This document shows positions 1 through 64,000 of a stretch of DNA of 64,000 bases, piece by piece. The position numbers were made by a program, and so were the translations under genes. The stretch covers positions 1-64,000 of the forward strand of contig NZ_SOAZ01000004.1 of the NCBI RefSeq assembly GCF_004364155.1. The letters are read 5' to 3'. Source of the stretch: Fonticella tunisiensis. Its GTDB lineage: Bacteria > Bacillota > Clostridia > Clostridiales > Caloramatoraceae. The notes under the pieces are model-generated. The model was not told where the DNA came from, made no database searches, and saw nothing but the letters and a program-made list of their open reading frames with translations. Each line of letters starts with the position of its first letter. Position 1 is the first letter of the stretch.

Positions 1-211
1 TTTAAAATTTTTAAATTGTTAGGCTTTTTTGGTGTGCCCTTTTTTGCTTCACCTACAAAAATCCGAATTTAGAATTCTTTCTTTGTTTAAAACTCACTGT
101 CTAAATTCCTGTTTTTTTAAAGAAGGCTAATTTTTCAGCTAAAATTTTAATGAGTTTTGCAATTGCCTATTTATATTTTTATTAATAGTTATTAGTTTTT
201 TATTAAAAGCT

Positions 212-982
212 TTATTTTGTCTCCTTAACGAAATTTAGCAGCTCGAGGATTTTATTCCTTAGAGACATAAATTCAGCCTCGTTTCGCCTCCTCCTGTGCT
301 TCAGGTTAATATCGATAACGTCTACAATACGTCCCGGTCTTGGGGACATAACTACAATCCTGTCGCTTAAATAAACAGCCTCTTCAACATCATGGGTGAT
401 CAATATCATGGTGTTTTTTCTCTCCTGCCATATTCTTAGCAGCTCATCCTGCATGCACATTCGTGTAAATGCATCCAGGGCTCCGAGAGGCTCGTCTAGA
501 AGCAATACCTTGGGATGGTTTACAAGGGCCCTTGCGATGGAGGCACGTTGTGCCATACCTCCTGACAGCTGATGGGGATAGGCTTTTTCAAATCCCTTTA
601 AACCTACCAGTTCGATGTAACTATCTATTTCATGCTTTCTTTCCTTATATACCTTTCTTGCTACAAGTCCTGAAGCGACATTATCATAAACGTTTAACCA
701 TGGAAAAAGAGTCGGGTCCTGGAATACAAGTCCACGCTCATATCCCGGTCCCTCTATCCTGGTACCATCGAGGGCAGCAATTCCACTGGTGGGTTTTTGA
801 AGCCCCGCAATTATTCTCAGCAGTGTGGATTTACCACATCCGCTGGGTCCTACAATGGATATAAATTCTCCTGGCTCAATTTGCAGGTTAATATTATCAA
901 GTGCAAGAATTTTATTGTTTTCATGATCTATAAACTCACAGCTTATTTCATTAAGAACTATCCTGCCTTCGTTTTTTACCAT
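212..982 (-). CDS. ABC transporter ATP-binding protein (nitrate/sulfonate/taurine type)
   Basis: ATPase of an SsuB/TauB/NrtD-like importer, energising uptake of a small anion or a related solute. Walker A GPSGCGKST lies near residue 46, signature LSGGMAQR near 140 and Walker B LLLDEP near 162, followed by the switch His in ITHDVEEA. I chose the ATG at 982 because AAAGGGGT sits 8 nt upstream of it; an in-frame ATG at 1003 is the alternative. The start overlaps the 3' end of the permease gene, so the two are translationally coupled. No substrate-binding protein is in view; it could lie beyond the left edge. The substrate cannot be told from the sequence. Confidence 0.9.
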   Translation of the reverse strand: MVKNEGRIVLNEISCEFIDHENNKILALDNINLQIEPGEFISIVGPSGCGKSTLLRIIAGLQKPTSGIAALDGTRIEGPGYERGLVFQDPTLFPWLNVYDNVASGLVARKVYKERKHEIDSYIELVGLKGFEKAYPHQLSGGMAQRASIARALVNHPKVLLLDEPLGALDAFTRMCMQDELLRIWQERKNTMILITHDVEEAVYLSDRIVVMSPRPGRIVDVIDINLKHRRRRNEAEFMSLRNKILELLNFVKETK

Positions 983-1926
983 TTTATAAGACCCCTTTGC
1001 CATATTAGTATCCTGTCCCTAACTTTAAACAGTAGGGTTATGATAGTAGAGAATAATAAGGACATAACTCCAAGGCTTGCATATACCTTTTTGTATTCTG
1101 CCCATCCTTGGGCCCAGTTGATATACCAGCCAAGACCAGCCTTAACTCCAAGCATTTCTGCTACAATTAAAGTTACAAAGGACGTGCCAAGTCCCATGAA
1201 CAAGCCTATAAATATATTCGGCAGGGCAGCAGGAAGTGCCACTCTAAATATCAAATATGGCTTACCTGCTCCAAGGGTTTGGGCCACTTCAAAATATGAC
1301 TTTTGAACATTAGCTATACCTGAGCTTGTCATAACCGTTACTGGGAACCATACAGATAGCCCAAGTATAAACACGCTGGCGGAAAAGCTTGTGGGGAAAA
1401 TGGTCATGGCAATTGGAATCCATGCAGTTGCAGGTATAGGGCCAATAATCTTTTGAAGTGGTCCAATCCAGTAGTTAAGCCTTTTGTTCCACCCTATCAT
1501 GGTACCGGTTATTAATCCTGAAAAAGCTCCTAATAAATAGCCTGCCACTAGCATTCGCAGTGAATAAAAGGTACTTATTAACAGCATTTTTCGATCGGTT
1601 ATTATAACATCAACAACCTGCCCTGGAGGAGGAAAATAAGGGAGAGGCAGTAGTGAAAGCTTTGAAGTAACAATTTCCCATAGTGATAAGAATAATATTG
1701 CAGCTGTTAGCAGTGGAGCTTTCTCCCTAAGCCACTGATTTAAGGTTTCGAATTTTAATGAAAGTACAATCGCTAATACGTAAAGTAATGAAATTACGCC
1801 AAATAACGGAATCCAGAATACAGTCCTGTATGCTGCCGACTTATCCGGCACCAGTTTGCTGATTATAACAGTTATAGTAATTGCCATCAAGGGCAAAAAT
1901 ATCTTAGTACTAATTTTTCCTTTCAT
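976..1926 (-). CDS. ABC transporter permease (SsuC/TauC-like, BPD_transp_1)
   Basis: Inner-membrane permease of 316 aa, longer than the usual 250-270 aa because two or three extra hydrophobic segments precede the core. The BPD-type core lies in the C-terminal two thirds. The cytoplasmic coupling loop is the stretch around ANVQKSYFEVAQTLGAGKPY, which matches the EAA-loop pattern that contacts the ATPase. The start is supported by GGAGGGGGCT just upstream of the ATG. It is the first gene of a two-gene unit with the ATPase. Family known: sulfonate/nitrate/taurine-type importers. Substrate is not inferable. Confidence 0.88.
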   Translation of the reverse strand: MKGKISTKIFLPLMAITITVIISKLVPDKSAAYRTVFWIPLFGVISLLYVLAIVLSLKFETLNQWLREKAPLLTAAILFLSLWEIVTSKLSLLPLPYFPPPGQVVDVIITDRKMLLISTFYSLRMLVAGYLLGAFSGLITGTMIGWNKRLNYWIGPLQKIIGPIPATAWIPIAMTIFPTSFSASVFILGLSVWFPVTVMTSSGIANVQKSYFEVAQTLGAGKPYLIFRVALPAALPNIFIGLFMGLGTSFVTLIVAEMLGVKAGLGWYINWAQGWAEYKKVYASLGVMSLLFSTIITLLFKVRDRILIWQRGLIKW

Positions 1927-2390
1927 TTAGCCCCCTCCAATGATTTTATTATATCTTCGATTTACCGGGTTTATATTTAAACAAAAGTCGGATTTACCCG
2001 ACTATTTTCATATCACTAAAATATTATTCCATTGAACAATAGTGAGTCCAAAAGCATGACAAAATATATAATAACTTATTACTAATGAAAAAACACTCAA
2101 TTCCTAGTATTCTGATATGAATTACAATATTATTTTATATGCGTCAGTCTCTATTGTCAATATTTTTCCAATACTGGTTTGTAAAACAATTCTGTGAAAA
2201 TAGTGGTACGAAGGAATTTTGGCTTAAAAACGAGAAAAGCTAATTCTAGAGTGTCCAATTTACCGAGAAAAGCTCACTGAAAGAAATGATTAATAAAAAA
2301 GAACCATCTACAGAAGAACCTTTTATTTTATACAGTAAAACTCTAAGATTTACGGAATAAATAGATCTTTTCATGTTTTTGGCAACTACA
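1927..2390. other. Non-coding region upstream of the ABC permease
   Basis: About 460 bases with no credible gene on either strand. A short palindrome AGTCGG-ATTTAC-CCGACT lies at about 1986-2003, within 80 bp of the permease start, and could be an operator. The rest is AT-rich with stop codons in every frame. The palindromic element at 2391-2582 follows. Confidence 0.4.
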
Positions 2391-2582
2391 ATTTCAAGCA
2401 GTTAGCTTCCGCAAAATTTCCAGTTTATCATTGACAATGAGCCTCTGTGAGCATGATTTGATGTCAGGGGGATGCCCCAGAAATCCTGTGACATCGCCCC
2501 TGAAAGGCTATCATACTCACTACTCATTGTAAATGATTTGCTACGCTAAACTGGAAATTTTTAAGTTCCGCAATGCTTGAAA
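2391..2582. repeat. Imperfect inverted-repeat element (~190 bp)
   Basis: Nested inverted repeats enclose this stretch. Outer arms TTTCAAGCA (2391-2399) and TGCTTGAAA (2574-2582) pair. A perfect 15-bp pair lies inside them (2413-2427 with 2547-2561), then an ACAATGAG/CTCATTGT pair. The centre holds GATGTCA/TGACATC and a run of pairable G and C near 2466-2500. It contains no coding sequence. It may be a non-autonomous mobile element or a structured RNA; I cannot tell which. Confidence 0.55.
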
Positions 2583-2623
2583 GCATAACTTCCGAAAACA
2601 CTTTTTCATATTCGAGTATTCAA

Positions 2624-3427
2624 TTAACCTCCCTGGGAAGTATAATTAACACTACCTTTTTTCCACATTATTAAGCTAATTATACTCATAAAAATTACCC
2701 AAAATATTTGAAACCCTATACTATCTAGTAACTGTTCATTTGTTAATTTACCTTGAAGAACCGATATTGGTGTATAATAAATATATTGGAACGGTAATAT
2801 AACACTTATCTTTTTTATAAATGAGGGGAATATAGCTATTGGAAGAATTTCTCCTGAAAATATTTTTATCATATTCCAAACATTATCTCGAAGCGTTAAA
2901 ACATTTTCTACCCAAAAAGTTAATGTTCCAACAATAAAAAATAAATTAAACATTATCATAAATCCCAAAAATGAAGATAATATAAACAATGATATATTAT
3001 ATATATATAATGTTATTTTTAGCCAAGGTAATATTGTAATATTTGCAAAAATTAGAAATAATATTCCAAATATAATATTCCAAAGAAAAAGAACTATCTT
3101 CCTGTAGCATAAATAAAATGGATAAAATAGTGGCTTAGATAAATATAAATTTAAATTTCCTTGGTTAATATCATTCCACTCTTCATATGTTATGATACCT
3201 ACTGGCATAATTGCAGACTGCACAATTGTAAGTATCAAATAATATTCTATCATATCATTGAATGAATAATTACCTATTTGTGAATTGTATGAGTATACAA
3301 ATTTCCATAAAAAGTAGATTAGTAGGAATTGCATTGGCAAATATATTATTTGTCCAATGAAATTTAAAAAGTATTCCTTGGTTTTTTCAAATTCAACCTT
3401 AGCGATCCTTAAATATTTTATTATCAC
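2624..3427 (-). CDS. ABC-2 type transporter permease (COG3694-like)
   Basis: Second membrane subunit of an ABC-2 exporter, about 267 aa with around six hydrophobic segments. The GTG at 3427 is the preferred start: GGGGGAT lies 6 nt upstream, it begins 4 bp after the stop of the preceding permease gene, and the length then matches the family. Upstream in-frame ATGs (for example 3478) would overlap that gene by nearly 50 bp. Together with the next two genes it forms the COG4586/COG4587/COG3694 set, known as a multidrug or viologen-type exporter group. Base composition is much more AT-rich than the flanking genes. Confidence 0.78.
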   Translation of the reverse strand: MIIKYLRIAKVEFEKTKEYFLNFIGQIIYLPMQFLLIYFLWKFVYSYNSQIGNYSFNDMIEYYLILTIVQSAIMPVGIITYEEWNDINQGNLNLYLSKPLFYPFYLCYRKIVLFLWNIIFGILFLIFANITILPWLKITLYIYNISLFILSSFLGFMIMFNLFFIVGTLTFWVENVLTLRDNVWNMIKIFSGEILPIAIFPSFIKKISVILPFQYIYYTPISVLQGKLTNEQLLDSIGFQIFWVIFMSIISLIMWKKGSVNYTSQGG

Positions 3428-3431
3428 AATC

Positions 3432-4226
3432 TTATCCCCCATTCGATTCATACCTTTTAATACCATATCTCCAAACACTTACAAACACTGAGAAAACAAT
3501 CACTAAGTATATTAATAATTTAAATACAAATACTAACGTCATCTCTTGTTTTTCAAGCAAAAAAACAGTAGGGTAATAAGAAACAAATGCTACCGGTATG
3601 ACATACGTAAGTAATAATTGTATTTTTTGTGGAAATATAGTTAGTGGATATTGTTTAAACCCTGTTAGCTGCATTATTAATTCCCTAACAACTTCTAGTC
3701 TTCCCACCCAGAAACATAGAAAAGTTAAAATTCCATATATAAAATTTGTGATTAAAACCCCAATTACTAAAACAGTTAAACTGATAAGTATGGAAAGAAA
3801 TGATACACTAATTTTATATTTCAGTAATATTAATATAATTAGTAATATACTCATTATAATCTGCTCTAAGAAATATATTATTGAAACTTGTTCAAATAAA
3901 ACTGCTATTAAAGTATTAATAGGACGACACAAATATTTATCTAACTGACCCTCGATAATTTTGCTTGGTAAATCTCTGAATCCGAAGAATATCCCCCCCA
4001 AACCTTCTCCTAAAAATATTATTGAAGTATATAATGCTAACTCTGAAAATTGCCATCCATTAAAAATAGGAATTATACTAAGTAATGTATACCAAAATAT
4101 GAAAATAAAACTAAAATTAAAAAGTAAATGTACCAAAAGCATTGCAAATTCAAATCTAAATACATATACTTGATTAAATGAAATAACAATAAACCTTTTA
4201 AACAGTCTTATATATTTTTTAATCAT
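3432..4226 (-). CDS. ABC-2 type transporter permease (COG4587-like)
   Basis: First membrane subunit of the ABC-2 exporter, 264 aa from the ATG at 4226, which has AAAGGAG 5 nt upstream. The protein has about six hydrophobic helices and almost no soluble domain. The start overlaps the stop of the ATPase gene by 8 bp, indicating translational coupling. Two different permeases imply a heterodimeric membrane channel. Very low GC and heavy ATA/AAT codon use set this operon apart from its neighbours and suggest it was acquired. Confidence 0.8.
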   Translation of the reverse strand: MIKKYIRLFKRFIVISFNQVYVFRFEFAMLLVHLLFNFSFIFIFWYTLLSIIPIFNGWQFSELALYTSIIFLGEGLGGIFFGFRDLPSKIIEGQLDKYLCRPINTLIAVLFEQVSIIYFLEQIIMSILLIILILLKYKISVSFLSILISLTVLVIGVLITNFIYGILTFLCFWVGRLEVVRELIMQLTGFKQYPLTIFPQKIQLLLTYVIPVAFVSYYPTVFLLEKQEMTLVFVFKLLIYLVIVFSVFVSVWRYGIKRYESNGG

Positions 4227-5193
4227 GTTCGCTCCTTTCATAAATACCATTTAATATATCTTCTAAACTAATTGTATTGATATTGATATCAAGTATATCA
4301 TTTTCATGTAATACAAAGTCAATAAATTCATTTAACTTATCTTTTTTTACTCTTATCTTTGATTTGTATTCCTCTTTGCTTATAAGATTATACTCATTAC
4401 AAGTTATTAGATTGTTTGCATCAAAACTATTTGTATGAGTTATTTCAACAATCTTAAACTTATCCCTTTCTTTTATTGTATTTATATCTCCGTCATATAT
4501 TATTTTTCCTTTGTCTATTATTATGATCCTCTTACAAAATCTATCAATATCAGATATATCATGAGTTGTAAGAAATATAGTAGTTTTGAAATTTTGGTTT
4601 AGATACCTAAAAAATTCTAATATTTCCTGCTTTGATATTATATCTAATCCCAAAGTTGGTTCATCTAAAAATATCACTTTTGGATTATGCAAAATAGATG
4701 CAACTATTTCGCACTTCATTCGCTGTCCTAAAGACAGTTTCCTTACTGGAATGTGAAGAAGAGAACTTAAATTTAATTTTCCGCTTAAATAATCTAATCT
4801 ATCTTTAAATTCATTATTATCCAGTTCGTATACATCTTTATAAAATTTTAGTGATTCAATAACAGGAATATCATAAAATAATATGGATCTTTGTCCCATT
4901 AAAACACTTATTTTTTTTGTATACTCTCGCCTTTCCTTATATGGTATATATCCCAAAACTGTTATTTCTCCATTTGTAGGGGTTAATATACCTGAAAGCA
5001 TCTTTATTGTTGTAGTCTTACCTGCCCCATTTAAGCCTACAAATCCAACAATTTCTCCCTCTTCAATGTTAAAACTAATATTATTTACTGCATATACTTC
5101 TGTATACGGTTTGATAATTATATTTTTTAAACTCCTTTTATAAGTTTTTTTAGGTACTTTATAGGTTTTTGAAACACAACTTACTTTAATCAT
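4219..5193 (-). CDS. ABC-2 exporter ATP-binding protein (COG4586-like)
   Basis: ATPase subunit of the two-permease exporter, 324 aa. Walker A GLNGAGKTTT falls near residue 55, the signature LSLGQRMK near 157, Walker B VIFLDEPTLG near 177 and the switch His in TTHD near 210; a roughly 80-residue C-terminal extension follows, as in COG4586 proteins. I chose the ATG at 5193 because AAGGAG is 9 nt upstream. An ATG at 5253 would add 20 residues but has a badly placed Shine-Dalgarno. It heads the operon with the two permeases. The exported substrate is unknown. Confidence 0.85.
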   Translation of the reverse strand: MIKVSCVSKTYKVPKKTYKRSLKNIIIKPYTEVYAVNNISFNIEEGEIVGFVGLNGAGKTTTIKMLSGILTPTNGEITVLGYIPYKERREYTKKISVLMGQRSILFYDIPVIESLKFYKDVYELDNNEFKDRLDYLSGKLNLSSLLHIPVRKLSLGQRMKCEIVASILHNPKVIFLDEPTLGLDIISKQEILEFFRYLNQNFKTTIFLTTHDISDIDRFCKRIIIIDKGKIIYDGDINTIKERDKFKIVEITHTNSFDANNLITCNEYNLISKEEYKSKIRVKKDKLNEFIDFVLHENDILDININTISLEDILNGIYERSEHD

Positions 5194-5313
5194 GAGGTTC
5201 ATCTCCTTACACGAATCTGTACTGTCTTTCCTCTCAATGTCTAATTTTTCCATATCCTTATATAGTTTACCATATTTTTCATATGAAGGGAAGAGATCTT
5301 TGTTATAATGTCA

Positions 5314-5361
5314 TCAATCAATTACATTAACAGATGTTACCTCTATATAATCTAAAGTCAT
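5314..5361 (-). CDS. Possible 15-residue peptide upstream of the ABC-2 exporter
   Basis: A very short reading frame (MTLDYIEVTSVNVID) is preceded by a near-ideal Shine-Dalgarno, AAAAAGGAGGT, with 6-7 nt spacing. It lies about 120 bp upstream of the exporter ATPase on the same strand. It could be a leader peptide, the surviving start of a decayed gene, or an accident of AT-rich DNA. The Shine-Dalgarno is the only positive evidence. Confidence 0.25.
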   Translation of the reverse strand: MTLDYIEVTSVNVID

Positions 5362-5527
5362 TTTGATACCTCCTTTTTGGTTGTGTTTGCAAGATAATCA
5401 TATATCCTTTCATGAGAACATCATAAACAAAAATCAAAAATATGTTATATTTTAACAAATTTATTTACCAATTATATCCTACATAAAAAATTAACCTATA
5501 TAGAAACTATTACTGGAGGTGTTTTCA

Positions 5528-6142
5528 TTGAAAAAGAAGATATCAATTTTAGCTATACTTTTTATGATGATATCCTCAACGGTATTTGCCCAGTCAGGCA
5601 CATATACTGTTCAGCGAGGGGACACAATGTGGAAAATAGCCGTAAGGTATCAGATAGGAGTTAGCGAATTAATTCAGGCAAACCCTCAGATAAAAAACCC
5701 AAACCTCATATATCCTGGACAGAAGATCAATATCCCAAGCATCGATGACGTAAAAGCCCTTGAAAATGAAGTGATAAGGCTTACAAACATAGAAAGAGCA
5801 AAGGCAGGTCTTCCTGCACTTAAGGCAAACTGGGAGCTTTCAAGGGTTGCAAGGTATAAGTCTCAGGACATGGTTAATAAAAATTACTTCTCCCACCAAT
5901 CTCCAACCTATGGTTCACCGTTCCAGATGATGGAGAACTTTGGAATAAGGTTCACAGCCGCGGGGGAAAACATTGCCTATGGACAGAGAAGCCCTGAGGA
6001 AGTTGTAAGGGCCTGGATGAATTCACCGGGACACAGGGCAAATATACTGAGCAGAAGCTATACTGAAATAGGTGTAGGTGTTGCAAAGAAGAGCAATGGA
6101 ACGCTTTATTGGACACAGATGTTTATTAGACCTTCGAGATAG
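5528..6142 (+). CDS. Secreted LysM-CAP domain protein (YkwD-like)
   Basis: Exported wall-associated protein of 204 aa. From the TTG at 5528 (GGAGGT 7 nt upstream) it begins with a Lys-rich n-region and hydrophobic core ending at VFAQ, a signal peptide. A LysM domain (YTVQRGDTMWKIA to INIP) covers about residues 26-70 and binds peptidoglycan. A CAP/SCP domain (residues about 80-204) carries the conserved features SHQSP, GENIAYG and WMNSPGHRANIL. The first in-frame GTG (5519) overlaps the ribosome site and is unlikely. The function of bacterial CAP proteins is not settled. A close paralogue follows. Confidence 0.9.
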   Translation: MKKKISILAILFMMISSTVFAQSGTYTVQRGDTMWKIAVRYQIGVSELIQANPQIKNPNLIYPGQKINIPSIDDVKALENEVIRLTNIERAKAGLPALKANWELSRVARYKSQDMVNKNYFSHQSPTYGSPFQMMENFGIRFTAAGENIAYGQRSPEEVVRAWMNSPGHRANILSRSYTEIGVGVAKKSNGTLYWTQMFIRPSR

Positions 6143-6300
6143 TAATGGGCCTCCATAAAGGGGGCTTATTTATTTTCCACTCACTTCATAATCATTAATA
6201 TATTAACTTCTCTGAAAAAACTTTAACTATATGCTAAAAATATATGATTATAAAATATCTTCTTTTATGAACACTATATATTAGTGAGGTGATCAACAAT

Positions 6301-6921
6301 ATGAAAAAGAAGATATTAGTCATTGCATTTTCTTTTATGATGGTGTCTGCAACAGTATTTGCACAGCCCTTTAACTATACAATAAAACCTGGAGACTGCA
6401 TATGGGATATAGCAGATAAGTATGGATGTCGTCCCGGGGATATTATAAAATTAAATCCCCAAATGACAAATCCAAGACTTGTAAAGCCTGGACAGAATGT
6501 ATCGGTTCCGAGTCCGTCAGACACTGCAAATGCCTATGAAAAAGAGGTTATAAGGCTTACCAATATTGAAAGGTCAAAGGCAGGGCTTCCTGCTCTAAAG
6601 GAAAACGCCCAGCTTTCAAAGGTTGCAAGGCTTAAATCACAGGATATGGCAAATAAGGGATACTTCTCTCACCAGTCACCAACCTATGGTTCCCCATTCC
6701 AGATGATGCAGAGCTTTGGCCTTAGATTTTCATCTGCAGGCGAAAATATAGCCTATGGACAAAGAACTCCCGAGGAAGTTGTAAGAGCATGGATGAACTC
6801 ACCGGGACACAGGGCAAATATACTGAGCAGAAGCTATACAGAAATAGGCGTTGGGCTTGCAAGGAATAAAAATGGCACACCATACTGGACACAGATGTTC
6901 ATGCAGCCAACAAATAGATAG
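6301..6921 (+). CDS. Secreted LysM-CAP domain protein, paralogue of the upstream gene
   Basis: Second copy of the LysM-CAP architecture, 206 aa. The ATG at 6301 follows GAGGTG. The signal peptide ends near VFAQ, the LysM domain starts at YTIKPGDCIWDIA, and the CAP domain again holds SHQSP, GENIAYG and SPGHRANIL. The CAP halves of the two proteins are nearly identical (runs such as EEVVRAWMNSPGHRANIL are shared) while the LysM parts have drifted. That is the pattern of a tandem duplication with divergent wall-binding halves. About 160 bp separate the copies, so each may have its own promoter. Confidence 0.9.
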   Translation: MKKKILVIAFSFMMVSATVFAQPFNYTIKPGDCIWDIADKYGCRPGDIIKLNPQMTNPRLVKPGQNVSVPSPSDTANAYEKEVIRLTNIERSKAGLPALKENAQLSKVARLKSQDMANKGYFSHQSPTYGSPFQMMQSFGLRFSSAGENIAYGQRTPEEVVRAWMNSPGHRANILSRSYTEIGVGLARNKNGTPYWTQMFMQPTNR

Positions 6922-7026
6922 AAACTCAAGGCATGCAAAATATTTTATTGCATGCCTAATTGCTGTAAACATTTGTCGCAAAATGCAATATTATATATTA
7001 AGATGTCCTTTGGAGGGGGTGTATTT

Positions 7027-7164
7027 ATGAAGAGAAATTATGTACGTCCCTTTGTTTATGGAATGCCCCTTATATTTTTAGGGTTTGCCTATATTGTTAA
7101 ACTATTTTTAAATTTATTTTTTAAGTCCATATATTTTGTTTTCCATGATTTTTTTAAAAACTAG
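7027..7164 (+). CDS. Small hydrophobic protein (45 aa)
   Basis: Starts at the ATG at 7027 after TGGAGGGGGTG. It is a short protein with a basic N-terminus (MKRNYVRPF) and one or two hydrophobic stretches rich in Phe and Leu, probably a small membrane protein. No family is recognised. The strong ribosome-binding site is the main reason to believe it is expressed. A 12-bp hairpin (7226-7255) follows. Confidence 0.5.
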   Translation: MKRNYVRPFVYGMPLIFLGFAYIVKLFLNLFFKSIYFVFHDFFKN

Positions 7165-7225
7165 GTTGGGGTTTAATATAATATATTTTTTTAACATAGC
7201 TGTGGTTGTACTTATGTAAACAAGG

Positions 7226-7255
7226 GTAGATAAAAAATATGAGTTTTTTATCTAC
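7226..7255 (+). terminator. AT-rich hairpin downstream of the small protein gene
   Basis: Perfect 12-bp stem GTAGATAAAAAA / TTTTTTATCTAC with a 6-nt loop. There is no clean U-run after it, so termination is only likely. Confidence 0.4.
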
Positions 7256-7301
7256 TCATATTTATATTAAAACTACACAAAATAATTTAGGAGGTGATTA
7301 A

Positions 7302-7751
7302 ATGGAAAACGTAAAGCTGTCAAATTCCCAGCTTCACTCGACGATAAGATCATTTTTAATGGAGCATAACCAGGGGTCCCTTGCAACCACAATAAATAAT
7401 ATTCCTCGCTCAAGCCCTGTAATGTTCTTCCTTGGAAAGGATTTAGATGTTTATATAATTTCTGCCGGGGGAGAAAAGTTTAAAGCCATAGAACAGAATC
7501 CAAACGTATGTCTTTTAGTTACTACGGAATATCTCGATTACAGAAGAATAAAGGGCGTGCAGATATTTGGAAGGGCAAAAACAGGCTATAAAGGAGAGCA
7601 GGTTTATAACGAAGCGAGGGAATACATAAACGATAAGCATTTGCTGGATAATGAGGACGTTAAAATAATAAAGATTTCCCCCGTTGAAATTGTGTATCTC
7701 GATTCTACAAAGACAGGAGATAGGACAAAACAGATACTGCAGGTGCAATAA
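7302..7751 (+). CDS. Pyridoxamine 5'-phosphate oxidase-fold (flavin-binding) protein
   Basis: 149-aa single-domain protein of the PPOX/split-barrel flavin reductase superfamily. Typical elements are GSLATTINNIPRSSPVMF near residue 27, where the first strands bind the flavin phosphate, then LDVYIISAGGEKFKAIEQNPNVCLLV, and an IFGRA strand near 87. Such proteins use FMN, F420 or heme; the substrate cannot be read here. GGAGGTG lies before the ATG at 7302. It is convergent with the BFD-like gene. True PdxH is longer, so a PdxH role is unlikely. Confidence 0.8.
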   Translation: MENVKLSNSQLHSTIRSFLMEHNQGSLATTINNIPRSSPVMFFLGKDLDVYIISAGGEKFKAIEQNPNVCLLVTTEYLDYRRIKGVQIFGRAKTGYKGEQVYNEAREYINDKHLLDNEDVKIIKISPVEIVYLDSTKTGDRTKQILQVQ

Positions 7752-7753
7752 AT

Positions 7754-7777
7754 AAAGGGCACTCCTTACGGAATGCC
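7754..7777. terminator. Hairpin between convergent genes
   Basis: GGGCACTCC-TTAC-GGAATGCCC forms a nearly complete stem between the PPOX and BFD-like genes. It could terminate from either side; the U-run is weak. Confidence 0.5.
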
Positions 7778-7789
7778 CCTATTAATAAC

Positions 7790-8011
7790 TTATTTCCATG
7801 TTTCGCCATACTGCTTAAGAAGCTCTTCAATTTTTGGTGTGCATCTCCTTCCACCGCAGCCGCCAGAGCCGGCACCTGTAGCTTCCTGAACTTCCTTTAC
7901 ACTTCTGGCGCCTTTTCTTATTGCCTGCTTTATCTTTGCTTTTGGTATTGCCTTACATAGGCACACCTTTGTTATCTTATCTAAAATTTCCTGATTCAAG
8001 TTCTGTTCCAT
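7790..8011 (-). CDS. BFD-like [2Fe-2S]-binding protein
   Basis: Small protein of 73 aa with the BFD pattern: a CLC pair near residue 17, then CGGRRC about 35 residues later. Four Cys in this spacing bind a [2Fe-2S] cluster, as in bacterioferritin-associated ferredoxin and the central domain of NirB-type reductases. I place the start at the ATG at 8011; a TTG at 8023 would add four residues. It sits opposite the Crp/Fnr gene. A free-standing BFD domain near sulfite-reductase genes suggests an electron-transfer or iron-handling role, which is inference. Confidence 0.75.
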   Translation of the reverse strand: MEQNLNQEILDKITKVCLCKAIPKAKIKQAIRKGARSVKEVQEATGAGSGGCGGRRCTPKIEELLKQYGETWK

Positions 8012-8060
8012 CTGTATCACCAATCCCCAATTTCTATAGTAATATTTTCTCTTCTCAAGT

Positions 8061-8167
8061 GCCTTGGAACACTCCGAAAACCAAGTAACTTCATGGAGCT
8101 ATACAACATAATCAAATACATTATAGCCCATTACGAAGCGGGTGCTTTTTGGAATGTTTCCAAGGGC
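8061..8167. repeat. Palindromic intergenic element
   Basis: Imperfect inverted repeat. The left arm GCCTTGGAACACTCCGAAAA (8061-8080) pairs with TTTTGGAATGTTTCCAAGGGC (8147-8167). Inner pairs (CTTCATGG-GCT with AGCCCATTACGAAG) extend the fold. It occupies the gap between the BFD-like and Crp/Fnr genes. It may be a mobile palindromic unit or a structured RNA. Confidence 0.5.
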
Positions 8168-8204
8168 ATCTATATCTATTATAACTGAAAATCAAATAAA
8201 AGAA

Positions 8205-8228
8205 AATAATTATCACATGATAATTATT
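8205..8228. promoter_or_regulatory. Palindromic operator candidate upstream of the Crp/Fnr gene
   Basis: AATAATTATCA-CA-TGATAATTATT is an almost perfect 24-bp palindrome. It lies 140-160 bp upstream of the Crp/Fnr gene. Symmetric sites of this kind bind dimeric regulators, so autoregulation is plausible. Confidence 0.45.
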
Positions 8229-8364
8229 CCACAATTATTTTATCATATCTCTGAATTGTATTATAATATTATTGACAGAATAGAAGTAAAGTAGAACATG
8301 GATGAGACTATATGGTGGAGATTTGGGAAACTGCCGGATAAAATAGTGATTTAAATCCGAAAGG

Positions 8365-9063
8365 ATGGAACATATGCTTAAGGTTGAGCCTGAGGAATAT
8401 ATAAACCTGCCTATTTTTAAAGTTGTTAGCAATAGTACACTTGAATTTCTAAAGGACAGGACATATAAGATAAAAATAAAGAAGGGAAAGCAGCTTTTCG
8501 ATCAGAAGGAAATTGTAAAAACAATATACATAGTGCTGAAGGGGAAAATGACCCTCTATAGAAATTCTGAGGAAGGTCAAAAAAGGGTTATATTCATATT
8601 AAATGAGGGAGAAATAATAAACGAAGTCATTTTCGATGAAAAGGTATCTTCGGCAAATTGTGAAGCCTTTGAAGACAGTGAGCTTTTGTGCTTTCTTAAG
8701 GATGACTTAATGAAAGCCATGTCTATGGATTTTAAGCTCACAGAATTTATAATAAACTCTATGAGTAAGAAAATAAGAAGGCTCTACAGGCAGCTTAAAA
8801 ACACAGTTCCAATAAGGATAGATAAAAGGCTTGCTGCAAAGCTTTGGAAGCTTTCAAGGGATTATGGAATTCCTGCAGATGAAGGTATCCTCATCAACTT
8901 AAACATAACTGTAACATATCTTGCGGATATGCTTGGAAGCTCAAGGGAGACAATATCGAGATGCCTCAGGGTACTTGAGAATGAGGGGCTTATAAAAGTA
9001 AAGAATAAAAAAATATATGTTGTTAGCAGCGAAAAATTGTCGATTTATTTTAGAGGTGTGTGA
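8365..9063 (+). CDS. Crp/Fnr family transcriptional regulator
   Basis: 232-aa dimeric regulator. An N-terminal cyclic-nucleotide-type effector domain covers about residues 15-130, with VLKGKMTLYRNSEEGQKRVIF and NEGEIINEV. A C-terminal winged helix-turn-helix covers about 155-225, with the recognition segment LADMLGSSRETISRCLRVLENEGLI. The FNR iron-sulfur Cys pattern is absent, so it is more Crp-like than FNR-like. Start is ATG 8365, or ATG 8374. It lies directly upstream of the FNT channel and asrABC on the same strand, so control of sulfite reduction is a reasonable inference. Confidence 0.88.
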   Translation: MEHMLKVEPEEYINLPIFKVVSNSTLEFLKDRTYKIKIKKGKQLFDQKEIVKTIYIVLKGKMTLYRNSEEGQKRVIFILNEGEIINEVIFDEKVSSANCEAFEDSELLCFLKDDLMKAMSMDFKLTEFIINSMSKKIRRLYRQLKNTVPIRIDKRLAAKLWKLSRDYGIPADEGILINLNITVTYLADMLGSSRETISRCLRVLENEGLIKVKNKKIYVVSSEKLSIYFRGV

Positions 9064-9082
9064 TGGCTATCACATACTTTTT
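9059..9082 (+). promoter_or_regulatory. Crp-like palindrome or short terminator after the regulator gene
   Basis: TGTGATGGCTATCACA (9059-9074) matches the Crp consensus TGTGA-N6-TCACA exactly and overlaps the stop codon of the regulator gene. A run of eight T follows after TAC, so the same bases could form a short intrinsic terminator. Both readings are possible. It lies about 55 bp before the FNT start. Confidence 0.5.
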
Positions 9083-9129
9083 TTTGTTTGAATGATAAAA
9101 TTTTAACATAAAAAATATATGGGGGGAAA

Positions 9130-9915
9130 TTGAAGGTGTTTAAACAGGAGATTATGAATGTTGCAGAAGCTGCAGTAAAAAAAGCTAGTATCCTTAGGGC
9201 CAGTGTATCCAGATACATTGCATCATCTGCACTGGCGGGAATGTTTGTAGGATTTGGAATTATACTTATATTCACAATAGGAGGGTTATTATCTCCTGCT
9301 AAGGTTCCATCTACAAGGATAGTCATGGGAGTGTCATTTGGAATTGCACTTAGCCTTGTTCTTATGGCAGGCTCGGAGCTTTTTACAGGAAACAATATGA
9401 TAATGACGATTGGAGCCCTTGAGAAAAAAGTAACATGGATGGACACGATTAAAATTTGGATTTATAGCTTCATAGGGAATTTAATAGGTTCATTTGTTGT
9501 GGCGGCTCTATTTACAGGTTCAGGCCTTGCTGAGGGAACCACAGCAAACTTTGTTCTTTCAGCTGCGGCTGCAAAGATGTCAGCACCATTTTTTGAGCTT
9601 TTCATAAGAGGAATACTCTGTAACATACTTGTTTGTCTTGCAGTATGGTGCTTCTTTAAGCTGAAGGAAGAAACTGCAAAGCTTATAATGATATTCTGGT
9701 GTCTGTTTGCATTTATAACGGCAGGATTTGAACACAGCGTAGCAAACATGACGCTTTTATCAATAGCTTTATTGGTTCCCCATACATCAGCCGTATCGGT
9801 GGCTGGCTTTGTCTATAATCTGGCTGCAGTAACCCTTGGAAACATTGTCGGCGGAGCAGTGTTTATGGGATTTGGGTACTGGTTCATATCAAAGGAAAAG
9901 ATGAGTGAATTTTAA
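9130..9915 (+). CDS. FNT-family channel, probable hydrosulfide/formate/nitrite channel
   Basis: 261-aa integral membrane protein with six hydrophobic segments. It carries FNT signatures: GSELFTGNN in the first half near residue 82 and GFEHSVANM near 200, whose His lines the pore. FNT proteins form pentameric channels for small anions. In Clostridium difficile an FNT channel (HSC) linked to asrABC passes hydrosulfide, so the same arrangement here suggests export of the HS- made by sulfite reduction. The start is TTG at 9130 after GGGGGAAA; no ATG is better placed. Confidence 0.88.
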   Translation: MKVFKQEIMNVAEAAVKKASILRASVSRYIASSALAGMFVGFGIILIFTIGGLLSPAKVPSTRIVMGVSFGIALSLVLMAGSELFTGNNMIMTIGALEKKVTWMDTIKIWIYSFIGNLIGSFVVAALFTGSGLAEGTTANFVLSAAAAKMSAPFFELFIRGILCNILVCLAVWCFFKLKEETAKLIMIFWCLFAFITAGFEHSVANMTLLSIALLVPHTSAVSVAGFVYNLAAVTLGNIVGGAVFMGFGYWFISKEKMSEF

Positions 9916-9977
9916 AAAGCGAGAATTAAAGCGAAAAATTATGCAGCATTTATAGTTAATATAAAGGAGGCAAAAAC

Positions 9978-10979
9978 ATGGGCTTTAGAATGGATGTTGA
10001 AAGGTTTGATGAGCTTCTTACTGAGCTTCAAAAAAATTACAGGATTTATGCCCCTGTGCTTTTAAAGGGAAAAGGAAGGTATTCTGAGACGGATACAATA
10101 AGGTATGCAGAAATAAACAGTATAAAGGATGTTGTGTTTGATAAAAAGTCAGTATTTTCACCAAAGGAAGTAATTCTTCCAATTACACAGACGCTTTTCT
10201 ACTTTACAGAGGATAACGTAATAGAGCCTAAGGTTGATGAAAAAAACATTTTAATATTTTTAAGAAGCTGCGATATACATGCAGTTAAAAGATTAGATGA
10301 AATATATCTTAGAAACAGATTTGCAGACTCATATTATGCAGCCCTAAGGACAAAGGTAAAGTTCGTCCTCATGGAATGTGAAAAGAGCTTTGAAAACTGC
10401 TTCTGCGTAAGCATGGGAAGCAATAGAACAGACGAATATGACCTGTTTGTAAGGCTGGAGGACGGAAAGGTTTATGTAGAAAGTAAAAATGAAACCTTTG
10501 ATGGGCTTTTCAAGGATGAAGAAAATGCTGAGGTTTCACCAAAGTTTGTTTTGGAGAACGAAACCGTTGTAAAAATTCCTGAAAACCTCGATCAGAGGGT
10601 ATTTAAGTCAAAGATGTGGGATGAGTACGATGAAAGATGCATAGCCTGCGGAAGATGCAACTTCGTATGCGGAACCTGTGCATGCTTTACAATGCAGGAT
10701 ATATTCTACAAGGATAATCCTAATGCAGGGGAGAGAAGAAGGGTTTGGGCTTCCTGCATGGTTGATGGATTTACAGATATGGCAGGTGGACACAGCTTCA
10801 GAAAGAAGTACGGCGAAAGAATGAGATTTAAGGTTATGCACAAGGTATATGACTTTAACAAGAGATTTGGATATCATATGTGCGTGGGATGTGGAAGATG
10901 TGATGATATCTGTCCGGAATACATTTCCTTTGCAAATGCAGTAAACAAGCTTAACGATGCTATGAAAGAGGTGGAATAA
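9978..10979 (+). CDS. asrA: Anaerobic sulfite reductase subunit A
   Basis: 333-aa iron-sulfur electron-transfer subunit of the cytoplasmic NADH-dependent sulfite reductase. Two [4Fe-4S] motifs lie in the C-terminal third: CIACGRCNFVCGTC near residue 218 and CVGCGRCDDICPEY near 308. The N-terminal part matches the HydB/AsrA-like 4Fe-4S dicluster family. AAAGGAGG precedes the ATG. The last base of the stop codon is the first base of the asrB start, so the genes are coupled. With AsrB and AsrC it reduces sulfite to sulfide. Confidence 0.95.
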   Translation: MGFRMDVERFDELLTELQKNYRIYAPVLLKGKGRYSETDTIRYAEINSIKDVVFDKKSVFSPKEVILPITQTLFYFTEDNVIEPKVDEKNILIFLRSCDIHAVKRLDEIYLRNRFADSYYAALRTKVKFVLMECEKSFENCFCVSMGSNRTDEYDLFVRLEDGKVYVESKNETFDGLFKDEENAEVSPKFVLENETVVKIPENLDQRVFKSKMWDEYDERCIACGRCNFVCGTCACFTMQDIFYKDNPNAGERRRVWASCMVDGFTDMAGGHSFRKKYGERMRFKVMHKVYDFNKRFGYHMCVGCGRCDDICPEYISFANAVNKLNDAMKEVE

Positions 10980-11770
10980 TGGAAAACGTATATATACCAT
11001 TTTCATCTAGAATACTTGAAATAAAGCAGCATACCGATATAGATTACACCTTTAAAATGGAATACAGGGGTGAGGTAAAGCCGGGACAGTTCTTTGAAGT
11101 TTCAATTCCAAAGTACGGCGAAGCCCCAATATCTGTTTGCGAAATAGGAGATGGATATGTTGCCCTGACCATCAGAAGGGTTGGGGTTGTAACAAACGAA
11201 ATCCATAACATGAAGGTTGGGGACAGGCTCTTTATGAGGGGACCCTACGGAAATGGATTTGATATCGATATATATAAAGGAAAAGAAATAATAGTTGCAG
11301 CAGGTGGTACAGGCCTTGCACCGGTTAAGGGAATTGTGGACTACTTTGCGTCTCATCCTGAAGAGGCAAAGAGTTTCAACGTTCTTATGGGATTTAAGTC
11401 TCCAAAGGACATTCTCTTTAGAGAAAGCATTGAAAACTGGTCAAAGACAATACAGACTACCTTAACAGTAGATAGGGCGGATGAGGGCTATACAGGAAAC
11501 ACAGGGCTTATAACCAACTACGTTAAGACAGTTGAGATTGAAAACGCTGATGAGGCGCAGGTTATAGTTGTTGGACCTCCAATTATGATGAAGTTTACAG
11601 TTCAGGAGTTTATAAACAGAGGAATTAAGGAAGAGAACATCTGGGTTTCATATGAAAGAAAGATGTGCTGCGGAGTTGGAAAGTGCGGACACTGTAAGAT
11701 AGATGACACATATATTTGCCTCGATGGACCGGTATTTAACTTCACTCAGGCAAAACACCTTGTGGATTAA
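10979..11770 (+). CDS. asrB: Anaerobic sulfite reductase subunit B
   Basis: 263-aa flavoprotein subunit that accepts electrons from NADH and passes them towards AsrA and AsrC. It has a ferredoxin-NADP reductase-like FAD-binding barrel (residues about 5-95), an NAD-binding domain (GGTGLAPVKG near 107) and a C-terminal CCGVGKCGHC...C cluster motif near 230 that holds a [2Fe-2S] centre as in PyrK-type proteins. The ATG overlaps the asrA stop by one base. Twelve bases separate it from asrC. Confidence 0.95.
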   Translation: MENVYIPFSSRILEIKQHTDIDYTFKMEYRGEVKPGQFFEVSIPKYGEAPISVCEIGDGYVALTIRRVGVVTNEIHNMKVGDRLFMRGPYGNGFDIDIYKGKEIIVAAGGTGLAPVKGIVDYFASHPEEAKSFNVLMGFKSPKDILFRESIENWSKTIQTTLTVDRADEGYTGNTGLITNYVKTVEIENADEAQVIVVGPPIMMKFTVQEFINRGIKEENIWVSYERKMCCGVGKCGHCKIDDTYICLDGPVFNFTQAKHLVD

Positions 11771-11782
11771 GGGGGTAGGGTC

Positions 11783-12733
11783 ATGTTAGATATAAATACT
11801 AAACAGCTTAAAAAAAATGCTTTTAGAATTACAAAGGAAAGGGGAAAAACCGCAGTAAGGATAAGGGTTCCCGGAGGAAATATGCACGTAAAGTTCTTCT
11901 CAGTAATTCAGGAAATTGCTGAGAAGTACGGAAATGGAACAGTTCACATAACTACAAGACAGGGATTTGAAATACCTGGAATAGATATGAAAAACATGCC
12001 TGACATTAATAAGATGCTTCAGCCAATTATTGATGGCCTTGAAATAAACCAGGAGGCTCCAGGCTGCGGATACCCGGCATCTGGAACAAGAAACATCTCG
12101 GCCTGCGTTGGAAATGCATACTGTCCCTATGGCAACTACAATACGGGTGAACTTGCAAAGAAGATAGAAAAGGCTGTATTCCCACATGACAGACATGTTA
12201 AAATAGCTGTAACAGGATGCCCTAACGACTGTATAAAGGCAAGAATGCAGGACTTTGGAATAATTGGTATGACAGAGCCGCAGTACGATCCATACAGATG
12301 CGTTGGATGTCAGGCCTGCGTTAAAAACTGCAAAAAGAGAGCAACCGGTGCCCTTAAGTTTGAAAACTTCAAGGTTGTAAGGGATCACAGCAAATGCATA
12401 GGCTGCGGAGAATGTGTTATAAAGTGTCCAACAGGAGCATGGACAAGAAGTGAAGAAAAATATTATAAGCTAGTTATAATGGGCAGGACAGGAAAGAAGA
12501 ACCCCAGAATTGCCCAGGACTTTATTAAGTGGGCTGACGAAGAGAGCGTTATAAAGATAATACTCAACACCTATGAGTATATTGAAGAATATATAGACAA
12601 AGAGGCTTACCAGGGAAAGGAGCATATTGGATATATAGTTGACAGAACTGGATATCAGGAGTTTAAAAAGTGGGCTCTTAAAGACGTAAACCTTGGGCCA
12701 AAGGCAGAGGTTGCTCAAACTATAAATTGGTAA
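11783..12733 (+). CDS. asrC: Anaerobic sulfite reductase subunit C (siroheme subunit)
   Basis: 316-aa catalytic subunit. The siroheme/[4Fe-4S] site is built from Cys in GYPASGTRNISACVGNAYC near residue 105 and TGCPNDC near 147. It is followed by a ferredoxin insert with two more [4Fe-4S] motifs, CVGCQACVKNC near 173 and CIGCGECVIKC near 205. This is the dissimilatory-type sulfite reductase fold in the short AsrC form. A strong terminator follows directly. All catalytic Cys needed for the family appear present. Confidence 0.95.
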   Translation: MLDINTKQLKKNAFRITKERGKTAVRIRVPGGNMHVKFFSVIQEIAEKYGNGTVHITTRQGFEIPGIDMKNMPDINKMLQPIIDGLEINQEAPGCGYPASGTRNISACVGNAYCPYGNYNTGELAKKIEKAVFPHDRHVKIAVTGCPNDCIKARMQDFGIIGMTEPQYDPYRCVGCQACVKNCKKRATGALKFENFKVVRDHSKCIGCGECVIKCPTGAWTRSEEKYYKLVIMGRTGKKNPRIAQDFIKWADEESVIKIILNTYEYIEEYIDKEAYQGKEHIGYIVDRTGYQEFKKWALKDVNLGPKAEVAQTINW

Positions 12734-12773
12734 AGAAAACCCTATCAGTTTTTAAACTGATAGGGTTTTCTTA
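12734..12773 (+). terminator. Terminator after asrC
   Basis: AAAACCCTATCAGTTT pairs with AAACTGATAGGGTTTT, followed by CTT. A strong intrinsic terminator closing the asr operon; its symmetry means it could work in both directions. Confidence 0.85.
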
Positions 12774-12780
12774 AATAATG

Positions 12781-12878
12781 CTTTAATCCGCTGTGTTAAT
12801 CTGAAAAGTCCATTGGAATAAAAGCAGGAAATGCCTGCAGACCGATGCTGCGATAAAAAATATATTTCATTCACTGGT
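12781..12878 (-). repeat. Dispersed repeat, copy A
   Basis: Read on the minus strand this stretch matches 18895-18980 closely over about 80 bases. Shared blocks are GTGAATGAAATATATTTTTT, CTGCTTTTATTCCAATGG and CTTTTCAG, and both end near a variant of AGCACAACGGATTAA. It lies in the gap after the asrC terminator. A third, larger copy is at 44849-45106. Confidence 0.75.
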
Positions 12879-12966
12879 GAGAATCCGGTGTTATTAATTA
12901 AACTTTATAGAATAATATACAGCCAGTTGTTGCAATAATATATTTAGCAGAGGAGGGATATATGCC

Positions 12967-13188
12967 ATGGACAATATGGAAAACAAAATAGAGGAAATAT
13001 ACAACGACCTTGAGGTATATGGAGGAGTTACTCTTTTTAATAAAGGGGATGGAATATCGATTACAGTCATAGACGATAAAGAGGGGTATTCCTATATAGC
13101 AGGCAGGAATGATGAAAAGTTTAACGACGGAAGGAATGCCATTAAGTGGGCAATAGATAAGCTTCATGGGATTGAGGGCTGGGAGTAA
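12967..13188 (+). CDS. Hypothetical protein (73 aa)
   Basis: Unrecognised acidic soluble protein. AGAGGAGGG 9-12 nt upstream supports the ATG at 12967. The sequence has alternating polar and hydrophobic residues (GGVTLFNKGDGISITVID) suggesting a small beta-sheet, then a helix. No signal or membrane segment. It is 14 bp upstream of another small gene and probably co-transcribed with it. Confidence 0.65.
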   Translation: MDNMENKIEEIYNDLEVYGGVTLFNKGDGISITVIDDKEGYSYIAGRNDEKFNDGRNAIKWAIDKLHGIEGWE

Positions 13189-13202
13189 AAGGAGGTTATA
13201 TT

Positions 13203-13379
13203 ATGAATTTAGATTCCTATCCCGAAAACGTAAGGCGATATATACTGGAACTTTCAAAGCACGGGATTATAGATATTGAAGGAAATATAGACAGGATGTT
13301 TATTAGCTACTTATACGACCAGAAATTTGATGAGAATTATGTAAAAAGCATGATAAATGATAGACTTAAAAACATATAA
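13203..13379 (+). CDS. Hypothetical protein (58 aa)
   Basis: Short frame from ATG 13203 to TAA 13377-13379, preceded by AAAGGAGG with 7 nt spacing. The protein (MNLDSYPENVRRYILELSKH at its start) looks helical and charged, with no membrane segment and no family I recognise. It directly follows the 73-aa gene and is followed by a hairpin, so the two form a small unit of unknown function. Confidence 0.6.
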   Translation: MNLDSYPENVRRYILELSKHGIIDIEGNIDRMFISYLYDQKFDENYVKSMINDRLKNI

Positions 13380-13410
13380 ACTGCCAGCCCCTTTAGATAC
13401 ATTTAATAAG

Positions 13411-13450
13411 CTGCCCCTTTGATGATGATATCGAAGGGACAGTTTATTTT
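13411..13450 (+). terminator. Terminator after the two small genes
   Basis: CTGCCCCTTTGATGATGATATCGAAGGGACAG folds into a stem with one mismatch and is followed by a T-rich run (TTTATTTTT). Confidence 0.65.
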
Positions 13451-13521
13451 TGAGGAAAGGATTGGTAACATATAAAAGGGATATAAAAGGCCCCACCTAC
13501 ATAAGTAAAGGAGTGATGTTT

Positions 13522-14280
13522 ATGAAAAATAACAACAGAACTGTAATTATAACCGGAGGAGGACAGGGTATAGGAAAAGGCACCGCCATGAGGCTCCTTA
13601 TGGAAGGCTTTAATGTAGTTATTGCGGAAATAGACAGGGAGGCGGGTTTTGAGGCTGAGAAGGAGTTAAGCCAATATGGAAGGGTTAAGTTCATTCCCTG
13701 TGATGTTTCAAATGAGGAAGAAGTGAAGGCCATGGTTAGTGAAACCGTTAAATGTTTTGGGGGGATCGATGTTTTAATTAACAATGCAGCAATATCTGTA
13801 AATAAGCCAATAACGGAAATTTCCCTTGAGGAATGGAATAGTGTATTGGGTGTAAATTTAACAGGGGTGTTCCTATGCTCGAAGTATTGTGCTCCACATC
13901 TTAAGGAGAGAAAGGGCTCTATTATAAACATGGCTTCCACGAGGGCATTTATGTCAGAAGCAAACACAGAGGCTTACTCAGCATCAAAGGGAGGGATTTT
14001 TGCACTAACCCACGCCCTGGCAATAAGCCTTGGGCCGGATATCAGGGTTAACTGCATAAGCCCCGGATGGATTGAAGTTGGCGAATGGAAGAAGGAGAGT
14101 AAAAAACAGGTTCCTGTGCTAAGCGAAATGGATCATAAGCAGCACCCGGCAGGAAGGGTTGGAAGGCCTGAGGACATTGCATCCATGATATTGTTTCTTA
14201 TAGATTCTAAAAATTCCTTTATAACAGGTGCAAACTTCGTTGTAGACGGCGGTATGACAAGAAAGATGATATATGTATAA
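13522..14280 (+). CDS. SDR family oxidoreductase
   Basis: 252-aa NAD(P)-dependent short-chain dehydrogenase. TGGGQGIGKG near residue 12 is the cofactor-binding loop, NNAA lies near 87, and the catalytic Tyr-Lys pair lies in YSASKGG near 152 with a Ser about 13 residues upstream. The C-terminus ends GGMTRKM. I chose ATG 13522 because AAAGGAG lies 8 nt upstream; an upstream frame extension to 13450 has no ribosome site. The substrate is unknown; the family includes 3-oxoacyl-ACP reductases and sugar dehydrogenases. It is a single gene between terminators. Confidence 0.88.
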   Translation: MKNNNRTVIITGGGQGIGKGTAMRLLMEGFNVVIAEIDREAGFEAEKELSQYGRVKFIPCDVSNEEEVKAMVSETVKCFGGIDVLINNAAISVNKPITEISLEEWNSVLGVNLTGVFLCSKYCAPHLKERKGSIINMASTRAFMSEANTEAYSASKGGIFALTHALAISLGPDIRVNCISPGWIEVGEWKKESKKQVPVLSEMDHKQHPAGRVGRPEDIASMILFLIDSKNSFITGANFVVDGGMTRKMIYV

Positions 14281-14302
14281 AAATTTTAATCATGATGAAT
14301 GT

Positions 14303-14336
14303 CCCCATATACTGTGAAAGTATATGGGGATTTTTA
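14303..14336 (+). terminator. Terminator after the SDR gene
   Basis: CCCCATATACTGTGAAAGTATATGGGG stem-loop followed by ATTTTTA. Confidence 0.85.
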
Positions 14337-14444
14337 TGTTCACAAAAAATTTATTATAAAATATCATTCAAAGTATTGAATATTTATAAAATAAAGTGCA
14401 TAATTATACTATAAATGAAAAAGATTTAGTCAAGGAGGTTTAAA

Positions 14445-15608
14445 ATGAAGGAAAAAATTAAAGCTAAGGTATCTGAAATAATGGGGGAACTTGAGGAGAT
14501 CAGCAGGTTTCTTTATGAAAATCCCGAGCTTGGAAATCAGGAATTTAAGGCAGCAGAAAAGCTGGAGGGATTTTTAAGGAGATATGGATTTAACATAGAG
14601 CATGGGGTATATGGAATTGAGACTGCTTTCAAGGCAACCTATGACAGCAACAAGGATGGAGCTAAAATCGCTTTTCTTTGTGAATATGATGCACTTCCTG
14701 AGATAGGTCATGGATGCGGTCATAACCTTATTGCCGCCATGGGAGTTGGAGCGGCTGTGGGCTTACAATCGATAATAGATGAAATAGGGGGAAGCATAGT
14801 AGTGTTTGGTACACCTGCGGAGGAAACAAACGGTGCTAAGGTAAAGATGGCGGCTGAGGGCGCCTTTAATGGTATTACCGCTGCAATGCTTGTCCATCCA
14901 TCTGCAGTAACAAAGGAAAGTGGAAGTTCCCTGGCTATAAATGCCTATCAATTTGAATTCTTCGGAAAAACGGCCCATGCATCAGGCTGTCCAGAAAAGG
15001 GGATAAATGCACTGGATGCAGTTATAGCTACTTTCAACAATATAAACGCCCTCAGACAATATATAGGAAAGGATGCAAGAATTCATGGCATCATTTCTAA
15101 AGGAGGAGAGGCTCCAAACATCATTCCGGACTATGCAGCAGCAAAGTTTTATGTCCGTGCAGCTACAAAGAAGCAGCTTAAGGAGATATCAGACAGGGTT
15201 ATTAAGTGTGCCGAGGCAGGTGCACTTGCTGCAGGAGCAAAGCTGAAGGTAAGCAACTTTGAACTTTCAAATGATGATTTAAGAACAAATAGCGTTTTAT
15301 CGGAGACCTTCAGTGAAAATCTCCGCGCCCTTGGCGAGGTTGAAATTGAAAAAAGTGAAGGGCCATCGGGCTCTACGGATATGGGAAATGTAAGTTATGC
15401 AGCGCCTTCAATACATCCTTACATAGGCCTTGGAGATAAGGAGCTTGTTGGCCACTCAAGGGAATTTGCTGCTGCAACCCAAAGCGAGAAGGGAAAGGAG
15501 GCGCTGTTTAAAGGGGCATGTGCCATGGCTATGACGGGATATGATGTAATAGTGTCCCCAGAACTTCAGCAAAGAATATGGGATGAATTTAAAAAGATAA
15601 ATGAATAA
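14445..15608 (+). CDS. M20 family metallo-amidohydrolase (AbgB/ACY1L2-like)
   Basis: 387-aa hydrolase of the M20 peptidase/aminoacylase family. The motif CEYDALPEIGHGCGHN near residue 85 supplies zinc ligands, PAEETNGAK near 125 supplies the catalytic Glu, and HPS lies near 151. A dimerisation domain is inserted in the middle (about 165-290). Family members cleave N-acyl amino acids or p-aminobenzoyl-glutamate; the substrate here is not known. AAGGAGG precedes the ATG. An amino-acid binding lipoprotein gene follows after 35 bp, suggesting hydrolysis of an imported amide or conjugate. Confidence 0.88.
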   Translation: MKEKIKAKVSEIMGELEEISRFLYENPELGNQEFKAAEKLEGFLRRYGFNIEHGVYGIETAFKATYDSNKDGAKIAFLCEYDALPEIGHGCGHNLIAAMGVGAAVGLQSIIDEIGGSIVVFGTPAEETNGAKVKMAAEGAFNGITAAMLVHPSAVTKESGSSLAINAYQFEFFGKTAHASGCPEKGINALDAVIATFNNINALRQYIGKDARIHGIISKGGEAPNIIPDYAAAKFYVRAATKKQLKEISDRVIKCAEAGALAAGAKLKVSNFELSNDDLRTNSVLSETFSENLRALGEVEIEKSEGPSGSTDMGNVSYAAPSIHPYIGLGDKELVGHSREFAAATQSEKGKEALFKGACAMAMTGYDVIVSPELQQRIWDEFKKINE

Positions 15609-15643
15609 CCATGTATATATTAAACTATAAAGGGGGATTAATA

Positions 15644-16489
15644 ATGTTCATAGAAAAATTTAAGAAATGGACTTCTATACTGCTTATAGTTTGCAGTTTT
15701 GCTGTATTTTCCGGTTGTGCCAGGGGAAATGCAGTATCTGATGCATCAAATACCGATGGAAATAAGCAAATGTCAAAGCTTGATGAGATAAAAAAATCCG
15801 GTAAGCTTGTTGTAGGAACAAGTGCAGATTATCCTCCAAGCGAGTTCCATAAAGAAATAAATGGCAAGGACGAAATCGTTGGATTTGATATTTCAATAGC
15901 AAAGGAAATAGCGAAGGATCTTGGAGTAGAACTTCAAATCAAGGATATGAAATTTGATGGGCTGCTGGCTGCTTTAAATGCAGGTAACATAGATATAGTA
16001 CTTGCAGGCATGGTACCTACGGAGGAGAGGAAAAAGAGTGTTGACTTCTCAAATGTATATTACACAGGAGAACAGGGAATATTGGTTAGGGCGGAGGATA
16101 ATGGCAAATATAAGAGCATTGGGGATTTTAAGGGAAAGAAGGTTGGAGTTCAGAAGGGAGCTTTACAGGAGAAGATAGCTCAGGAACAGTTTAAGGAGTC
16201 GGAAATTAAGCCGGTTGGTTCTGTATCAGATTTGGTTTTACAATTGAAGTCCAAAAAGGTGGATGCAGTACTCGTTGGTGCTGCGGTAGGAAAGGCCTAT
16301 GCTAATAAAAACAAGGATCTTGCGATGACAGATATAAAAATAGAGTATGACTACAATGGTACAGCTGTGGCAGTGAAGAAAGGAAATCAAGATTTGGTTG
16401 ACTCTATAAATAAAACCATAGATAGGCTTAAAAAGGATGGCTTAATAGAAAAGTATTATGCAGAAGCTACAGAAATGGCAGAGAATTAG
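15644..16489 (+). CDS. Amino-acid ABC transporter substrate-binding lipoprotein (family 3)
   Basis: 281-aa lipoprotein. The signal peptide ends in the lipobox FSGC near residue 22, and the mature part is a periplasmic-binding-protein family 3 domain: KLVVGTSADYPPSEF, then GFDISIAKEIAK, then GNIDIVLAGMVPTEER. I chose ATG 15644 (AAAGGGGG 8-10 nt upstream) over ATG 15611. No permease or ATPase genes are nearby, so it must pair with components elsewhere. It is probably co-transcribed with the amidohydrolase. Confidence 0.9.
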   Translation: MFIEKFKKWTSILLIVCSFAVFSGCARGNAVSDASNTDGNKQMSKLDEIKKSGKLVVGTSADYPPSEFHKEINGKDEIVGFDISIAKEIAKDLGVELQIKDMKFDGLLAALNAGNIDIVLAGMVPTEERKKSVDFSNVYYTGEQGILVRAEDNGKYKSIGDFKGKKVGVQKGALQEKIAQEQFKESEIKPVGSVSDLVLQLKSKKVDAVLVGAAVGKAYANKNKDLAMTDIKIEYDYNGTAVAVKKGNQDLVDSINKTIDRLKKDGLIEKYYAEATEMAEN

Positions 16490-16575
16490 AGCAAGGAAAG
16501 GGTTTGATAGTCCATGGGGATGCTGATTAGATAAAAGGAATTATAGTCAGCTGGTATGGGCTGTCACCAAAACAG

Positions 16576-16608
16576 TCACCCCGCATACTATGAATATATG
16601 CGGGGTGA
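16576..16608 (+). promoter_or_regulatory. Hairpin sequestering the manC ribosome-binding site
   Basis: A perfect 12-bp stem, TCACCCCGCATA (16576-16587) with TATGCGGGGTGA (16597-16608), has a 9-nt loop. The right arm contains the only Shine-Dalgarno (GGGGTGA) for manC, whose ATG is at 16615. The stem is followed by TTTTAT, so it could also end the upstream transcript. Either way manC translation from read-through RNA should be reduced. Confidence 0.6.
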
Positions 16609-16614
16609 TTTTAT

Positions 16615-17679
16615 ATGGCATATGCAGTGATAATGTCGGGAGGGCTTGGCTCAAGGTTCTGGCCAAAATCAAGGAAGAGCCTTCCAAAGCAGTTTCTAAA
16701 AATAGTTGAAGACAAGACGATGATAGAATGTACCGTTGATAGGATAAAAAACATAATCCCTATGGATAAAATATGCGTGGTAACAAACAAAAACTACGTG
16801 TCGATTATCCAAAGTCTATTGGATTTAAAGAGTGAAAATATATTTAAAGAGCCGGATAATAAGGAGACCGCATCCTGTATAGGCCTTGCAGCAGTAAAGC
16901 TGCTTAAAAAGGATTTTGATGCTGTTATGGTTGTCCTTCCATCAGATCACGTAATAATCGGCAGGGAGGAGTTTGAAAAGACACTCAAACATGCCATTGA
17001 TGTTGCAAGGGATGGCGACTGTCTTGTAACCATGGGAATAAATCCTACAAGGCCTGAGTCTGGATATGGATATATTGAAAAGGGAGAGAGGCTGGAGGAC
17101 GGGGTTTACAGGGTAAAGAGGTTTGTTGAAAAGCCAAACGTCGATGTTGCAAAGAGTTTTCTTGAAAAGGGAAATTACCTGTGGAACAGCGGAATGTTTG
17201 TATGGCGGGCAGACCGTCTCCTCAGGGAAATCAAAAAATATCTTCCCGATCTCTACAGGAGCCTTATGAAAATATATGAAGCCATTGGAACTTTTGATGA
17301 AGAAAGGGTTATTGAGGAGGAGTATTCAAAAATCGATGGTATATCCATAGACTTTGGAGTTATGCAGAGAACCAACAGGGCAGTTGTACTTGATACAAGC
17401 TTTGTTTGGGATGATATAGGAAGTTTTACCGCCCTTGAAAGGTTTTTAAACAGCGATGAGAGCAACAACATAGTGGCAGGTGGGGAAGTCTTTCTCACAG
17501 AAGTTCAAAACACAACAATACTTGGGGATAAAAGGCTTATAGTGGCCATAGGAGTTAAGGATATGTTGATTGTGGACACAAAGGATGTTGTTCTCATATG
17601 CCCTAAGGACAGGGCTCAGGAAATAAAGGAAGTTGTAAAGAAGTTATCTAATAATGATGAATTTGAAAGGTTTGTATAA
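16615..17679 (+). CDS. manC: Mannose-1-phosphate guanylyltransferase
   Basis: 354-aa cytoplasmic enzyme that makes GDP-mannose from GTP and mannose 1-phosphate for surface polysaccharides. The N-terminal signature GGLGSRFWPKSR near residue 10, VLPSDHVI near 107, and FVEKP near 170 are typical. The length matches the single-domain form without the phosphomannose isomerase domain. Its Shine-Dalgarno is inside a hairpin. The glycosyltransferases further along the window are possible users of GDP-mannose, which is inference. Confidence 0.92.
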   Translation: MAYAVIMSGGLGSRFWPKSRKSLPKQFLKIVEDKTMIECTVDRIKNIIPMDKICVVTNKNYVSIIQSLLDLKSENIFKEPDNKETASCIGLAAVKLLKKDFDAVMVVLPSDHVIIGREEFEKTLKHAIDVARDGDCLVTMGINPTRPESGYGYIEKGERLEDGVYRVKRFVEKPNVDVAKSFLEKGNYLWNSGMFVWRADRLLREIKKYLPDLYRSLMKIYEAIGTFDEERVIEEEYSKIDGISIDFGVMQRTNRAVVLDTSFVWDDIGSFTALERFLNSDESNNIVAGGEVFLTEVQNTTILGDKRLIVAIGVKDMLIVDTKDVVLICPKDRAQEIKEVVKKLSNNDEFERFV

Positions 17680-17683
17680 CATG

Positions 17684-17735
17684 AATAAAAGGCTTATGTA
17701 TGACCCAGGGGGTTGTGCATGAGCCTTTTATTAAA
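17684..17735 (+). terminator. Terminator after manC
   Basis: AATAAAAGGCTTATGTA pairs with TGCATGAGCCTTTTATT, with a few wobble pairs, across a short central stem. Confidence 0.75.
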
Positions 17736-17751
17736 TATAAATGATAGAAAC

Positions 17752-17780
17752 TTGACAAATGTTTTAGCTGAAACTATAAT
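17752..17780 (+). promoter_or_regulatory. Sigma-A promoter for the PPOX gene
   Basis: TTGACA (17752-17757), 17-nt spacer, TATAAT (17775-17780): a full consensus match about 80 bp before the gene. Confidence 0.85.
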
Positions 17781-17861
17781 GGTTACAACAGAAGAAATAA
17801 AATGCTGTAAGAAGCGTACGAAAATTTTTTCTGCCATATTAGTTTTTTGGGAGGTATAGAA

Positions 17862-18266
17862 ATGACTGTTGAACAAGTTAAAGAAATTTTAGCGGATGGA
17901 ACGATAGGATACTTTGCAACAACTAATGGAGAACAGCTTGAAGTTAGAGGATGGCAGTATCAGTTTGCAGAAGGAAACAGGTTCTATTTTGCTACAGCAA
18001 ACACAAAGGATGTTTATAAGCAAATACAGGCTAATCCACAGGTAGCCTTTGCCGGTGTAAGCAATGGATATAATGTTAGAATTTCAGGTAAGGCAACCTT
18101 TGTAACGGATGCTGCTAAAAAAGAGCAGTTTTTCTCCAGGCTTTCTGAAGGAGTAAAACAATTATATAAAAGTGCATCCAATCCGGTTTTAGAGATCTTC
18201 TACATCGACAGTGGAGAAATTAAGATTAATAAGGGATACGAACCATTTGAAGTAATTAAGTTCTAA
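17862..18266 (+). CDS. Pyridoxamine 5'-phosphate oxidase family protein
   Basis: 134-aa PPOX-fold flavin-binding protein. Characteristic segments are GTIGYFATTNGEQLEVRGWQ near residue 12, then FYFATANTKDVYKQIQANPQ and a RISGKATFV strand. I chose ATG 17862 because GGGAGGT is 7 nt upstream. It is a monocistronic gene with a consensus promoter and its own terminator, so it is probably well expressed. It belongs to the same superfamily as the 7302 gene but is not a close copy. The substrate is unknown. Confidence 0.82.
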   Translation: MTVEQVKEILADGTIGYFATTNGEQLEVRGWQYQFAEGNRFYFATANTKDVYKQIQANPQVAFAGVSNGYNVRISGKATFVTDAAKKEQFFSRLSEGVKQLYKSASNPVLEIFYIDSGEIKINKGYEPFEVIKF

Positions 18267-18323
18267 GCGGCTTTACATATTATGGCGAAGTCGGTGAATG
18301 AAAAATAAAGTTTAATATAAAGC

Positions 18324-18371
18324 AAAAAACTATTATGGTTTAGGGTTTTTTAAACCATAATAGTTTTTTTT
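18324..18371. terminator. Bidirectional terminator
   Basis: AAAAAACTATTATGGTTTA pairs with TAAACCATAATAGTTTTTTT across a 7-8 nt loop, between the convergent PPOX and Rrf2 genes. A-run and T-run on the two sides serve both strands. Confidence 0.88.
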
Positions 18372-18382
18372 AGAATGATGAC

Positions 18383-18805
18383 TTATGGGAGTTTATTTAT
18401 TCCGTCAACAATATCCTTAATAGTTATCCTGCGTAGTTCGTTTTCCATTGCAGTCTGAGCCTTTTTAAGGGCTGCGCCTAATATGGATTCAATATTGGCA
18501 CCTACTTTACATTGTCGATTACCCTTATGAAAATTGAAAAGTCCATTTCCTTCAGTAACTTCAACAGCATTATATACATCAAGCAATGTTATTTCAGAAA
18601 TGTCTTTTTGAATTGATGTTCCGCCAGTACCGGCTTGAACGGCAACAAGCCCGGCATTTTTTAGATATCCTATAATTCTGCGTATTAAAGCAGGGTTGGT
18701 ATTTACACTTGAAGCAATAAACTCAGATGTACAATTTTTACTGCTCATTGCAGTTAAAGTTAAAATATGCACAGCAATGGAAAGGCGGCTGCTCAATTTT
18801 TTCAT
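18383..18805 (-). CDS. Rrf2 family transcriptional regulator
   Basis: 140-aa regulator with an N-terminal winged helix (SSRLSIAVHILTLTA, then NPALIRRIIGYLKNAGLV) typical of Rrf2. The IscR/NsrR three-Cys cluster ligand pattern is not present; single Cys occur near residues 25 and 99. It resembles the YwnA/YwgB group rather than an iron-sulfur sensor. I chose ATG 18805 because AGAGGTGAT lies just upstream; an extension to 18859 lacks this. A consensus promoter lies 30-55 bp further upstream. Target genes are unknown. Confidence 0.85.
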   Translation of the reverse strand: MKKLSSRLSIAVHILTLTAMSSKNCTSEFIASSVNTNPALIRRIIGYLKNAGLVAVQAGTGGTSIQKDISEITLLDVYNAVEVTEGNGLFNFHKGNRQCKVGANIESILGAALKKAQTAMENELRRITIKDIVDGINKLP

Positions 18806-18830
18806 TTGATTATCACCTCTTGATGTAATC

Positions 18831-18859
18831 ATAATAGTTATAAGCAGAATCGTTGTCAA
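18831..18859 (-). promoter_or_regulatory. Sigma-A promoter for the Rrf2 gene
   Basis: On the minus strand TTGACA (18859-18854), 17-nt spacer, TATTAT (18836-18831). Confidence 0.75.
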
Positions 18860-18892
18860 GTATAAGAGTCAAATGTCTGTTTGTGTGCAAGC

Positions 18893-19017
18893 GTACTGGT
18901 GAATGAAATATATTTTTTATTGCAGCATCGATCTATAGATATTTTCTGCTTTTATTCCAATGGGCTTTTCAGAGTAGAGTAGCACAACGCGTTAAATTAA
19001 CTTAATCCGTTGTGCTG
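18893..19017 (+). repeat. Dispersed repeat, copy B
   Basis: Starts GTACTGGTGAATGAAATATA and matches copy A (12781-12878, opposite strand) at most positions for about 80 bases. The right end carries AGCACAACG (18981-18989) and its inverse CCGTTGTGCT (19007-19016), forming a small palindrome. With the RpiR upstream sequence this fills the 337-bp gap between the Rrf2 and RpiR genes. Confidence 0.75.
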
Positions 19018-19142
19018 GATAATTTTACAGATTAAATCAATAGTAGAAATTTCTACGGAAGATTTTCATTTTTTGAAAATTAGGGATAGATTGATTGTTC
19101 ATCCTTTTATACTGTGATATACTTACAGCAAGTGGTGATAAT

Positions 19143-19943
19143 ATGAACGATATAATATTCAGGTTGTTAGATTTTATAAACAACAGCAAAAATAAAGATA
19201 CCAACTATTTCATTGCATTAACGCTGCTGCACGATGTAAAAAACATTCCAAATATGAACATCACTACCCTGGCTGACAGGTGCTACACTTCACCGGCTGC
19301 TATTACTAGATTTTGTAAAAAAATAGGATATAAAAGTTTTCAGGAATTTAAAGACTATGCCAAAACGTCGGTTGAGGACGATGTTACAATACGAATTACT
19401 GATTCTTCAGATAAAGAGGTAATTGCACAGGAGCTGCAGGAAGCTTTATATAATAAAATTGTAAACTGGCTGGTATCATCCAAAAATATGATTGATTTTC
19501 ATAAGGCTTTCAAAATCATTGAACTAATACATTACTGTAAAAAAGTATCCTTCTTTGGCACTCAATTATCACAGGCAATAGCCCAGGATTTCCAGCTAAG
19601 GCTGGTTAAGCATAACAAATTTGTCAGCGCCTTTTCAGATATACAGGAACAGTTTGAAGATGTGGAGGATTTGGATGAGGACTCCGCTGCCATAGTTATA
19701 AGCCCATCTGGAAGGTTTATTAACGGCAATATTCCACTGCTTGAAGCCATTAAGAAAACCGGATGTAAACTGGTTATAATTACCCACAATAAGGAAGTTC
19801 CTTTTCTGGAACAGGCAGACATTGTTTATTATCTGAATGGAAGTACCTACGACGAAACTGGTTTTTCATCGGAGAGGTTTTCTTTAATGTATTTCTTTGA
19901 TTTTATGATAGCATTTTACAGCCAGCTTTATGGCTATAAATAA
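19143..19943 (+). CDS. MurR/RpiR family transcriptional regulator
   Basis: 266-aa regulator. An N-terminal helix-turn-helix (residues about 1-77) holds TTLADRCYTSPAAITRFCKKIGYKSFQEF, the RpiR signature. A C-terminal SIS sugar-phosphate-binding domain (about 110-250) holds SFFGTQLSQAIA and VISPSGRF. ATG 19143 is supported by AAGTGGTGAT. It lies 47 bp before the 6-phospho-beta-glucosidase gene, so a phosphorylated beta-glucoside is the likely effector and the glucosidase and PTS genes the likely targets. Confidence 0.88.
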   Translation: MNDIIFRLLDFINNSKNKDTNYFIALTLLHDVKNIPNMNITTLADRCYTSPAAITRFCKKIGYKSFQEFKDYAKTSVEDDVTIRITDSSDKEVIAQELQEALYNKIVNWLVSSKNMIDFHKAFKIIELIHYCKKVSFFGTQLSQAIAQDFQLRLVKHNKFVSAFSDIQEQFEDVEDLDEDSAAIVISPSGRFINGNIPLLEAIKKTGCKLVIITHNKEVPFLEQADIVYYLNGSTYDETGFSSERFSLMYFFDFMIAFYSQLYGYK

Positions 19944-19963
19944 TATTTTCATGTACTAAATAA

Positions 19964-21364
<1,401 letters not shown>

Positions 21365-21368
21365 TGAA

Positions 21369-21407
21369 GTATTATAAAAAGACCGGAATCCGGTCTTTTT
21401 ATAATAC
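21369..21407. terminator. Bidirectional terminator
   Basis: A perfect 18-bp stem (21369-21386 with 21390-21407, core AAAAAGACCGG/CCGGTCTTTTT) with a 3-nt loop separates the convergent glucosidase and rep-like genes and overlaps the rep stop codon. Confidence 0.92.
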
Positions 21408-22592
21408 ATTTTCATCTGTCTCAAATTTATAAATGTTTATCTCAGAGAAATCATCTTCATTATAATATATGGATATTTTAAACAGATCCGTTTCAACCTC
21501 CATGGTCTCTCCGCTCTTTAAGCTATACAGCTTTCTCAGAAACAGCGGTGAAAAGAAGTTTGCATCGAGAAGCTTATAGGATTCAAACCTGTTTATCTGT
21601 TTAAACACCTCAGCCTGCAGCCTGAAAATGTTTGGTATATGCTTTTTAATTTTTATAACAGGCTCCAGGTGGCTCTTTTTAGATTCAGCAACATTGTTTT
21701 CTATACATTCCTTTAAGAACATGTCAAATTTCAGGTTGGTGTTTTTACTGTTTAACCTGGCATAGTTTAAATTTTTATATACGTATTCATATTCGTACTT
21801 CTTTAAACTGTCCAGAAGGAGATTATACACAAAATCATAGTCATCGATATATTTCTTAATTATTGTTATAAGGATGTTGACGTCGTTTTTGAGCTTTTCT
21901 GCAAGCCTGTCTATCAGAGAAAATTTGATACCTATAACTTTATTATTAGAGCTAAGTCCTGATTTTATCTTTTCATAGCTTAATATATATTTTCCATTGG
22001 AATTGATGTCCTCCACTATAGGAAGAAGTATTTTAGTTTCAAAATCATAAAATCTCGTATAATTATCTCCAACGCCGAGAATGGTTTTCAAATTATCAAG
22101 GGTAATTTCAAGTTCAGCCTTTTCCTTCCAGTGATTTAAAAGGTACAGATATAATAAATATGACTGCTTTTCCTTAAAGCTCAAAATGTGATCTATATGA
22201 AGTGTATTAAATATGTTTCCCTTCTTAAAGGAAAGCATGACTTCCCTTGATAATAAAAATATTACACTTTTTTCGTCTATTAAAAACGAGTCGATAACAG
22301 AGAAATAGCCCTCAAAGCGAAGGGATTCGTTTGTTTCTACGCAATATTCAAGCTTCTTTTTGGATAGTTTTTTAATGAAGCTCTTTAGCTCGTCCATGTC
22401 CATATCAAGAAGGCCCATAAGCATCTGTCTATCGAGCTTTAGTTCTCCATTTCTTTCTTTTTTATAAAGTTCTAAAAGATAGGATATTAAAAATCTTTCC
22501 TTTTTCAGAAGCGGGTGTTCAAATGTTAGTGTGAGTTTGCTGTTTTCAAAATTGACTGGGCTTGATTCGCTGTATAAACTCAAGAAAAACAC
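21399..22592 (-). CDS. Rep_3-like replication initiation protein
   Basis: 397-aa protein resembling the RepB/RepE initiators of iteron plasmids. Recognisable pieces are a first winged-helix region (PLLKKERFLISYLLELYK near residue 28 onward) and a second (SYLLYLYLLNHWKEKAELEITLDNLKTILGV near 150) followed by YTRFYDFETKILLPIVEDIN, the typical second WH domain. The C-terminal 150 residues are unlike anything I recognise. It is on the minus strand inside a beta-glucoside utilisation locus. It could be a domesticated initiator or a trace of an integrated plasmid. Family assignment is from pattern only. Confidence 0.6.
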   Translation of the reverse strand: MFFLSLYSESSPVNFENSKLTLTFEHPLLKKERFLISYLLELYKKERNGELKLDRQMLMGLLDMDMDELKSFIKKLSKKKLEYCVETNESLRFEGYFSVIDSFLIDEKSVIFLLSREVMLSFKKGNIFNTLHIDHILSFKEKQSYLLYLYLLNHWKEKAELEITLDNLKTILGVGDNYTRFYDFETKILLPIVEDINSNGKYILSYEKIKSGLSSNNKVIGIKFSLIDRLAEKLKNDVNILITIIKKYIDDYDFVYNLLLDSLKKYEYEYVYKNLNYARLNSKNTNLKFDMFLKECIENNVAESKKSHLEPVIKIKKHIPNIFRLQAEVFKQINRFESYKLLDANFFSPLFLRKLYSLKSGETMEVETDLFKISIYYNEDDFSEINIYKFETDENVL

Positions 22593-22798
22593 CCCCTAAA
22601 AATTTATAAAAAAAATAGAATTAGATTTTTCTAAATAAGATAAACGAAAAAGGGATGATTTTTTATAAAAAAGGCATCTAATACCTAAATAAATTATATA
22701 ATAGCAGACGAAAAAAGTCTATTTTTTTAGAAATTTGTAATGAATAATCAAATTTTATAAAATAAAAGCACAATTTAAACATCTAGGAGGAGGTCAAG

Positions 22799-23131
22799 GT
22801 GCAAAGCAATAATATAAGGAAGATTAAAGAAACAAACGTTGATAGGATAGCAATGGGAATCATAGCAAATGCAGGGGACAGCAGAAGCCTATCCTTTGAA
22901 GCTCTACAGGCTGCAAGGGAAGGAAATTTTGAAGAAGCAAAGATGAAACTTAAAGAGTCCAGCGAAAAATTGATTAAGGCACATGAATTTCAAACACAGC
23001 TTATGATAAGGGAAGCCGAGGGGGAAGAAGTAAAGTCCAGTGTTTTAATATCCCATGCCCAGGATCATCTAATGATAGCAATTTTAGCAAGGGACCTAAT
23101 TGAAGAGATGATTGCATTATATGAAAGGTAG
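22799..23131 (+). CDS. PTS lactose/cellobiose family IIA component
   Basis: 110-aa three-helix phosphotransfer protein. The active His lies in SHAQDHLM near residue 79, and AREGNFEEAKMKLKES is a family-typical segment. It accepts phosphate from HPr and passes it to a IIB component. The GTG start at 22799 follows AGGAGGAGG. It lies 131 bp before the IIC gene. No IIB gene is present between them or nearby. Confidence 0.92.
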   Translation: MQSNNIRKIKETNVDRIAMGIIANAGDSRSLSFEALQAAREGNFEEAKMKLKESSEKLIKAHEFQTQLMIREAEGEEVKSSVLISHAQDHLMIAILARDLIEEMIALYER

Positions 23132-23262
23132 TAATGATGCACTAATATCATTTAGAATTGATTCACTGGGAAAAAATAATCAATGTTAATACCGGCGGTG
23201 GAAGATTAAAACCTTCTACTGCTGATAAAAATATAATAAAATTATAAAAGGGAGGTTTAGTA

Positions 23263-24600
23263 ATGAACAAATTTACTCAATTCTTAGAAGAAAAGTTCAT
23301 GCCAGTTGCAGCGAAGGTTGGAGAGCAGAGACACCTTCAAGCGATAAGAGACGGTATCATCTTAACTACTCCATTAACCATTATAGGTTCATTATTCCTA
23401 ATATTAGCTTACCTGCCAATACCAGGCTATGACGCATTTATGGCAAATACTTTTGGGGCAGCGTGGAGGGATAATTTAACATTCCCTGTAGGCGTTACAT
23501 TTGACCTGCTTGCGGTATTTGTTGCAATAGGCGTAGCCTACAGGCTTGCTGAAAGATATAAGATAGACCCGATATCAGCAGCAGCAATGTCCCTTGCGGG
23601 CTTTATGCTTGTAACTCCTTATAAAATATCCTTCACTCCGGAGGGTATAAATAAGACCTTTGACGTAACAGGAATTCCTCTGGCACTTACGGGAAGTAAG
23701 GGAATGTTCGTTGCTATTTTAGTTGCAATAATTTCAACAGAGATATTCAGATTTTCTGTTAAGAAGAACTTCGTTATAAGGATGCCCGACGGTGTTCCAC
23801 CAGCAGTATCAAAGTCCTTTGCATCCCTTATACCTGGATTTTTAGTAATTATAACTCTCTGGGTTTTAAGACTTATACTTCAAGTAACGCCATTTGGTAA
23901 CCTCCATAACGTTGTTGGAGTTATCCTTGGAAAGCCATTATCACTACTTGGAGGATCACTTGCTGGTGCAATAATTGCTGTAATCATAGCTCAGCTTCTA
24001 TGGGTAACAGGTATACACGGACAGGCACTTGTTTGGGGTATAATGGGACCGGTATGGCTTACACTTGTTGACCAGAACAGATTGGCATTTACAGCAGGGC
24101 AGCCAATACCAAACGTTGTAACACAGCAGTTTATGGATATATTCTATTCAATAGGTGGTTCAGGTGTAACCCTTGGACTTGCAATACTTCTGTTAACAAG
24201 ATCAAAGAGTAAGCAGTTAAAGCAAATAGGAAAACTTGCGATAGCTCCAGGTCTGTTTAACATAAACGAACCAATTACCTTTGGACTTCCAATGATTATG
24301 AACCCAATAATGATGATTCCATTTGTACTTGTTCCTGTAGTTATAGTTTCTATAACATACTTTGCAATGGCTACGGGACTTGTTGCAAAGACTGCGGGTA
24401 TCATGGTTCCATGGACAACTCCAGCTATTATAAGTGGATTCCTTGCTACAGGTGGTAAGATATCAGGAGCTGTAATGCAGATAGTTAGCATTATAGTGTC
24501 AGCAGCACTTTATTATCCATTCTTTAGAATATATGATAACCAGAAGTTTAAGGAAGAAAATTCACTATCCGATATAAGGGAAGCCGGCATAACAAAGTAA
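23263..24600 (+). CDS. PTS cellobiose-type IIC component
   Basis: 445-aa membrane permease of the Lac/cellobiose PTS family with about ten hydrophobic segments. Family features include GIHGQALVWGIMGPVW near residue 249 and NINEPITFGLPMIMNP near 337, the substrate-binding loop. It translocates a disaccharide while IIB phosphorylates it. GGGAGG precedes the ATG. With the IIA gene, the glucosidase and the RpiR regulator it forms a beta-glucoside uptake locus lacking only IIB. Confidence 0.93.
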   Translation: MNKFTQFLEEKFMPVAAKVGEQRHLQAIRDGIILTTPLTIIGSLFLILAYLPIPGYDAFMANTFGAAWRDNLTFPVGVTFDLLAVFVAIGVAYRLAERYKIDPISAAAMSLAGFMLVTPYKISFTPEGINKTFDVTGIPLALTGSKGMFVAILVAIISTEIFRFSVKKNFVIRMPDGVPPAVSKSFASLIPGFLVIITLWVLRLILQVTPFGNLHNVVGVILGKPLSLLGGSLAGAIIAVIIAQLLWVTGIHGQALVWGIMGPVWLTLVDQNRLAFTAGQPIPNVVTQQFMDIFYSIGGSGVTLGLAILLLTRSKSKQLKQIGKLAIAPGLFNINEPITFGLPMIMNPIMMIPFVLVPVVIVSITYFAMATGLVAKTAGIMVPWTTPAIISGFLATGGKISGAVMQIVSIIVSAALYYPFFRIYDNQKFKEENSLSDIREAGITK

Positions 24601-24604
24601 TAAT

Positions 24605-24648
24605 ATAATAATCAGGCTGTTGATTTAATCAACGGCCTGATTATTATA
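24605..24648 (+). terminator. Terminator after PTS IIC
   Basis: ATAATAATCAGGC-GTTGAT pairs with ATCAAC-GCCTGATTATTAT around a short AT loop. Confidence 0.85.
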
Positions 24649-24710
24649 TAGATATGCCGCTGCACAAGATGATAGTTTTCAGCATATTATGTATTACAAA
24701 AGTTGCCTTA

Positions 24711-24739
24711 TTGACAAATCCATAATGCAGGGTTATAAT
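24711..24739 (+). promoter_or_regulatory. Sigma-A promoter of the T-box operon
   Basis: TTGACA (24711-24716), 17-nt spacer, TATAAT (24734-24739): perfect consensus, about 30 bp before the T-box leader. Confidence 0.9.
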
Positions 24740-24769
24740 GCAATTAATCGTTCGAAATAGTTTGAAATG

Positions 24770-25032
24770 CAATGACAGGAAGAGTAGGTTATAGGAAGCT
24801 TTCAGAGAGAAATCCCCATAGGCTGAAAGGGATTTTAAGCTGAATATAACTGAAGTGCATCCTTGAGCACTGAATCGAAGTTTAGTAGACTTCAGCGGGT
24901 ATGCCCGTTACAGCATTGAGGTATGTTGGTACCAATATTGATGAGATATCATGTTTTTTGCATGATAAGCAGAGTGGAACCGCGGAAGTGACAGCTTCTG
25001 CCTCTGTAATGGAGGCAGAAGCTTTTTTATTT
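24770..25032 (+). promoter_or_regulatory. T-box riboswitch, probable cysteine specifier
   Basis: The leader carries the hallmark T-box AGAGTGGAACCGCGG (24971-24985), followed by a terminator stem AGCTTCTGCCTC/GAGGCAGAAGCT with a T-run. Stem I begins near 24775 with the AGTA element. In the specifier loop, GAAG-TGC-A places TGC at 24856-24858, which reads cysteine. Uncharged tRNA-Cys would stabilise the antiterminator and turn on the operon. The downstream genes convert methionine sulfur into cysteine, which fits. Confidence 0.92.
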
Positions 25033-25076
25033 TTCAGAATCCGGAGCTGAAAAATAATTAAAAGGGAGGTTTGAAT

Positions 25077-25709
25077 ATGAACTCAGTAAGCTACTTTGAT
25101 TCAATAGCACCAAAATGGAATGTTATAAGGAGTGAATATTTCGAAGAGAAGTTAAAATATATTGCCCTTTCGAAATTTGATATAAAGGATAAAATATGCG
25201 CAGATCTTGGATGTGGTACAGGGTTTATATCACAGGCATTATCCCTGGAGGCTAAAATCGTTTTCTCAATAGATAGCGCTAAAAACATGTTAAGGGAGCT
25301 GCATAACACTGCAAGGGCCAGGGAAATGAACAACATCTATCCTATAAAGGGGTCAATGGAGGACTTACCTCTATTTGATAATTCAATAGATGCAATATAC
25401 ACCAATATGGCATTGCACCATGTGCCTGACGCCAAAAAAGCCATTAATGAAATGTACAGGGCTCTAAAAAACGGAGGAACAGTTGTAATTACAGACGTTG
25501 AAGAGCATAATGGAGAGTGGGCAAGGGAAGAAATGTTCGATGTATGGCTTGGTTTTTCCCATTCACAGATAATGGATTGGATGAGGGAAGCAGGTTTTAG
25601 CGATATAGAGGTTAAAAGTACAGGATTAAAATGCAAGGGATATTCAAGCAAAGGAGAATATACTGAAACAGGAATTTTTATTGCATCAGGAATAAAGAGG
25701 GAGGAATAA
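25077..25709 (+). CDS. SAM-dependent methyltransferase (YrrT-like)
   Basis: 210-aa class I methyltransferase. The SAM-binding loop is ADLGCGTGFIS near residue 43, followed by an acidic end of strand 2 (SIDSAK) and NMALHHVPD near 113. In Bacillus subtilis yrrT opens the operon for methionine-to-cysteine conversion; the same position here supports an orthologous role, though its substrate is unknown. ATG 25077 (GGGAGG upstream) is preferred to TTG 25071. The mccB-like gene begins 1 bp after its stop codon. Confidence 0.85.
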   Translation: MNSVSYFDSIAPKWNVIRSEYFEEKLKYIALSKFDIKDKICADLGCGTGFISQALSLEAKIVFSIDSAKNMLRELHNTARAREMNNIYPIKGSMEDLPLFDNSIDAIYTNMALHHVPDAKKAINEMYRALKNGGTVVITDVEEHNGEWAREEMFDVWLGFSHSQIMDWMREAGFSDIEVKSTGLKCKGYSSKGEYTETGIFIASGIKREE

Positions 25710-25710
25710 T

Positions 25711-26850
25711 ATGAATTTTGAATCTTTGTTAATACACGGGGGAATTGATGGAGATGAGCACACAGGTGCCGTAAACGTCCCGATATACCAAACTTCAACC
25801 TACAGACAGTCGGCCCTTGGAGTTCACAAGGGATATGAATATTCAAGAACAGGAAACCCAACAAGACATGCCCTTGAAAAGCTTATCGCAGAGCTCGAGG
25901 GTGGATATGCAGGGTTTGCCTTTGCATCGGGAATGGCTGCGATATCGGCAGTTTTAATGTTGTTTAAGAGCGGAGATAAAATCTTAATTTCAAACAACCT
26001 TTATGGTGGAAGCTACAGGGTACTTGACAAGGTGTTTAAAAACTTTGGCCTTGAGTATGAAATTGTAGATACGAGCAGTGGAAATCTTGTAGAGGAGAGG
26101 ATCTCTGAAAGGGTTAAAGCGATATTTATAGAGACACCAACCAATCCATTGATGACAATCACGGATATAGCTGAAATTACTAATATTGCTAAAAAGCATG
26201 GAATAATGGCTATCGTGGATAATACCTTTATGACGCCATACCTTCAAAGGCCAATTGAGCTTGGGGCAGATATTGTGGTTCACAGCGCCACCAAATATCT
26301 CGGCGGCCACAGTGACCTCGTTGCAGGGCTTGCAGTTGTAAACGGCAGTGAGCTTGCAGAAAGGCTTCACTTTATTCAAAATTCCACCGGTGGAGTTTTA
26401 TCTCCCTTTGATTCATTCCTTCTTATCAGAGGAATAAAGACCTTATCTGTAAGGCTCGACAGGCATATGGAAAACGCTATAAAGGTAGCAGAATATCTTA
26501 GAGGTCACAAGTTGGTTGAAAAGGTTTATTTTCCTGGTTTTAAGGATCATCCCGGTTATGAAATACACAATAAACAGGCAAAGGGTCCAGGTGCAATGAT
26601 ATCCTTTGTGATTAAAAAGGGATATGATATTAATAAATTCTTCAAAGGTTTAAAGCTCATAACCCTTGGTGAAAGCCTTGGAGGGGTTGAATCCCTCATA
26701 TGCCATCCTGCTACTATGACACATGCATCCATTCCATATGAGGTAAGGCAGGCTGTTGGAATAGTTGATAATCTGGTTAGGCTTTCTGTTGGAATTGAAA
26801 ATGCTCAGGATTTAATAAAGGATATTGAAAATGCATTAAGGGAGGAATAA
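25711..26850 (+). CDS. mccB: Cystathionine gamma-lyase / transsulfuration PLP enzyme
   Basis: 379-aa PLP enzyme of the Cys/Met metabolism family. The PLP Lys lies in HSATKYLGGHSD near residue 195, with YSRTGNPTR near 44 and FASGMAAI near 71. In this operon it most likely splits cystathionine to cysteine and 2-oxobutyrate (MccB), although cystathionine gamma-synthase and homocysteine lyase have the same motifs. It ends 2 bp before luxS. Confidence 0.88.
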   Translation: MNFESLLIHGGIDGDEHTGAVNVPIYQTSTYRQSALGVHKGYEYSRTGNPTRHALEKLIAELEGGYAGFAFASGMAAISAVLMLFKSGDKILISNNLYGGSYRVLDKVFKNFGLEYEIVDTSSGNLVEERISERVKAIFIETPTNPLMTITDIAEITNIAKKHGIMAIVDNTFMTPYLQRPIELGADIVVHSATKYLGGHSDLVAGLAVVNGSELAERLHFIQNSTGGVLSPFDSFLLIRGIKTLSVRLDRHMENAIKVAEYLRGHKLVEKVYFPGFKDHPGYEIHNKQAKGPGAMISFVIKKGYDINKFFKGLKLITLGESLGGVESLICHPATMTHASIPYEVRQAVGIVDNLVRLSVGIENAQDLIKDIENALREE

Positions 26851-26852
26851 AA

Positions 26853-27287
26853 ATGGTTAAGGTTGAAAGCTTTGAATTGGATCATAGAAAGGTAAAGGCA
26901 CCATATATAAGAAAGGTTGGCGCTTATAGAGGTGAAAAGGGAGATATAATCACCAAGTTTGATTTAAGGTTCATGCAGCCAAATAAGGGTGCAATGCCAA
27001 CTGCTGCAGTACACACAATTGAACACCTTCTTGCAGGCTACATGCGTGAAGAAATGGATGGAATAATTGACATTTCACCTATGGGCTGCCGTACAGGTTT
27101 CTATATGATTGCATGGGGTGATAGAACAGTGGAGGAAGTAAGGCCTGCACTTATATCTGCCCTTGAAAAAATAACAAGCACAAAGGAAGTTCCTGCAGCA
27201 AATGAGGTTCAGTGCGGAAACTACAGGGATCACTCACTGTTTTCTGCAATTGAATATGCAAAGCTGGTACTGGAAGGACTGAAGTAG
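26853..27287 (+). CDS. luxS: S-ribosylhomocysteine lyase
   Basis: 144-aa iron-dependent enzyme that cleaves S-ribosylhomocysteine to homocysteine and the AI-2 precursor. The metal-binding HTIEH is near residue 54, the catalytic Cys is in MGCRTGFY near 82, and the third ligand is in QCGNYRDHS near 126. It is slightly shorter than the usual 150-157 aa. It feeds homocysteine to the mccA product. The Pfs/MtnN nucleosidase needed before LuxS is not in the window. Confidence 0.95.
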   Translation: MVKVESFELDHRKVKAPYIRKVGAYRGEKGDIITKFDLRFMQPNKGAMPTAAVHTIEHLLAGYMREEMDGIIDISPMGCRTGFYMIAWGDRTVEEVRPALISALEKITSTKEVPAANEVQCGNYRDHSLFSAIEYAKLVLEGLK

Positions 27288-27288
27288 C

Positions 27289-28197
27289 ATGAACTATATC
27301 AACGATATAAGGGAGTATATAGGAAAAACTCCACTTCTAAAGCTTAACAATATGGGAATTAAAGAGGGAATAAACCTATTTGCAAAGCTCGAGTATTTGA
27401 ATCCCGGAGGAAGTGTTAAGGACAGGATTGGAGTATATATGATCCGGGAGGCAGAAAGGCAGGGGATTTTAAGGAAGGGCTCAACAATAGTCGAGGCAAC
27501 TGCAGGAAATACAGGGCTTGGAATTGCCCTTGCTGCAATAAATAAAGGATATAGAGTTATATTTGTTGTCCCTGAAAAATTTTCAATTGAAAAGCAGCTT
27601 CTTATGAAAGCCCTGGGCGCTGAAATTATAAATACCCCAAGGGAGCTTGGAATGCAGGGGGCCATTGAAAAGGCAGAGGAATTTTTAAGAACAATAGACA
27701 ATTCCATATCCCTGAAGCAATTTGAAAACCCTGCAAACTCCCTTGCACATTATGAAACAACAGGGCCGGAAATATTTGACTCCCTTGATGGTAAAATAGA
27801 TTACTTCGTTGCGGGAGCAGGAAGCGGAGGTACTTTTACAGGAGTTGCCAAGTATCTTAAGGAAAGAAAACCGGATGTGAAGGCTATAATAGCTGACCCT
27901 GAAGGCTCTACCATGGGCGGAGGGTGTGAAGGCTGCTATGCAATTGAGGGAATAGGAAATAACTTTATTCCAAAGACCCTTGATATGGGCCTGGTGGATG
28001 GATTTATAAAGGTAAGGGATGATGAGGCCTTTGCACTTGTAAAGGAGCTTGCCAAAAGGGAGGGACTCATAGTTGGCTCTTCCTCAGGCGCGGCCCTTGC
28101 TGGGGCTTTGAAGCTGGCTGAAAAGATTGAGAAAGGAAATATTGTGGTTATTTTTCCCGATAGAGGAGACAGGTATTTCAGCAAAAACTTATATTGA
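27289..28197 (+). CDS. mccA: Cysteine synthase family / cystathionine beta-synthase
   Basis: 302-aa PLP enzyme. The PLP Lys is in NPGGSVKDR near residue 44, the cofactor loop is TAGNTG near 72, and AGAGSGGT lies near 176. In the operon context it is most likely MccA, which condenses O-acetylserine with homocysteine to cystathionine. A CysK role using sulfide is also possible, and sulfide is produced by the nearby asr system. The gene starts 1 bp after luxS. A long hairpin follows. Confidence 0.88.
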   Translation: MNYINDIREYIGKTPLLKLNNMGIKEGINLFAKLEYLNPGGSVKDRIGVYMIREAERQGILRKGSTIVEATAGNTGLGIALAAINKGYRVIFVVPEKFSIEKQLLMKALGAEIINTPRELGMQGAIEKAEEFLRTIDNSISLKQFENPANSLAHYETTGPEIFDSLDGKIDYFVAGAGSGGTFTGVAKYLKERKPDVKAIIADPEGSTMGGGCEGCYAIEGIGNNFIPKTLDMGLVDGFIKVRDDEAFALVKELAKREGLIVGSSSGAALAGALKLAEKIEKGNIVVIFPDRGDRYFSKNLY

Positions 28198-28225
28198 TGC
28201 TTATAGGACAATGCAATCAGTTTAG

Positions 28226-28281
28226 AAAATCAAAATGGTACTATCAAAGCGTTTGAATTTGATAGTACCATTTTGATTTTG
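28226..28281 (+). terminator. Terminator after mccA
   Basis: AAAATCAAAATGGTACTATCAAA pairs with TTTGATAGTACCATTTTGATTTT, a perfect stem of more than 20 bp. Its symmetry would also end transcription from the other side. Confidence 0.9.
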
Positions 28282-28413
28282 AAATATGATTATTAACTAC
28301 TATAGACCTATTTTAAAACTCAAGGCAAATTTGGCTTAGTGTCCCGTAATTATAGCTGCGGTGAAGAAGCTTTATTTTTAACCTGGCGAATTGTAACTGT
28401 ATTAATTTTATAG

Positions 28414-29049
28414 TTAGAAGGTTTCAGCCAACCTTACAGCCTTTTCAACTGCAGCAGCCTTGATCTCATTAGCTTTATCAGGCGTTGCGTTCATACCTTC
28501 CACAATAATTGATTGTTTATCTGTAACGCCGATAAAGTTTAAAATTGTACTTATATATCTGTCACCCATCTCAAGGTCAGCAGCGGGACCGGTGGAGTAT
28601 ACTCCTCCTCTTGCCTGGATGTGGAGGGCTTTCTTTCCATTTAGAAGTCCAACGGGACCTTCTTCTGTATACTTAAATGTCTTGCCAGCGACACACATAA
28701 CATCCAGATAAGCCTTCATCTTTGGAGGTATTGTGAAGTTCCAAAGTGGAGTAACGAAGACATATTTGTCAGCTGACATAAACTGTTCAAGCAGGCTGTT
28801 CATCGTAGATAACTTTTTCTGCTCTTCTGAAGTGAGACTTTCAAAGGACGCCCCCTGTGCCAGCTTTCCCCATGCGCTGAATACAATCTCATCAATAAGG
28901 GGAATATCCATTTTATAAAGGTCCAGGGTTATTACTTCATCCTCTGGATGAACCCTTTTATATTTTTCTATAAAAGCATTTCCCACTGATAAACTATAGG
29001 ATTCCTCTATAGACTTTGGGTTTGCTGTGACATATAGTACCTTTGACAT
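28414..29049 (-). CDS. FMN-dependent NADH-azoreductase (AzoR-like)
   Basis: 211-aa flavodoxin-fold quinone/azo reductase. The N-terminal [13 protein letters not shown] binds FMN phosphate, [17 protein letters not shown] near residue 100 is the family signature, and ARGGVYSTG near 151 contacts the isoalloxazine ring. These enzymes reduce quinones and azo compounds by two electrons with NADH. GGAGAGG precedes the ATG. It diverges from an HxlR regulator, the arrangement used for quinone and electrophile responses in Firmicutes. Confidence 0.9.
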
Positions 29050-29191
29050 TTTTATATCCTCTCCTTTGTTTTTGTTTTTAAATATGAAATCATTTTTATC
29101 GTCTGCTCTTTTATTAAGAATAAAATTTGAATTGAATAAAAATACTATATTATATATTAATAAATTATTTTATTAAAAAATATTATGTAGT

Positions 29192-29238
29192 TACTTTATG
29201 TAAGTATAATATAACAACCTACTTACCTTTGTCAAGTA
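29192..29238. promoter_or_regulatory. YodB/HypR-type operator candidates
   Basis: TACTTTATGTAAGTA (29192-29206) agrees with the Bacillus YodB box TACTATTTGTAAGTA at 13 of 15 positions as I recall that consensus. A second, wider pair, TACTT (29220-29224) with AAGTA (29234-29238), follows. Both lie between the divergent azoreductase and HxlR genes. Confidence 0.6.
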
Positions 29239-29272
29239 AATATGATAAAATAACTTTGGGGGTTGATTTGAT

Positions 29273-29581
29273 ATGGAAAAGTTTCAAATGTGTCCAAAGT
29301 TTGAAGCGGCCTTTGAACTATTGGGTAAAAGATGGACGGGACTTATTATAAGGTCTTTGCTGACCGGTGCCAAGAGATTTTCGGATATACAGGAGATTAT
29401 ACCTAATTTAAGTGCACGTATGCTTGCAGAAAGGTTTAAGGAATTGGAAGAGCATGGTATTATAGTTCGCAAAGTTTACCCCGAAATTCCCGTACGTATA
29501 GAATACGAGCTTACGGAGAAGGGTAAGGATCTTGAAAAAGCAATGGATGAAATTCAAAAATGGGCAGAGCGATGGACATGA
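29273..29581 (+). CDS. HxlR family transcriptional regulator (YodB/HypR-like)
   Basis: 102-aa winged-helix regulator. LGKRWTGLIIRSLLTG is the HxlR signature near residue 18 and LSARMLAERFKELEEHGII the recognition helix and wing near 41. A single Cys at residue 7, followed by Pro, is where YodB has its redox-active Cys6. This suggests a thiol switch sensing quinones or diamide-like stress, releasing the divergent azoreductase gene. GGGGGTTG lies upstream of the ATG. Confidence 0.88.
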   Translation: MEKFQMCPKFEAAFELLGKRWTGLIIRSLLTGAKRFSDIQEIIPNLSARMLAERFKELEEHGIIVRKVYPEIPVRIEYELTEKGKDLEKAMDEIQKWAERWT

Positions 29582-29724
29582 TAGGCTAGATTTATAACGA
29601 TGCCTTTAAAAATACTTCTTGTCGTAATGCAGATGCAGAGAGGCTTACAGCATAGTGAAGGAATATGATTGTGAAGTCGAAAACAAGGCGAATGAAATGT
29701 TTATAAGTTTGTGTCATGAAATAT

Positions 29725-29751
29725 GATGGTCGGGCTTTTAGCCCGACCATC
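29725..29751. terminator. Bidirectional hairpin
   Basis: GATGGTCGGGCT-TTT-AGCCCGACCATC is a perfect 12-bp stem between the HxlR gene and the convergent glycosyltransferase gene. No long T-run follows, so it may act partly as a barrier. Confidence 0.65.
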
Positions 29752-29773
29752 ACTATTGCCCTTTTAAATTGCT

Positions 29774-30901
29774 TCATTTATATTTCGCATATGCTTCTTC
29801 ATATACGTTTAAAGTTTGTGCAGCAGTTTTATCCCATCCAAAATCCTTTGATCTTTCATATCCCCTTTCAGCTATATCGTTTCTTAAGGTTTCGTCTTCA
29901 AGGACCCTTTCAAGAGCATCTATAAGCTCCTCAGTATCAAAGGGATTTATGAGGATTGCCCCGTTACCAACTACCTCAGGTATTGAGGAAACGTTTGAGG
30001 ATATAACGGGGGTTTTACAGGACATGGCCTCAAGGGGTGGAAGGCCAAAGCCTTCATAAAGTGAAGGATAAACGAAGACTGTGCAGCTGTTATAAAAATA
30101 GGGTAGATGCTCATATGGAATATACCCTGTGAAAATCACCTTATCATCAATTCCAAGGGTTTCACAGAGTCCCATTAGGTATGAATGATCATCCTTTGAT
30201 GGTCCTATTATTACAACCTTGTAATTCGTTGAAAGTTTTTTGTGTATTCTAGAGAAGGCAACAAGTATTGATTTAACGTTCTTTCTAGGGCTGAAACCTC
30301 CAAGGTATAATATAAAGTCATCTTCGATATTATAGTTTTTCTTCAAAAATTCCTTTGCATTGGACCTATCCATTGGCCTGAAATAATCATCTGCAGCAAG
30401 GGGAGTAACCTTTATTTTCTCCTCCTCCACATCGAATATCCTCATAATATCCTTCTTCGAGTATTCCGATACCGTTATTATCATATCCGAATTTTGTATA
30501 ATCTGGGGCATCTGAGCTATGAACCTTTTTAAATATCCCCTTCCAACGGTCTCGGGCATGATATATGGTATAAGGTCATGTATCGTTGAAATGTATATGC
30601 AGCTTTTCTGGGACGAAAGGCCAATGCCGTTTTGAGGTACATGATATATATCAATACCCCTGTTTTTCAGGTTTTCGGGAATAAAATATTCCTCAAAAAA
30701 TTTGTGGTGCTTTTTTGAGGCTATGCTTATCTTTATATTTCCATTTTTAGATATTTCCCTGTAGTTGGTTCCCCACCAGTATATAAAATACTCGTTTGAA
30801 GTGTCATATTTTAATATATATTTCAAAATCTGTTGAGTATATGTTCCAATACCTGTACCTGAATACCAGTTAGCACCTCTTGCGTCTATTCCAACCTTCA
30901 T
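29774..30901 (-). CDS. Glycosyltransferase family 4 (GT-B)
   Basis: 375-aa retaining glycosyltransferase. The acceptor loop is GTGIGTYTQ near residue 16, the sugar-nucleotide part begins at [10 protein letters not shown] near 208, and the E-x7-E motif is in [11 protein letters not shown] near 285. It is similar throughout to the second glycosyltransferase at 47972-49096. It diverges from the cotS cluster, so it probably decorates spore coat or another surface glycan. The donor sugar is unknown; the manC product GDP-mannose is one candidate. Confidence 0.9.
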   Translation of the reverse strand: MKVGIDARGANWYSGTGIGTYTQQILKYILKYDTSNEYFIYWWGTNYREISKNGNIKISIASKKHHKFFEEYFIPENLKNRGIDIYHVPQNGIGLSSQKSCIYISTIHDLIPYIMPETVGRGYLKRFIAQMPQIIQNSDMIITVSEYSKKDIMRIFDVEEEKIKVTPLAADDYFRPMDRSNAKEFLKKNYNIEDDFILYLGGFSPRKNVKSILVAFSRIHKKLSTNYKVVIIGPSKDDHSYLMGLCETLGIDDKVIFTGYIPYEHLPYFYNSCTVFVYPSLYEGFGLPPLEAMSCKTPVISSNVSSIPEVVGNGAILINPFDTEELIDALERVLEDETLRNDIAERGYERSKDFGWDKTAAQTLNVYEEAYAKYK

Positions 30902-30986
30902 CTATTCACACCCCATAATTTTCAATCTATATATTATTAATATTATTTATACTTACTCTTTGTGCATAATATCCCTAATGTTTATC

Positions 30987-31013
30987 ACATTTAGTGGGTG
31001 CATTCATATTATA
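30987..31013 (+). promoter_or_regulatory. Sigma-K promoter candidate for the cotS cluster
   Basis: ACA at 30987-30989 and CATATTATA at 31005-31013, with 16 nt between the AC and the -10, fit the sigma-K pattern AC-N16/17-CATAnnnTA. The same -10 box precedes yabG. Confidence 0.6.
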
Positions 31014-31055
31014 AAATAGAATTTAAAATTTGCAGCGATATTTGGAGATGATCAA

Positions 31056-32069
31056 ATGGAAGAACTTAAGAAGCTTCTGGAAAGCAGCTATAACATAGAG
31101 ATCCTGAGCATAGAAAAGATTAAGAACGTTTACAAAATAAAAACGGAGGATGGGTACAAATGCCTTAAGTTTTCAAAGTATGATATAAACCAGTTTAATT
31201 TTATTATTTCTGCCATAGATCATCTTTTAAGAAGGGGATTTAAAAATATTCTTCCCCCTTATTCAACTCAAAAGGGTGATAAATATATAAAGCTTGATGG
31301 AGGATATGGATTTTTAACCGATTGGATAGAATCAAGGGAGGCAAATTTTAAAAATTCTGCAGAACTTAAACTTTGTGTAAAGACCCTCGCAGAATTTCAT
31401 CTTTCATCGAGGGGATTTGATTTTCCAGAGGGGGCAAAGGGGAGAAATTATTACGGGAGATGGATAAGGAAGTTTAAAAAAAGATGTGATGAACTTTTAT
31501 ATTTTAAGGCCCTTATAAAGTCAAAGGATAGCCTGTCTCAGTTTGACAACATATATTTAAAATATTTCGATGTCCATTATAAACAGGCCCTTAAGGCAAT
31601 TAAAGACCTCGAGGAATCAAATTATCTTGAGATTATGAAGGGGCATCAAGCCCTGGGGGGATTCTGCCACCATGATACCGCAAACCACAATTTCTTAATT
31701 ACAGATGATTTTATAGCATTTATGATAGACTTCGACTACTGCATATTCGATTCTCACCTGCATGACCTTTCAAGTATAATAATCAGAAATTTAAAATATG
31801 GAAACTGGGACTTTGAAAGGCTTCAGTTTATTCTTGATATCTACAGTGAGTTTATTCCGGTAAACATCGAAGAGCAGTATTTGATATTCTGCTTTATGGA
31901 GTTTCCCCAGGACTTCTGGCAGGTGGGACTCCAGTACTACATTGAAAAACAACCCTGGGGAGAGGATTTCTTCATTAAAAAGCTTAATAGAATCGTAGGT
32001 GACAGCAGGGATAGGATTGATTTTATTGAGAAATTTAGAGCAAGTTTAATGGAGGGTAGCAATGCTTAA
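31056..32069 (+). CDS. CotS family spore coat protein, kinase-like fold
   Basis: 337-aa protein of the CotS/YutH family, related to choline and aminoglycoside kinases. The catalytic-type motif CHHDTANHNFLI is near residue 205 and the metal-binding MIDFDYC near 224, followed by HDLSSIII. All key residues of the APH fold seem present, but no substrate is known. GGAGATG lies upstream of the ATG. It overlaps the next gene by 8 bp. Confidence 0.87.
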   Translation: MEELKKLLESSYNIEILSIEKIKNVYKIKTEDGYKCLKFSKYDINQFNFIISAIDHLLRRGFKNILPPYSTQKGDKYIKLDGGYGFLTDWIESREANFKNSAELKLCVKTLAEFHLSSRGFDFPEGAKGRNYYGRWIRKFKKRCDELLYFKALIKSKDSLSQFDNIYLKYFDVHYKQALKAIKDLEESNYLEIMKGHQALGGFCHHDTANHNFLITDDFIAFMIDFDYCIFDSHLHDLSSIIIRNLKYGNWDFERLQFILDIYSEFIPVNIEEQYLIFCFMEFPQDFWQVGLQYYIEKQPWGEDFFIKKLNRIVGDSRDRIDFIEKFRASLMEGSNA

Positions 32070-32364
32070 AGAGAAACTTGGGGATGTTGAAGCTGGTGTA
32101 GATGATATAAAAGCAGAAACGGATGATGTAAATAATAAAGAAGAGGGTAATGGCAGGGAACCGAATGATAGTTGCGATATATATGATGAAAAAATCGAGA
32201 GGCTTAAAAACGATATAAAAAATCTTAAAAGAATAAAAAGGCAGCAGAAGAGGCTTGAAAAGCTGGAGGAGAAGAGGGAGGAAATTGTAAGGGAAATAAA
32301 TGAAAACAGATTGAGGGAAGTAAGGCACAGAGAGAAAAGGGAAAAAAAGAAGAAAAGGCACTGA
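32062..32364 (+). CDS. Highly charged coiled-coil protein (100 aa)
   Basis: Acidic N-terminal half (DVEAGVDDIKAETDD) followed by a strongly basic helix with heptad-like repeats from about residue 42 (IERLKNDIKNLKRIKRQQKR) and a Lys/Arg tail. No known domain. GGAGGG lies before the ATG and the gene overlaps the upstream cotS gene, so it belongs to the coat operon. A role as a scaffold or adaptor between coat proteins is inference from charge and context only. Confidence 0.7.
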   Translation: MLKEKLGDVEAGVDDIKAETDDVNNKEEGNGREPNDSCDIYDEKIERLKNDIKNLKRIKRQQKRLEKLEEKREEIVREINENRLREVRHREKREKKKKRH

Positions 32365-32377
32365 TGGGGGGATAGAA

Positions 32378-33328
32378 ATGAATATAAAGGAATCATATAA
32401 TTTGAATCCTAAAAGAATTATCAAAGTTAATGACGGATATCTTCTTCAGCTTTCAAAGGTAAAGCTTGTGCTGAGCCATGTTAGCTATAAGGAGTGGGAA
32501 ATTCAATGTGCTTCTGAGATTATAAATCGTCTTGTTTCAAAGGGATTTACAAACATAATCATTATAAGAAGAAATAGAGAAGGTAAGCCCTTTATAAATG
32601 AGTCAAACACCCTTTATATATTGACCGATAATGCAGAGGAATTGAGGTTTAAGCTGAACAGCAGGGAAAATGGAACTGCTATGGCGGAGGTTCTTGCTCA
32701 TTTTCATAACGCTGCAGAGGGATTCACTCCTCCCCCTGGAGTAAAAATGAAGGTACGATGGGGAAAGAAAATGGAAAAGTGCAGAAATTTGACGATGAGG
32801 ATTGAAAAGTTTGTTGATTATATCAGTGATAAAAAAAACTTAAGTGAGTTTGAAGCATACGCAAAGCCATATGCTCAGGAACTTTTAAGAAGGGCGAAGG
32901 CTTCCATGAAGATTCTAAAATCCATGGACTATATAAAGGGCCTTGAAAGCAGCATGAAGAGGAAAGAAGTGTGTATCAATGCAATTTCAAACAACACCGC
33001 CAAACTCTCAGGGGGACGGTTAACAATAACAAAGGTTTTCGATATCGCATACAACATGGTTGAAGAGGACGTTGCAGCGCTTATTAAAAAGCTTATTGAA
33101 GAAACAGGGGATAAGGGTGTGTATGATTATGTATTATCCACATACTGTAGGATAAGGAATGTGGATGAAAATTCAAGGAGAATAATAAGGGCCCTCGTTT
33201 CCTTCCCCTTTGATTCAATAAAAACTATTTCAAAGTATATGGATCATATGGATAGGGGGGAGGAACTGCTTAATAAGTTTAAAAAATATATGAAAAACGA
33301 GTATAAGACGGATATATTGGAGGTGTAA
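32378..33328 (+). CDS. Divergent CotS-like protein lacking kinase motifs
   Basis: 316-aa paralogue with the CotS layout: an N-lobe (LLQLSKVKLVLSHV), a helical stretch matching HFHNAAEGF in its relatives, and a C-lobe. The position of CHHD...N reads CINAISNN near residue 206, and the DFD position reads VFD, so catalytic and metal residues are missing. It is probably a pseudokinase or purely structural coat component. It lies between two genes that keep the motifs, 2 bp before the next. Confidence 0.75.
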   Translation: MNIKESYNLNPKRIIKVNDGYLLQLSKVKLVLSHVSYKEWEIQCASEIINRLVSKGFTNIIIIRRNREGKPFINESNTLYILTDNAEELRFKLNSRENGTAMAEVLAHFHNAAEGFTPPPGVKMKVRWGKKMEKCRNLTMRIEKFVDYISDKKNLSEFEAYAKPYAQELLRRAKASMKILKSMDYIKGLESSMKRKEVCINAISNNTAKLSGGRLTITKVFDIAYNMVEEDVAALIKKLIEETGDKGVYDYVLSTYCRIRNVDENSRRIIRALVSFPFDSIKTISKYMDHMDRGEELLNKFKKYMKNEYKTDILEV

Positions 33329-33330
33329 CA

Positions 33331-34350
33331 GTGGAATATAGATACAGGGATAAGGCATATCTATCCAAATATTTTCTTGATACGGATCTTTTTGACAATT
33401 ACGATTTTTTAGTCGAGGATGCAACTCCAATACGTACAATATATATTCTTAAAACCGATAAGGGTATGAAGATATTAAAGAAGGTCGATTATGGAACAGA
33501 GGAAGTTATGTTTTTATACAATTCCCTGAATAAGATAAGAAGGAAATACCCATATGTGGTAAACTTCAAGGAAACCATATTCGGAAAGCCCTATGTGGAA
33601 TATGAAGGAGGAATTTATACTGTAATTGACATAATAGAGGGAAGGGAGTGTATATTTGAAAATCCCATAGACCTTTTAAAGGTATCAAAGGCCCTGGCAA
33701 AGCTTCATATTGCAGGGGAGAATATAGAGGTATATAACGGCAAAAGGAATCAACTGGGCAAGATGATAGATAAGTTCAGGGAAAAGGCAAAATCCATGGA
33801 GGTATATAGGGATATTGCCAATATCCATATAAACAAGAGCGAGTTTGACAGATTGTACCTTGAATATGCGGACTATTATATAGGATGCATAAAGGATGCT
33901 TCAAAGCATCTTGAAAGATCGCCCTACAGGGAGCTCTGCATGACATCACATACTCTATGCCATCACGACCTTGCACACCATAATATCTTAATAGGAAACG
34001 ATGACAACGTCTACTTCATAGACTTTGACTACTCAGTGATAGATCTTCCGTATCACGACCTTTCCAACATTATCACCAAGGCTATAAAGCATAATGGGTG
34101 GAATATAGAAATTTCTGATTCAATAATGGAGGCATACATGTCTGAGAAGAGGCTTTCAAAGGAAGAAATAAGCGTCCTATATGGATACCTTCTCTTTCCC
34201 CAGGATTTCTACGATATATCGTCCTTCTACTACATGAGAACAAGAAGCTGGGATGAGGATGAGTTTGTGGATAAACTTAAGAGAAAGGCTGGGTATAAGG
34301 AGGACAGGGAGAGGTTCTTAAAGGAATTTAAGAGGAAATGGGTGGATTAA
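33331..34350 (+). CDS. CotS family spore coat protein, kinase-like fold
   Basis: 339-aa CotS-family protein. The N-lobe Lys is probably in MKILKKVDYG near residue 49. The catalytic-type motif CHHDLAHHNILI is near 210 and FIDFDYS near 229, then HDLSNII. All hallmark residues are intact. GGAGGTG precedes the GTG at 33331; the previous gene's stop is 2 bp upstream. It is the last gene of the cluster and is followed by a strong terminator. Confidence 0.87.
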   Translation: MEYRYRDKAYLSKYFLDTDLFDNYDFLVEDATPIRTIYILKTDKGMKILKKVDYGTEEVMFLYNSLNKIRRKYPYVVNFKETIFGKPYVEYEGGIYTVIDIIEGRECIFENPIDLLKVSKALAKLHIAGENIEVYNGKRNQLGKMIDKFREKAKSMEVYRDIANIHINKSEFDRLYLEYADYYIGCIKDASKHLERSPYRELCMTSHTLCHHDLAHHNILIGNDDNVYFIDFDYSVIDLPYHDLSNIITKAIKHNGWNIEISDSIMEAYMSEKRLSKEEISVLYGYLLFPQDFYDISSFYYMRTRSWDEDEFVDKLKRKAGYKEDRERFLKEFKRKWVD

Positions 34351-34400
34351 CATCTGGTCTAAAATGGAGATCTCAAAAGATATGTGTAAACTTTAGATGC

Positions 34401-34434
34401 TGGCCCCTGTAATCAAGGGGCCAGTCCTTTTTAT
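34401..34434. terminator. Terminator after the cotS cluster
   Basis: CTGGCCCCTGTAATCAAGGGGCCAG is a 10-bp GC stem followed by TCCTTTTTAT. A second palindrome at 34515-34545, overlapping the purD stop, lacks a T-run. Confidence 0.85.
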
Positions 34435-34528
34435 ATACGTAATGTTTTTATTGTTAATTTTATCCACATTATTAACATATTTATCCACAAACACCTGTTT
34501 ATGGTTTATGGTATTGAGGGGCGGTTAG

Positions 34529-35779
34529 TTAATTAACCGTCCCTATGTCCCTTCTGAAATACATTCCTTCAAAATGTATTTTGTTTATATCTTCATATGC
34601 CCTGGAAGTTGCTTCCTTTAAGGTTTCACCTGTGGCCGTAGAGCAGAGCACCCGTCCGCCGGTTGTTATCAAATTATTGTTTTCATAGGATGCTCCTGCT
34701 ATAAATATTTTATTTTCTGCCTTGCATATTCCTTTAATTTCAAACCCCGTTTCGTATTTTCCAGGATAACCCTTTGAAGCTCCAACTACACAGCAGGAAA
34801 ATTCATCCCTCCATTCAATATTAAAGCATGATAATCGCTTATCAAGGGCCCTTAGGATTAGCTCAACAAAATCGCTTTTCATAAGGGGAAGAACCGCCTG
34901 GGTTTCCGGATCGCCCATCCTGACGTTGTATTCAAGTAGATATACCCCTTTTTGAGTTATCATTATTCCAAAGAAAATGATTCCCGTATAATCCATGCCC
35001 TCTGATTTTATTCCCTTAAGGGTGGGTTCAAGTATGTTCCTTATAAATTGCATGGAAACCTCTTCATTGAAGTATGGATTTGGGGCAATGGCTCCCATTC
35101 CCCCGGTGTTTGGTCCCCTATTTCCATCATATATGTTTTTATAATCCTTTGAGGATATGAAGGGGAGTATTGTTAATCCGTCGGTTATGGAAAGAATGGA
35201 AGCCTCAACCCCTTCAAGATATTCCTCTATAACAACTCTTTTACCCGATCCGTTAAAAATATCCTTCTCCATAAATGCCGTTAACACATCTTTAGCCTCA
35301 TTATGATTTTGGCATATTACCACACCTTTTCCTGCTGCAAGGCCATCAGCCTTTATTACAACCGGGTAGCTGCATTTATTTATATAATTTATAGCATCTT
35401 CCAAATCCCCAAAACTTTCATATTCTGCAGTTTTGACGCCGTATTTCTTCATGAACTCCTTTGCAAAAATCTTGCTTCCCTCAAGCTTTGCAGCATGCCT
35501 TGAAGGTCCAAATATCTTAAGGCCCTCAAGCTTGAATCTGTCAACTATGCCATCAACCAGGGGCCCTTCAGGACCAACTATCGTGAGGTCTATTTTTTCA
35601 TCCTTTGCAAACCTGACGAGATCATCTATTTCCTTTATATTTAGGTTTACGCACTTGTATTCATCCTTTGTGCCGCCGTTTCCTGGAGCACAGTATATAC
35701 TTTCAACGAGGGGGCTTTGAGATACCTTCCAGGCAATGGCATGCTCTCTGCCTCCGTTTCCAATTATAAGTATTTTCAT
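34529..35779 (-). CDS. purD: Phosphoribosylamine-glycine ligase
   Basis: 416-aa ATP-grasp enzyme forming GAR, the second step of purine synthesis. N-terminal ILIGNGGREHAIAWK binds phosphoribosylamine; the ATP-grasp segment has YPVVIKADGLAAGKGV near residue 138, and RGPNTGGMGA lies near 228. Length matches the family. It is the last gene of the pur operon, 13 bp after purH. Confidence 0.96.
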   Translation of the reverse strand: MKILIIGNGGREHAIAWKVSQSPLVESIYCAPGNGGTKDEYKCVNLNIKEIDDLVRFAKDEKIDLTIVGPEGPLVDGIVDRFKLEGLKIFGPSRHAAKLEGSKIFAKEFMKKYGVKTAEYESFGDLEDAINYINKCSYPVVIKADGLAAGKGVVICQNHNEAKDVLTAFMEKDIFNGSGKRVVIEEYLEGVEASILSITDGLTILPFISSKDYKNIYDGNRGPNTGGMGAIAPNPYFNEEVSMQFIRNILEPTLKGIKSEGMDYTGIIFFGIMITQKGVYLLEYNVRMGDPETQAVLPLMKSDFVELILRALDKRLSCFNIEWRDEFSCCVVGASKGYPGKYETGFEIKGICKAENKIFIAGASYENNNLITTGGRVLCSTATGETLKEATSRAYEDINKIHFEGMYFRRDIGTVN

Positions 35780-35792
35780 ATTATCACCACCA

Positions 35793-37292
35793 TCAGTGTT
35801 TAAAATGTCTCATCCCGGTTAAAACCATGGATATTCCATACTTGTCGCAGGCCTCTATTGATTCCTTATCCCTTATTGATCCTCCCGGCTGCATTATAGC
35901 CTTAATGTTATATTTCGCAGCCTCTTCTACAACGTCGCTAAATGGGAAAAAGGCATCAGAAACAAGGACTGAACCGTCCCCGGCTCTATCAAGGGCCTGG
36001 CATGCTGCCCATATTCTGTTTACCTGTCCTCCTCCAATTCCCTTTGCCTGGCCATCTTTTACAACAACTATGGCATTTGATTTTACATATTTTACAATCT
36101 TCATACCAAATATCATGTCCCTCATTTCCTTTTCCGTTGGATGTAATTTTGTTACAACGTTCAGAGTGTCAAGAAGTTTTCTATCAGCATCCTGCACTAG
36201 AAGGCCGCCGTCAACGGTTAATAGCTCAACCTTATCCTGTGGTTTTACGCTGCATTTAATGATCCTTAAATTTTTCTTGGCCTTTAGCACTTCAAGTGCA
36301 TCATCGTCAAATTCAGGGGCTATTACTATCTCCAGGAATACCTTAACCATTTCCTCCGCTGTTTTCCTATCGACTTTTCTGTTAAAGGCAACTATGCCAC
36401 CAAATATTGATATTGGGTCACATTCATAGGATTTTACATATGCCTCATATACAGTTTCTCCTATGGCAGCACCACAGGGAGAATTGTGCTTAAGGGCACA
36501 GCAGGCGGTTTCTTCAAACTCATTTACAACCTTCCATGCAATGTCCATATCCCTTATGTTGTTATAGGAAAGCTCCTTTCCATTTAGCTGAACAAAATCC
36601 TTCACAGAGCCCTTTTCTGATGTGGACACATAATAGGCTGCCCTTTGGTGAGGATTTTCACCATACCTTAAATCCATCATCTTCTTATATGAAATGGTGA
36701 AATAATCAGGGTATTCACCTCCAAGAAGGAAGCTGCTTATGGCAGCATCGTATGCTGACATAAGATTAAAAACCTTTCCAGCGAGATATTTTCTTGTATT
36801 GTAGTCAACATCCCCTGATTTTTTAAGCTCACTAATTATTCTGTCGTAATCATTTACATCTGTTAAAACCACAACATCCTTGAAGTTCTTTGCAGCAGCC
36901 CTTATCATTGTGGGACCGCCAATATCTATAAACTCAACCTTTTCCTCAAAGGATATTTTTTCATTAACCTTATCAAAGAAGGGATACAGGTTTACAACAA
37001 CCATATCAATTGGTCTTATTCCCTTGCCTTTTATAACTTCCATATGATCTTCCTTATCCCTTATTGCAAGGATTCCTGCATGAATGGATGGATGAAGGGT
37101 TTTAACCCTTCCGTCAAGTATCTCTTCAAAACCTGTAACTTCTGAAACCTCAATTACATCTATACCATTTTCCCTGAGATACTTGTAGGTTCCCCCCGTC
37201 GATATTATTTCAACTTCCATGTCTAAAAGAAACTTGGCTAAATCCAACACCTTGTCCTTGTTATATACACTAATAAGGGCCCTTTTAATCAT
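35793..37292 (-). CDS. purH: Bifunctional AICAR transformylase / IMP cyclohydrolase
   Basis: 499-aa bifunctional enzyme for the last two steps to IMP. The N-terminal cyclohydrolase domain ([15 protein letters not shown], then STGGTYKYL) covers about residues 1-185. The C-terminal transformylase domain has [13 protein letters not shown] near 209, with KHNSPCGAA near 256 carrying the catalytic Lys-His. It is a little shorter than the usual 510-520 aa. GGAGG precedes the ATG. Confidence 0.96.
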
Positions 37293-37314
37293 TAAAATCC
37301 CTCCTGATTAAAAT

Positions 37315-37953
37315 TTATATTCCAGTGTCCTTACCCGGCTGCATATCATTAATAATTACATTTCTTCCCTTAACCGTTACAGCACCTTTAATAATGTACC
37401 TTATGGCATCCGGCAGAGCCCTGTGCTCCTCCCTTAGCACTCTTTCCTGAAGGCTCTTTGGAGTATCAAAGCTGTATACAGGAACAACTCTTTGAAGTAT
37501 AATAGGACCAGTATCGGTATCATCATCTACGAAATGGACTGTGCAGCCTGAAAATTTAACCCCATACTCAATTGCCTTTTCGTGTACTTTCATCCCATAC
37601 ATTCCTTTGCCGCAAAAGGATGGAATAAGGGAAGGGTGTATATTTATTATTCTGTTTTTAAACTCCCTCAGGAGTGCTCCCTTCAGTATTGATAGAAAAC
37701 CTGCCAGGACAATTAAATCAACCTTATCCTTAAGTATTTTATATATTTCATCTGAAAGCTTTTCTCCATATAATTTTCTATCAAGTACATATGTTTTTAT
37801 CCCGAAGGCCTTTGCACGCTCAATGCCGTAGGCACCTTCCCTGTCGCTTATTACAGCTTCTATACTGCATTTTAAGTATCCTGTTTCAATGTTATCAATA
37901 ATGGACTGAAGGTTGCTTCCTCCACCGGAGATGAGAACTGCTATTTTATGCAA
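37315..37953 (-). CDS. purN: Phosphoribosylglycinamide formyltransferase
   Basis: 212-aa enzyme transferring formate from 10-formyl-THF to GAR. N-terminal VLISGGGSNLQSIID binds the phosphoribosyl part. The catalytic Asn-His-Asp are in RIINIHPSLIPSFCG near residue 103 and FVDDDTDTGPI near 142. It overlaps purM by 13 bp, so translation is coupled. Confidence 0.96.
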   Translation of the reverse strand: MHKIAVLISGGGSNLQSIIDNIETGYLKCSIEAVISDREGAYGIERAKAFGIKTYVLDRKLYGEKLSDEIYKILKDKVDLIVLAGFLSILKGALLREFKNRIINIHPSLIPSFCGKGMYGMKVHEKAIEYGVKFSGCTVHFVDDDTDTGPIILQRVVPVYSFDTPKSLQERVLREEHRALPDAIRYIIKGAVTVKGRNVIINDMQPGKDTGI

Positions 37954-38936
37954 ACTCCAGCACCTCCAGCCTGCACATAGCCTATTTTGTATGCCCGGTC
38001 ACCCATTCTTTCAATTTCGTTAACTATTTCATCGGCCATTTTGGGATCGACACATATCACAAAGCCTATTCCCATATTGAAGGTATTATACATCTCATCC
38101 TCATTAACGCCGAGGGACATGATATATTTAAATATATCGTGTACTTTGAAGCTGTCCCTGTGAATTATAGCGGTAAACTCATCCCTAAACATTCTTGGTA
38201 TATTTTCAATAAAGCCTCCGCCGGTTATATGGGCCATTCCCTTTATATTGAACCTTTTCATGAGTGAAAGAATAGTTTTTACATATATTTTAGTAGGCTC
38301 TAGGAGTACATCGCCCATTTTTTTGCCGTTAAAATCCATGTCAAGGTTTTTTATTAGCTTTCTAACTAAAGAGTAACCGTTGCTGTGAATTCCTGAGGAT
38401 TCTATTCCAATTAAAATATCCCCATCCTGTATGGTGCTTCCGTCAACAATACTGTCCTTTTCAACTATGCCAACTGCAAAACCTGCTATATCGTATTCTC
38501 CATCCCTGTAAAATCCAGGCATCTCTGCGGTTTCCCCACCAATTAAGGCGCATCCTGCCTGAAGGCATCCCACAGATACACCCCTTACAAGGCTTTCTGC
38601 AATTTGTGCATCCAGCTTTCCGCAGGCTATATAATCAAGGAAAAAAAGAGGTTTTGCTCCATGGCACAGTATATCGTTTACGCACATGGCAGTGCAATCT
38701 ATTCCAACTGTATCATATCTTTTCATTTTATAGGCTATTTCAAGCTTTGTTCCAACTCCGTCGGTGCCTGAAACGAGTACTGGGTTTTTATAGCCGGAAA
38801 GTTCGAACATTCCGGCAAAGCTTCCGATGTCATTTATCACTCCAGGAATGAAGGTTTTTTTGCTGTGCTTTTTTATAAGATTTACTGTCTTATATCCCTC
38901 TTCAATATTAACTCCTGAGTCTTTATAGCTTATCAT
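37941..38936 (-). CDS. purM: Phosphoribosylformylglycinamidine cyclo-ligase
   Basis: 331-aa AIR synthetase. YKDSGVNIEEG at the N-terminus and GTDGVGTKLEIA near residue 55 are the family signatures, and GGETAEMPG near 131 completes the ATP site. I place the start at ATG 38936 with GGAAG upstream; a longer frame to 39014 runs into purF and adds non-homologous sequence. Confidence 0.95.
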   Translation of the reverse strand: MISYKDSGVNIEEGYKTVNLIKKHSKKTFIPGVINDIGSFAGMFELSGYKNPVLVSGTDGVGTKLEIAYKMKRYDTVGIDCTAMCVNDILCHGAKPLFFLDYIACGKLDAQIAESLVRGVSVGCLQAGCALIGGETAEMPGFYRDGEYDIAGFAVGIVEKDSIVDGSTIQDGDILIGIESSGIHSNGYSLVRKLIKNLDMDFNGKKMGDVLLEPTKIYVKTILSLMKRFNIKGMAHITGGGFIENIPRMFRDEFTAIIHRDSFKVHDIFKYIMSLGVNEDEMYNTFNMGIGFVICVDPKMADEIVNEIERMGDRAYKIGYVQAGGAGVCIK

Positions 38937-38940
38937 AGTA

Positions 38941-40350
38941 TTACTTCCTTTCCAGATGAAGTTTGTCCATCTCAATTGGGGCAGAAACAGGATATATTCC
39001 GTTAAAACATCCAAGGCAAAAATCCCTGTTTTCTCCCAGAGACTTTAAAAGCCCCTCTATGCCTAAATACCCCAGGCTGTCGGCACCAATTTCCTTCCTT
39101 ATGCTTTCCACATCAAGCTTTGAGCCTATAAGCTCCCTTCTGTGGGGAGTGTCTATCCCGAAGTAGCAGGGATACTTTACAACGGGGGATGCTGCCCTGA
39201 AGTGGACCTCAGCTGCACCGGCCCTTCTTAAAATTTCCACAAGGCGCCTGCTTGTGGTTCCCCTCACTATCGAGTCATCTATAAGAACTACCCTTTTACC
39301 CTTAACGTTTACCCTAAGGGCGTTTAGCTTAACGGAAACGGCCCTTTCTCTAAGCTCCTGGGATGGTGAAATGAAGGTCCTTCCAACATATTTGTTTTTT
39401 ATAAGGCCAATTCCATATGGTATCCCCGAGGCCATTGAATACCCCGAAGCCGCCGCTATTCCAGAGTCCGGCACTCCAATTACTATATCCGCATCGGCAG
39501 GGCATTCTCTGTAGAGCATCTCACCTGAGCGCTCCCTTGCTAAATACACGTTTATACCATCTATTGTGCTGTCAGGACGGGCAAAGTATATATATTCAAA
39601 GGCACAGGTTGCAGGTTTTATTTTCTCTGCGAAGTCTATTGATCTTATACCATCTTTATCGATTATCACTATTTCTCCAGGCTTTACATCCCTTATAAAT
39701 TCTGCACCAACCGCATCAAGGGCGCAGCTTTCAGAACACAGTATATAGCTTTCCCCTATTTTACCTATACATAGGGGCCTTATTCCATTTGGGTCCCTGA
39801 CTCCGATAAGCTTATCCTCAGTTAATATTACTATTGCATAGGAGCCTTTAACTGCCTGTATAGCATCAGCAACAGCCCTTTCTATGCCTTTCCCTGCGCC
39901 CCTTGCAATAAGGTTTAATATCACTTCGGAATCTATGGATGTTTGGAATATGACTCCGCCATCCTCCAAGAGCTCCCTTATGACGTCTGCATTTACAAGG
40001 TTTCCATTGTGGGCGATTGCCATTGAGCCAAGCTTATATTTGCCAAGGAGGGGCTGGGCGTTTGTCCTTGTGTTTAGCCCCGCCGTTGAATATCTAACAT
40101 GGCCTATGGCTGAAAAGCCCTTCATATTCATTAAAATATTTTCACTGAATACATCGCTTACAAGCCCAACATCCTTATGGCAAATTATGTCCTTACCGTT
40201 TGAGACAACTATTCCTGCGCTTTCCTGCCCCCTGTGCTGAAGGGCATAGAGCCCATAATAGGTTATTGAAGCTACATCCATTTCCTTATTTGAAAATATT
40301 CCAAAAATGCCGCATTCTTCTTTGAACTTATCTATTGATTCATAATACAT
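38941..40350 (-). CDS. purF: Amidophosphoribosyltransferase
   Basis: 469-aa committing enzyme of purine synthesis. A short propeptide precedes the N-terminal nucleophile Cys in EECGIFGIF near residue 14, as in the Bacillus-type enzyme. The PRPP loop [14 protein letters not shown] lies near 350. Cys residues in FCLGCFNG near the C-terminus fit the structural [4Fe-4S] cluster. I chose ATG 40350 (AAAGGAAG 6 nt upstream), overlapping purL by 19 bp. Confidence 0.95.
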
Positions 40351-42527
40351 GGCAGACTTCCTTTCCATGCAGACTTCATTTCCTTTATATTCAGGTTAAT
40401 TACATTCCGGCCGTTTATATTGACTTTAAAATCTGAGTCTATAACCTCTCCAACAACCTCTGCTTGAACACCAAGCTTTGTAAATATTTCAATTATGTCC
40501 TTTATATTGTCCTTTGAAGCTGTCAATATATATCTTCCCTGACTCTCTGAAAACAGGAATATATCTTCCCTTAATTCAGTGTCAATGTTTACGTTAACGC
40601 CCAATTCGTTTTTGAAGCAGCATTCAGAAAGGGCAACTATGAAGCCTCCATCTGAAATATCATGGGCGCTTTTTATAAGTCCCTTTTCAATTGCACTTAA
40701 AACGCCTTCGTTTGTATTTTTCTCTATCTCCACATGGACCTCAGGAACCCTTCCTGCTTCTATTCCGTAAATAGCGGAAAGATATTCGCTTCCTCCTATT
40801 TCAGCCTTTGTCTCTCCAACCAGGATAATGGAATCTCCCTTATCCTTAAAGTGTATATCCATTGAATTTTCGATGTTTTCAACGATGCCAACCATGCCTA
40901 TGGTTGGAGTAGGGTAGATTGCCATCTTTTCTGATTGGTTATAAAAGCTTACATTACCGCTAATAACCGGAGTATCAAGTATCCTGGATGCCTCGTTAAT
41001 GCCAAGTATTGAATTTCTAAACTGATAGTAAACCCCTTCATCCTCAGGGCTTGCGAAGTTTAGGCAGTCAGTTATTGCAATGGGCCTTCCACCTGAGGCG
41101 GTTATATTTCTTGCAGCTTCACAGACTGAGGATTTAGCCCCCTCATATGGGTTTAAGTAGCAGTACCTGCTGTTGCAGTCAACCGTAAGGGCAATTCCTT
41201 TTTTCGTGCCCTTTATTCTAAGTACCCCTGCATCCCCTCCAGGTACTACAACTGTATCGGTTCCTACCATGTAGTCGTACTGGCTGTATACCCATTCCTT
41301 TGAGGCTATGTTAGGGGATTTTAACATTGTAATTAAAGTTTCACTTAAGTTCTCAGGGCAGGGGAGGTTTGCTATATCCATATTTGATAATTTATCCATG
41401 TATTTTGGCCTTCTATAGCTTCTATAGTTTACAGGGCTTCCATCTGCAAGGGATGAAGCAGGAACCTCGGCAACAACCTTTCCATTCTCTAAGACCCTTA
41501 GCATTCCATCATCTGTAACCCTTCCGATAACTACTGCATGCAGCCCCCATTTGTTAAATATTTCAAAGACCTTATCCTCCTTGCCCTTTTCAACAATTAC
41601 AAGCATTCTTTCCTGTGATTCGGATATCATTATTTCCCTTGGAGTCATCCCCTTTTCCCTGGTTATAACCCTGGCTACATCTATCTCTATTCCGCTTCCA
41701 CCCCTTGATGCAGTTTCGCAGCTTGCCGAGGTGAGCCCTGCAGCACCTAAATCCTGAATGCCAACGACGCAGTCCGTTTTGATTAATTCAAGGCAGGCCT
41801 CCATAAGAAGCTTTTCCATAAAGGGATCTCCCACCTGAACTGCTGAGCGGTTTTCCTCCGACTCCCTTGTAAGGTCGCATGAGGCAAAGCTTGCTCCGCC
41901 TATGCCGTCCCTTCCGGTGGTGTGCCCAACGAGCATAACGGAGTTTCCAACACCCCTTGCAGTACCCTTTTTGATATCCTTCTTTTCAAGTATTCCAACG
42001 CTCATGGCATTGACAAGGGGATTGTCGTTATAACATTTGTTAAAAACAGTTTCTCCTGAAATGGTTGGAATTCCAACGCAGTTTCCATAATCCCCAATTC
42101 CCCTTACAATACCCCTTAAGAGCTTTTTAGTCTTTTCATCCTTTAATTCTCCAAATCTTATGGAGTTCAAATTTGCTATGGGTCTTGCTCCCATAGTAAA
42201 TATATCCCTTAAAATCCCTCCAACTCCTGTTGCAGCCCCCTGATAGGGTTCAACGGCTGAAGGGTGGTTGTGACTTTCTATTTTCATTGCAATGGCAAAT
42301 CCATCTCCAATATCCACTATGCCTGCATTTTCGCCAGGGCCCTGGAGAACCCTTAAACCCTTTGTGTTAAATAATTTGAGAAGTGCCCTTGAGTTTTTAT
42401 AGCTGCAGTGTTCGGACCACATGACGCCATACATGGCAAGTTCCGTTTCGTTTGGTTCACGTCCTAGTATTTCAACTATTTTATTATATTCTTCCTCTAA
42501 AAGTCCTACCATTTTATAGGGTTTCAT
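40332..42527 (-). CDS. purL: Phosphoribosylformylglycinamidine synthase subunit PurL
   Basis: 731-aa small-form PurL, which works with separate PurQ (glutaminase) and PurS proteins, both encoded upstream. The catalytic His lies in [11 protein letters not shown] near residue 30, with [21 protein letters not shown] near 83 and [19 protein letters not shown] near 258. It converts FGAR and glutamine to FGAM. AGGAGGATG precedes the start. Confidence 0.96.
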
Positions 42528-42538
42528 CCTTCATCCTC

Positions 42539-43195
42539 CTATTTAAAGCTTTCTATCATTCCCTTAAAAAGTCTTATTCCATCTGTTCCCCCAAGCAGGG
42601 AGGAGGCTCTTCTCTCAGGGTGCGGCATCATTCCAAGTACGTTGCCTTTTTTGTTTATAATCCCTGCTATGTCATTTCTTGAGCCGTTGGGGTTATTTAC
42701 ATATCTAAAGACTATCTGATTATTCCTCTCAAGCTCCTTTAGGGTTTCATCGTCGGCATAATAGTTTCCTTCACCGTGGGCTATGGGGAAGTTCACCCTT
42801 TCCCCCTTTTTATAAAGCCTTGAAAAAAAGGTATTATCGTTTGAAACTTCAAGTATGCAGTCTGAGCATATAAACTTTAGATCCATATTTTTAAGGAGGG
42901 CTCCTGGAAGGAGTTTAAGTTCCGTAAGTATTTGAAATCCGTTGCATATTCCAATAACATATCCACCATTTTCAACATAGTCATATATCCCCTCAAGTAT
43001 TTTTGAAAACCTTGCAATTGCACCGCACCTTAAATAATCCCCATAGGAAAAGCCACCCGGCAGAACTAAAAGATCAACATCTATCTTATCTTCGCCGTGC
43101 CATATATATTTGACGTCAGCTCCAAGTTCCTTTAACACACTGTATACATCGCTATCGCAGTTGGAACCAGGGAATACAACAACACCAGCCTTCAT
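42539..43195 (-). CDS. purQ: Phosphoribosylformylglycinamidine synthase subunit PurQ
   Basis: 218-aa class I glutaminase. [14 protein letters not shown] is the N-terminus, [11 protein letters not shown] near residue 83 holds the nucleophile Cys, and MMPHPER near 196 the catalytic His-Glu region. The ATG at 43195 begins 1 bp after the purS stop and has GAGGAATAAA upstream. It supplies ammonia to PurL. Confidence 0.96.
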
Positions 43196-43196
43196 T

Positions 43197-43442
43197 TTAT
43201 TCCTCCTCGATTCTGTATGAATATACCTCAATTTCAGGGTTTATCAAAAGCTTTAGACACATTTCATCAATCAATTTCTCTGCATTTTCCCTATTCATAT
43301 CGTTTAGCGTAACTTCTATATGTTTTCCTATTCTAACGGTTTCTACCTCAAATCCGAGTTTTGAAAGCCCTTCCTTTACTGCCGTTCCCTGAGGATCCAG
43401 AATACTTTTTTTTAAGGTTACATCTATATATGCCTTAAGCAT
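43197..43442 (-). CDS. purS: Phosphoribosylformylglycinamidine synthase subunit PurS
   Basis: 81-aa structural subunit joining PurL and PurQ. The pattern [15 protein letters not shown], then VRIGKHIEV and C-terminal [13 protein letters not shown], is typical. It overlaps purC by 8 bp. Confidence 0.95.
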
Positions 43443-44151
43443 TGACTACTCCTCCTATTCTCTTAAGTATCTCGGCATATGCTTCACGCACGTTCCCAAG
43501 GTCCCTTCTAAATCTGTCCTTATCCAGCTTTTCACCTGTTGCAGCGTCCCAGAATCTGCATGTATCAGGTGATATTTCATCTGCAAGGAGTATTTCTCCA
43601 TTATATCTTCCAAATTCAAGCTTAAAATCTATGAGCTTTATGTTTTGCTTTAAGAAGAAATCCTTTAGAATGCTGTTAACCCTTTCTGCTGTTTTGTATA
43701 TGGTTTCAAGCTCCTCAAAGGTTGTAAGTCCTATGGCTACTGCGTGATAATCGTTTATAAGGGGGTCTCCAAGATCATCGTTTTTGTAGCTTATTTCAAA
43801 GACGGTTGTTTTAAGCTCCATTCCCTCTTCGATGCCAAGCCTTTTAGCCATGCTTCCGGCAGCCGTGTTTCTAACTATGACCTCAAGGGGTATTATTTCA
43901 ACTTTTCTGCAGAGCTGCTCCCTTTCATTCAGTTTTTTTATAAAGTGGGTTTTAACACCGTGTTTTTCAAGGAGCTCAAAAATCATGGATGTTATACTGT
44001 TATTGAAAATTCCTTTATCCTCAATCTGGTCCCTTTTTTCACCATTAAAGGCCGTTGCATCGTCCTTGTAATAAATTATTACCCTGTCATCATGGTCGGT
44101 GGAATACACCTTCTTAGCCTTTCCTTCATAAAGAAACTCCTTCTTTTCCAT
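43435..44151 (-). CDS. purC: SAICAR synthase
   Basis: 238-aa phosphoribosylaminoimidazole-succinocarboxamide synthase. [10 protein letters not shown] at the N-terminus and [16 protein letters not shown] near residue 77 are family signatures; [10 protein letters not shown] near 194 is the second motif. The ATG overlaps the purE stop codon by one base. Confidence 0.96.
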
Positions 44152-44630
44152 TAAAGTTCAACTCCTTCATCATTTTCTTTTATAAATTTATCCTTTATGT
44201 TTAATCTGAAGCTTTTTAACTTCTTACCGAGCTTAGGATATTTTATGGATAGTATTTGGACGGCCAGCATGCCGGCATTGTAGCTGTTGTTTATACCAAC
44301 TGCAGCAACAGGAATTGATTTTGGCATTTGAACTATTGAGAGAAGTGAATCAAGTCCCATGAGGGATGCGTTTATGGGAACTCCAATGACAGGAATAGTT
44401 GTATGGGATGCTATTACTCCTGGAAGGTGTGCTGCAAGGCCTGCCCCTGCGATTATACATTCACAGCCTTCTCTTTCAAGATGCTCAATGGTTTCAATCA
44501 GCTTTTCCGGAACCCTGTGGGCAGATAATATAAAGGCCCTGTACTCAACTCCAAACTCTTTTAAGCACTCTGCAGCGCCCTTCATTACGTTAACATCTGA
44601 TTTGCTTCCGAAAATGATAGCTGCCTTCAT
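44151..44630 (-). CDS. purE: N5-carboxyaminoimidazole ribonucleotide mutase
   Basis: 159-aa class I Pur[16 protein letters not shown] binds the phosphate, SAHRVPEKL near residue 36 carries the catalytic His, and [13 protein letters not shown] lies near 63. First gene of the ten-gene pur operon, about 130 bases after the guanine riboswitch aptamer. AGGAGG precedes the ATG. PurK, PurB and PurA are not in the window. Confidence 0.96.
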
Positions 44631-44665
44631 AGCAAGACCTCCTGATATGAAAATTTAATGTTTGA

Positions 44666-44709
44666 ACAAAAAGAACAAAATTCACCCTGTGGGTAAATTC
44701 AGAGTGAAT
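44666..44709 (-). terminator. Riboswitch-controlled terminator upstream of purE
   Basis: On the minus strand ATTCACTCTG pairs with CAGGGTGAAT and is followed by TTTGTTCTTTTTG. The loop GAATTTACCC can instead pair with GGGTAAATTC of the aptamer P1 3' strand, a clear antiterminator. Confidence 0.85.
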
Positions 44710-44752
44710 AAAGACAAAATACTATACGTCTTGACATATAGAGAATGTCTAA

Positions 44753-44838
44753 TCGTTGAATTTACCCATAGTCGAAAGATTTACGGTCTTTCGGTAGAAA
44801 CTTCTGAACCATATTTCCAGAATTATATGGATAAATGA
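44753..44838 (-). promoter_or_regulatory. Guanine-class purine riboswitch
   Basis: The minus strand reads ATTTATCC-ATATAAT-TCTGGAAATATGG, then AAGTTTCTACC, then CCGTAAATCTTTCGACTATGGGTAAAT. P1, P2 and P3 all pair, and the conserved J2/3 and J3/1 bases are present. J3/1 reads GACTAT with C at the specificity position, so it binds guanine or hypoxanthine rather than adenine. Ligand binding locks P1 and lets the terminator form, turning off the pur operon. Confidence 0.93.
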
Positions 44839-44848
44839 ATATTAATTT

Positions 44849-45106
44849 TATCCGTTGTGCTAATTCAAGAACTAAGCGGAGATAAAAAATATATGAAATT
44901 CACATAAAGCGGGCAATTAGAAGTTCTAGGCGAAGGGATGCAGAAAAATCCTAGAACTTTCGTTTGTTTGAGAGAAGCGAGTTTAACGAAAGTTCTTGAT
45001 TTTTCAAATCCCGAGCCTTAGAACTTCTTTGCTAAGCGTACTCGTGAATGGAACATATTTTTTATCGCAGCGTCAGTCTGTAAATTTATCTAGCACAACG
45101 GATTAA
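44849..45106. repeat. Dispersed repeat, copy C: large palindromic element
   Basis: Two inverted arms. The left (44849-44914) reads TTATCCGTTGTGCTA...GATAAAAAATATATGAAATTCAC; the right (45038-45106) reads GTGAATGGAACATATTTTTTATCGCAG...TAGCACAACGGATTAA. Between them lie a second inverted pair, AGAAGTTCTAGG/CCTTAGAACTTCT, and ACTTTCGTTTGTTTGAG/AACGAAAGTTC. The right arm matches copies A and B. A probable purE promoter (minus strand TTGAAT-N18-TAATAT) straddles its left edge. Confidence 0.75.
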
Positions 45107-45402
45107 TTTTATATTTGTATATTATCATTTTACTGCAAATAAATCAATATTTTTGTTAAAATAAAGATTAAATTTCGTTACAATACGAATATTATATTTA
45201 ATAAAATATATTAATTTCGAAAAATCTTTTTGTAATCCTTACTTACCACTGGCTGACATTTTCTAAGGGAAGGTAACAGTTAGATGTTGTTAACCGTCCC
45301 TAAATGTATTATAATTATAAAAGAAAGGTCACGAAGGCCTTCACCGGTTGATATGTTTTAAGAAGCCCCCAATGCGTATATTAAATGAAAAGCTTACCAC
45401 GA

Positions 45403-45434
45403 AGGTAGCACTATTTGTGCTGCCTTTATTTTTT
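45403..45434 (+). terminator. Leader terminator before cbiM
   Basis: AGGTAGCAC-TATTT-GTGCTGCCT followed by TTATTTTTTG lies immediately before the cbiM ribosome-binding site. It marks a leader that could be attenuated by metal or cobalamin. The leader itself (45240-45400) contains another hairpin (about 45267-45303) but no riboswitch class I can identify. Confidence 0.7.
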
Positions 45435-45447
45435 GAGGAGGTGTTTT

Positions 45448-46434
45448 ATGCATATTCCAGAGAACTATTTAAGCCCGTCAACCTGTGCAGTGTTAGGTGC
45501 TGCAATGGTTCCAGTATGGAAAAGAGCTTCAGCAAACGTTAAAAGGGAATTTTCAAAGAAGAAGATGCCCCTGCTTGGAGTGGGAGCAGCATTTTCATTT
45601 TTAATCATGATGTTTAACCTTCCTCTTCCGGGGGGAACAACGGGCCATGCCGTTGGGGCAGCACTTATTTCAATACTTTTAGGTCCCTACGCTGCCTCAA
45701 TATCGGTTACAATAGCCCTCGCAGTTCAGGCCCTTTTCTTTGGAGATGGCGGAATATTAGCCCTTGGTGCAAACGCCTTTAACCTTGCCTTTATCATGCC
45801 CTTTACGGCACACTATATTTACAAAATAATGATGGGCAGAGGTGGAAACAGAAGAAATTACATAGCTGCATTTTTAGCAGGATATGTATCCTTAAATGCT
45901 GCTGCACTTTTTACAGCGGTAGAGCTTGGAATACAGCCTGTTCTTTTCAAGGATGCATCGGGAATGCCCCTTTATAACCCCTATGGGCTGAGCATTTCGG
46001 TTCCTGCCATGATGATACCACACCTGCTTGTTGCCGGGGTTGTAGAGGGAATCGTAACGGCAGGGGTTTATGGATATATAAGAAAAGTTTCAGGGGAAGG
46101 GCTAAATGAAGGAAGAGGTTTAAAGATAAGACCCCTCTATGTAGCCCTTATCGTTATGATCATTCTCTCACCTCTAGGGCTTTTAGCATCGGGCACCGCA
46201 TGGGGCGAGTGGGGGGCTGATGAAATAAAGAGCATTGTAGGATTTGTCCCCCAGGGAATGGAAAAGGGCTTTAACTTCAAATCGAGCCTTCCTGACTATA
46301 CCGTTCCAGGCTTTTCGGAACATATGGGATATATATTGTCCGGTATTATAGGCGTTTTGATAATAGTGTTTCTTTTCATGGCCATTTCAGCAGCTCTATT
46401 TATAAAAAGGGAAGTTAAAATAACTGATAAGTAG
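45448..46434 (+). CDS. cbiM: ECF-type cobalt/nickel transporter, S component (CbiM)
   Basis: 328-aa membrane protein. The start at ATG 45448 gives MHIPENYLSP; Met1-His2 form part of the metal site in CbiM/NikM, and a further His lies in GTTGHAVGA near residue 67, so the start is functionally fixed. GAGGAGG precedes it. The C-terminal LPDYTVPGF region with one more helix matches the PDGLE-type extension that replaces a separate CbiN. It transports Co2+ or Ni2+; which one cannot be told. Confidence 0.93.
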   Translation: MHIPENYLSPSTCAVLGAAMVPVWKRASANVKREFSKKKMPLLGVGAAFSFLIMMFNLPLPGGTTGHAVGAALISILLGPYAASISVTIALAVQALFFGDGGILALGANAFNLAFIMPFTAHYIYKIMMGRGGNRRNYIAAFLAGYVSLNAAALFTAVELGIQPVLFKDASGMPLYNPYGLSISVPAMMIPHLLVAGVVEGIVTAGVYGYIRKVSGEGLNEGRGLKIRPLYVALIVMIILSPLGLLASGTAWGEWGADEIKSIVGFVPQGMEKGFNFKSSLPDYTVPGFSEHMGYILSGIIGVLIIVFLFMAISAALFIKREVKITDK

Positions 46435-46442
46435 GTGGAAGT

Positions 46443-47222
46443 GTGGATTGGCTTTTTAGAGAGGATAGGTACGAACCTGGAAGTGACAGCTTAAAATTTA
46501 TAGACAAAAGTCTGATGTCTATACTGAAAATATTATCAAAGATCGATAGATTGGGTGGGCAAAGGAGAGGGATCCTTTATGGTGTAACTCCACCATTAAA
46601 GCTTATTTCAACCATTTTAACTGTTGTATGTGTGTCAACTTCACGGGACGCAACCTTTCTTCTCTCTGCAGGATTATTTGTTTTAATAAACCTTATTATG
46701 CTTGAAAAAAGCGACAGAAAAAGAGTTTTAGCCCTTGGAATTACAGCGTCTTCCTTTAGTGCTGTTATGCTTATACCATCCATGGCAACGGGAAACATAA
46801 TAAACAGCTTAATTATCGTATACAAGGTTTTACTCACCGTCTCAATGGCCAATATTTTATCGGTATCCACTGGATGGTTTGATGTGTCAGCCTCGCTTAA
46901 ACTTCTTCTAATACCGGATATTTTCATACTGGTGCTTGAAATAACTTTAAAATATATTTATCTTCTTGGAGAGATATCATTAAATATGCTTACTGCCCTT
47001 AAAATTAGATCTATAGGCAAAAACAACAACAAATACTCCTCAATATCAGCCCTTATGGGGAATTTATTTTTAAAATCGAAGGAAATGGGGGAGGAGCTTT
47101 ACTCGGCCATGGAATGCAGGGGTTTTACAGGAGAATATAAAAGGGTATTAGCCTTTAACATATCGAGGATAGATGCAGTTTATGCTATAATTGTACTAGC
47201 TTTAACTGCAGCATATTTTTAA
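46443..47222 (+). CDS. cbiQ: ECF transporter T component (CbiQ)
   Basis: 259-aa membrane coupling protein with four or five hydrophobic segments. The C-terminal half holds the coupling helices with the ALKIRSIG and MECRGFTGEYKR pattern (the latter being the family's A-R-G-like motif) that contacts the ATPase. The GTG at 46443 is 8 bp after cbiM. It links CbiM to CbiO. Confidence 0.88.
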   Translation: MDWLFREDRYEPGSDSLKFIDKSLMSILKILSKIDRLGGQRRGILYGVTPPLKLISTILTVVCVSTSRDATFLLSAGLFVLINLIMLEKSDRKRVLALGITASSFSAVMLIPSMATGNIINSLIIVYKVLLTVSMANILSVSTGWFDVSASLKLLLIPDIFILVLEITLKYIYLLGEISLNMLTALKIRSIGKNNNKYSSISALMGNLFLKSKEMGEELYSAMECRGFTGEYKRVLAFNISRIDAVYAIIVLALTAAYF

Positions 47223-47240
47223 CTGGAGGGTGAGGCAGCC

Positions 47241-47966
47241 TTGATTGAAATTAGAAACATATCCTTTAGCTATAAAGATGCCCCGGCACTTAAAGATATA
47301 AACTTATACATAGCAAAAGGGGAGTCAATAGCCCTCATAGGCCCCAATGGAAGTGGAAAATCAACCCTTTTAAAGATTATAAACGGAATCCTGTTTCCTC
47401 AAAGAGGGGAATATTTTTTTGATGGAACAAGCATTACTGCTAAAAGGCTGGAGGACAATGCATTTTCTAAAAAATTTCATAAAAGGATAGGGTTTGTTTT
47501 TCAAAGCTCAGACTCACAGCTTTTTAATCCAACGGTATATGATGAAATAGCCTTTGCACCGAGGCAAATGGGGCTTTCCGAGGGAGAGATAGAGAGGAGA
47601 GTTTCAGACCTTTTAAAGCTTCTTCAAATAGAAGAGCTTAGGTGCAGGGTACCATACCACCTTAGCGGTGGAGAGAAGAGAAAGGTTGCAGTGGCCTCTG
47701 TACTTGCTCATAATCCCGATGTGCTTGTCCTTGATGAGCCTATGAATGGGCTTGATCCAAAAACGAAGAGATTTCTCAGGGATCTTCTCATAAAGCTAAA
47801 CTCCCACGGAAAAACGATAATATGTTCAACCCATGACTTTGAGTATGTCGATGGCGTTTTTAAAAGGGCAGTGGTATTTTCAAAGGAGCACACAATAATA
47901 AGGGATGACGAATACGGCAGGATAATTTCAGATGATGAATTTTTGTATGAGAACAACATAAAATAG
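47241..47966 (+). CDS. cbiO: ECF transporter ATP-binding protein (CbiO)
   Basis: 241-aa ATPase. Walker A GPNGSGKST near residue 35, signature LSGGEKRK near 142, Walker B VLVLDEPMNGLDP near 162, and STHDFEYV with the switch His near 196. The TTG at 47241 has GGTGAGG 7 nt upstream. It ends at a bidirectional hairpin. The three genes form a complete metal importer. Confidence 0.92.
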   Translation: MIEIRNISFSYKDAPALKDINLYIAKGESIALIGPNGSGKSTLLKIINGILFPQRGEYFFDGTSITAKRLEDNAFSKKFHKRIGFVFQSSDSQLFNPTVYDEIAFAPRQMGLSEGEIERRVSDLLKLLQIEELRCRVPYHLSGGEKRKVAVASVLAHNPDVLVLDEPMNGLDPKTKRFLRDLLIKLNSHGKTIICSTHDFEYVDGVFKRAVVFSKEHTIIRDDEYGRIISDDEFLYENNIK

Positions 47967-47988
47967 CAGGTTTATTTACCTGCTATTT
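47961..47988. terminator. Bidirectional hairpin over two stop codons
   Basis: AAATAGCAGGT (47961-47971) pairs with ACCTGCTATTT (47978-47988). It includes the cbiO stop codon and the end of the convergent glycosyltransferase gene. Confidence 0.8.
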
Positions 47989-49096
47989 GCCTGTAGGCAT
48001 TTATAGTTTCAACAGCCGTTTTCTTCCAGTTGTACATTGCACTTCTTCTAAGGCCCTTAAAGGACATTTCAATTCTTAACTTCTCATCTTCTATGAGCAT
48101 AAGGAGCTTTTCCGCTATATCGTCTATGTTTTCAGGCTTTATATAAAGGGCGTCATCTCCCAATATTTCAGGGATGGAGGTGACGTTTGAAGCTATGGTG
48201 GGAGTTCCACAGGCCATTGCCTCAAGGGGAGGAAGTCCAAAGCCTTCGTAGAATGAAGGGTAGCAGAACACGCTTGCTGCATTATAGAATACGGGAAGCT
48301 CTTCAACGGGGACATATCCTGTAAAAATTACATCTTCCTTAAGGCCGAGTTCATAGGCAAGATCCCTGTAGTCATAGTAGGAACGTCCCTTTTTGCCAAG
48401 TATAACGAGTTTATATTTTTTCTTAAGCTTTGGCTTTATTTTGCTGAAGGCCTGAATGAGTCCCGTTATGTTTTTCCTGGGACTGAAGCCTCCTACATAG
48501 AGTATGAAATTTTCTTCAATTTTATAGTTTTCCTTTACAAAGTTTTTGCACAACGTTTTATTCTGAGGATAGTATATATCCTCTGCTGCAAGATGGGTAA
48601 CGAAGATTTTATCCTCAGGGAAGCCCATGGATTTTATTATATCCTGTTTTGAAAATTCCGACACCGTTATTATTCCGTCGCAGAGGGGTATGATTTCAGG
48701 TATTTCCTTCGTATATATTTTTAGATACTGGGGCCCTACAGTCTCGGGCATTCTGAAGGGAATAACATCATGAAGGGTTATGACAAAGGGGGAAGTTTTC
48801 TCCCTGGGAAGGCCTATACCGTTTTGAGGGACATGGTATATATCCATTCCTGTATTTGTTAGTATATTTGGAATATCTATTTCCTCCCAAAAATTTTCCC
48901 TTCTGTCCTCGGATATCAGCCTGATATCTATATTATCCCCGGGGTTAAGATCGGATATATTTTCATCAGGAAGAAAAAGAAGATACCTGTTTAGTTTATC
49001 AATGAGATTTATATTGTATATCAACTGGTAGGTATAGGTTCCAATTCCTGTTCCCCTATACCATCTTGCCGCCCGTGCATCAATTCCTATATTCAT
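47972..49096 (-). CDS. Glycosyltransferase family 4 (paralogue of the 29774 gene)
   Basis: 374-aa GT-B enzyme. It shares [33 protein letters not shown]-type and [16 protein letters not shown] features with the glycosyltransferase at 29774-30901; the two are clear paralogues. Sugar donor and acceptor are unknown. A plausible sigma-K -10 (CATATTATG at 49135-49127, minus strand) lies upstream, consistent with expression in the mother cell. Confidence 0.9.
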
Positions 49097-49126
49097 GGCA
49101 ACCTCACAATTTAATTTCTACTATAC

Positions 49127-49154
49127 CATAATATGGATTGCGGTTTGATTGTGT
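49127..49154 (-). promoter_or_regulatory. Weak sigma-K promoter candidate
   Basis: Minus strand AC followed 15-17 nt later by CATATTATG, close to CATAnnnTA with one mismatch. It precedes the glycosyltransferase gene by about 30 bp. Confidence 0.35.
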
Positions 49155-49209
49155 GAGAGCCAATACATTGTGAAGAAGACATAAGGTAAAATATTTTATA
49201 TATGTTACC

Positions 49210-50982
49210 TTATGTTAATGATATGAACTTCTCTATATCCTCTTCAATAACCTTAAGGGAACTTCTCCAGAAATCTATTGAGTGAACGTCTATGTTCATC
49301 ATTGCAGCCACATCGGCTATGCTGTTTTTCCCTGTCGCTGCAAGGAGATTATCGTAAGATTCTACGAACTCCTCTCCGCGCTTAAGGTACTCAGCATATA
49401 ATCCCTTTGCAAAGAGAAGGCCAAAGGCATAGGGAAAGTTGTAGAAGTTCGCTTCAGCATAGTAGTAATGGGGTTTGTTTATCCACATATATGGATGGAG
49501 GTAATTATGATCAAGCCCATCTCCATAGGCTTCCTTCTGGGCGTTAAGCATCATTTCCTTAAGTTCATTTACAGAGAGAGCTCCCTCTTCCCTTCTTCTA
49601 AAGAGCTCGCTTTCAAATAGAAATCTGCTGTAAATATCGACTATAACCTGACCTGAGGACGATATATCGCTCTCAAGGATTGTAAGGGCCTCTTCCTTTC
49701 CTGCCTCCTTAAGGGCAGCGTTTTTTATTATGGTTTCATTAAATATCGATGCAGTTTCTGCAAGGGGCATTGGATAATCGCTGTTTAAAAAGCTTTCATT
49801 AACAAGGCAGGCTCCGTGATATCCATGTCCAAGTTCATGGGCTAAAGTGCTGACATCGTTAAAGCTTCCTGTAAAGTTTGAAAGTATTCTGCTTTCCTTT
49901 ATTGGATGAAGATTATAGCAGAAAGCCCCTCCTCTTTTTCCTTCCCTTGGCTCTGCATCTATCCATCTCTTATCGAATGCATTTTTAACATAATCGGAAA
50001 GCCTTTTGCTAAAGCCTTTGAAGCTATTAACTATAAAATCCCTGGCCTCCTCAAATGTAAATCTCATGTCAGCCTCTCCAACAGGGGCAAAGAGGTCGTA
50101 GAATGGAAGCCCGTTTTTATGTCCAAGTATCTCAGCCTTTTTTCTGTAGTACCTGTGGAAATATGGAAGGCTTTCCCTCATAGCGGATAACATTGCATCG
50201 AGGGTTTCCTTATCCATTCTTGAATCCATAAGGGTTTTCTCAAGTACTGAATTATATCCTCGAAGCTTTGATATTGTAATAACCTCCCCCTTAATTCCGT
50301 TTAAGCATGCTGCAGAGGACTCTTCGATTTTCTCATATGCCTTAAGCTCTGCATAGTATGCGCTTTTTCTAACTTCAGGGTTTTTATCGTAGGCCATATT
50401 CCTTACAACTGGCAGGGGCAGATGTTTTTCTTCACCGTCTATAGTTATATCAACAAGAAGCGTGGAGGATAGAAGATTTTGAAGCTTTGACCATGCGTTT
50501 GAGCCTGTGTTTTTCATTTTAGCTATTATGACTTCTTCCTTATCGCTTAATAAGTATTTGCTTCTTCTCACTATTTCCTTTAAATAGAACCTGTGCTCCT
50601 TTAAAAGCTCAGAGGCTTCTATTATGTTATCAATATCTTCAAGTGAACCAACCCACTTTTTAAATGTGGATGTCGGTTCGGTAAGTTCAGGTATTTTTCC
50701 ATAGAGTATGTCTGAAGTGCGAAGAGCCTTCTCATTTTTAGCCTCAACGCTCAGTGTAAGCTCCGTATATGCTGAGAGCTTTGAAAAAAGTGAATAAAAT
50801 TCGTTTTGAATCTTTATAAACTCTTCAATTTTTTCTACAGGATCATCCTTTGTTGAAAGATTGTTCTTGACCCACTCTTTAATATTCTTAATGTATTCAT
50901 CGCACCTTTTAAGATCCTCCCTGAATTCCTCCGAATCAAAGGAAGTGTAAAGAGTATCAAGGCTCCATCTCATATTATCCAT
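49210..50982 (-). CDS. pepF: Oligoendopeptidase F
   Basis: 590-aa M3 family zinc peptidase cleaving short peptides in the cytoplasm. The zinc motif HELGH is near residue 384 with a downstream Glu in ETASIFNE near 412. The helical N-terminal PepF domain covers about residues 1-200. GGAGGG lies before the ATG. It is a single gene, not visibly coupled to neighbours. In Bacillus, PepF has been linked to peptide turnover and sporulation control; no such role can be claimed here. Confidence 0.93.
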   Translation of the reverse strand: MDNMRWSLDTLYTSFDSEEFREDLKRCDEYIKNIKEWVKNNLSTKDDPVEKIEEFIKIQNEFYSLFSKLSAYTELTLSVEAKNEKALRTSDILYGKIPELTEPTSTFKKWVGSLEDIDNIIEASELLKEHRFYLKEIVRRSKYLLSDKEEVIIAKMKNTGSNAWSKLQNLLSSTLLVDITIDGEEKHLPLPVVRNMAYDKNPEVRKSAYYAELKAYEKIEESSAACLNGIKGEVITISKLRGYNSVLEKTLMDSRMDKETLDAMLSAMRESLPYFHRYYRKKAEILGHKNGLPFYDLFAPVGEADMRFTFEEARDFIVNSFKGFSKRLSDYVKNAFDKRWIDAEPREGKRGGAFCYNLHPIKESRILSNFTGSFNDVSTLAHELGHGYHGACLVNESFLNSDYPMPLAETASIFNETIIKNAALKEAGKEEALTILESDISSSGQVIVDIYSRFLFESELFRRREEGALSVNELKEMMLNAQKEAYGDGLDHNYLHPYMWINKPHYYYAEANFYNFPYAFGLLFAKGLYAEYLKRGEEFVESYDNLLAATGKNSIADVAAMMNIDVHSIDFWRSSLKVIEEDIEKFISLT

Positions 50983-51099
50983 ATTATCCCTCCTGACGGT
51001 TTTATTTAATAATACCTCTATTTTCAGAACAATTCAACTTGCGGCAATATTAGTATGTGTTGAAAGAAAAATATCTATTGCTTTAAAATTGCTGATACC

Positions 51100-51169
51100 T
51101 TGTAGAGGCGAACAGTGCTACCGGCAAAATAGCCATTACTGTGCGAAGAAACGATGTTCTCCCCTACAA
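51100..51169. repeat. Short palindromic intergenic repeat
   Basis: TTGTAGAGGCGAACA (51100-51114) pairs imperfectly with TGTTCTCCCCTACAA (51155-51169). It resembles the GTAGGGGCGA-type palindromes scattered in many Firmicute genomes. It is the only clear content of the gap between pepF and the cotS-like gene. Confidence 0.5.
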
Positions 51170-51249
51170 CAGAAATGGCAAATCTTTATTGTTTCTTATT
51201 TATCATACAAATGCTTTCTACGACATAAAAATAGTTAGGGGGTGATTAT

Positions 51250-52245
51250 ATGGTAAGAGAAACTGAAATATCAACACAGTTTGGATTTAAAATATACGAA
51301 TTTATACCAATGAGAGGAGTGTATCTTCTAAAAACTAATAAAGGAAACAAATGTTTAAAAAAGATAAATTACGGAATTCAAAAGTTGATGTATTTATATC
51401 AAGCAAAGGAACATATAATAAGAAACGGTTTTAAAAATATTGACAGGTATAATCTATCCCTTGAAGGAACCCCCTATGCCCTTGTAAATGACGACATATA
51501 CGTTATAACAGATTGGATTGAGGGGAGGGAATGTGATTTTAAAAAAATTGACGAATTGATGAAGGCATCGGAAACCCTTGCAGTATTTCACTTAAGTGCA
51601 CGGGGCTTTATTCCCGATGAGAGCGTTAAAGTCAGGGATGATATAGGAAAGCTCCCTCAGACCATGGAAAAGAGGATGTCAACACTTAATAAAATGAGGG
51701 ACATAGCAAGAAAGAACAGGAGAAAAACTGAGTTTGATATTATGTACCTATCCAATGTTGATTCCTACCTGGACCTTGCAAAGCAGGCAGTTAAGACACT
51801 TGATATGGAGGGGTATATAAGGCTTTGTGAAAGGTCCTATTTTGACAGGGTTCTATGCCATCACGATTACACATACCATAATATACTGTTCGATAAGGAT
51901 GAAAACGCTCACATAGTAGATTTTGATTACTGTAAATCAGAGCTTCAGATATATGATGTTTCAACGCTTATAATAAAAGCCCTCAAGAGGCTTGACTGGA
52001 ACGTTGAATATGCAAGGGCTATTGTAGGTGCATATAATAGGGTAAGACAAATTAGCAGTGAGGAGGAAAATATGCTTAAAACGCTCCTTATATTCCCCCA
52101 GAGGTTCTGGAGGCTTGCAAACAGGTTCTATTATAGAGAATCAGGCTGGAGCGAAGGGGTGTTCATCAAAAAGATGAGGGAGATAATCGAAGAAAAGGAA
52201 AAATATTTGAATTTCATAGGAAATGTGGATGAGATTTTTAAATAA
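51250..52245 (+). CDS. CotS family spore coat protein, kinase-like fold
   Basis: 331-aa fourth CotS-like protein in the window. The N-lobe Lys is probably in KCLKKINYG near residue 35, as in the 33331 gene. The catalytic-type motif CHHDYTYHNILF is near 205, and HIVDFDYC near 223. It is followed by YDVSTLII rather than HDLS. GGGGGTG lies upstream of the ATG. It is alone, convergent with a GT2 gene. Probably a coat component with possible kinase activity on an unknown glycan or lipid. Confidence 0.87.
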   Translation: MVRETEISTQFGFKIYEFIPMRGVYLLKTNKGNKCLKKINYGIQKLMYLYQAKEHIIRNGFKNIDRYNLSLEGTPYALVNDDIYVITDWIEGRECDFKKIDELMKASETLAVFHLSARGFIPDESVKVRDDIGKLPQTMEKRMSTLNKMRDIARKNRRKTEFDIMYLSNVDSYLDLAKQAVKTLDMEGYIRLCERSYFDRVLCHHDYTYHNILFDKDENAHIVDFDYCKSELQIYDVSTLIIKALKRLDWNVEYARAIVGAYNRVRQISSEEENMLKTLLIFPQRFWRLANRFYYRESGWSEGVFIKKMREIIEEKEKYLNFIGNVDEIFK

Positions 52246-52281
52246 ATGATGCTGCTCTAAGCTTTTAGGGCAGCATCATTT
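52244..52281. terminator. Bidirectional terminator
   Basis: AAATGATGCTGC (52244-52255) pairs perfectly with GCAGCATCATTT (52270-52281) between the convergent cotS-like and GT2 genes. Confidence 0.85.
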
Positions 52282-53054
52282 AACATTATATCAAGAAGAT
52301 CAAAGCGCCTGTCCTTATGGTATCCCGTATATTCAATATCTTCATATACTCTGCTCAAGGTATTGTTTTTGACGTAGTTGATTCCGCATATGCAGTCGCC
52401 TATTATTGTTTCCGCCATTTTTAAAGCATGTTTTTCCGTCCTGGACATAAGGCTTAAAAATCTGTGGAGTTTGTTTAGCCCAACATCCACCGTAAATCCC
52501 ATCTTAACTGCCCAGCACAAAAGCAGGGGAGGAATGGATATATAATGAATGGGGATGGATTCAGCAAGGCGTTTTGAAATTCCATGTGGCCCGTGGGAGG
52601 GCGTTGAGTATTTTATCTTGTCGAAAAGGTTAAGCTCCATATTCAGCATCTTTCTAAATTCAAGGACATAGTAGGCAAGCCCCGATGGAAGTTCATTATC
52701 GTAATAGCAGTCGGTAAGGGATAGGTCAACTCCCAGTTTTAATGATTTTATAAGGGTATTTATATCATCCTTTGTAATTCCAAGCATGTCTCCATCTATA
52801 AATATAAAGTATTCACCTCCATCGGAAAGGGCATAGGAGAGCCCTACAGCCCTTGGAACGTCGTGACCTAAGGGTGTATTGCAGTATAGTATATTTATTT
52901 TATGGGATTCAAAACTTTTTAAAATATCAAGCGTATTGTCTGTGCTCCCGTTATCTACAACGAGTATTTTATCAGCATCGCTTTTGCTTACTTCCTTTAA
53001 TATCTCTTTAATAAACCTGCCTTCATTATAGCAGGGGATAATTACATATATCAT
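52257..53054 (-). CDS. Glycosyltransferase family 2
   Basis: 265-aa GT-A enzyme. VIIPCYNEG at the N-terminus, VVDNGSTDNT near residue 32 and the metal-binding FIDGDM near 88 are typical. The C-terminal half is helical without clear membrane spans. ATG 53054 has GGAGAG 8 nt upstream; a TTG/GTG extension to 53072 is less likely. It diverges from yabG and probably adds sugars to a spore or surface polymer. Donor and acceptor unknown. Confidence 0.88.
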   Translation of the reverse strand: MIYVIIPCYNEGRFIKEILKEVSKSDADKILVVDNGSTDNTLDILKSFESHKINILYCNTPLGHDVPRAVGLSYALSDGGEYFIFIDGDMLGITKDDINTLIKSLKLGVDLSLTDCYYDNELPSGLAYYVLEFRKMLNMELNLFDKIKYSTPSHGPHGISKRLAESIPIHYISIPPLLLCWAVKMGFTVDVGLNKLHRFLSLMSRTEKHALKMAETIIGDCICGINYVKNNTLSRVYEDIEYTGYHKDRRFDLLDIMLNDAALKA

Positions 53055-53089
53055 AAGAACCACTCTCCACATCTCTCAAATTGTCGTTA

Positions 53090-53117
53090 ACAAAAATTGT
53101 CGATATTTCATATTATA
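53090..53117 (+). promoter_or_regulatory. Sigma-K promoter candidate for yabG
   Basis: AC (53090-53091), 17-nt spacer, CATATTATA (53109-53117), matching the sigma-K pattern. In Bacillus subtilis yabG is transcribed by sigma-K. Confidence 0.7.
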
Positions 53118-53146
53118 TAATATACCTTTTGAAGGAGAGTGGTTCC

Positions 53147-54022
53147 ATGGATGAACTAAAGGTTGGAGATATCGTTATTCGAAAATCCTATGGAGGCGAT
53201 ATATATTTTAAAATAGTTCAGATTGTTAAAAAGCAGGACGGAAGGAATTTTTATATATTAAAGGGTACAAACCTGAGGATAATGGCCGATGCTCCAGGGG
53301 AGGATCTTGAAAAGCCTTCACTTAACAGAATAAGCCTGAACGATGAAACATATAACAAAAAGGTAAACACCATTATGAAGAAAATACTTCTTGCAAGGAG
53401 AAACCAGACCACAAGATTCAGGGGTGGAGTAATACAAAGGACAGAAGATGGTATAACCTTTGGAAAGGCAGGAAAGGTGATGCATTTAGATGGCGATGAA
53501 GAATATCTAAATGTATGTCTTCGGGGATACAAGCAGCTCGGAGTTGAAGCAATCGGAAGACCAGTCCCCGAACTCCAGCAGCCAGAAGTAATAATGGACT
53601 TACTTAAAGAATACAGGCCTGACATACTGGTAATTACAGGGCATGACGGCATGCTTAAGGGAAGTGTAAACTTTAGAAGTCTGGACAGCTATAGAAATTC
53701 AAAATATTTTGTAAAAGCAGTGAAAATAGCAAGGGAATTTGAGCCATCCTATGACGATCTTGTAATATTTGCAGGAGCATGCCAATCCCATTTTGAGGCT
53801 CTTATCGATGCAGGTGCCAATTTTGCCAGTTCACCCCATAGAATTCTCATTCACGCCCTTGATCCCGTATTCATATGTGAAAAAATAGCCTTTGGGAGCA
53901 TATCTAAATTTTTTACTCCTCAGGAGATACTTGAAAATACCATAACGGGAACAAGGGGGATTGGTGGCCTTCAAACAAGGGGAAAGTTCAGGGAGGGAAC
54001 ACCAAAATCTCCCTACGAATAG
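53147..54022 (+). CDS. yabG: Sporulation-specific protease YabG
   Basis: 291-aa cysteine-type protease that trims coat and cortex proteins in the mother cell. Recognised by KVGDIVIRKSYGGDIYFKI at the N-terminus, LHLDGDEEYLNVC near residue 108, ITGHDGML near 165 and FAGACQSHFEALI near 206, the latter including the likely catalytic Cys and His. I chose ATG 53147 (GAAGGAGAG upstream); a frame to 53081 covers the promoter. In Clostridium difficile YabG processes spore proteins needed for germination. Confidence 0.93.
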   Translation: MDELKVGDIVIRKSYGGDIYFKIVQIVKKQDGRNFYILKGTNLRIMADAPGEDLEKPSLNRISLNDETYNKKVNTIMKKILLARRNQTTRFRGGVIQRTEDGITFGKAGKVMHLDGDEEYLNVCLRGYKQLGVEAIGRPVPELQQPEVIMDLLKEYRPDILVITGHDGMLKGSVNFRSLDSYRNSKYFVKAVKIAREFEPSYDDLVIFAGACQSHFEALIDAGANFASSPHRILIHALDPVFICEKIAFGSISKFFTPQEILENTITGTRGIGGLQTRGKFREGTPKSPYE

Positions 54023-54032
54023 GAGTGATTTC

Positions 54033-55382
54033 ATGGAAAAGGTGTTAGTAGAGGTTTTTTCAAAGGATGGGAGAATAGTTAAAGAGGATATAAACTTTGT
54101 TATAGCCTGTAAATTGGCTGAGATGGAATTTCATAAGCTCAATATTGAAGTTATAAAGGCAATAGTTGTGCTTTTAAGAAGCAGTTTGTATAAGAATATT
54201 AAAGGTTCAAAATATTATCTTCCTGGTGACAATTATATAGTTATACAGGAGGACATTTTTAATTCCCTGGAATATGAACAAAAAGAAATTATCAAAAGAG
54301 CTATGGATGAAACGGAGGGGATTGTCGCTATAAGCGGGGATAATCTGGTTGAATTTTATTATACCAAGTGTTGTGGAGGAGGCACGTCAAATTCAGAGGA
54401 GATACTGGGATATAGGGTTAACTATCTTAGAAGGGTGCTTTGCAGACACTGCAGCAATTCGTATAAAGAAAAAGTTATAAGCCTTCAGGAAATAAAGGAT
54501 AAATTGAGTATAAAGGGCACAGAGTATAAAAACGATATTGACAATATTTTAAAAAACATTAAAAGGGATGAGACCGGAAGAATAATTGAAATTAACGTAA
54601 TGGGAAGGATTCTTTCCGGGGAAGAATTTATTAATCTTTTCAACCTGGAAAGCACAAGGGTTTTTTTTGTGGAAGACAGCTTAAGGTTCAAGGTAATAGG
54701 TGAGGGGCTTGGACTTGGAATATGTATTGATGGAGCAAATAGCCTTGCATCCCAGGGTGTAGGATATAAGGATATAATTAAACATTATTATACGGGAATA
54801 GAGTTTAAAAATGTGTCAAATGAATATAATGATAAACCCCTTATTAACAGGAGAATAGTAATAGACCCTGGACATGGTGGGAAGGATTCAGGAAACGTAA
54901 AGGAGGGTGTTGTTGAAAAGGATGTTAATCTTTATATAGCATTAAGCCTTCAGAAACTCCTTGAAAAGACTGGCTTAACGGTTGTTTTGACAAGAACCTG
55001 TGATGAATACAAAACCCTTGGTGAAAGAGTGGAGCTTATAAACTCTACGAGGCCGGATTTTTTCATAAGCATACATCAAAACAGTTTTTTCCATTCCGGG
55101 GTAAACGGAGTTGAGTCTTACTGCTATGAAAAGGATAATGAGGCTATAAAATTGGGAGAGTTAATTTGCAGGAAGATCAGTGAAAGAATAGAAGTTAAAG
55201 ACAGAGGTGTCAGGGTAGGAGACTATTATTTGCTTAGAGAATGCAAGGTAAGTGGAATAATATTGGAGTGCATGTATATGAGCGGCAACAGGGATATAAT
55301 GAAATATACGGAGGAAAATTATAAGGCGATAGCTCAGGCCATTTTTGATGCAATATGCCTTTATTATGGTGTTATCCCTTAA
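54033..55382 (+). CDS. SpoIID-like / N-acetylmuramoyl-L-alanine amidase fusion protein
   Basis: 449-aa protein with two peptidoglycan-related domains. Residues about 1-260 follow SpoIID: a helix aligning with the EALKAQAVAARTY helix (IEVIKAIVVLLRSS), a CCGGGTSNSEEILG segment near 113 followed by YLRRVLCRHC, and DIIKHYYTG near 247. Where SpoIID has its catalytic Glu (AAEM), this has ACKL. Residues about 274-445 are an Amidase_3 domain with zinc ligands His281 (DPGHGG), Glu295 and His348 (SIHQN) and catalytic Glu412. No signal peptide is seen. ATG 54033 has AGGAGTG upstream. It begins 10 bp after yabG, so mother-cell expression is likely. Confidence 0.85.
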   Translation: MEKVLVEVFSKDGRIVKEDINFVIACKLAEMEFHKLNIEVIKAIVVLLRSSLYKNIKGSKYYLPGDNYIVIQEDIFNSLEYEQKEIIKRAMDETEGIVAISGDNLVEFYYTKCCGGGTSNSEEILGYRVNYLRRVLCRHCSNSYKEKVISLQEIKDKLSIKGTEYKNDIDNILKNIKRDETGRIIEINVMGRILSGEEFINLFNLESTRVFFVEDSLRFKVIGEGLGLGICIDGANSLASQGVGYKDIIKHYYTGIEFKNVSNEYNDKPLINRRIVIDPGHGGKDSGNVKEGVVEKDVNLYIALSLQKLLEKTGLTVVLTRTCDEYKTLGERVELINSTRPDFFISIHQNSFFHSGVNGVESYCYEKDNEAIKLGELICRKISERIEVKDRGVRVGDYYLLRECKVSGIILECMYMSGNRDIMKYTEENYKAIAQAIFDAICLYYGVIP

Positions 55383-55537
55383 GGATATCCTTAGGGGATA
55401 TTTTATATTGATGTCGAAAACTGTATTTTGCATAAAATCAACTCTCAAATAAAGTTTTAATCAGTGAAAAAACAAAATTAAGCTCATATAAATATTTTCT
55501 ACATCAACAGTTAGTGAAAGAATATATTGTTTTTATG

Positions 55538-55607
55538 TTGACATGATAATAAAATGCTGATAAAATATTATATTTTTATTGACGAAAATATTTTTTTGAT
55601 GTAAAAT
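55538..55607 (+). promoter_or_regulatory. Tandem sigma-A promoters for veg
   Basis: TTGACA (55538-55543), 17 nt, TAAAAT (55561-55566), then TTGACG (55579-55584), 17 nt, TAAAAT (55602-55607). The second lies about 28 bp before the start codon. Confidence 0.75.
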
Positions 55608-55634
55608 ATTAAATGTGGAAAGAGGGTGTTGTAC

Positions 55635-55892
55635 ATGAAGGGAAAGGAAATTTTAAGTGCTATCAAAAAAGATATAGATGAGCACGTAGGTGAAAAAGTT
55701 CTTCTTAAGGCTAACAGCGGAAGAAGAAAAGTTATGGTTAGAGAAGGCATCCTTGAAAAGACATACCCTAACATATTCGTTATAAGAGTTGAAGGAAATG
55801 ACAGAACATCGAGAACGATTTCCTATAGCTATTCAGACATATTGACACAAACGGTACAGCTGGTATTTAAAAACAACAATGTAGCAATATGA
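55635..55892 (+). CDS. veg: Veg protein
   Basis: 85-aa small basic protein of the Veg/DUF1021 family. VGEKVLLKANSGRRKVMVREGILEKTYPNIFV-type sequence near residues 19-50 is unmistakable. In Bacillus, Veg affects biofilm formation by antagonising SinR, and it is strongly expressed in growth. ATG 55635 follows AGAGGGTG; the frame could start 9 bp earlier without a ribosome site. Its neighbours are in the same order as in many clostridia (yabG, veg, SPOCS, ispE). Confidence 0.95.
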   Translation: MKGKEILSAIKKDIDEHVGEKVLLKANSGRRKVMVREGILEKTYPNIFVIRVEGNDRTSRTISYSYSDILTQTVQLVFKNNNVAI

Positions 55893-55920
55893 TAAACCTG
55901 ATTTTAGGTTTATCTTTTTT
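55891..55920 (+). terminator. Terminator after veg
   Basis: GATAAACCT-GATTTT-AGGTTTATC followed by TTTTTT. Confidence 0.88.
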
Positions 55921-55930
55921 TATGCAAAAA

Positions 55931-55963
55931 ATACGAAAAACCGCCCTGGGCGGTTTTTCGTAT
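55931..55963. terminator. Second, symmetric hairpin after veg
   Basis: ATACGAAAAACCGCC (55931-55945) pairs perfectly with GGCGGTTTTTCGTAT (55949-55963), loop CTG. It forms a back-up terminator. A weaker hairpin CTTAATCTTTT/AAAAGATTAAG follows at about 56009-56041; the remainder of the 377-bp gap up to the sigma-E promoter holds nothing I can identify. Confidence 0.7.
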
Positions 55964-56189
55964 GGGGTTATGGGTTTGGCAGCTTAACTTTAAAAGTTAA
56001 ACTTAAGCTTAATCTTTTAAATAGGGGGATAAAAGATTAAGATCTTTATAGGGTATTGAGAATTTATGAGAGGTTATATGGTCATCAACAATTCTATATA
56101 TTAAAGCATATGTCGTATTGTGTCAACTGGTTAGAAAAAAGAAGCAAAATTAAGTTAAGATAAAATATTCGAATAATTATACGTTTTTA

Positions 56190-56218
56190 TCATATTAATC
56201 CTTCAAAAGGCATAATTT
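56190..56218 (+). promoter_or_regulatory. Sigma-E promoter candidate for the sipL-like gene
   Basis: TCATATT (56190-56196), 14-nt spacer, CATAATTT (56211-56218). This fits the sigma-E pattern of ATA-rich -35, 14-nt spacer and CATA-type -10, about 50 bp before the start. Confidence 0.65.
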
Positions 56219-56269
56219 CATAGAAGGAACTATATATTATATTAGGTAATTTAGGGTGGGAGGGATATA

Positions 56270-57835
56270 ATGTCTGTAGAACTTATAAGAGATATGATAA
56301 ACTATGAAAAACTGATTGGAGAAGGCATAAGCCAAACAATGGTAAATGGCGATATAGTAATTCCTGAGAGGAATCCCGAGATTGCAAAGGTACTTAATAT
56401 GGATACCAGGGTTTCCATATTAAGCAGCGAAGTAGTCGAGGACAGGATAATCATCGAGGGTAAGATGGACTTTGATATCCTCTATTCATCTTCAGATGAC
56501 AATAGGGGCATATACAAGGTAAGCGCCACATCGAACTTCACGCATAACATACAGGTTCCAGGAGCTCTTCCCAGAATGTCCTGCAAAATAGCAACAAATA
56601 TAGAACATAAGGATTACGAGCCAATAAATGCACCAACCAAAAAGATAAAGGTTAATGCAGTGGTAAACATAAAGGGCATGGTATATGAAAAGGAAGCTGC
56701 GGAGACAATAGTTGACATTAAGGGTGAGGACGTTCAGATATTGAAGGACAAAGTTCGGGTTGATGAATATGTTGGGGATAACAGCCAGCAGACAATAATA
56801 AAGGGAAAAATTGAAATACCAGAGGATATGGAGGAGGTTAAGGACATACTTAAATATAATGTCCATATTCATAAAAAGGATGTCTCCGTCTACGAAGGAA
56901 AGATTGTTGTTAATGCCTGTGCCCTAATGGAAGTTGTATACGACACCAGGAGTAATGATATAAAACATGGCGAGCAGGATGTCGCCTTCACACATGAGAT
57001 AGAAATGCCGGAAGTAAAGCCGGGGATGAAATGTGATGAAAATTTTAGAATAGACGACGTTATATGCACTCCAGTAGAAAATGAAGCAGGGGAAAAGAGG
57101 GCAATAGAAATAGAGGCAGGAGTGAGTATAGGTGTAAAGGTATTTATGACAAGAGAGATGGAGAACATAATAGATGCGTATTCATCTCAGGCAAGGTATG
57201 AGATTGAGAAGGAAAACATCAAAGTTACAAGCCTCTTTGGAGAAAATTCAGACAGTCAGACGATAAAGGAAAGAATAGTGCTTCCAGAGGATCAGGAGCC
57301 TATAGATGTCGTAAAGTACATGGTTACAAATCCAATCATCACCGATGTAAAAATAGTTGAGGACAAGGTAATTGTTGAGGGAGTTGTAAACTGTTCCCTC
57401 ATGTATACTGTAACCGATGATAGGGGTATGACAAGTTTCGAGGAGGAGCTGCCCTTTAAGTCAACGGTTGAAATTCCTGGGACGAGAATAGACATGATAA
57501 GTGAGGTTGATGTCAATATAGAACATGCATCCCATGATAAGGTGTCCCAGAAGGAAGTGGATATAAAGATAATCGTTGGCTGCTCGGCAAAGGTATTCTA
57601 CAAAATAAACATGGATATAGTAAAATCAGTTGTAGAAGCTGAAATTCCTGATAATATAAAGAACATGCCAACAATAGTTATATATATGGTACAGCCAAAC
57701 GATACCCTCTGGAAGATTGCAAAGAAGTACTGCACAACCGTAGAGGATATATTAAAGCTTAACGATCTGGAAAATCCGGATCACATTGAAGCGGGCATGA
57801 AGCTTTTAATTCCTAAAAAAATGTTCATTAAGTAA
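56270..57835 (+). CDS. sipL: SPOCS/LysM spore morphogenetic protein (SipL-like)
   Basis: 521-aa protein with SPOCS (DUF3794) repeats and a C-terminal LysM domain. Repeats recur around residues 30-125, 180-265 and 345-435, with the shared pattern of IVIPERNPEIAKVL / IVLPEDQEPIDVV entries. LysM begins at YMVQPNDTLWKIA near 474 and ends at LLIP. In Clostridium difficile SipL binds SpoIVA and is needed for coat localisation; the architecture here is the same. GGGAGGG precedes the ATG. A terminator follows. Confidence 0.9.
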   Translation: MSVELIRDMINYEKLIGEGISQTMVNGDIVIPERNPEIAKVLNMDTRVSILSSEVVEDRIIIEGKMDFDILYSSSDDNRGIYKVSATSNFTHNIQVPGALPRMSCKIATNIEHKDYEPINAPTKKIKVNAVVNIKGMVYEKEAAETIVDIKGEDVQILKDKVRVDEYVGDNSQQTIIKGKIEIPEDMEEVKDILKYNVHIHKKDVSVYEGKIVVNACALMEVVYDTRSNDIKHGEQDVAFTHEIEMPEVKPGMKCDENFRIDDVICTPVENEAGEKRAIEIEAGVSIGVKVFMTREMENIIDAYSSQARYEIEKENIKVTSLFGENSDSQTIKERIVLPEDQEPIDVVKYMVTNPIITDVKIVEDKVIVEGVVNCSLMYTVTDDRGMTSFEEELPFKSTVEIPGTRIDMISEVDVNIEHASHDKVSQKEVDIKIIVGCSAKVFYKINMDIVKSVVEAEIPDNIKNMPTIVIYMVQPNDTLWKIAKKYCTTVEDILKLNDLENPDHIEAGMKLLIPKKMFIK

Positions 57836-57868
57836 AAAATTCTCCCTCAATAAGGGAGATTTTTTTTG
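57834..57868 (+). terminator. Terminator after sipL
   Basis: TCTCCCT-CAATA-AGGGAGA flanked by AAAAAAT and TTTTTTTT. Confidence 0.88.
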
Positions 57869-57934
57869 TATAAATACCTTTTTCATGGAAAAAATATAAA
57901 AGAACTATCATTTTTTAGGGTTGACGGTGATCAT

Positions 57935-58771
57935 ATGGAAGATTATTTTGGCAATTTAATAATAATCGGAGGTGCAGAGGATAAAGCAGATAAGTGCGAG
58001 ATACTTAAGGAGGTGGTTAAAAAAACCTCTTCCAAGGGGGGGCCTCTTATCGTTTTAACTGCTGCAACCGAATATCCTGAGGAGGTTGGGGCTTTATACA
58101 AAAAAACCTTTAACAGGCTCCACTTGCATGACATTAAAATCATCGATATAAAGGATAGGCATGATGCAAATAAAGTTGAGTTCTGCAAGGAAATAGAAAG
58201 CAGTGGATGTGTATTTTTTACAGGAGGAGATCAGCTTAAAATAACAAGCCTTATAGGAGGAACAGGTCTTTATGAAAGCCTTAAACAGGCATACAGGAAT
58301 GGAACTTTAATCGTTGGAACAAGTGCAGGTGCCTCCTGTGTTTGTTCCACCATGGTGGTTTCAGGAAAGGATGATGATTCACCGAGAAAAGTCGCTCTTA
58401 AAATGGCACCTGGCCTTGACATTATAAGGGGTGTACTTATAGACCAGCACTTTGCCCAGAGGGGAAGAATAGGGAGGCTTCTTGGAGGGGTTGCCCAGAA
58501 TCCTGAAAGCCTGGGGATTGGAATAGATGAAAATACAGCTATAGTAGTTGAAGGCAGCAGCGTATTTCGGGTCATTGGTTCCGGAGCTGTTACGGTGATA
58601 GATGGAAGTCTTATAACCCATACCAACATATCCGAGCTTCTGCCGCAGGAAACTCTGGCCATAACGGATATAAAGATTCACATATTGCCAAGGGGTTATA
58701 AATATGACATGAGAAACAGGGTACCGATACCTAAGAGGGAAAACAAGGAGGATAAAAATGAAGATAGTTGA
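57935..58771 (+). CDS. cphB: Cyanophycinase
   Basis: 278-aa serine peptidase (S51 family) that cuts cyanophycin into beta-Asp-Arg dipeptides. The nucleophile Ser is in VGTSAGASC near residue 132; GGDQLKITSLIGG lies near 96 and DQHFAQRGRIGRL near 170, all family hallmarks. ATG 57935 has ACGGTGA upstream. It overlaps cphA by 14 bp, so degradation and synthesis of the polymer are co-expressed. Confidence 0.92.
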   Translation: MEDYFGNLIIIGGAEDKADKCEILKEVVKKTSSKGGPLIVLTAATEYPEEVGALYKKTFNRLHLHDIKIIDIKDRHDANKVEFCKEIESSGCVFFTGGDQLKITSLIGGTGLYESLKQAYRNGTLIVGTSAGASCVCSTMVVSGKDDDSPRKVALKMAPGLDIIRGVLIDQHFAQRGRIGRLLGGVAQNPESLGIGIDENTAIVVEGSSVFRVIGSGAVTVIDGSLITHTNISELLPQETLAITDIKIHILPRGYKYDMRNRVPIPKRENKEDKNEDS

Positions 58772-61430
58772 CAAAAGAGTCTATACAGGAAGGAACATAT
58801 ACAGTTATAAACCCTGTATAAGGCTTACAGTTGATGTTGAAGAACTATACGAAACACCATCAAAGGATATAGGAGGGTTTAACGAGAGGCTTCTTAAAGC
58901 GCTTCCAGGGCTTGAAAAGCATCACTGTTCTCTAGGATATGAAGGTGGATTTGTAGACAGGCTTAAGGAAGGAACATATCTTCCTCATATATTTGAGCAT
59001 ATGATAATAGAAATGCAAAACAGCCTTGGCTTTAAGGATGTTAAATATGGAAAAGCAAGGTGCGTTGATAAAAATATATACTACATTGTTTATCAGTATG
59101 AGCTTGAAGAAGCTGGTCTTCTATGTGCCGAGTATGCACTTATATGTATAAACAGCTTTATAAAGGGCGAGGATTTCGATATGAAGGATGCCTTAGAGCA
59201 TATAGAAAAGGAAATAGCAGGTATAAGGCTTGGTCCAAGTACCAGAGGGATATACGATGCAGCCAGGAACATGGGTATTCCAGTGATGAGGATAGGAAAA
59301 AACAGCATGCTTCAGCTTGGCTATGGAGCACGGCAGAGAAGAATAGAAGCAACTATTACCGATTCAACTTCATGCATTGCAGTTGACATGGCCTGTGATA
59401 AGCTTCTTACAAGGGATATATTAAAAACTGCATGTATCCCTGTTGCAGAAGGAGATTGTGCTGATAATGCCGACGATTTATTAAAAGTTTGCAGCAGGAT
59501 AGGCTATCCCGTAGTTATAAAGCCTCTGGATGGAAATCAGGGAAGGGGCGTAACAGTTGGCATTAAGGATGATGCAACAGCCCTCTGGGCCTATGGAATA
59601 GCGTCAAAAATAAATGAGAAGGTAATCGTTGAAAAATATATCGAAGGAAAGGATTACAGGATACTTGTAGTTGATAAAAAGGTGGTTTCTGTATCCTTAA
59701 GAATGCCTCCGTGCGTCGTGGGCGACGGGGTACATAGCCTCTGGGAGCTTATAGAAATTGAAAACGAAAATCCCTTAAGGGGATATGACCATGAAAAACC
59801 TCTGACAAAGATTAAAATAGATGATATACTTGTAAATTATCTTAAGAGTAAAGGCTTAAGCCTTGAGTATGTACCGAGGAAGGGAGAAACCGTCACATTA
59901 AGGTTTAATGCAAACCTTTCAACGGGAGGGGTTGCAAAGGACTGTACCGATATAATCCATCCCGACAACATAGAATACGCCATAAGGGCAGCCGAGGCCT
60001 TAAATCTTGATATTGCAGGTGTGGATATGTGCACTATCGACATATCCCAGTCCATAAACGAAAACGGAGGAGTAATACTCGAGGTTAATGCATGTCCTGG
60101 GATAAGGATGCATATGTATCCTTCCTATGGAAAAAGCAGAAACGTTGCAGCGCATATTATAAATTATCTGTTTAAGGATAGGGAAGCAGTGAAGGAGAAG
60201 TTTAATTTTGAAGGCATATCTCCCTATTCAATTCCTGTTATATCCATAACGGGAACCAACGGAAAAACAACAACAACAAGAATGATAGGGCATGTATTTT
60301 CAATGATGGGCCTATGTGTTGGTATGACAACTACAAGCGGAATTTACATTGGAAACAAGTGCATTTTAAAGGGAGATACAACGGGTCCTGAAAGCGCAAA
60401 AACAGTTCTCATGGATAAAAGGGTTGAGGTTGCTGTGCTGGAGACGGCAAGGGGTGGTATTTTAAGAAGAGGACTTGCATATGACCTTGCAGATGTGGGA
60501 GTTATAACAAACATATCTGAGGATCATCTTGGAATCGATGGAATAAACACACTTGAAGATCTTGTATATGTTAAATCCCTTGTTGCTGAGTCCGTCAAGA
60601 AAAACGGATATGCAGTTTTAAATGCCGACGATGAAAGCGTAAACCTTTTAACTGAAAGGGTTAACAGCAATATAATTTACTTTTCTAAAAACCCTGATAA
60701 TATAATTATTAAAAAACACATGATAGACGGTGGGAAGGCAGTATTTTTAAAGGATGGATTTATATGCCTGTTCGATGGCGATAAGGTTCAGCCGATTGTG
60801 GGTGTTCTAGAAATGCCGTCAACCTTTGAAGGAAAGCTTGAATACAACATAGAAAATGCCATGGCTGCAGCAAGCGCATGTATTGGTTTAGGGGTTGACA
60901 TAGAAGCAATTGCCAAGGGGCTTAGGACATTCTGCCTTGATGAGTCACAAAATCCCGGGAGGTTTAACATATACAACCTTGATAATTTTAAAGTTATTGT
61001 GGACTACGGCCACAACATAGGAGGATATACTGCCGTTTTAAATGCATTGAAGAAGATGGAGGCAGGAAGGCTTGTAGGCGTTATAGGCGTTCCAGGGGAT
61101 AGAATGGACGCACATATAATAGAGCTTGGCAGGATAGGCGGTGAAGGGTTTAATTACATCTACATTAAAGAGGACATGGATAAGAGAGGAAGGGCAGAGG
61201 GAGAAGTGGCGAAGCTTCTGGAAAAGGGGGTTATATCATCGGGAAAATCCAAAAAAGATTACAGAATAATTCTAAATGAGATGGAGGCCTTAAAAGATGC
61301 CATGGAAAATGCGCAGGACGGGGATTGTATAGTTGTTTTCTATGAGGATTATGAAGGAATAATCAAAACGATTGAGAGCTTCAAAAAGGGTAAGGTTAAG
61401 AAAGAGATTAAGCTTGAGATTGTATCGTAA
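58758..61430 (+). CDS. cphA: Cyanophycin synthetase
   Basis: 890-aa ATP-dependent ligase that builds multi-L-arginyl-poly-L-aspartate, a nitrogen reserve. An N-terminal CphA-specific domain (about 1-165), an ATP-grasp domain (about 215-475, with VVIKPLDGNQGRGVTVGI and VEKYIEGKDYRI) and a Mur ligase-like domain (about 490-885, with ITGTNGKTTTTRMI and SEDHLGIDG) are all complete. Length is the usual 870-900. AAGGAGG lies before the ATG inside cphB. A hairpin at 61438-61475 ends the unit. Confidence 0.94.
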   Translation: MKIVDKRVYTGRNIYSYKPCIRLTVDVEELYETPSKDIGGFNERLLKALPGLEKHHCSLGYEGGFVDRLKEGTYLPHIFEHMIIEMQNSLGFKDVKYGKARCVDKNIYYIVYQYELEEAGLLCAEYALICINSFIKGEDFDMKDALEHIEKEIAGIRLGPSTRGIYDAARNMGIPVMRIGKNSMLQLGYGARQRRIEATITDSTSCIAVDMACDKLLTRDILKTACIPVAEGDCADNADDLLKVCSRIGYPVVIKPLDGNQGRGVTVGIKDDATALWAYGIASKINEKVIVEKYIEGKDYRILVVDKKVVSVSLRMPPCVVGDGVHSLWELIEIENENPLRGYDHEKPLTKIKIDDILVNYLKSKGLSLEYVPRKGETVTLRFNANLSTGGVAKDCTDIIHPDNIEYAIRAAEALNLDIAGVDMCTIDISQSINENGGVILEVNACPGIRMHMYPSYGKSRNVAAHIINYLFKDREAVKEKFNFEGISPYSIPVISITGTNGKTTTTRMIGHVFSMMGLCVGMTTTSGIYIGNKCILKGDTTGPESAKTVLMDKRVEVAVLETARGGILRRGLAYDLADVGVITNISEDHLGIDGINTLEDLVYVKSLVAESVKKNGYAVLNADDESVNLLTERVNSNIIYFSKNPDNIIIKKHMIDGGKAVFLKDGFICLFDGDKVQPIVGVLEMPSTFEGKLEYNIENAMAAASACIGLGVDIEAIAKGLRTFCLDESQNPGRFNIYNLDNFKVIVDYGHNIGGYTAVLNALKKMEAGRLVGVIGVPGDRMDAHIIELGRIGGEGFNYIYIKEDMDKRGRAEGEVAKLLEKGVISSGKSKKDYRIILNEMEALKDAMENAQDGDCIVVFYEDYEGIIKTIESFKKGKVKKEIKLEIVS

Positions 61431-61437
61431 ATTGCAG

Positions 61438-61478
61438 CCAGGTGGGGAAATATTATAATCCCGTTGCCTGGTTTTTAT
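61438..61478 (+). terminator. Terminator after cphA
   Basis: CCAGGTGGGG pairs with CCCGTTGCCTGG (with a small mismatch) around an AT loop, followed by TTTTTATT. Confidence 0.7.
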
Positions 61479-61578
61479 TAATTACTATTTCTCTGGAAAA
61501 TATACAATTTATTTGAAGTATCTGTTAATTTAATATATAATATATAACTACAACATTTTAATGAAAGGTGGGATATAG

Positions 61579-62439
61579 GTGGACAAGGTAATTATAAAAT
61601 GTCCTGCAAAAATAAACCTATCCCTTGATGTAGTTGGAAAGAGGCAGGATGGATATCATCTGGTTAAGATGATAATGCAGAGCATCTCCCTTTTTGATGA
61701 TGTAACTGTTGAAAAAAACGGGGGAGGAATAAGGCTGTACTGCAAAAATAAGGATGTTCCGGATAATGAGGATAATATAGCCTATAGGGCTGCGAAGCTC
61801 ATTATTGATAGATTTAATATAGATGGTGGAGTTGATATTTTCATAGAAAAAAGGATTCCAGTTGCAGCAGGGTTAGCAGGTGGAAGCACCGATGCGGCAG
61901 GCGTTATAAAGGCCATGAACAGGATTTTTGACCTTGGAATGGATAGGGATGAAATGATGGAGCTTGGGCTAAAGCTTGGAGCTGATGTTCCCTTTTGCAT
62001 AATGGGGGGAACAGCCCTTGCAGAGGGTATAGGAGAAGTGTTAACCCCCCTAAAGCCCTTCGAAGCATGGTGCGTTGTTGCAAAGCCCAACATCTCCGTA
62101 TCTACAAAGGAGGTTTATAGAAGCCTCAGGCTCGATGAAATAACAAGGCATCCTGAAACGACGAGGATAATTGACTATATGGAAAGGGGCAATATAGAGG
62201 GTGTTGCAGAAAATATGGTTAATGTTCTTGAAACTGTAACCATAAAAAGGCATCCGGTGATTTTTGAAATAAAGAACATAATGATGGAATTTCATGCCCT
62301 TGGAAGCCTTATGAGCGGAAGCGGGCCAACGGTATTTGGGCTGTTTAAGGATAAGGGTAAAGCGGAGATATGCTATAACAGGTTAAGGGATTATCTCAAG
62401 GAAGTATATTTAGTAAGAACCTTCAATGGAGAGGTGTAA
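61579..62439 (+). CDS. ispE: 4-diphosphocytidyl-2-C-methyl-D-erythritol kinase
   Basis: 286-aa GHMP kinase of the MEP isoprenoid pathway. CPAKINLSLDVVGKR at the N-terminus, the ATP loop PVAAGLAGGSTDAAG near residue 94, and MSGSGPTVFGLF near 244 are all present. The GTG at 61579 follows AAAGGTGGG. IspE beside veg and SPOCS genes is a common clostridial order. The next gene starts 5 bp later. Confidence 0.95.
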   Translation: MDKVIIKCPAKINLSLDVVGKRQDGYHLVKMIMQSISLFDDVTVEKNGGGIRLYCKNKDVPDNEDNIAYRAAKLIIDRFNIDGGVDIFIEKRIPVAAGLAGGSTDAAGVIKAMNRIFDLGMDRDEMMELGLKLGADVPFCIMGGTALAEGIGEVLTPLKPFEAWCVVAKPNISVSTKEVYRSLRLDEITRHPETTRIIDYMERGNIEGVAENMVNVLETVTIKRHPVIFEIKNIMMEFHALGSLMSGSGPTVFGLFKDKGKAEICYNRLRDYLKEVYLVRTFNGEV

Positions 62440-62444
62440 CAAAT

Positions 62445-63179
62445 ATGAATGCAGTGATTCTTGCCGGGGACCGGGGAGAAAATGGGGTTCCCAAGGCCCT
62501 TATAAAAATAGCCTCCAGGTATATGGTGGAATATGTAATAGAGTCCCTTAGAAACTCAGGCTGCATCAACAGGGTTTACATAGTTGGCGATAAAATAATA
62601 AAGGAAAAAGTAGGCCATCTTGTGGACGGATGGGTAGATTCCGAGGGTGATATATTGAAAAATATAAAAAAGGGGATTCATGAACTCGGGGAATATAACA
62701 AGCCTTGTTTAATATGTACCTGCGACATCCCAATGGTAAAGGGCGAGGCTATAAGGGATTTTGCCCTAAGATGTGAAGCCCTTGATATTGATGTTGGTTA
62801 TCCTATCATAGATAAGAAGCTTAACGATGAGAAATATCCTGAGGTAAAAAGAACCTATGTTAAGATGAGGGAAGGAACCTTTACTGGAGGGAATATCATA
62901 TATATCAATCCACAGGTTGTTGATAAATTTACTAAAAAAATTGAGAAATTTGTGGAATACAGAAAAAAACCCTTTAAAATGGGAAGGGAGCTTGGGATAA
63001 TCTTTCTCATAAAGCTTGTCCTTGGCATACTTTCAATTTCATCCGTTGAATTAAAGGTATGGAAGATGTTTGGAATTAGGGGAAGTGCTATAATAACAAG
63101 CTATCCCGAAATTGGAAACGATGTGGATAAGCCATCCGATATCGAATTTGTAAATAAATATTTAGGAGATTCGGCTTAA
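62445..63179 (+). CDS. NTP transferase domain protein (MobA-like nucleotidyltransferase)
   Basis: 244-aa protein with an N-terminal nucleotide-binding VILAGDRGENGVPKALIKI and CTCDIPMV near residue 86, the metal-binding Asp region of GT-A-like nucleotidyltransferases. The C-terminal part has a hydrophobic stretch near 185 that might be membrane-associated. The substrate is unknown; proteins of this type often follow ispE in clostridia. GAGGTG precedes the ATG. A strong terminator follows. Confidence 0.78.
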   Translation: MNAVILAGDRGENGVPKALIKIASRYMVEYVIESLRNSGCINRVYIVGDKIIKEKVGHLVDGWVDSEGDILKNIKKGIHELGEYNKPCLICTCDIPMVKGEAIRDFALRCEALDIDVGYPIIDKKLNDEKYPEVKRTYVKMREGTFTGGNIIYINPQVVDKFTKKIEKFVEYRKKPFKMGRELGIIFLIKLVLGILSISSVELKVWKMFGIRGSAIITSYPEIGNDVDKPSDIEFVNKYLGDSA

Positions 63180-63220
63180 AAGGGGTCCCATATATCATAA
63201 GATATGGGATCCCTTTTTAA
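63178..63220 (+). terminator. Terminator after the nucleotidyltransferase gene
   Basis: AAAAGGGGTCCCATAT pairs with ATATGGGATCCCTTTTT around ATCATAAG. Confidence 0.88.
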
Positions 63221-63291
63221 TATTTCTAGCCAGCTGAATAAACGTGGCTTATTCTGTAAAAATTAAACTAAGAGAATATGGAGGTGTTCCT

Positions 63292-63504
63292 ATGGTGTCT
63301 GTTTTAAGATTCATCTCAAAGACTTTTGATTTAAACGTTTTAATATTATTTCTTTTGTCAAGCATTATCCTGCTGGGGTTTGATGCTAGATATTATAAAA
63401 AGAATAATGCAGTCAGGGAATACAAATCGGCAAGGTTTTTTGGATACTTTTACATAGCAGCAGGGATTTTACTTTATGTTATTGCAAGGAATATAAGGCT
63501 TTAG
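63292..63504 (+). CDS. Small membrane protein (CLC_0170 family-like)
   Basis: 70-aa protein with two hydrophobic helices (ILFLLSSIILLGF and FGYFYIAAGILLYVIA) separated by a basic loop. It resembles the clostridial CLC_0170 family, whose role is unknown. ATG 63292 follows GGAGGTG. It is 12 bp before the germination gene, so it may belong to that operon. Confidence 0.7.
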   Translation: MVSVLRFISKTFDLNVLILFLLSSIILLGFDARYYKKNNAVREYKSARFFGYFYIAAGILLYVIARNIRL

Positions 63505-63516
63505 GGGTGATATATA

Positions 63517-64000
63517 TTGAAAATCCACAGAAGGAAGAGGGATAATGAAGTACTGCATGAACAGAAGTTTGAAAGCGCCACTACCATAAGTGAAATTATT
63601 GATGACAACATATCGAAGGTAAAGAATGCATTTATGGATTCAAACGATGTTGTCTTTAGGGAATTCAACATAGGAGGTCCGGAAGGCCACAGGATGTTTT
63701 TAAGCTATATAGATGGGATGGCCGATAAAATTCTATTAAACGACTTCGTATTAATGCCCCTTATGCTTAAAGCCAGGGAGGTTAAGCCGGACCTTGAGGA
63801 TATAAGAAATAGTCTAATAGATGCGACTAAGAATTCAGCTATGGCCGTTACTGATTTCAAAGAAGTTGATCAGATAGAAGATGCCCTTCTTGCTATTATG
63901 GCCGGGGAAACTGCGCTTTTTATTGATGGATATAATAAAGCTATAATAATTGCCACAAGGCTGTGGCCTGCCAGAAATACCAGCGAGCCATCGGCGGAAA
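63517..64000 (+). CDS. Spore germination protein, GerA family A subunit (5' part)
   Basis: The frame runs from TTG 63517 off the right edge, giving the first 161 residues. The N-terminal soluble region has DVVFREFNIGGPEGHRMFLS near residue 45, then the MADKILLNDFVLMPLM stretch, and IMAGETALFIDGYNKAIII near 127, which are the GerA-type signatures for the region before the membrane domain. GGGGTGA lies 10 nt upstream of the TTG. It would be part of a nutrient germinant receptor. Confidence 0.9.
   Translation, partial: MKIHRRKRDNEVLHEQKFESATTISEIIDDNISKVKNAFMDSNDVVFREFNIGGPEGHRMFLSYIDGMADKILLNDFVLMPLMLKAREVKPDLEDIRNSLIDATKNSAMAVTDFKEVDQIEDALLAIMAGETALFIDGYNKAIIIATRLWPARNTSEPSAE

Follow-up and report, generated by a model that had tools for sequence, protein, structure and literature searches.

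What does a kinase fold still do once catalysis has been lost? This question is raised by a gene located at positions 32378-33328 of contig NZ_SOAZ01000004.1 of Fonticella tunisiensis, within the 64,000 nucleotides analysed here (the window). From the sequence alone, an initial annotation had proposed that this member of the CotS family is a pseudokinase that could scaffold or regulate its partners. The locus makes the question testable, as a single operon position across an order holds a kinase fold with an intact, a half-lost or no ATP lobe, in which some residues never change.

A divergent member of the CotS family at a conserved position

As the initial annotation had noted, the window contains four CotS-family genes, and the gene under study is placed between two paralogues with intact motifs (Table 1). 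The three other proteins all carry CHHDxxxHN together with IDFD or VDFD. The divergent protein matches the NCBIfam model TIGR02906 with 102.9 bits (E 1.5e-29), which is below the curated cut-off of 172.7 bits and thus places it outside the curated core of the family as a homologue. A Pfam search with this protein returned no match, NCBIfam alone giving one, and a sequence match with YtaA was obtained at E 9e-7. Judged from these sequence comparisons, the protein is certainly homologous to the CotS family.

Table 1. Positions of the features discussed, numbered from the first nucleotide of the window.
Feature	Positions	Strand	Details
GT4 glycosyltransferase, divergent from the CotS operon	29774..30901	-	PF00534 1.6e-43; same position in 38/38 loci
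Sigma-K-like promoter ACATTTAGTGGGTGCATTCATATTATA	30987..31013	+	starts 69 nt before the operon
CotS-family kinase, motifs intact (BSKC2 by position)	31056..32069	+	TIGR02906 327 bits; CHHDTANHN, IDFD
Small basic coiled-coil-like ORF, 100 aa	32062..32364	+	overlaps the end of the preceding CotS gene by 8 nt
CotS-family pseudokinase, N-lobe kept (very probably BSKC6L type)	32378..33328	+	316 aa, ATG start
S192-M193-x3-E197, motif characteristic of the pseudokinase clade alone	32951..32968	+	S, M 37/37; E 35/37; 7-8% in intact paralogues
Degraded catalytic HxD, I200-N201-A202	32975..32983	+	aligned with H237, Q238, D239 of YtaA
Degraded metal-binding DxD, K219-V220-F221 (probable alignment)	33032..33040	+	aligned with D257 of YtaA
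CotS-family kinase, motifs intact, GTG start (BSKC1 by position)	33331..34350	+	TIGR02906 286 bits; CHHDLAHHN, IDFD
Second GT4 glycosyltransferase of the spore-coat cluster	47972..49096	-	PF00534 3.2e-45; syntenic in relatives
Fourth CotS-family kinase, motifs intact (BSKC4 by position)	51250..52245	+	TIGR02906 324 bits
YabG sporulation peptidase, cluster anchor	53081..54022	+	TIGR02855 366 bits; syntenic in relatives

CotS-family matches were obtained in all 60 related genomes searched. They were strongest within the family to which the window belongs (34-49% identity over the protein), while a second family gave shorter matches with 21-29% identity. Scanning genomes with a seven-row alignment recovered Fervidicella and Caloramator relatives and, more weakly, CotS-family proteins in Anaerotignum, Tyzzerella and similar genomes. 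Neighbourhoods were read at 38 orthologous loci, and these share one gene order: a glycosyltransferase gene on the opposite strand followed by CotS, pseudokinase and CotS, the last CotS gene being missing only at contig ends. Stretches of sufficient length continue with the second glycosyltransferase, a BSKC4-like gene and YabG. In a tree of 144 proteins all 38 pseudokinases form one clade (SH-aLRT 100) that is separate from the clade of each paralogue. Their reading frame is open at 37 of the 38 loci and cut by a contig end at the remaining one.

The kinase fold is retained and the catalytic motifs are lost

AlphaFold predicted a structure with a mean pLDDT of 96.5 and a pTM of 0.92 from an alignment of 76 sequences of the window and its relatives, which included the intact paralogues and may thereby have raised the confidence of the model. 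Over the whole chain, the best match of this model in the PDB is 4pdy (Z 30.5, rmsd 2.9, 308 residues), followed by YtaA/CotI of B. subtilis (2q83; Z 28.2, rmsd 3.7, 312 residues); N-acetylhexosamine kinase, homoserine kinase and APH(9) come next. The confident model and its matches bear out the view that the overall layout of the CotS/APH (CAK/APH) kinase fold is kept, and they exclude a different fold. YtaA thus shares its whole-chain fold with the window protein at 15-17% identity, but it keeps the HxD, Asn and DxD expected of an active kinase, all three of which are absent here.

In the alignment with YtaA, H237 is replaced by I200, D239 by A202 and N244 by T207, and the beta-3 Lys is missing as well, whereas both structural residues remain, His as H110 and Asp as D231. 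The two sites read CINAISNNT and ITKVFDI. The initial annotation had placed CINA...N and VFD at the motif positions; the loss it reported stands, the detail needs correction. The triplet V220-F221-D222 is probably shifted by one residue relative to the DFD site, to which K219-V220-F221 would align, and D222 lacks conservation among the orthologues. Likewise, the Asn counted earlier is offset by one position from the catalytic Asn site, which T207 occupies in this protein.

The earlier proposal hinged on whether orthologues retain these motifs, and they do not: HxD occurs in none of the 38 and DxD in none of the 37 readable ones. The catalytic His position is occupied by L, I, M or V in every orthologue, and the Asp of HxD is kept in 13 of 38. 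Among the intact paralogues, both motifs are kept with one exception in 104, a D-to-N change in one downstream gene. The exception is a BSKC1-type paralogue (L073:8999-10036) with CHHN for CHHD, a single candidate for loss of catalysis. With motif loss across the clade, a confirmed kinase fold and purifying selection (see below), the pseudokinase reading is supported.

The wider family also includes two spore-coat proteins of Bacillus, YutH and YsxE, which the literature likewise predicts to be pseudokinases and whose losses it describes as independent. The TIGR02906 model matches YsxE weakly (26.8 bits) and gave no match to YutH.

The gene very probably belongs to a known class

The class itself is already published. 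Scheeff et al. 2009 (PMC2860764) describe BSKC6 as a pseudokinase encoded in a BSKC2-6-1 operon with flanking glycosyltransferases, which has lost its N-lobe, and name the N-lobe-bearing form BSKC6L. The window gene has the same CotS - pseudokinase - CotS order, the glycosyltransferase neighbours and a BSKC4 gene nearby, and it is the middle gene of the operon both in the window and in the stretches from relatives. It has likewise lost HxD and retained the His and Asp of the fold (H148 and D269 in the published description, H110 and D231 here), and like BSKC6L it has a full-length N-lobe. Based on gene order and motif pattern, we have little doubt that it is a further BSKC6L-type pseudokinase. 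That paper reported BSKC6L solely in Caldicellulosiruptor and Anaerocellum, whereas the family of the window member includes Caloramator and Fervidicella. What our analysis adds to the consulted sections of PMC2860764 is a graded loss of the N-lobe, a set of residues invariant in this clade, the sigma-K-like promoter and the small coiled-coil gene.

The gene is under selection and has its own invariant residues

Pairwise dN/dS values of the pseudokinase range from 0.05 to 0.27 for pairs with unsaturated synonymous sites, indicating that the gene is not decaying; compared with the paralogues the values are usually somewhat higher and once lower. As located by alignment to YtaA, S192, M193, Y225, D231 and P277 are unchanged in 37/37 orthologues, position 282 is Lys or Arg in 37/37, and E197 and E229 occur in 35/37 and 34/37, respectively. 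D231 and P277 are conserved family-wide, including the intact paralogues, whereas the latter rarely or never have S192, M193, E197, Y225 or E229 at the matching positions. The clade-specific residues adjoin the former catalytic loop. New invariant residues in place of the old motifs suggest that the active site was replaced rather than simply lost, and residues invariant only in this clade argue for a retained binding function, although they could also reflect folding alone.

K282 aligns with D322 of YtaA, a residue listed as a substrate-pocket position by Scheeff et al. 2009 (PMC2860764). Gln occupies this position in the upstream paralogue, Arg in the BSKC4-like gene. Apart from K/R282, the pocket varies freely and is poorly conserved among the orthologues, as Scheeff et al. 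remarked for BSKC6 too.

Graded loss of the N-lobe and a small neighbouring gene

The window protein is full length, its modelled N-lobe comprising strands at 13-35, a helix at 39-54 and strands at 73-84. A full N-lobe is found in nine members of the window's family, the window gene included, and in two from a third family. In 20 orthologues of 234-290 aa, which form one clade (support 100/99) within one family, the N-lobe is absent. The loss is partial in seven orthologues belonging to two other lineages: just the first strands are missing, and the proteins begin at a point equivalent to residue 30-35. Their stop-to-stop frame spans just 288-296 codons, so a mis-called start does not account for the shortening. 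Parsimony on a C-lobe tree requires three N-lobe changes, and the two partial cases may represent one event, which the branch order there permits. A 253-aa orthologue without the N-lobe is still confidently predicted to fold (pLDDT 91.3) with YtaA as its top match. By analogy only, a comparison made in PMC2860764, the 250-aa orthologues resemble the KIND domain, a kinase C-lobe without an N-lobe that serves as a binding module, but this domain is metazoan and of another lineage.

An unannotated ORF (Table 1) lies in the gap that separates the pseudokinase gene from the CotS gene preceding it, and an ORF of this kind, with 58-119 aa, occurs in the same gap in 19 of the 38 loci. Its dN/dS of 0.01-0.10, computable for close pairs, indicates purifying selection. 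No Pfam model scored above cut-off, and phmmer joins the window ORF to two others with 40-43 bits, the more distant members being weakly similar. Since similarity is weak and coiled coils resemble each other, common descent of these ORFs is argued from position, selection and a shared basic tail. Presence of the small gene does not track the state of the N-lobe, as it is both present and absent alongside full, partial and missing lobes.

A sigma-K-like promoter precedes the operon

The pattern AC-N15..17-CATANNNTA represents the sigma-K promoter of B. subtilis, and this B. subtilis consensus was used for scoring. In 32 of 38 genomes a match begins 35-69 nt upstream of the operon's first gene, as compared to 1.5 expected from dinucleotide shuffles, and control segments from the same loci have a match in 3% (random) and 5% (AT-rich) of cases. 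As the site in the window had been spotted by eye before the pattern was tested, it is not independent evidence, whereas the other 37 loci are. The two later genes show no such enrichment, with the pattern upstream of the pseudokinase gene in 1/38 loci and upstream of the last gene in 0/37, consistent with a single promoter serving a single operon. The sigma-K-like promoter suggests that the operon is expressed late in the mother cell. In C. acetobutylicum, CAC2908-2910 are among the sigma-K-controlled genes that are down in a ccpA mutant (2012, PMC3507653); we take these genes to be this operon from their locus numbers next to yabG (CAC2905) rather than from their sequences. Against a late spore-coat reading speaks that Scheeff et al. 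(PMC2860764) reported no sigma-E site before this operon and considered that it may not be spore-associated.

Proposed role and alternative explanations

Altogether, we consider it fairly probable that the gene encodes a BSKC6L-type pseudokinase that is a late coat protein with a role in protein docking. Under sigma-K, the mother cell would produce it at a late stage along with the two paralogues, and it would be packed into the spore coat, where it would phosphorylate nothing and work as a binding module. Most likely, it would keep a partner positioned while the coat matures, this partner being a CotS paralogue, a glycosyltransferase or the coiled-coil protein, by analogy to B. subtilis, in which assembly of CotSA needs CotS (PMC2860764). 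The initial suggestion of a scaffold or regulator of its neighbours appears plausible. Clostridial spore-coat assembly, which is poorly known, would gain a defined group of late components that are probably co-expressed. A more specific version, which we put forward as a speculation, is that the dead active site became a docking surface (S192-M193-E197, Y225, E229, K/R282) for a fixed partner from the same operon, possibly the coiled-coil protein, with catalysis and subsequently the ATP lobe being shed stepwise and more than once and the docking site being kept throughout.

The main rival is that the pocket still binds a ligand, an intermediate of the sugar or nucleotide-sugar type, which the protein would present to the glycosyltransferases, without any protein docking. 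The Lys or Arg at YtaA pocket position 322 in every readable orthologue and the constant linkage to glycosyltransferases are in line with such a pseudo-substrate binder, but the free variation of the remaining pocket positions, which holds for BSKC6 too (PMC2860764), makes it unlikely. Some pseudokinases are known to retain atypical activity, which, together with the HxD Asp kept in 13/38 orthologues, speaks against an inactive binder. An enzyme with a rearranged active site, in which other residues carry out phosphotransfer or another nucleotide-dependent reaction, could draw on this Asp and on the new invariant polar residues near the old site (S192, E197, Y225, E229 and K/R282). Yet the lobe that holds ATP is gone in 20 orthologues and partly gone in seven others, no DxD is left and the beta-3 Lys is missing in the window protein, so that we regard such an enzyme as improbable. 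Still harder to credit is a decaying kinase pseudogene that survived in the operon by chance. In most pairs the gene has evolved faster than its paralogues, and its N-lobe has been shortened repeatedly, which could be read in this way, but decay would call for dN/dS near 1 or frequent stops. Neither is seen, the frame being open in 37/38 loci at dN/dS 0.05-0.27, and invariant residues in 37/37 orthologues as well as confident folds with and without the N-lobe likewise contradict decay; the pseudogene reading is rejected.

Further observations on the locus and related genomes

Two more divergent CotS-family genes are present in the genome outside the window. A divergent CotS-family gene of the same genome (L055:186-1238) reads CHDSFYYQN, with Ser at the catalytic Asp position and DxD kept, and may encode a second pseudokinase. 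In a further relative (L074) frameshifts interrupt every CotS-family gene, which points to an assembly with many errors and not to a biological cause. The YabG gene, too, has sigma-K-like sites in the 250 nt preceding it in 13 of 28 loci, the window being without one. Finally, a block of ~13 kb (34529-47966) with purine biosynthesis genes and cbiM separates the CotS operon from the second glycosyltransferase gene; the two are closer in relatives, and the block looks inserted or rearranged here.
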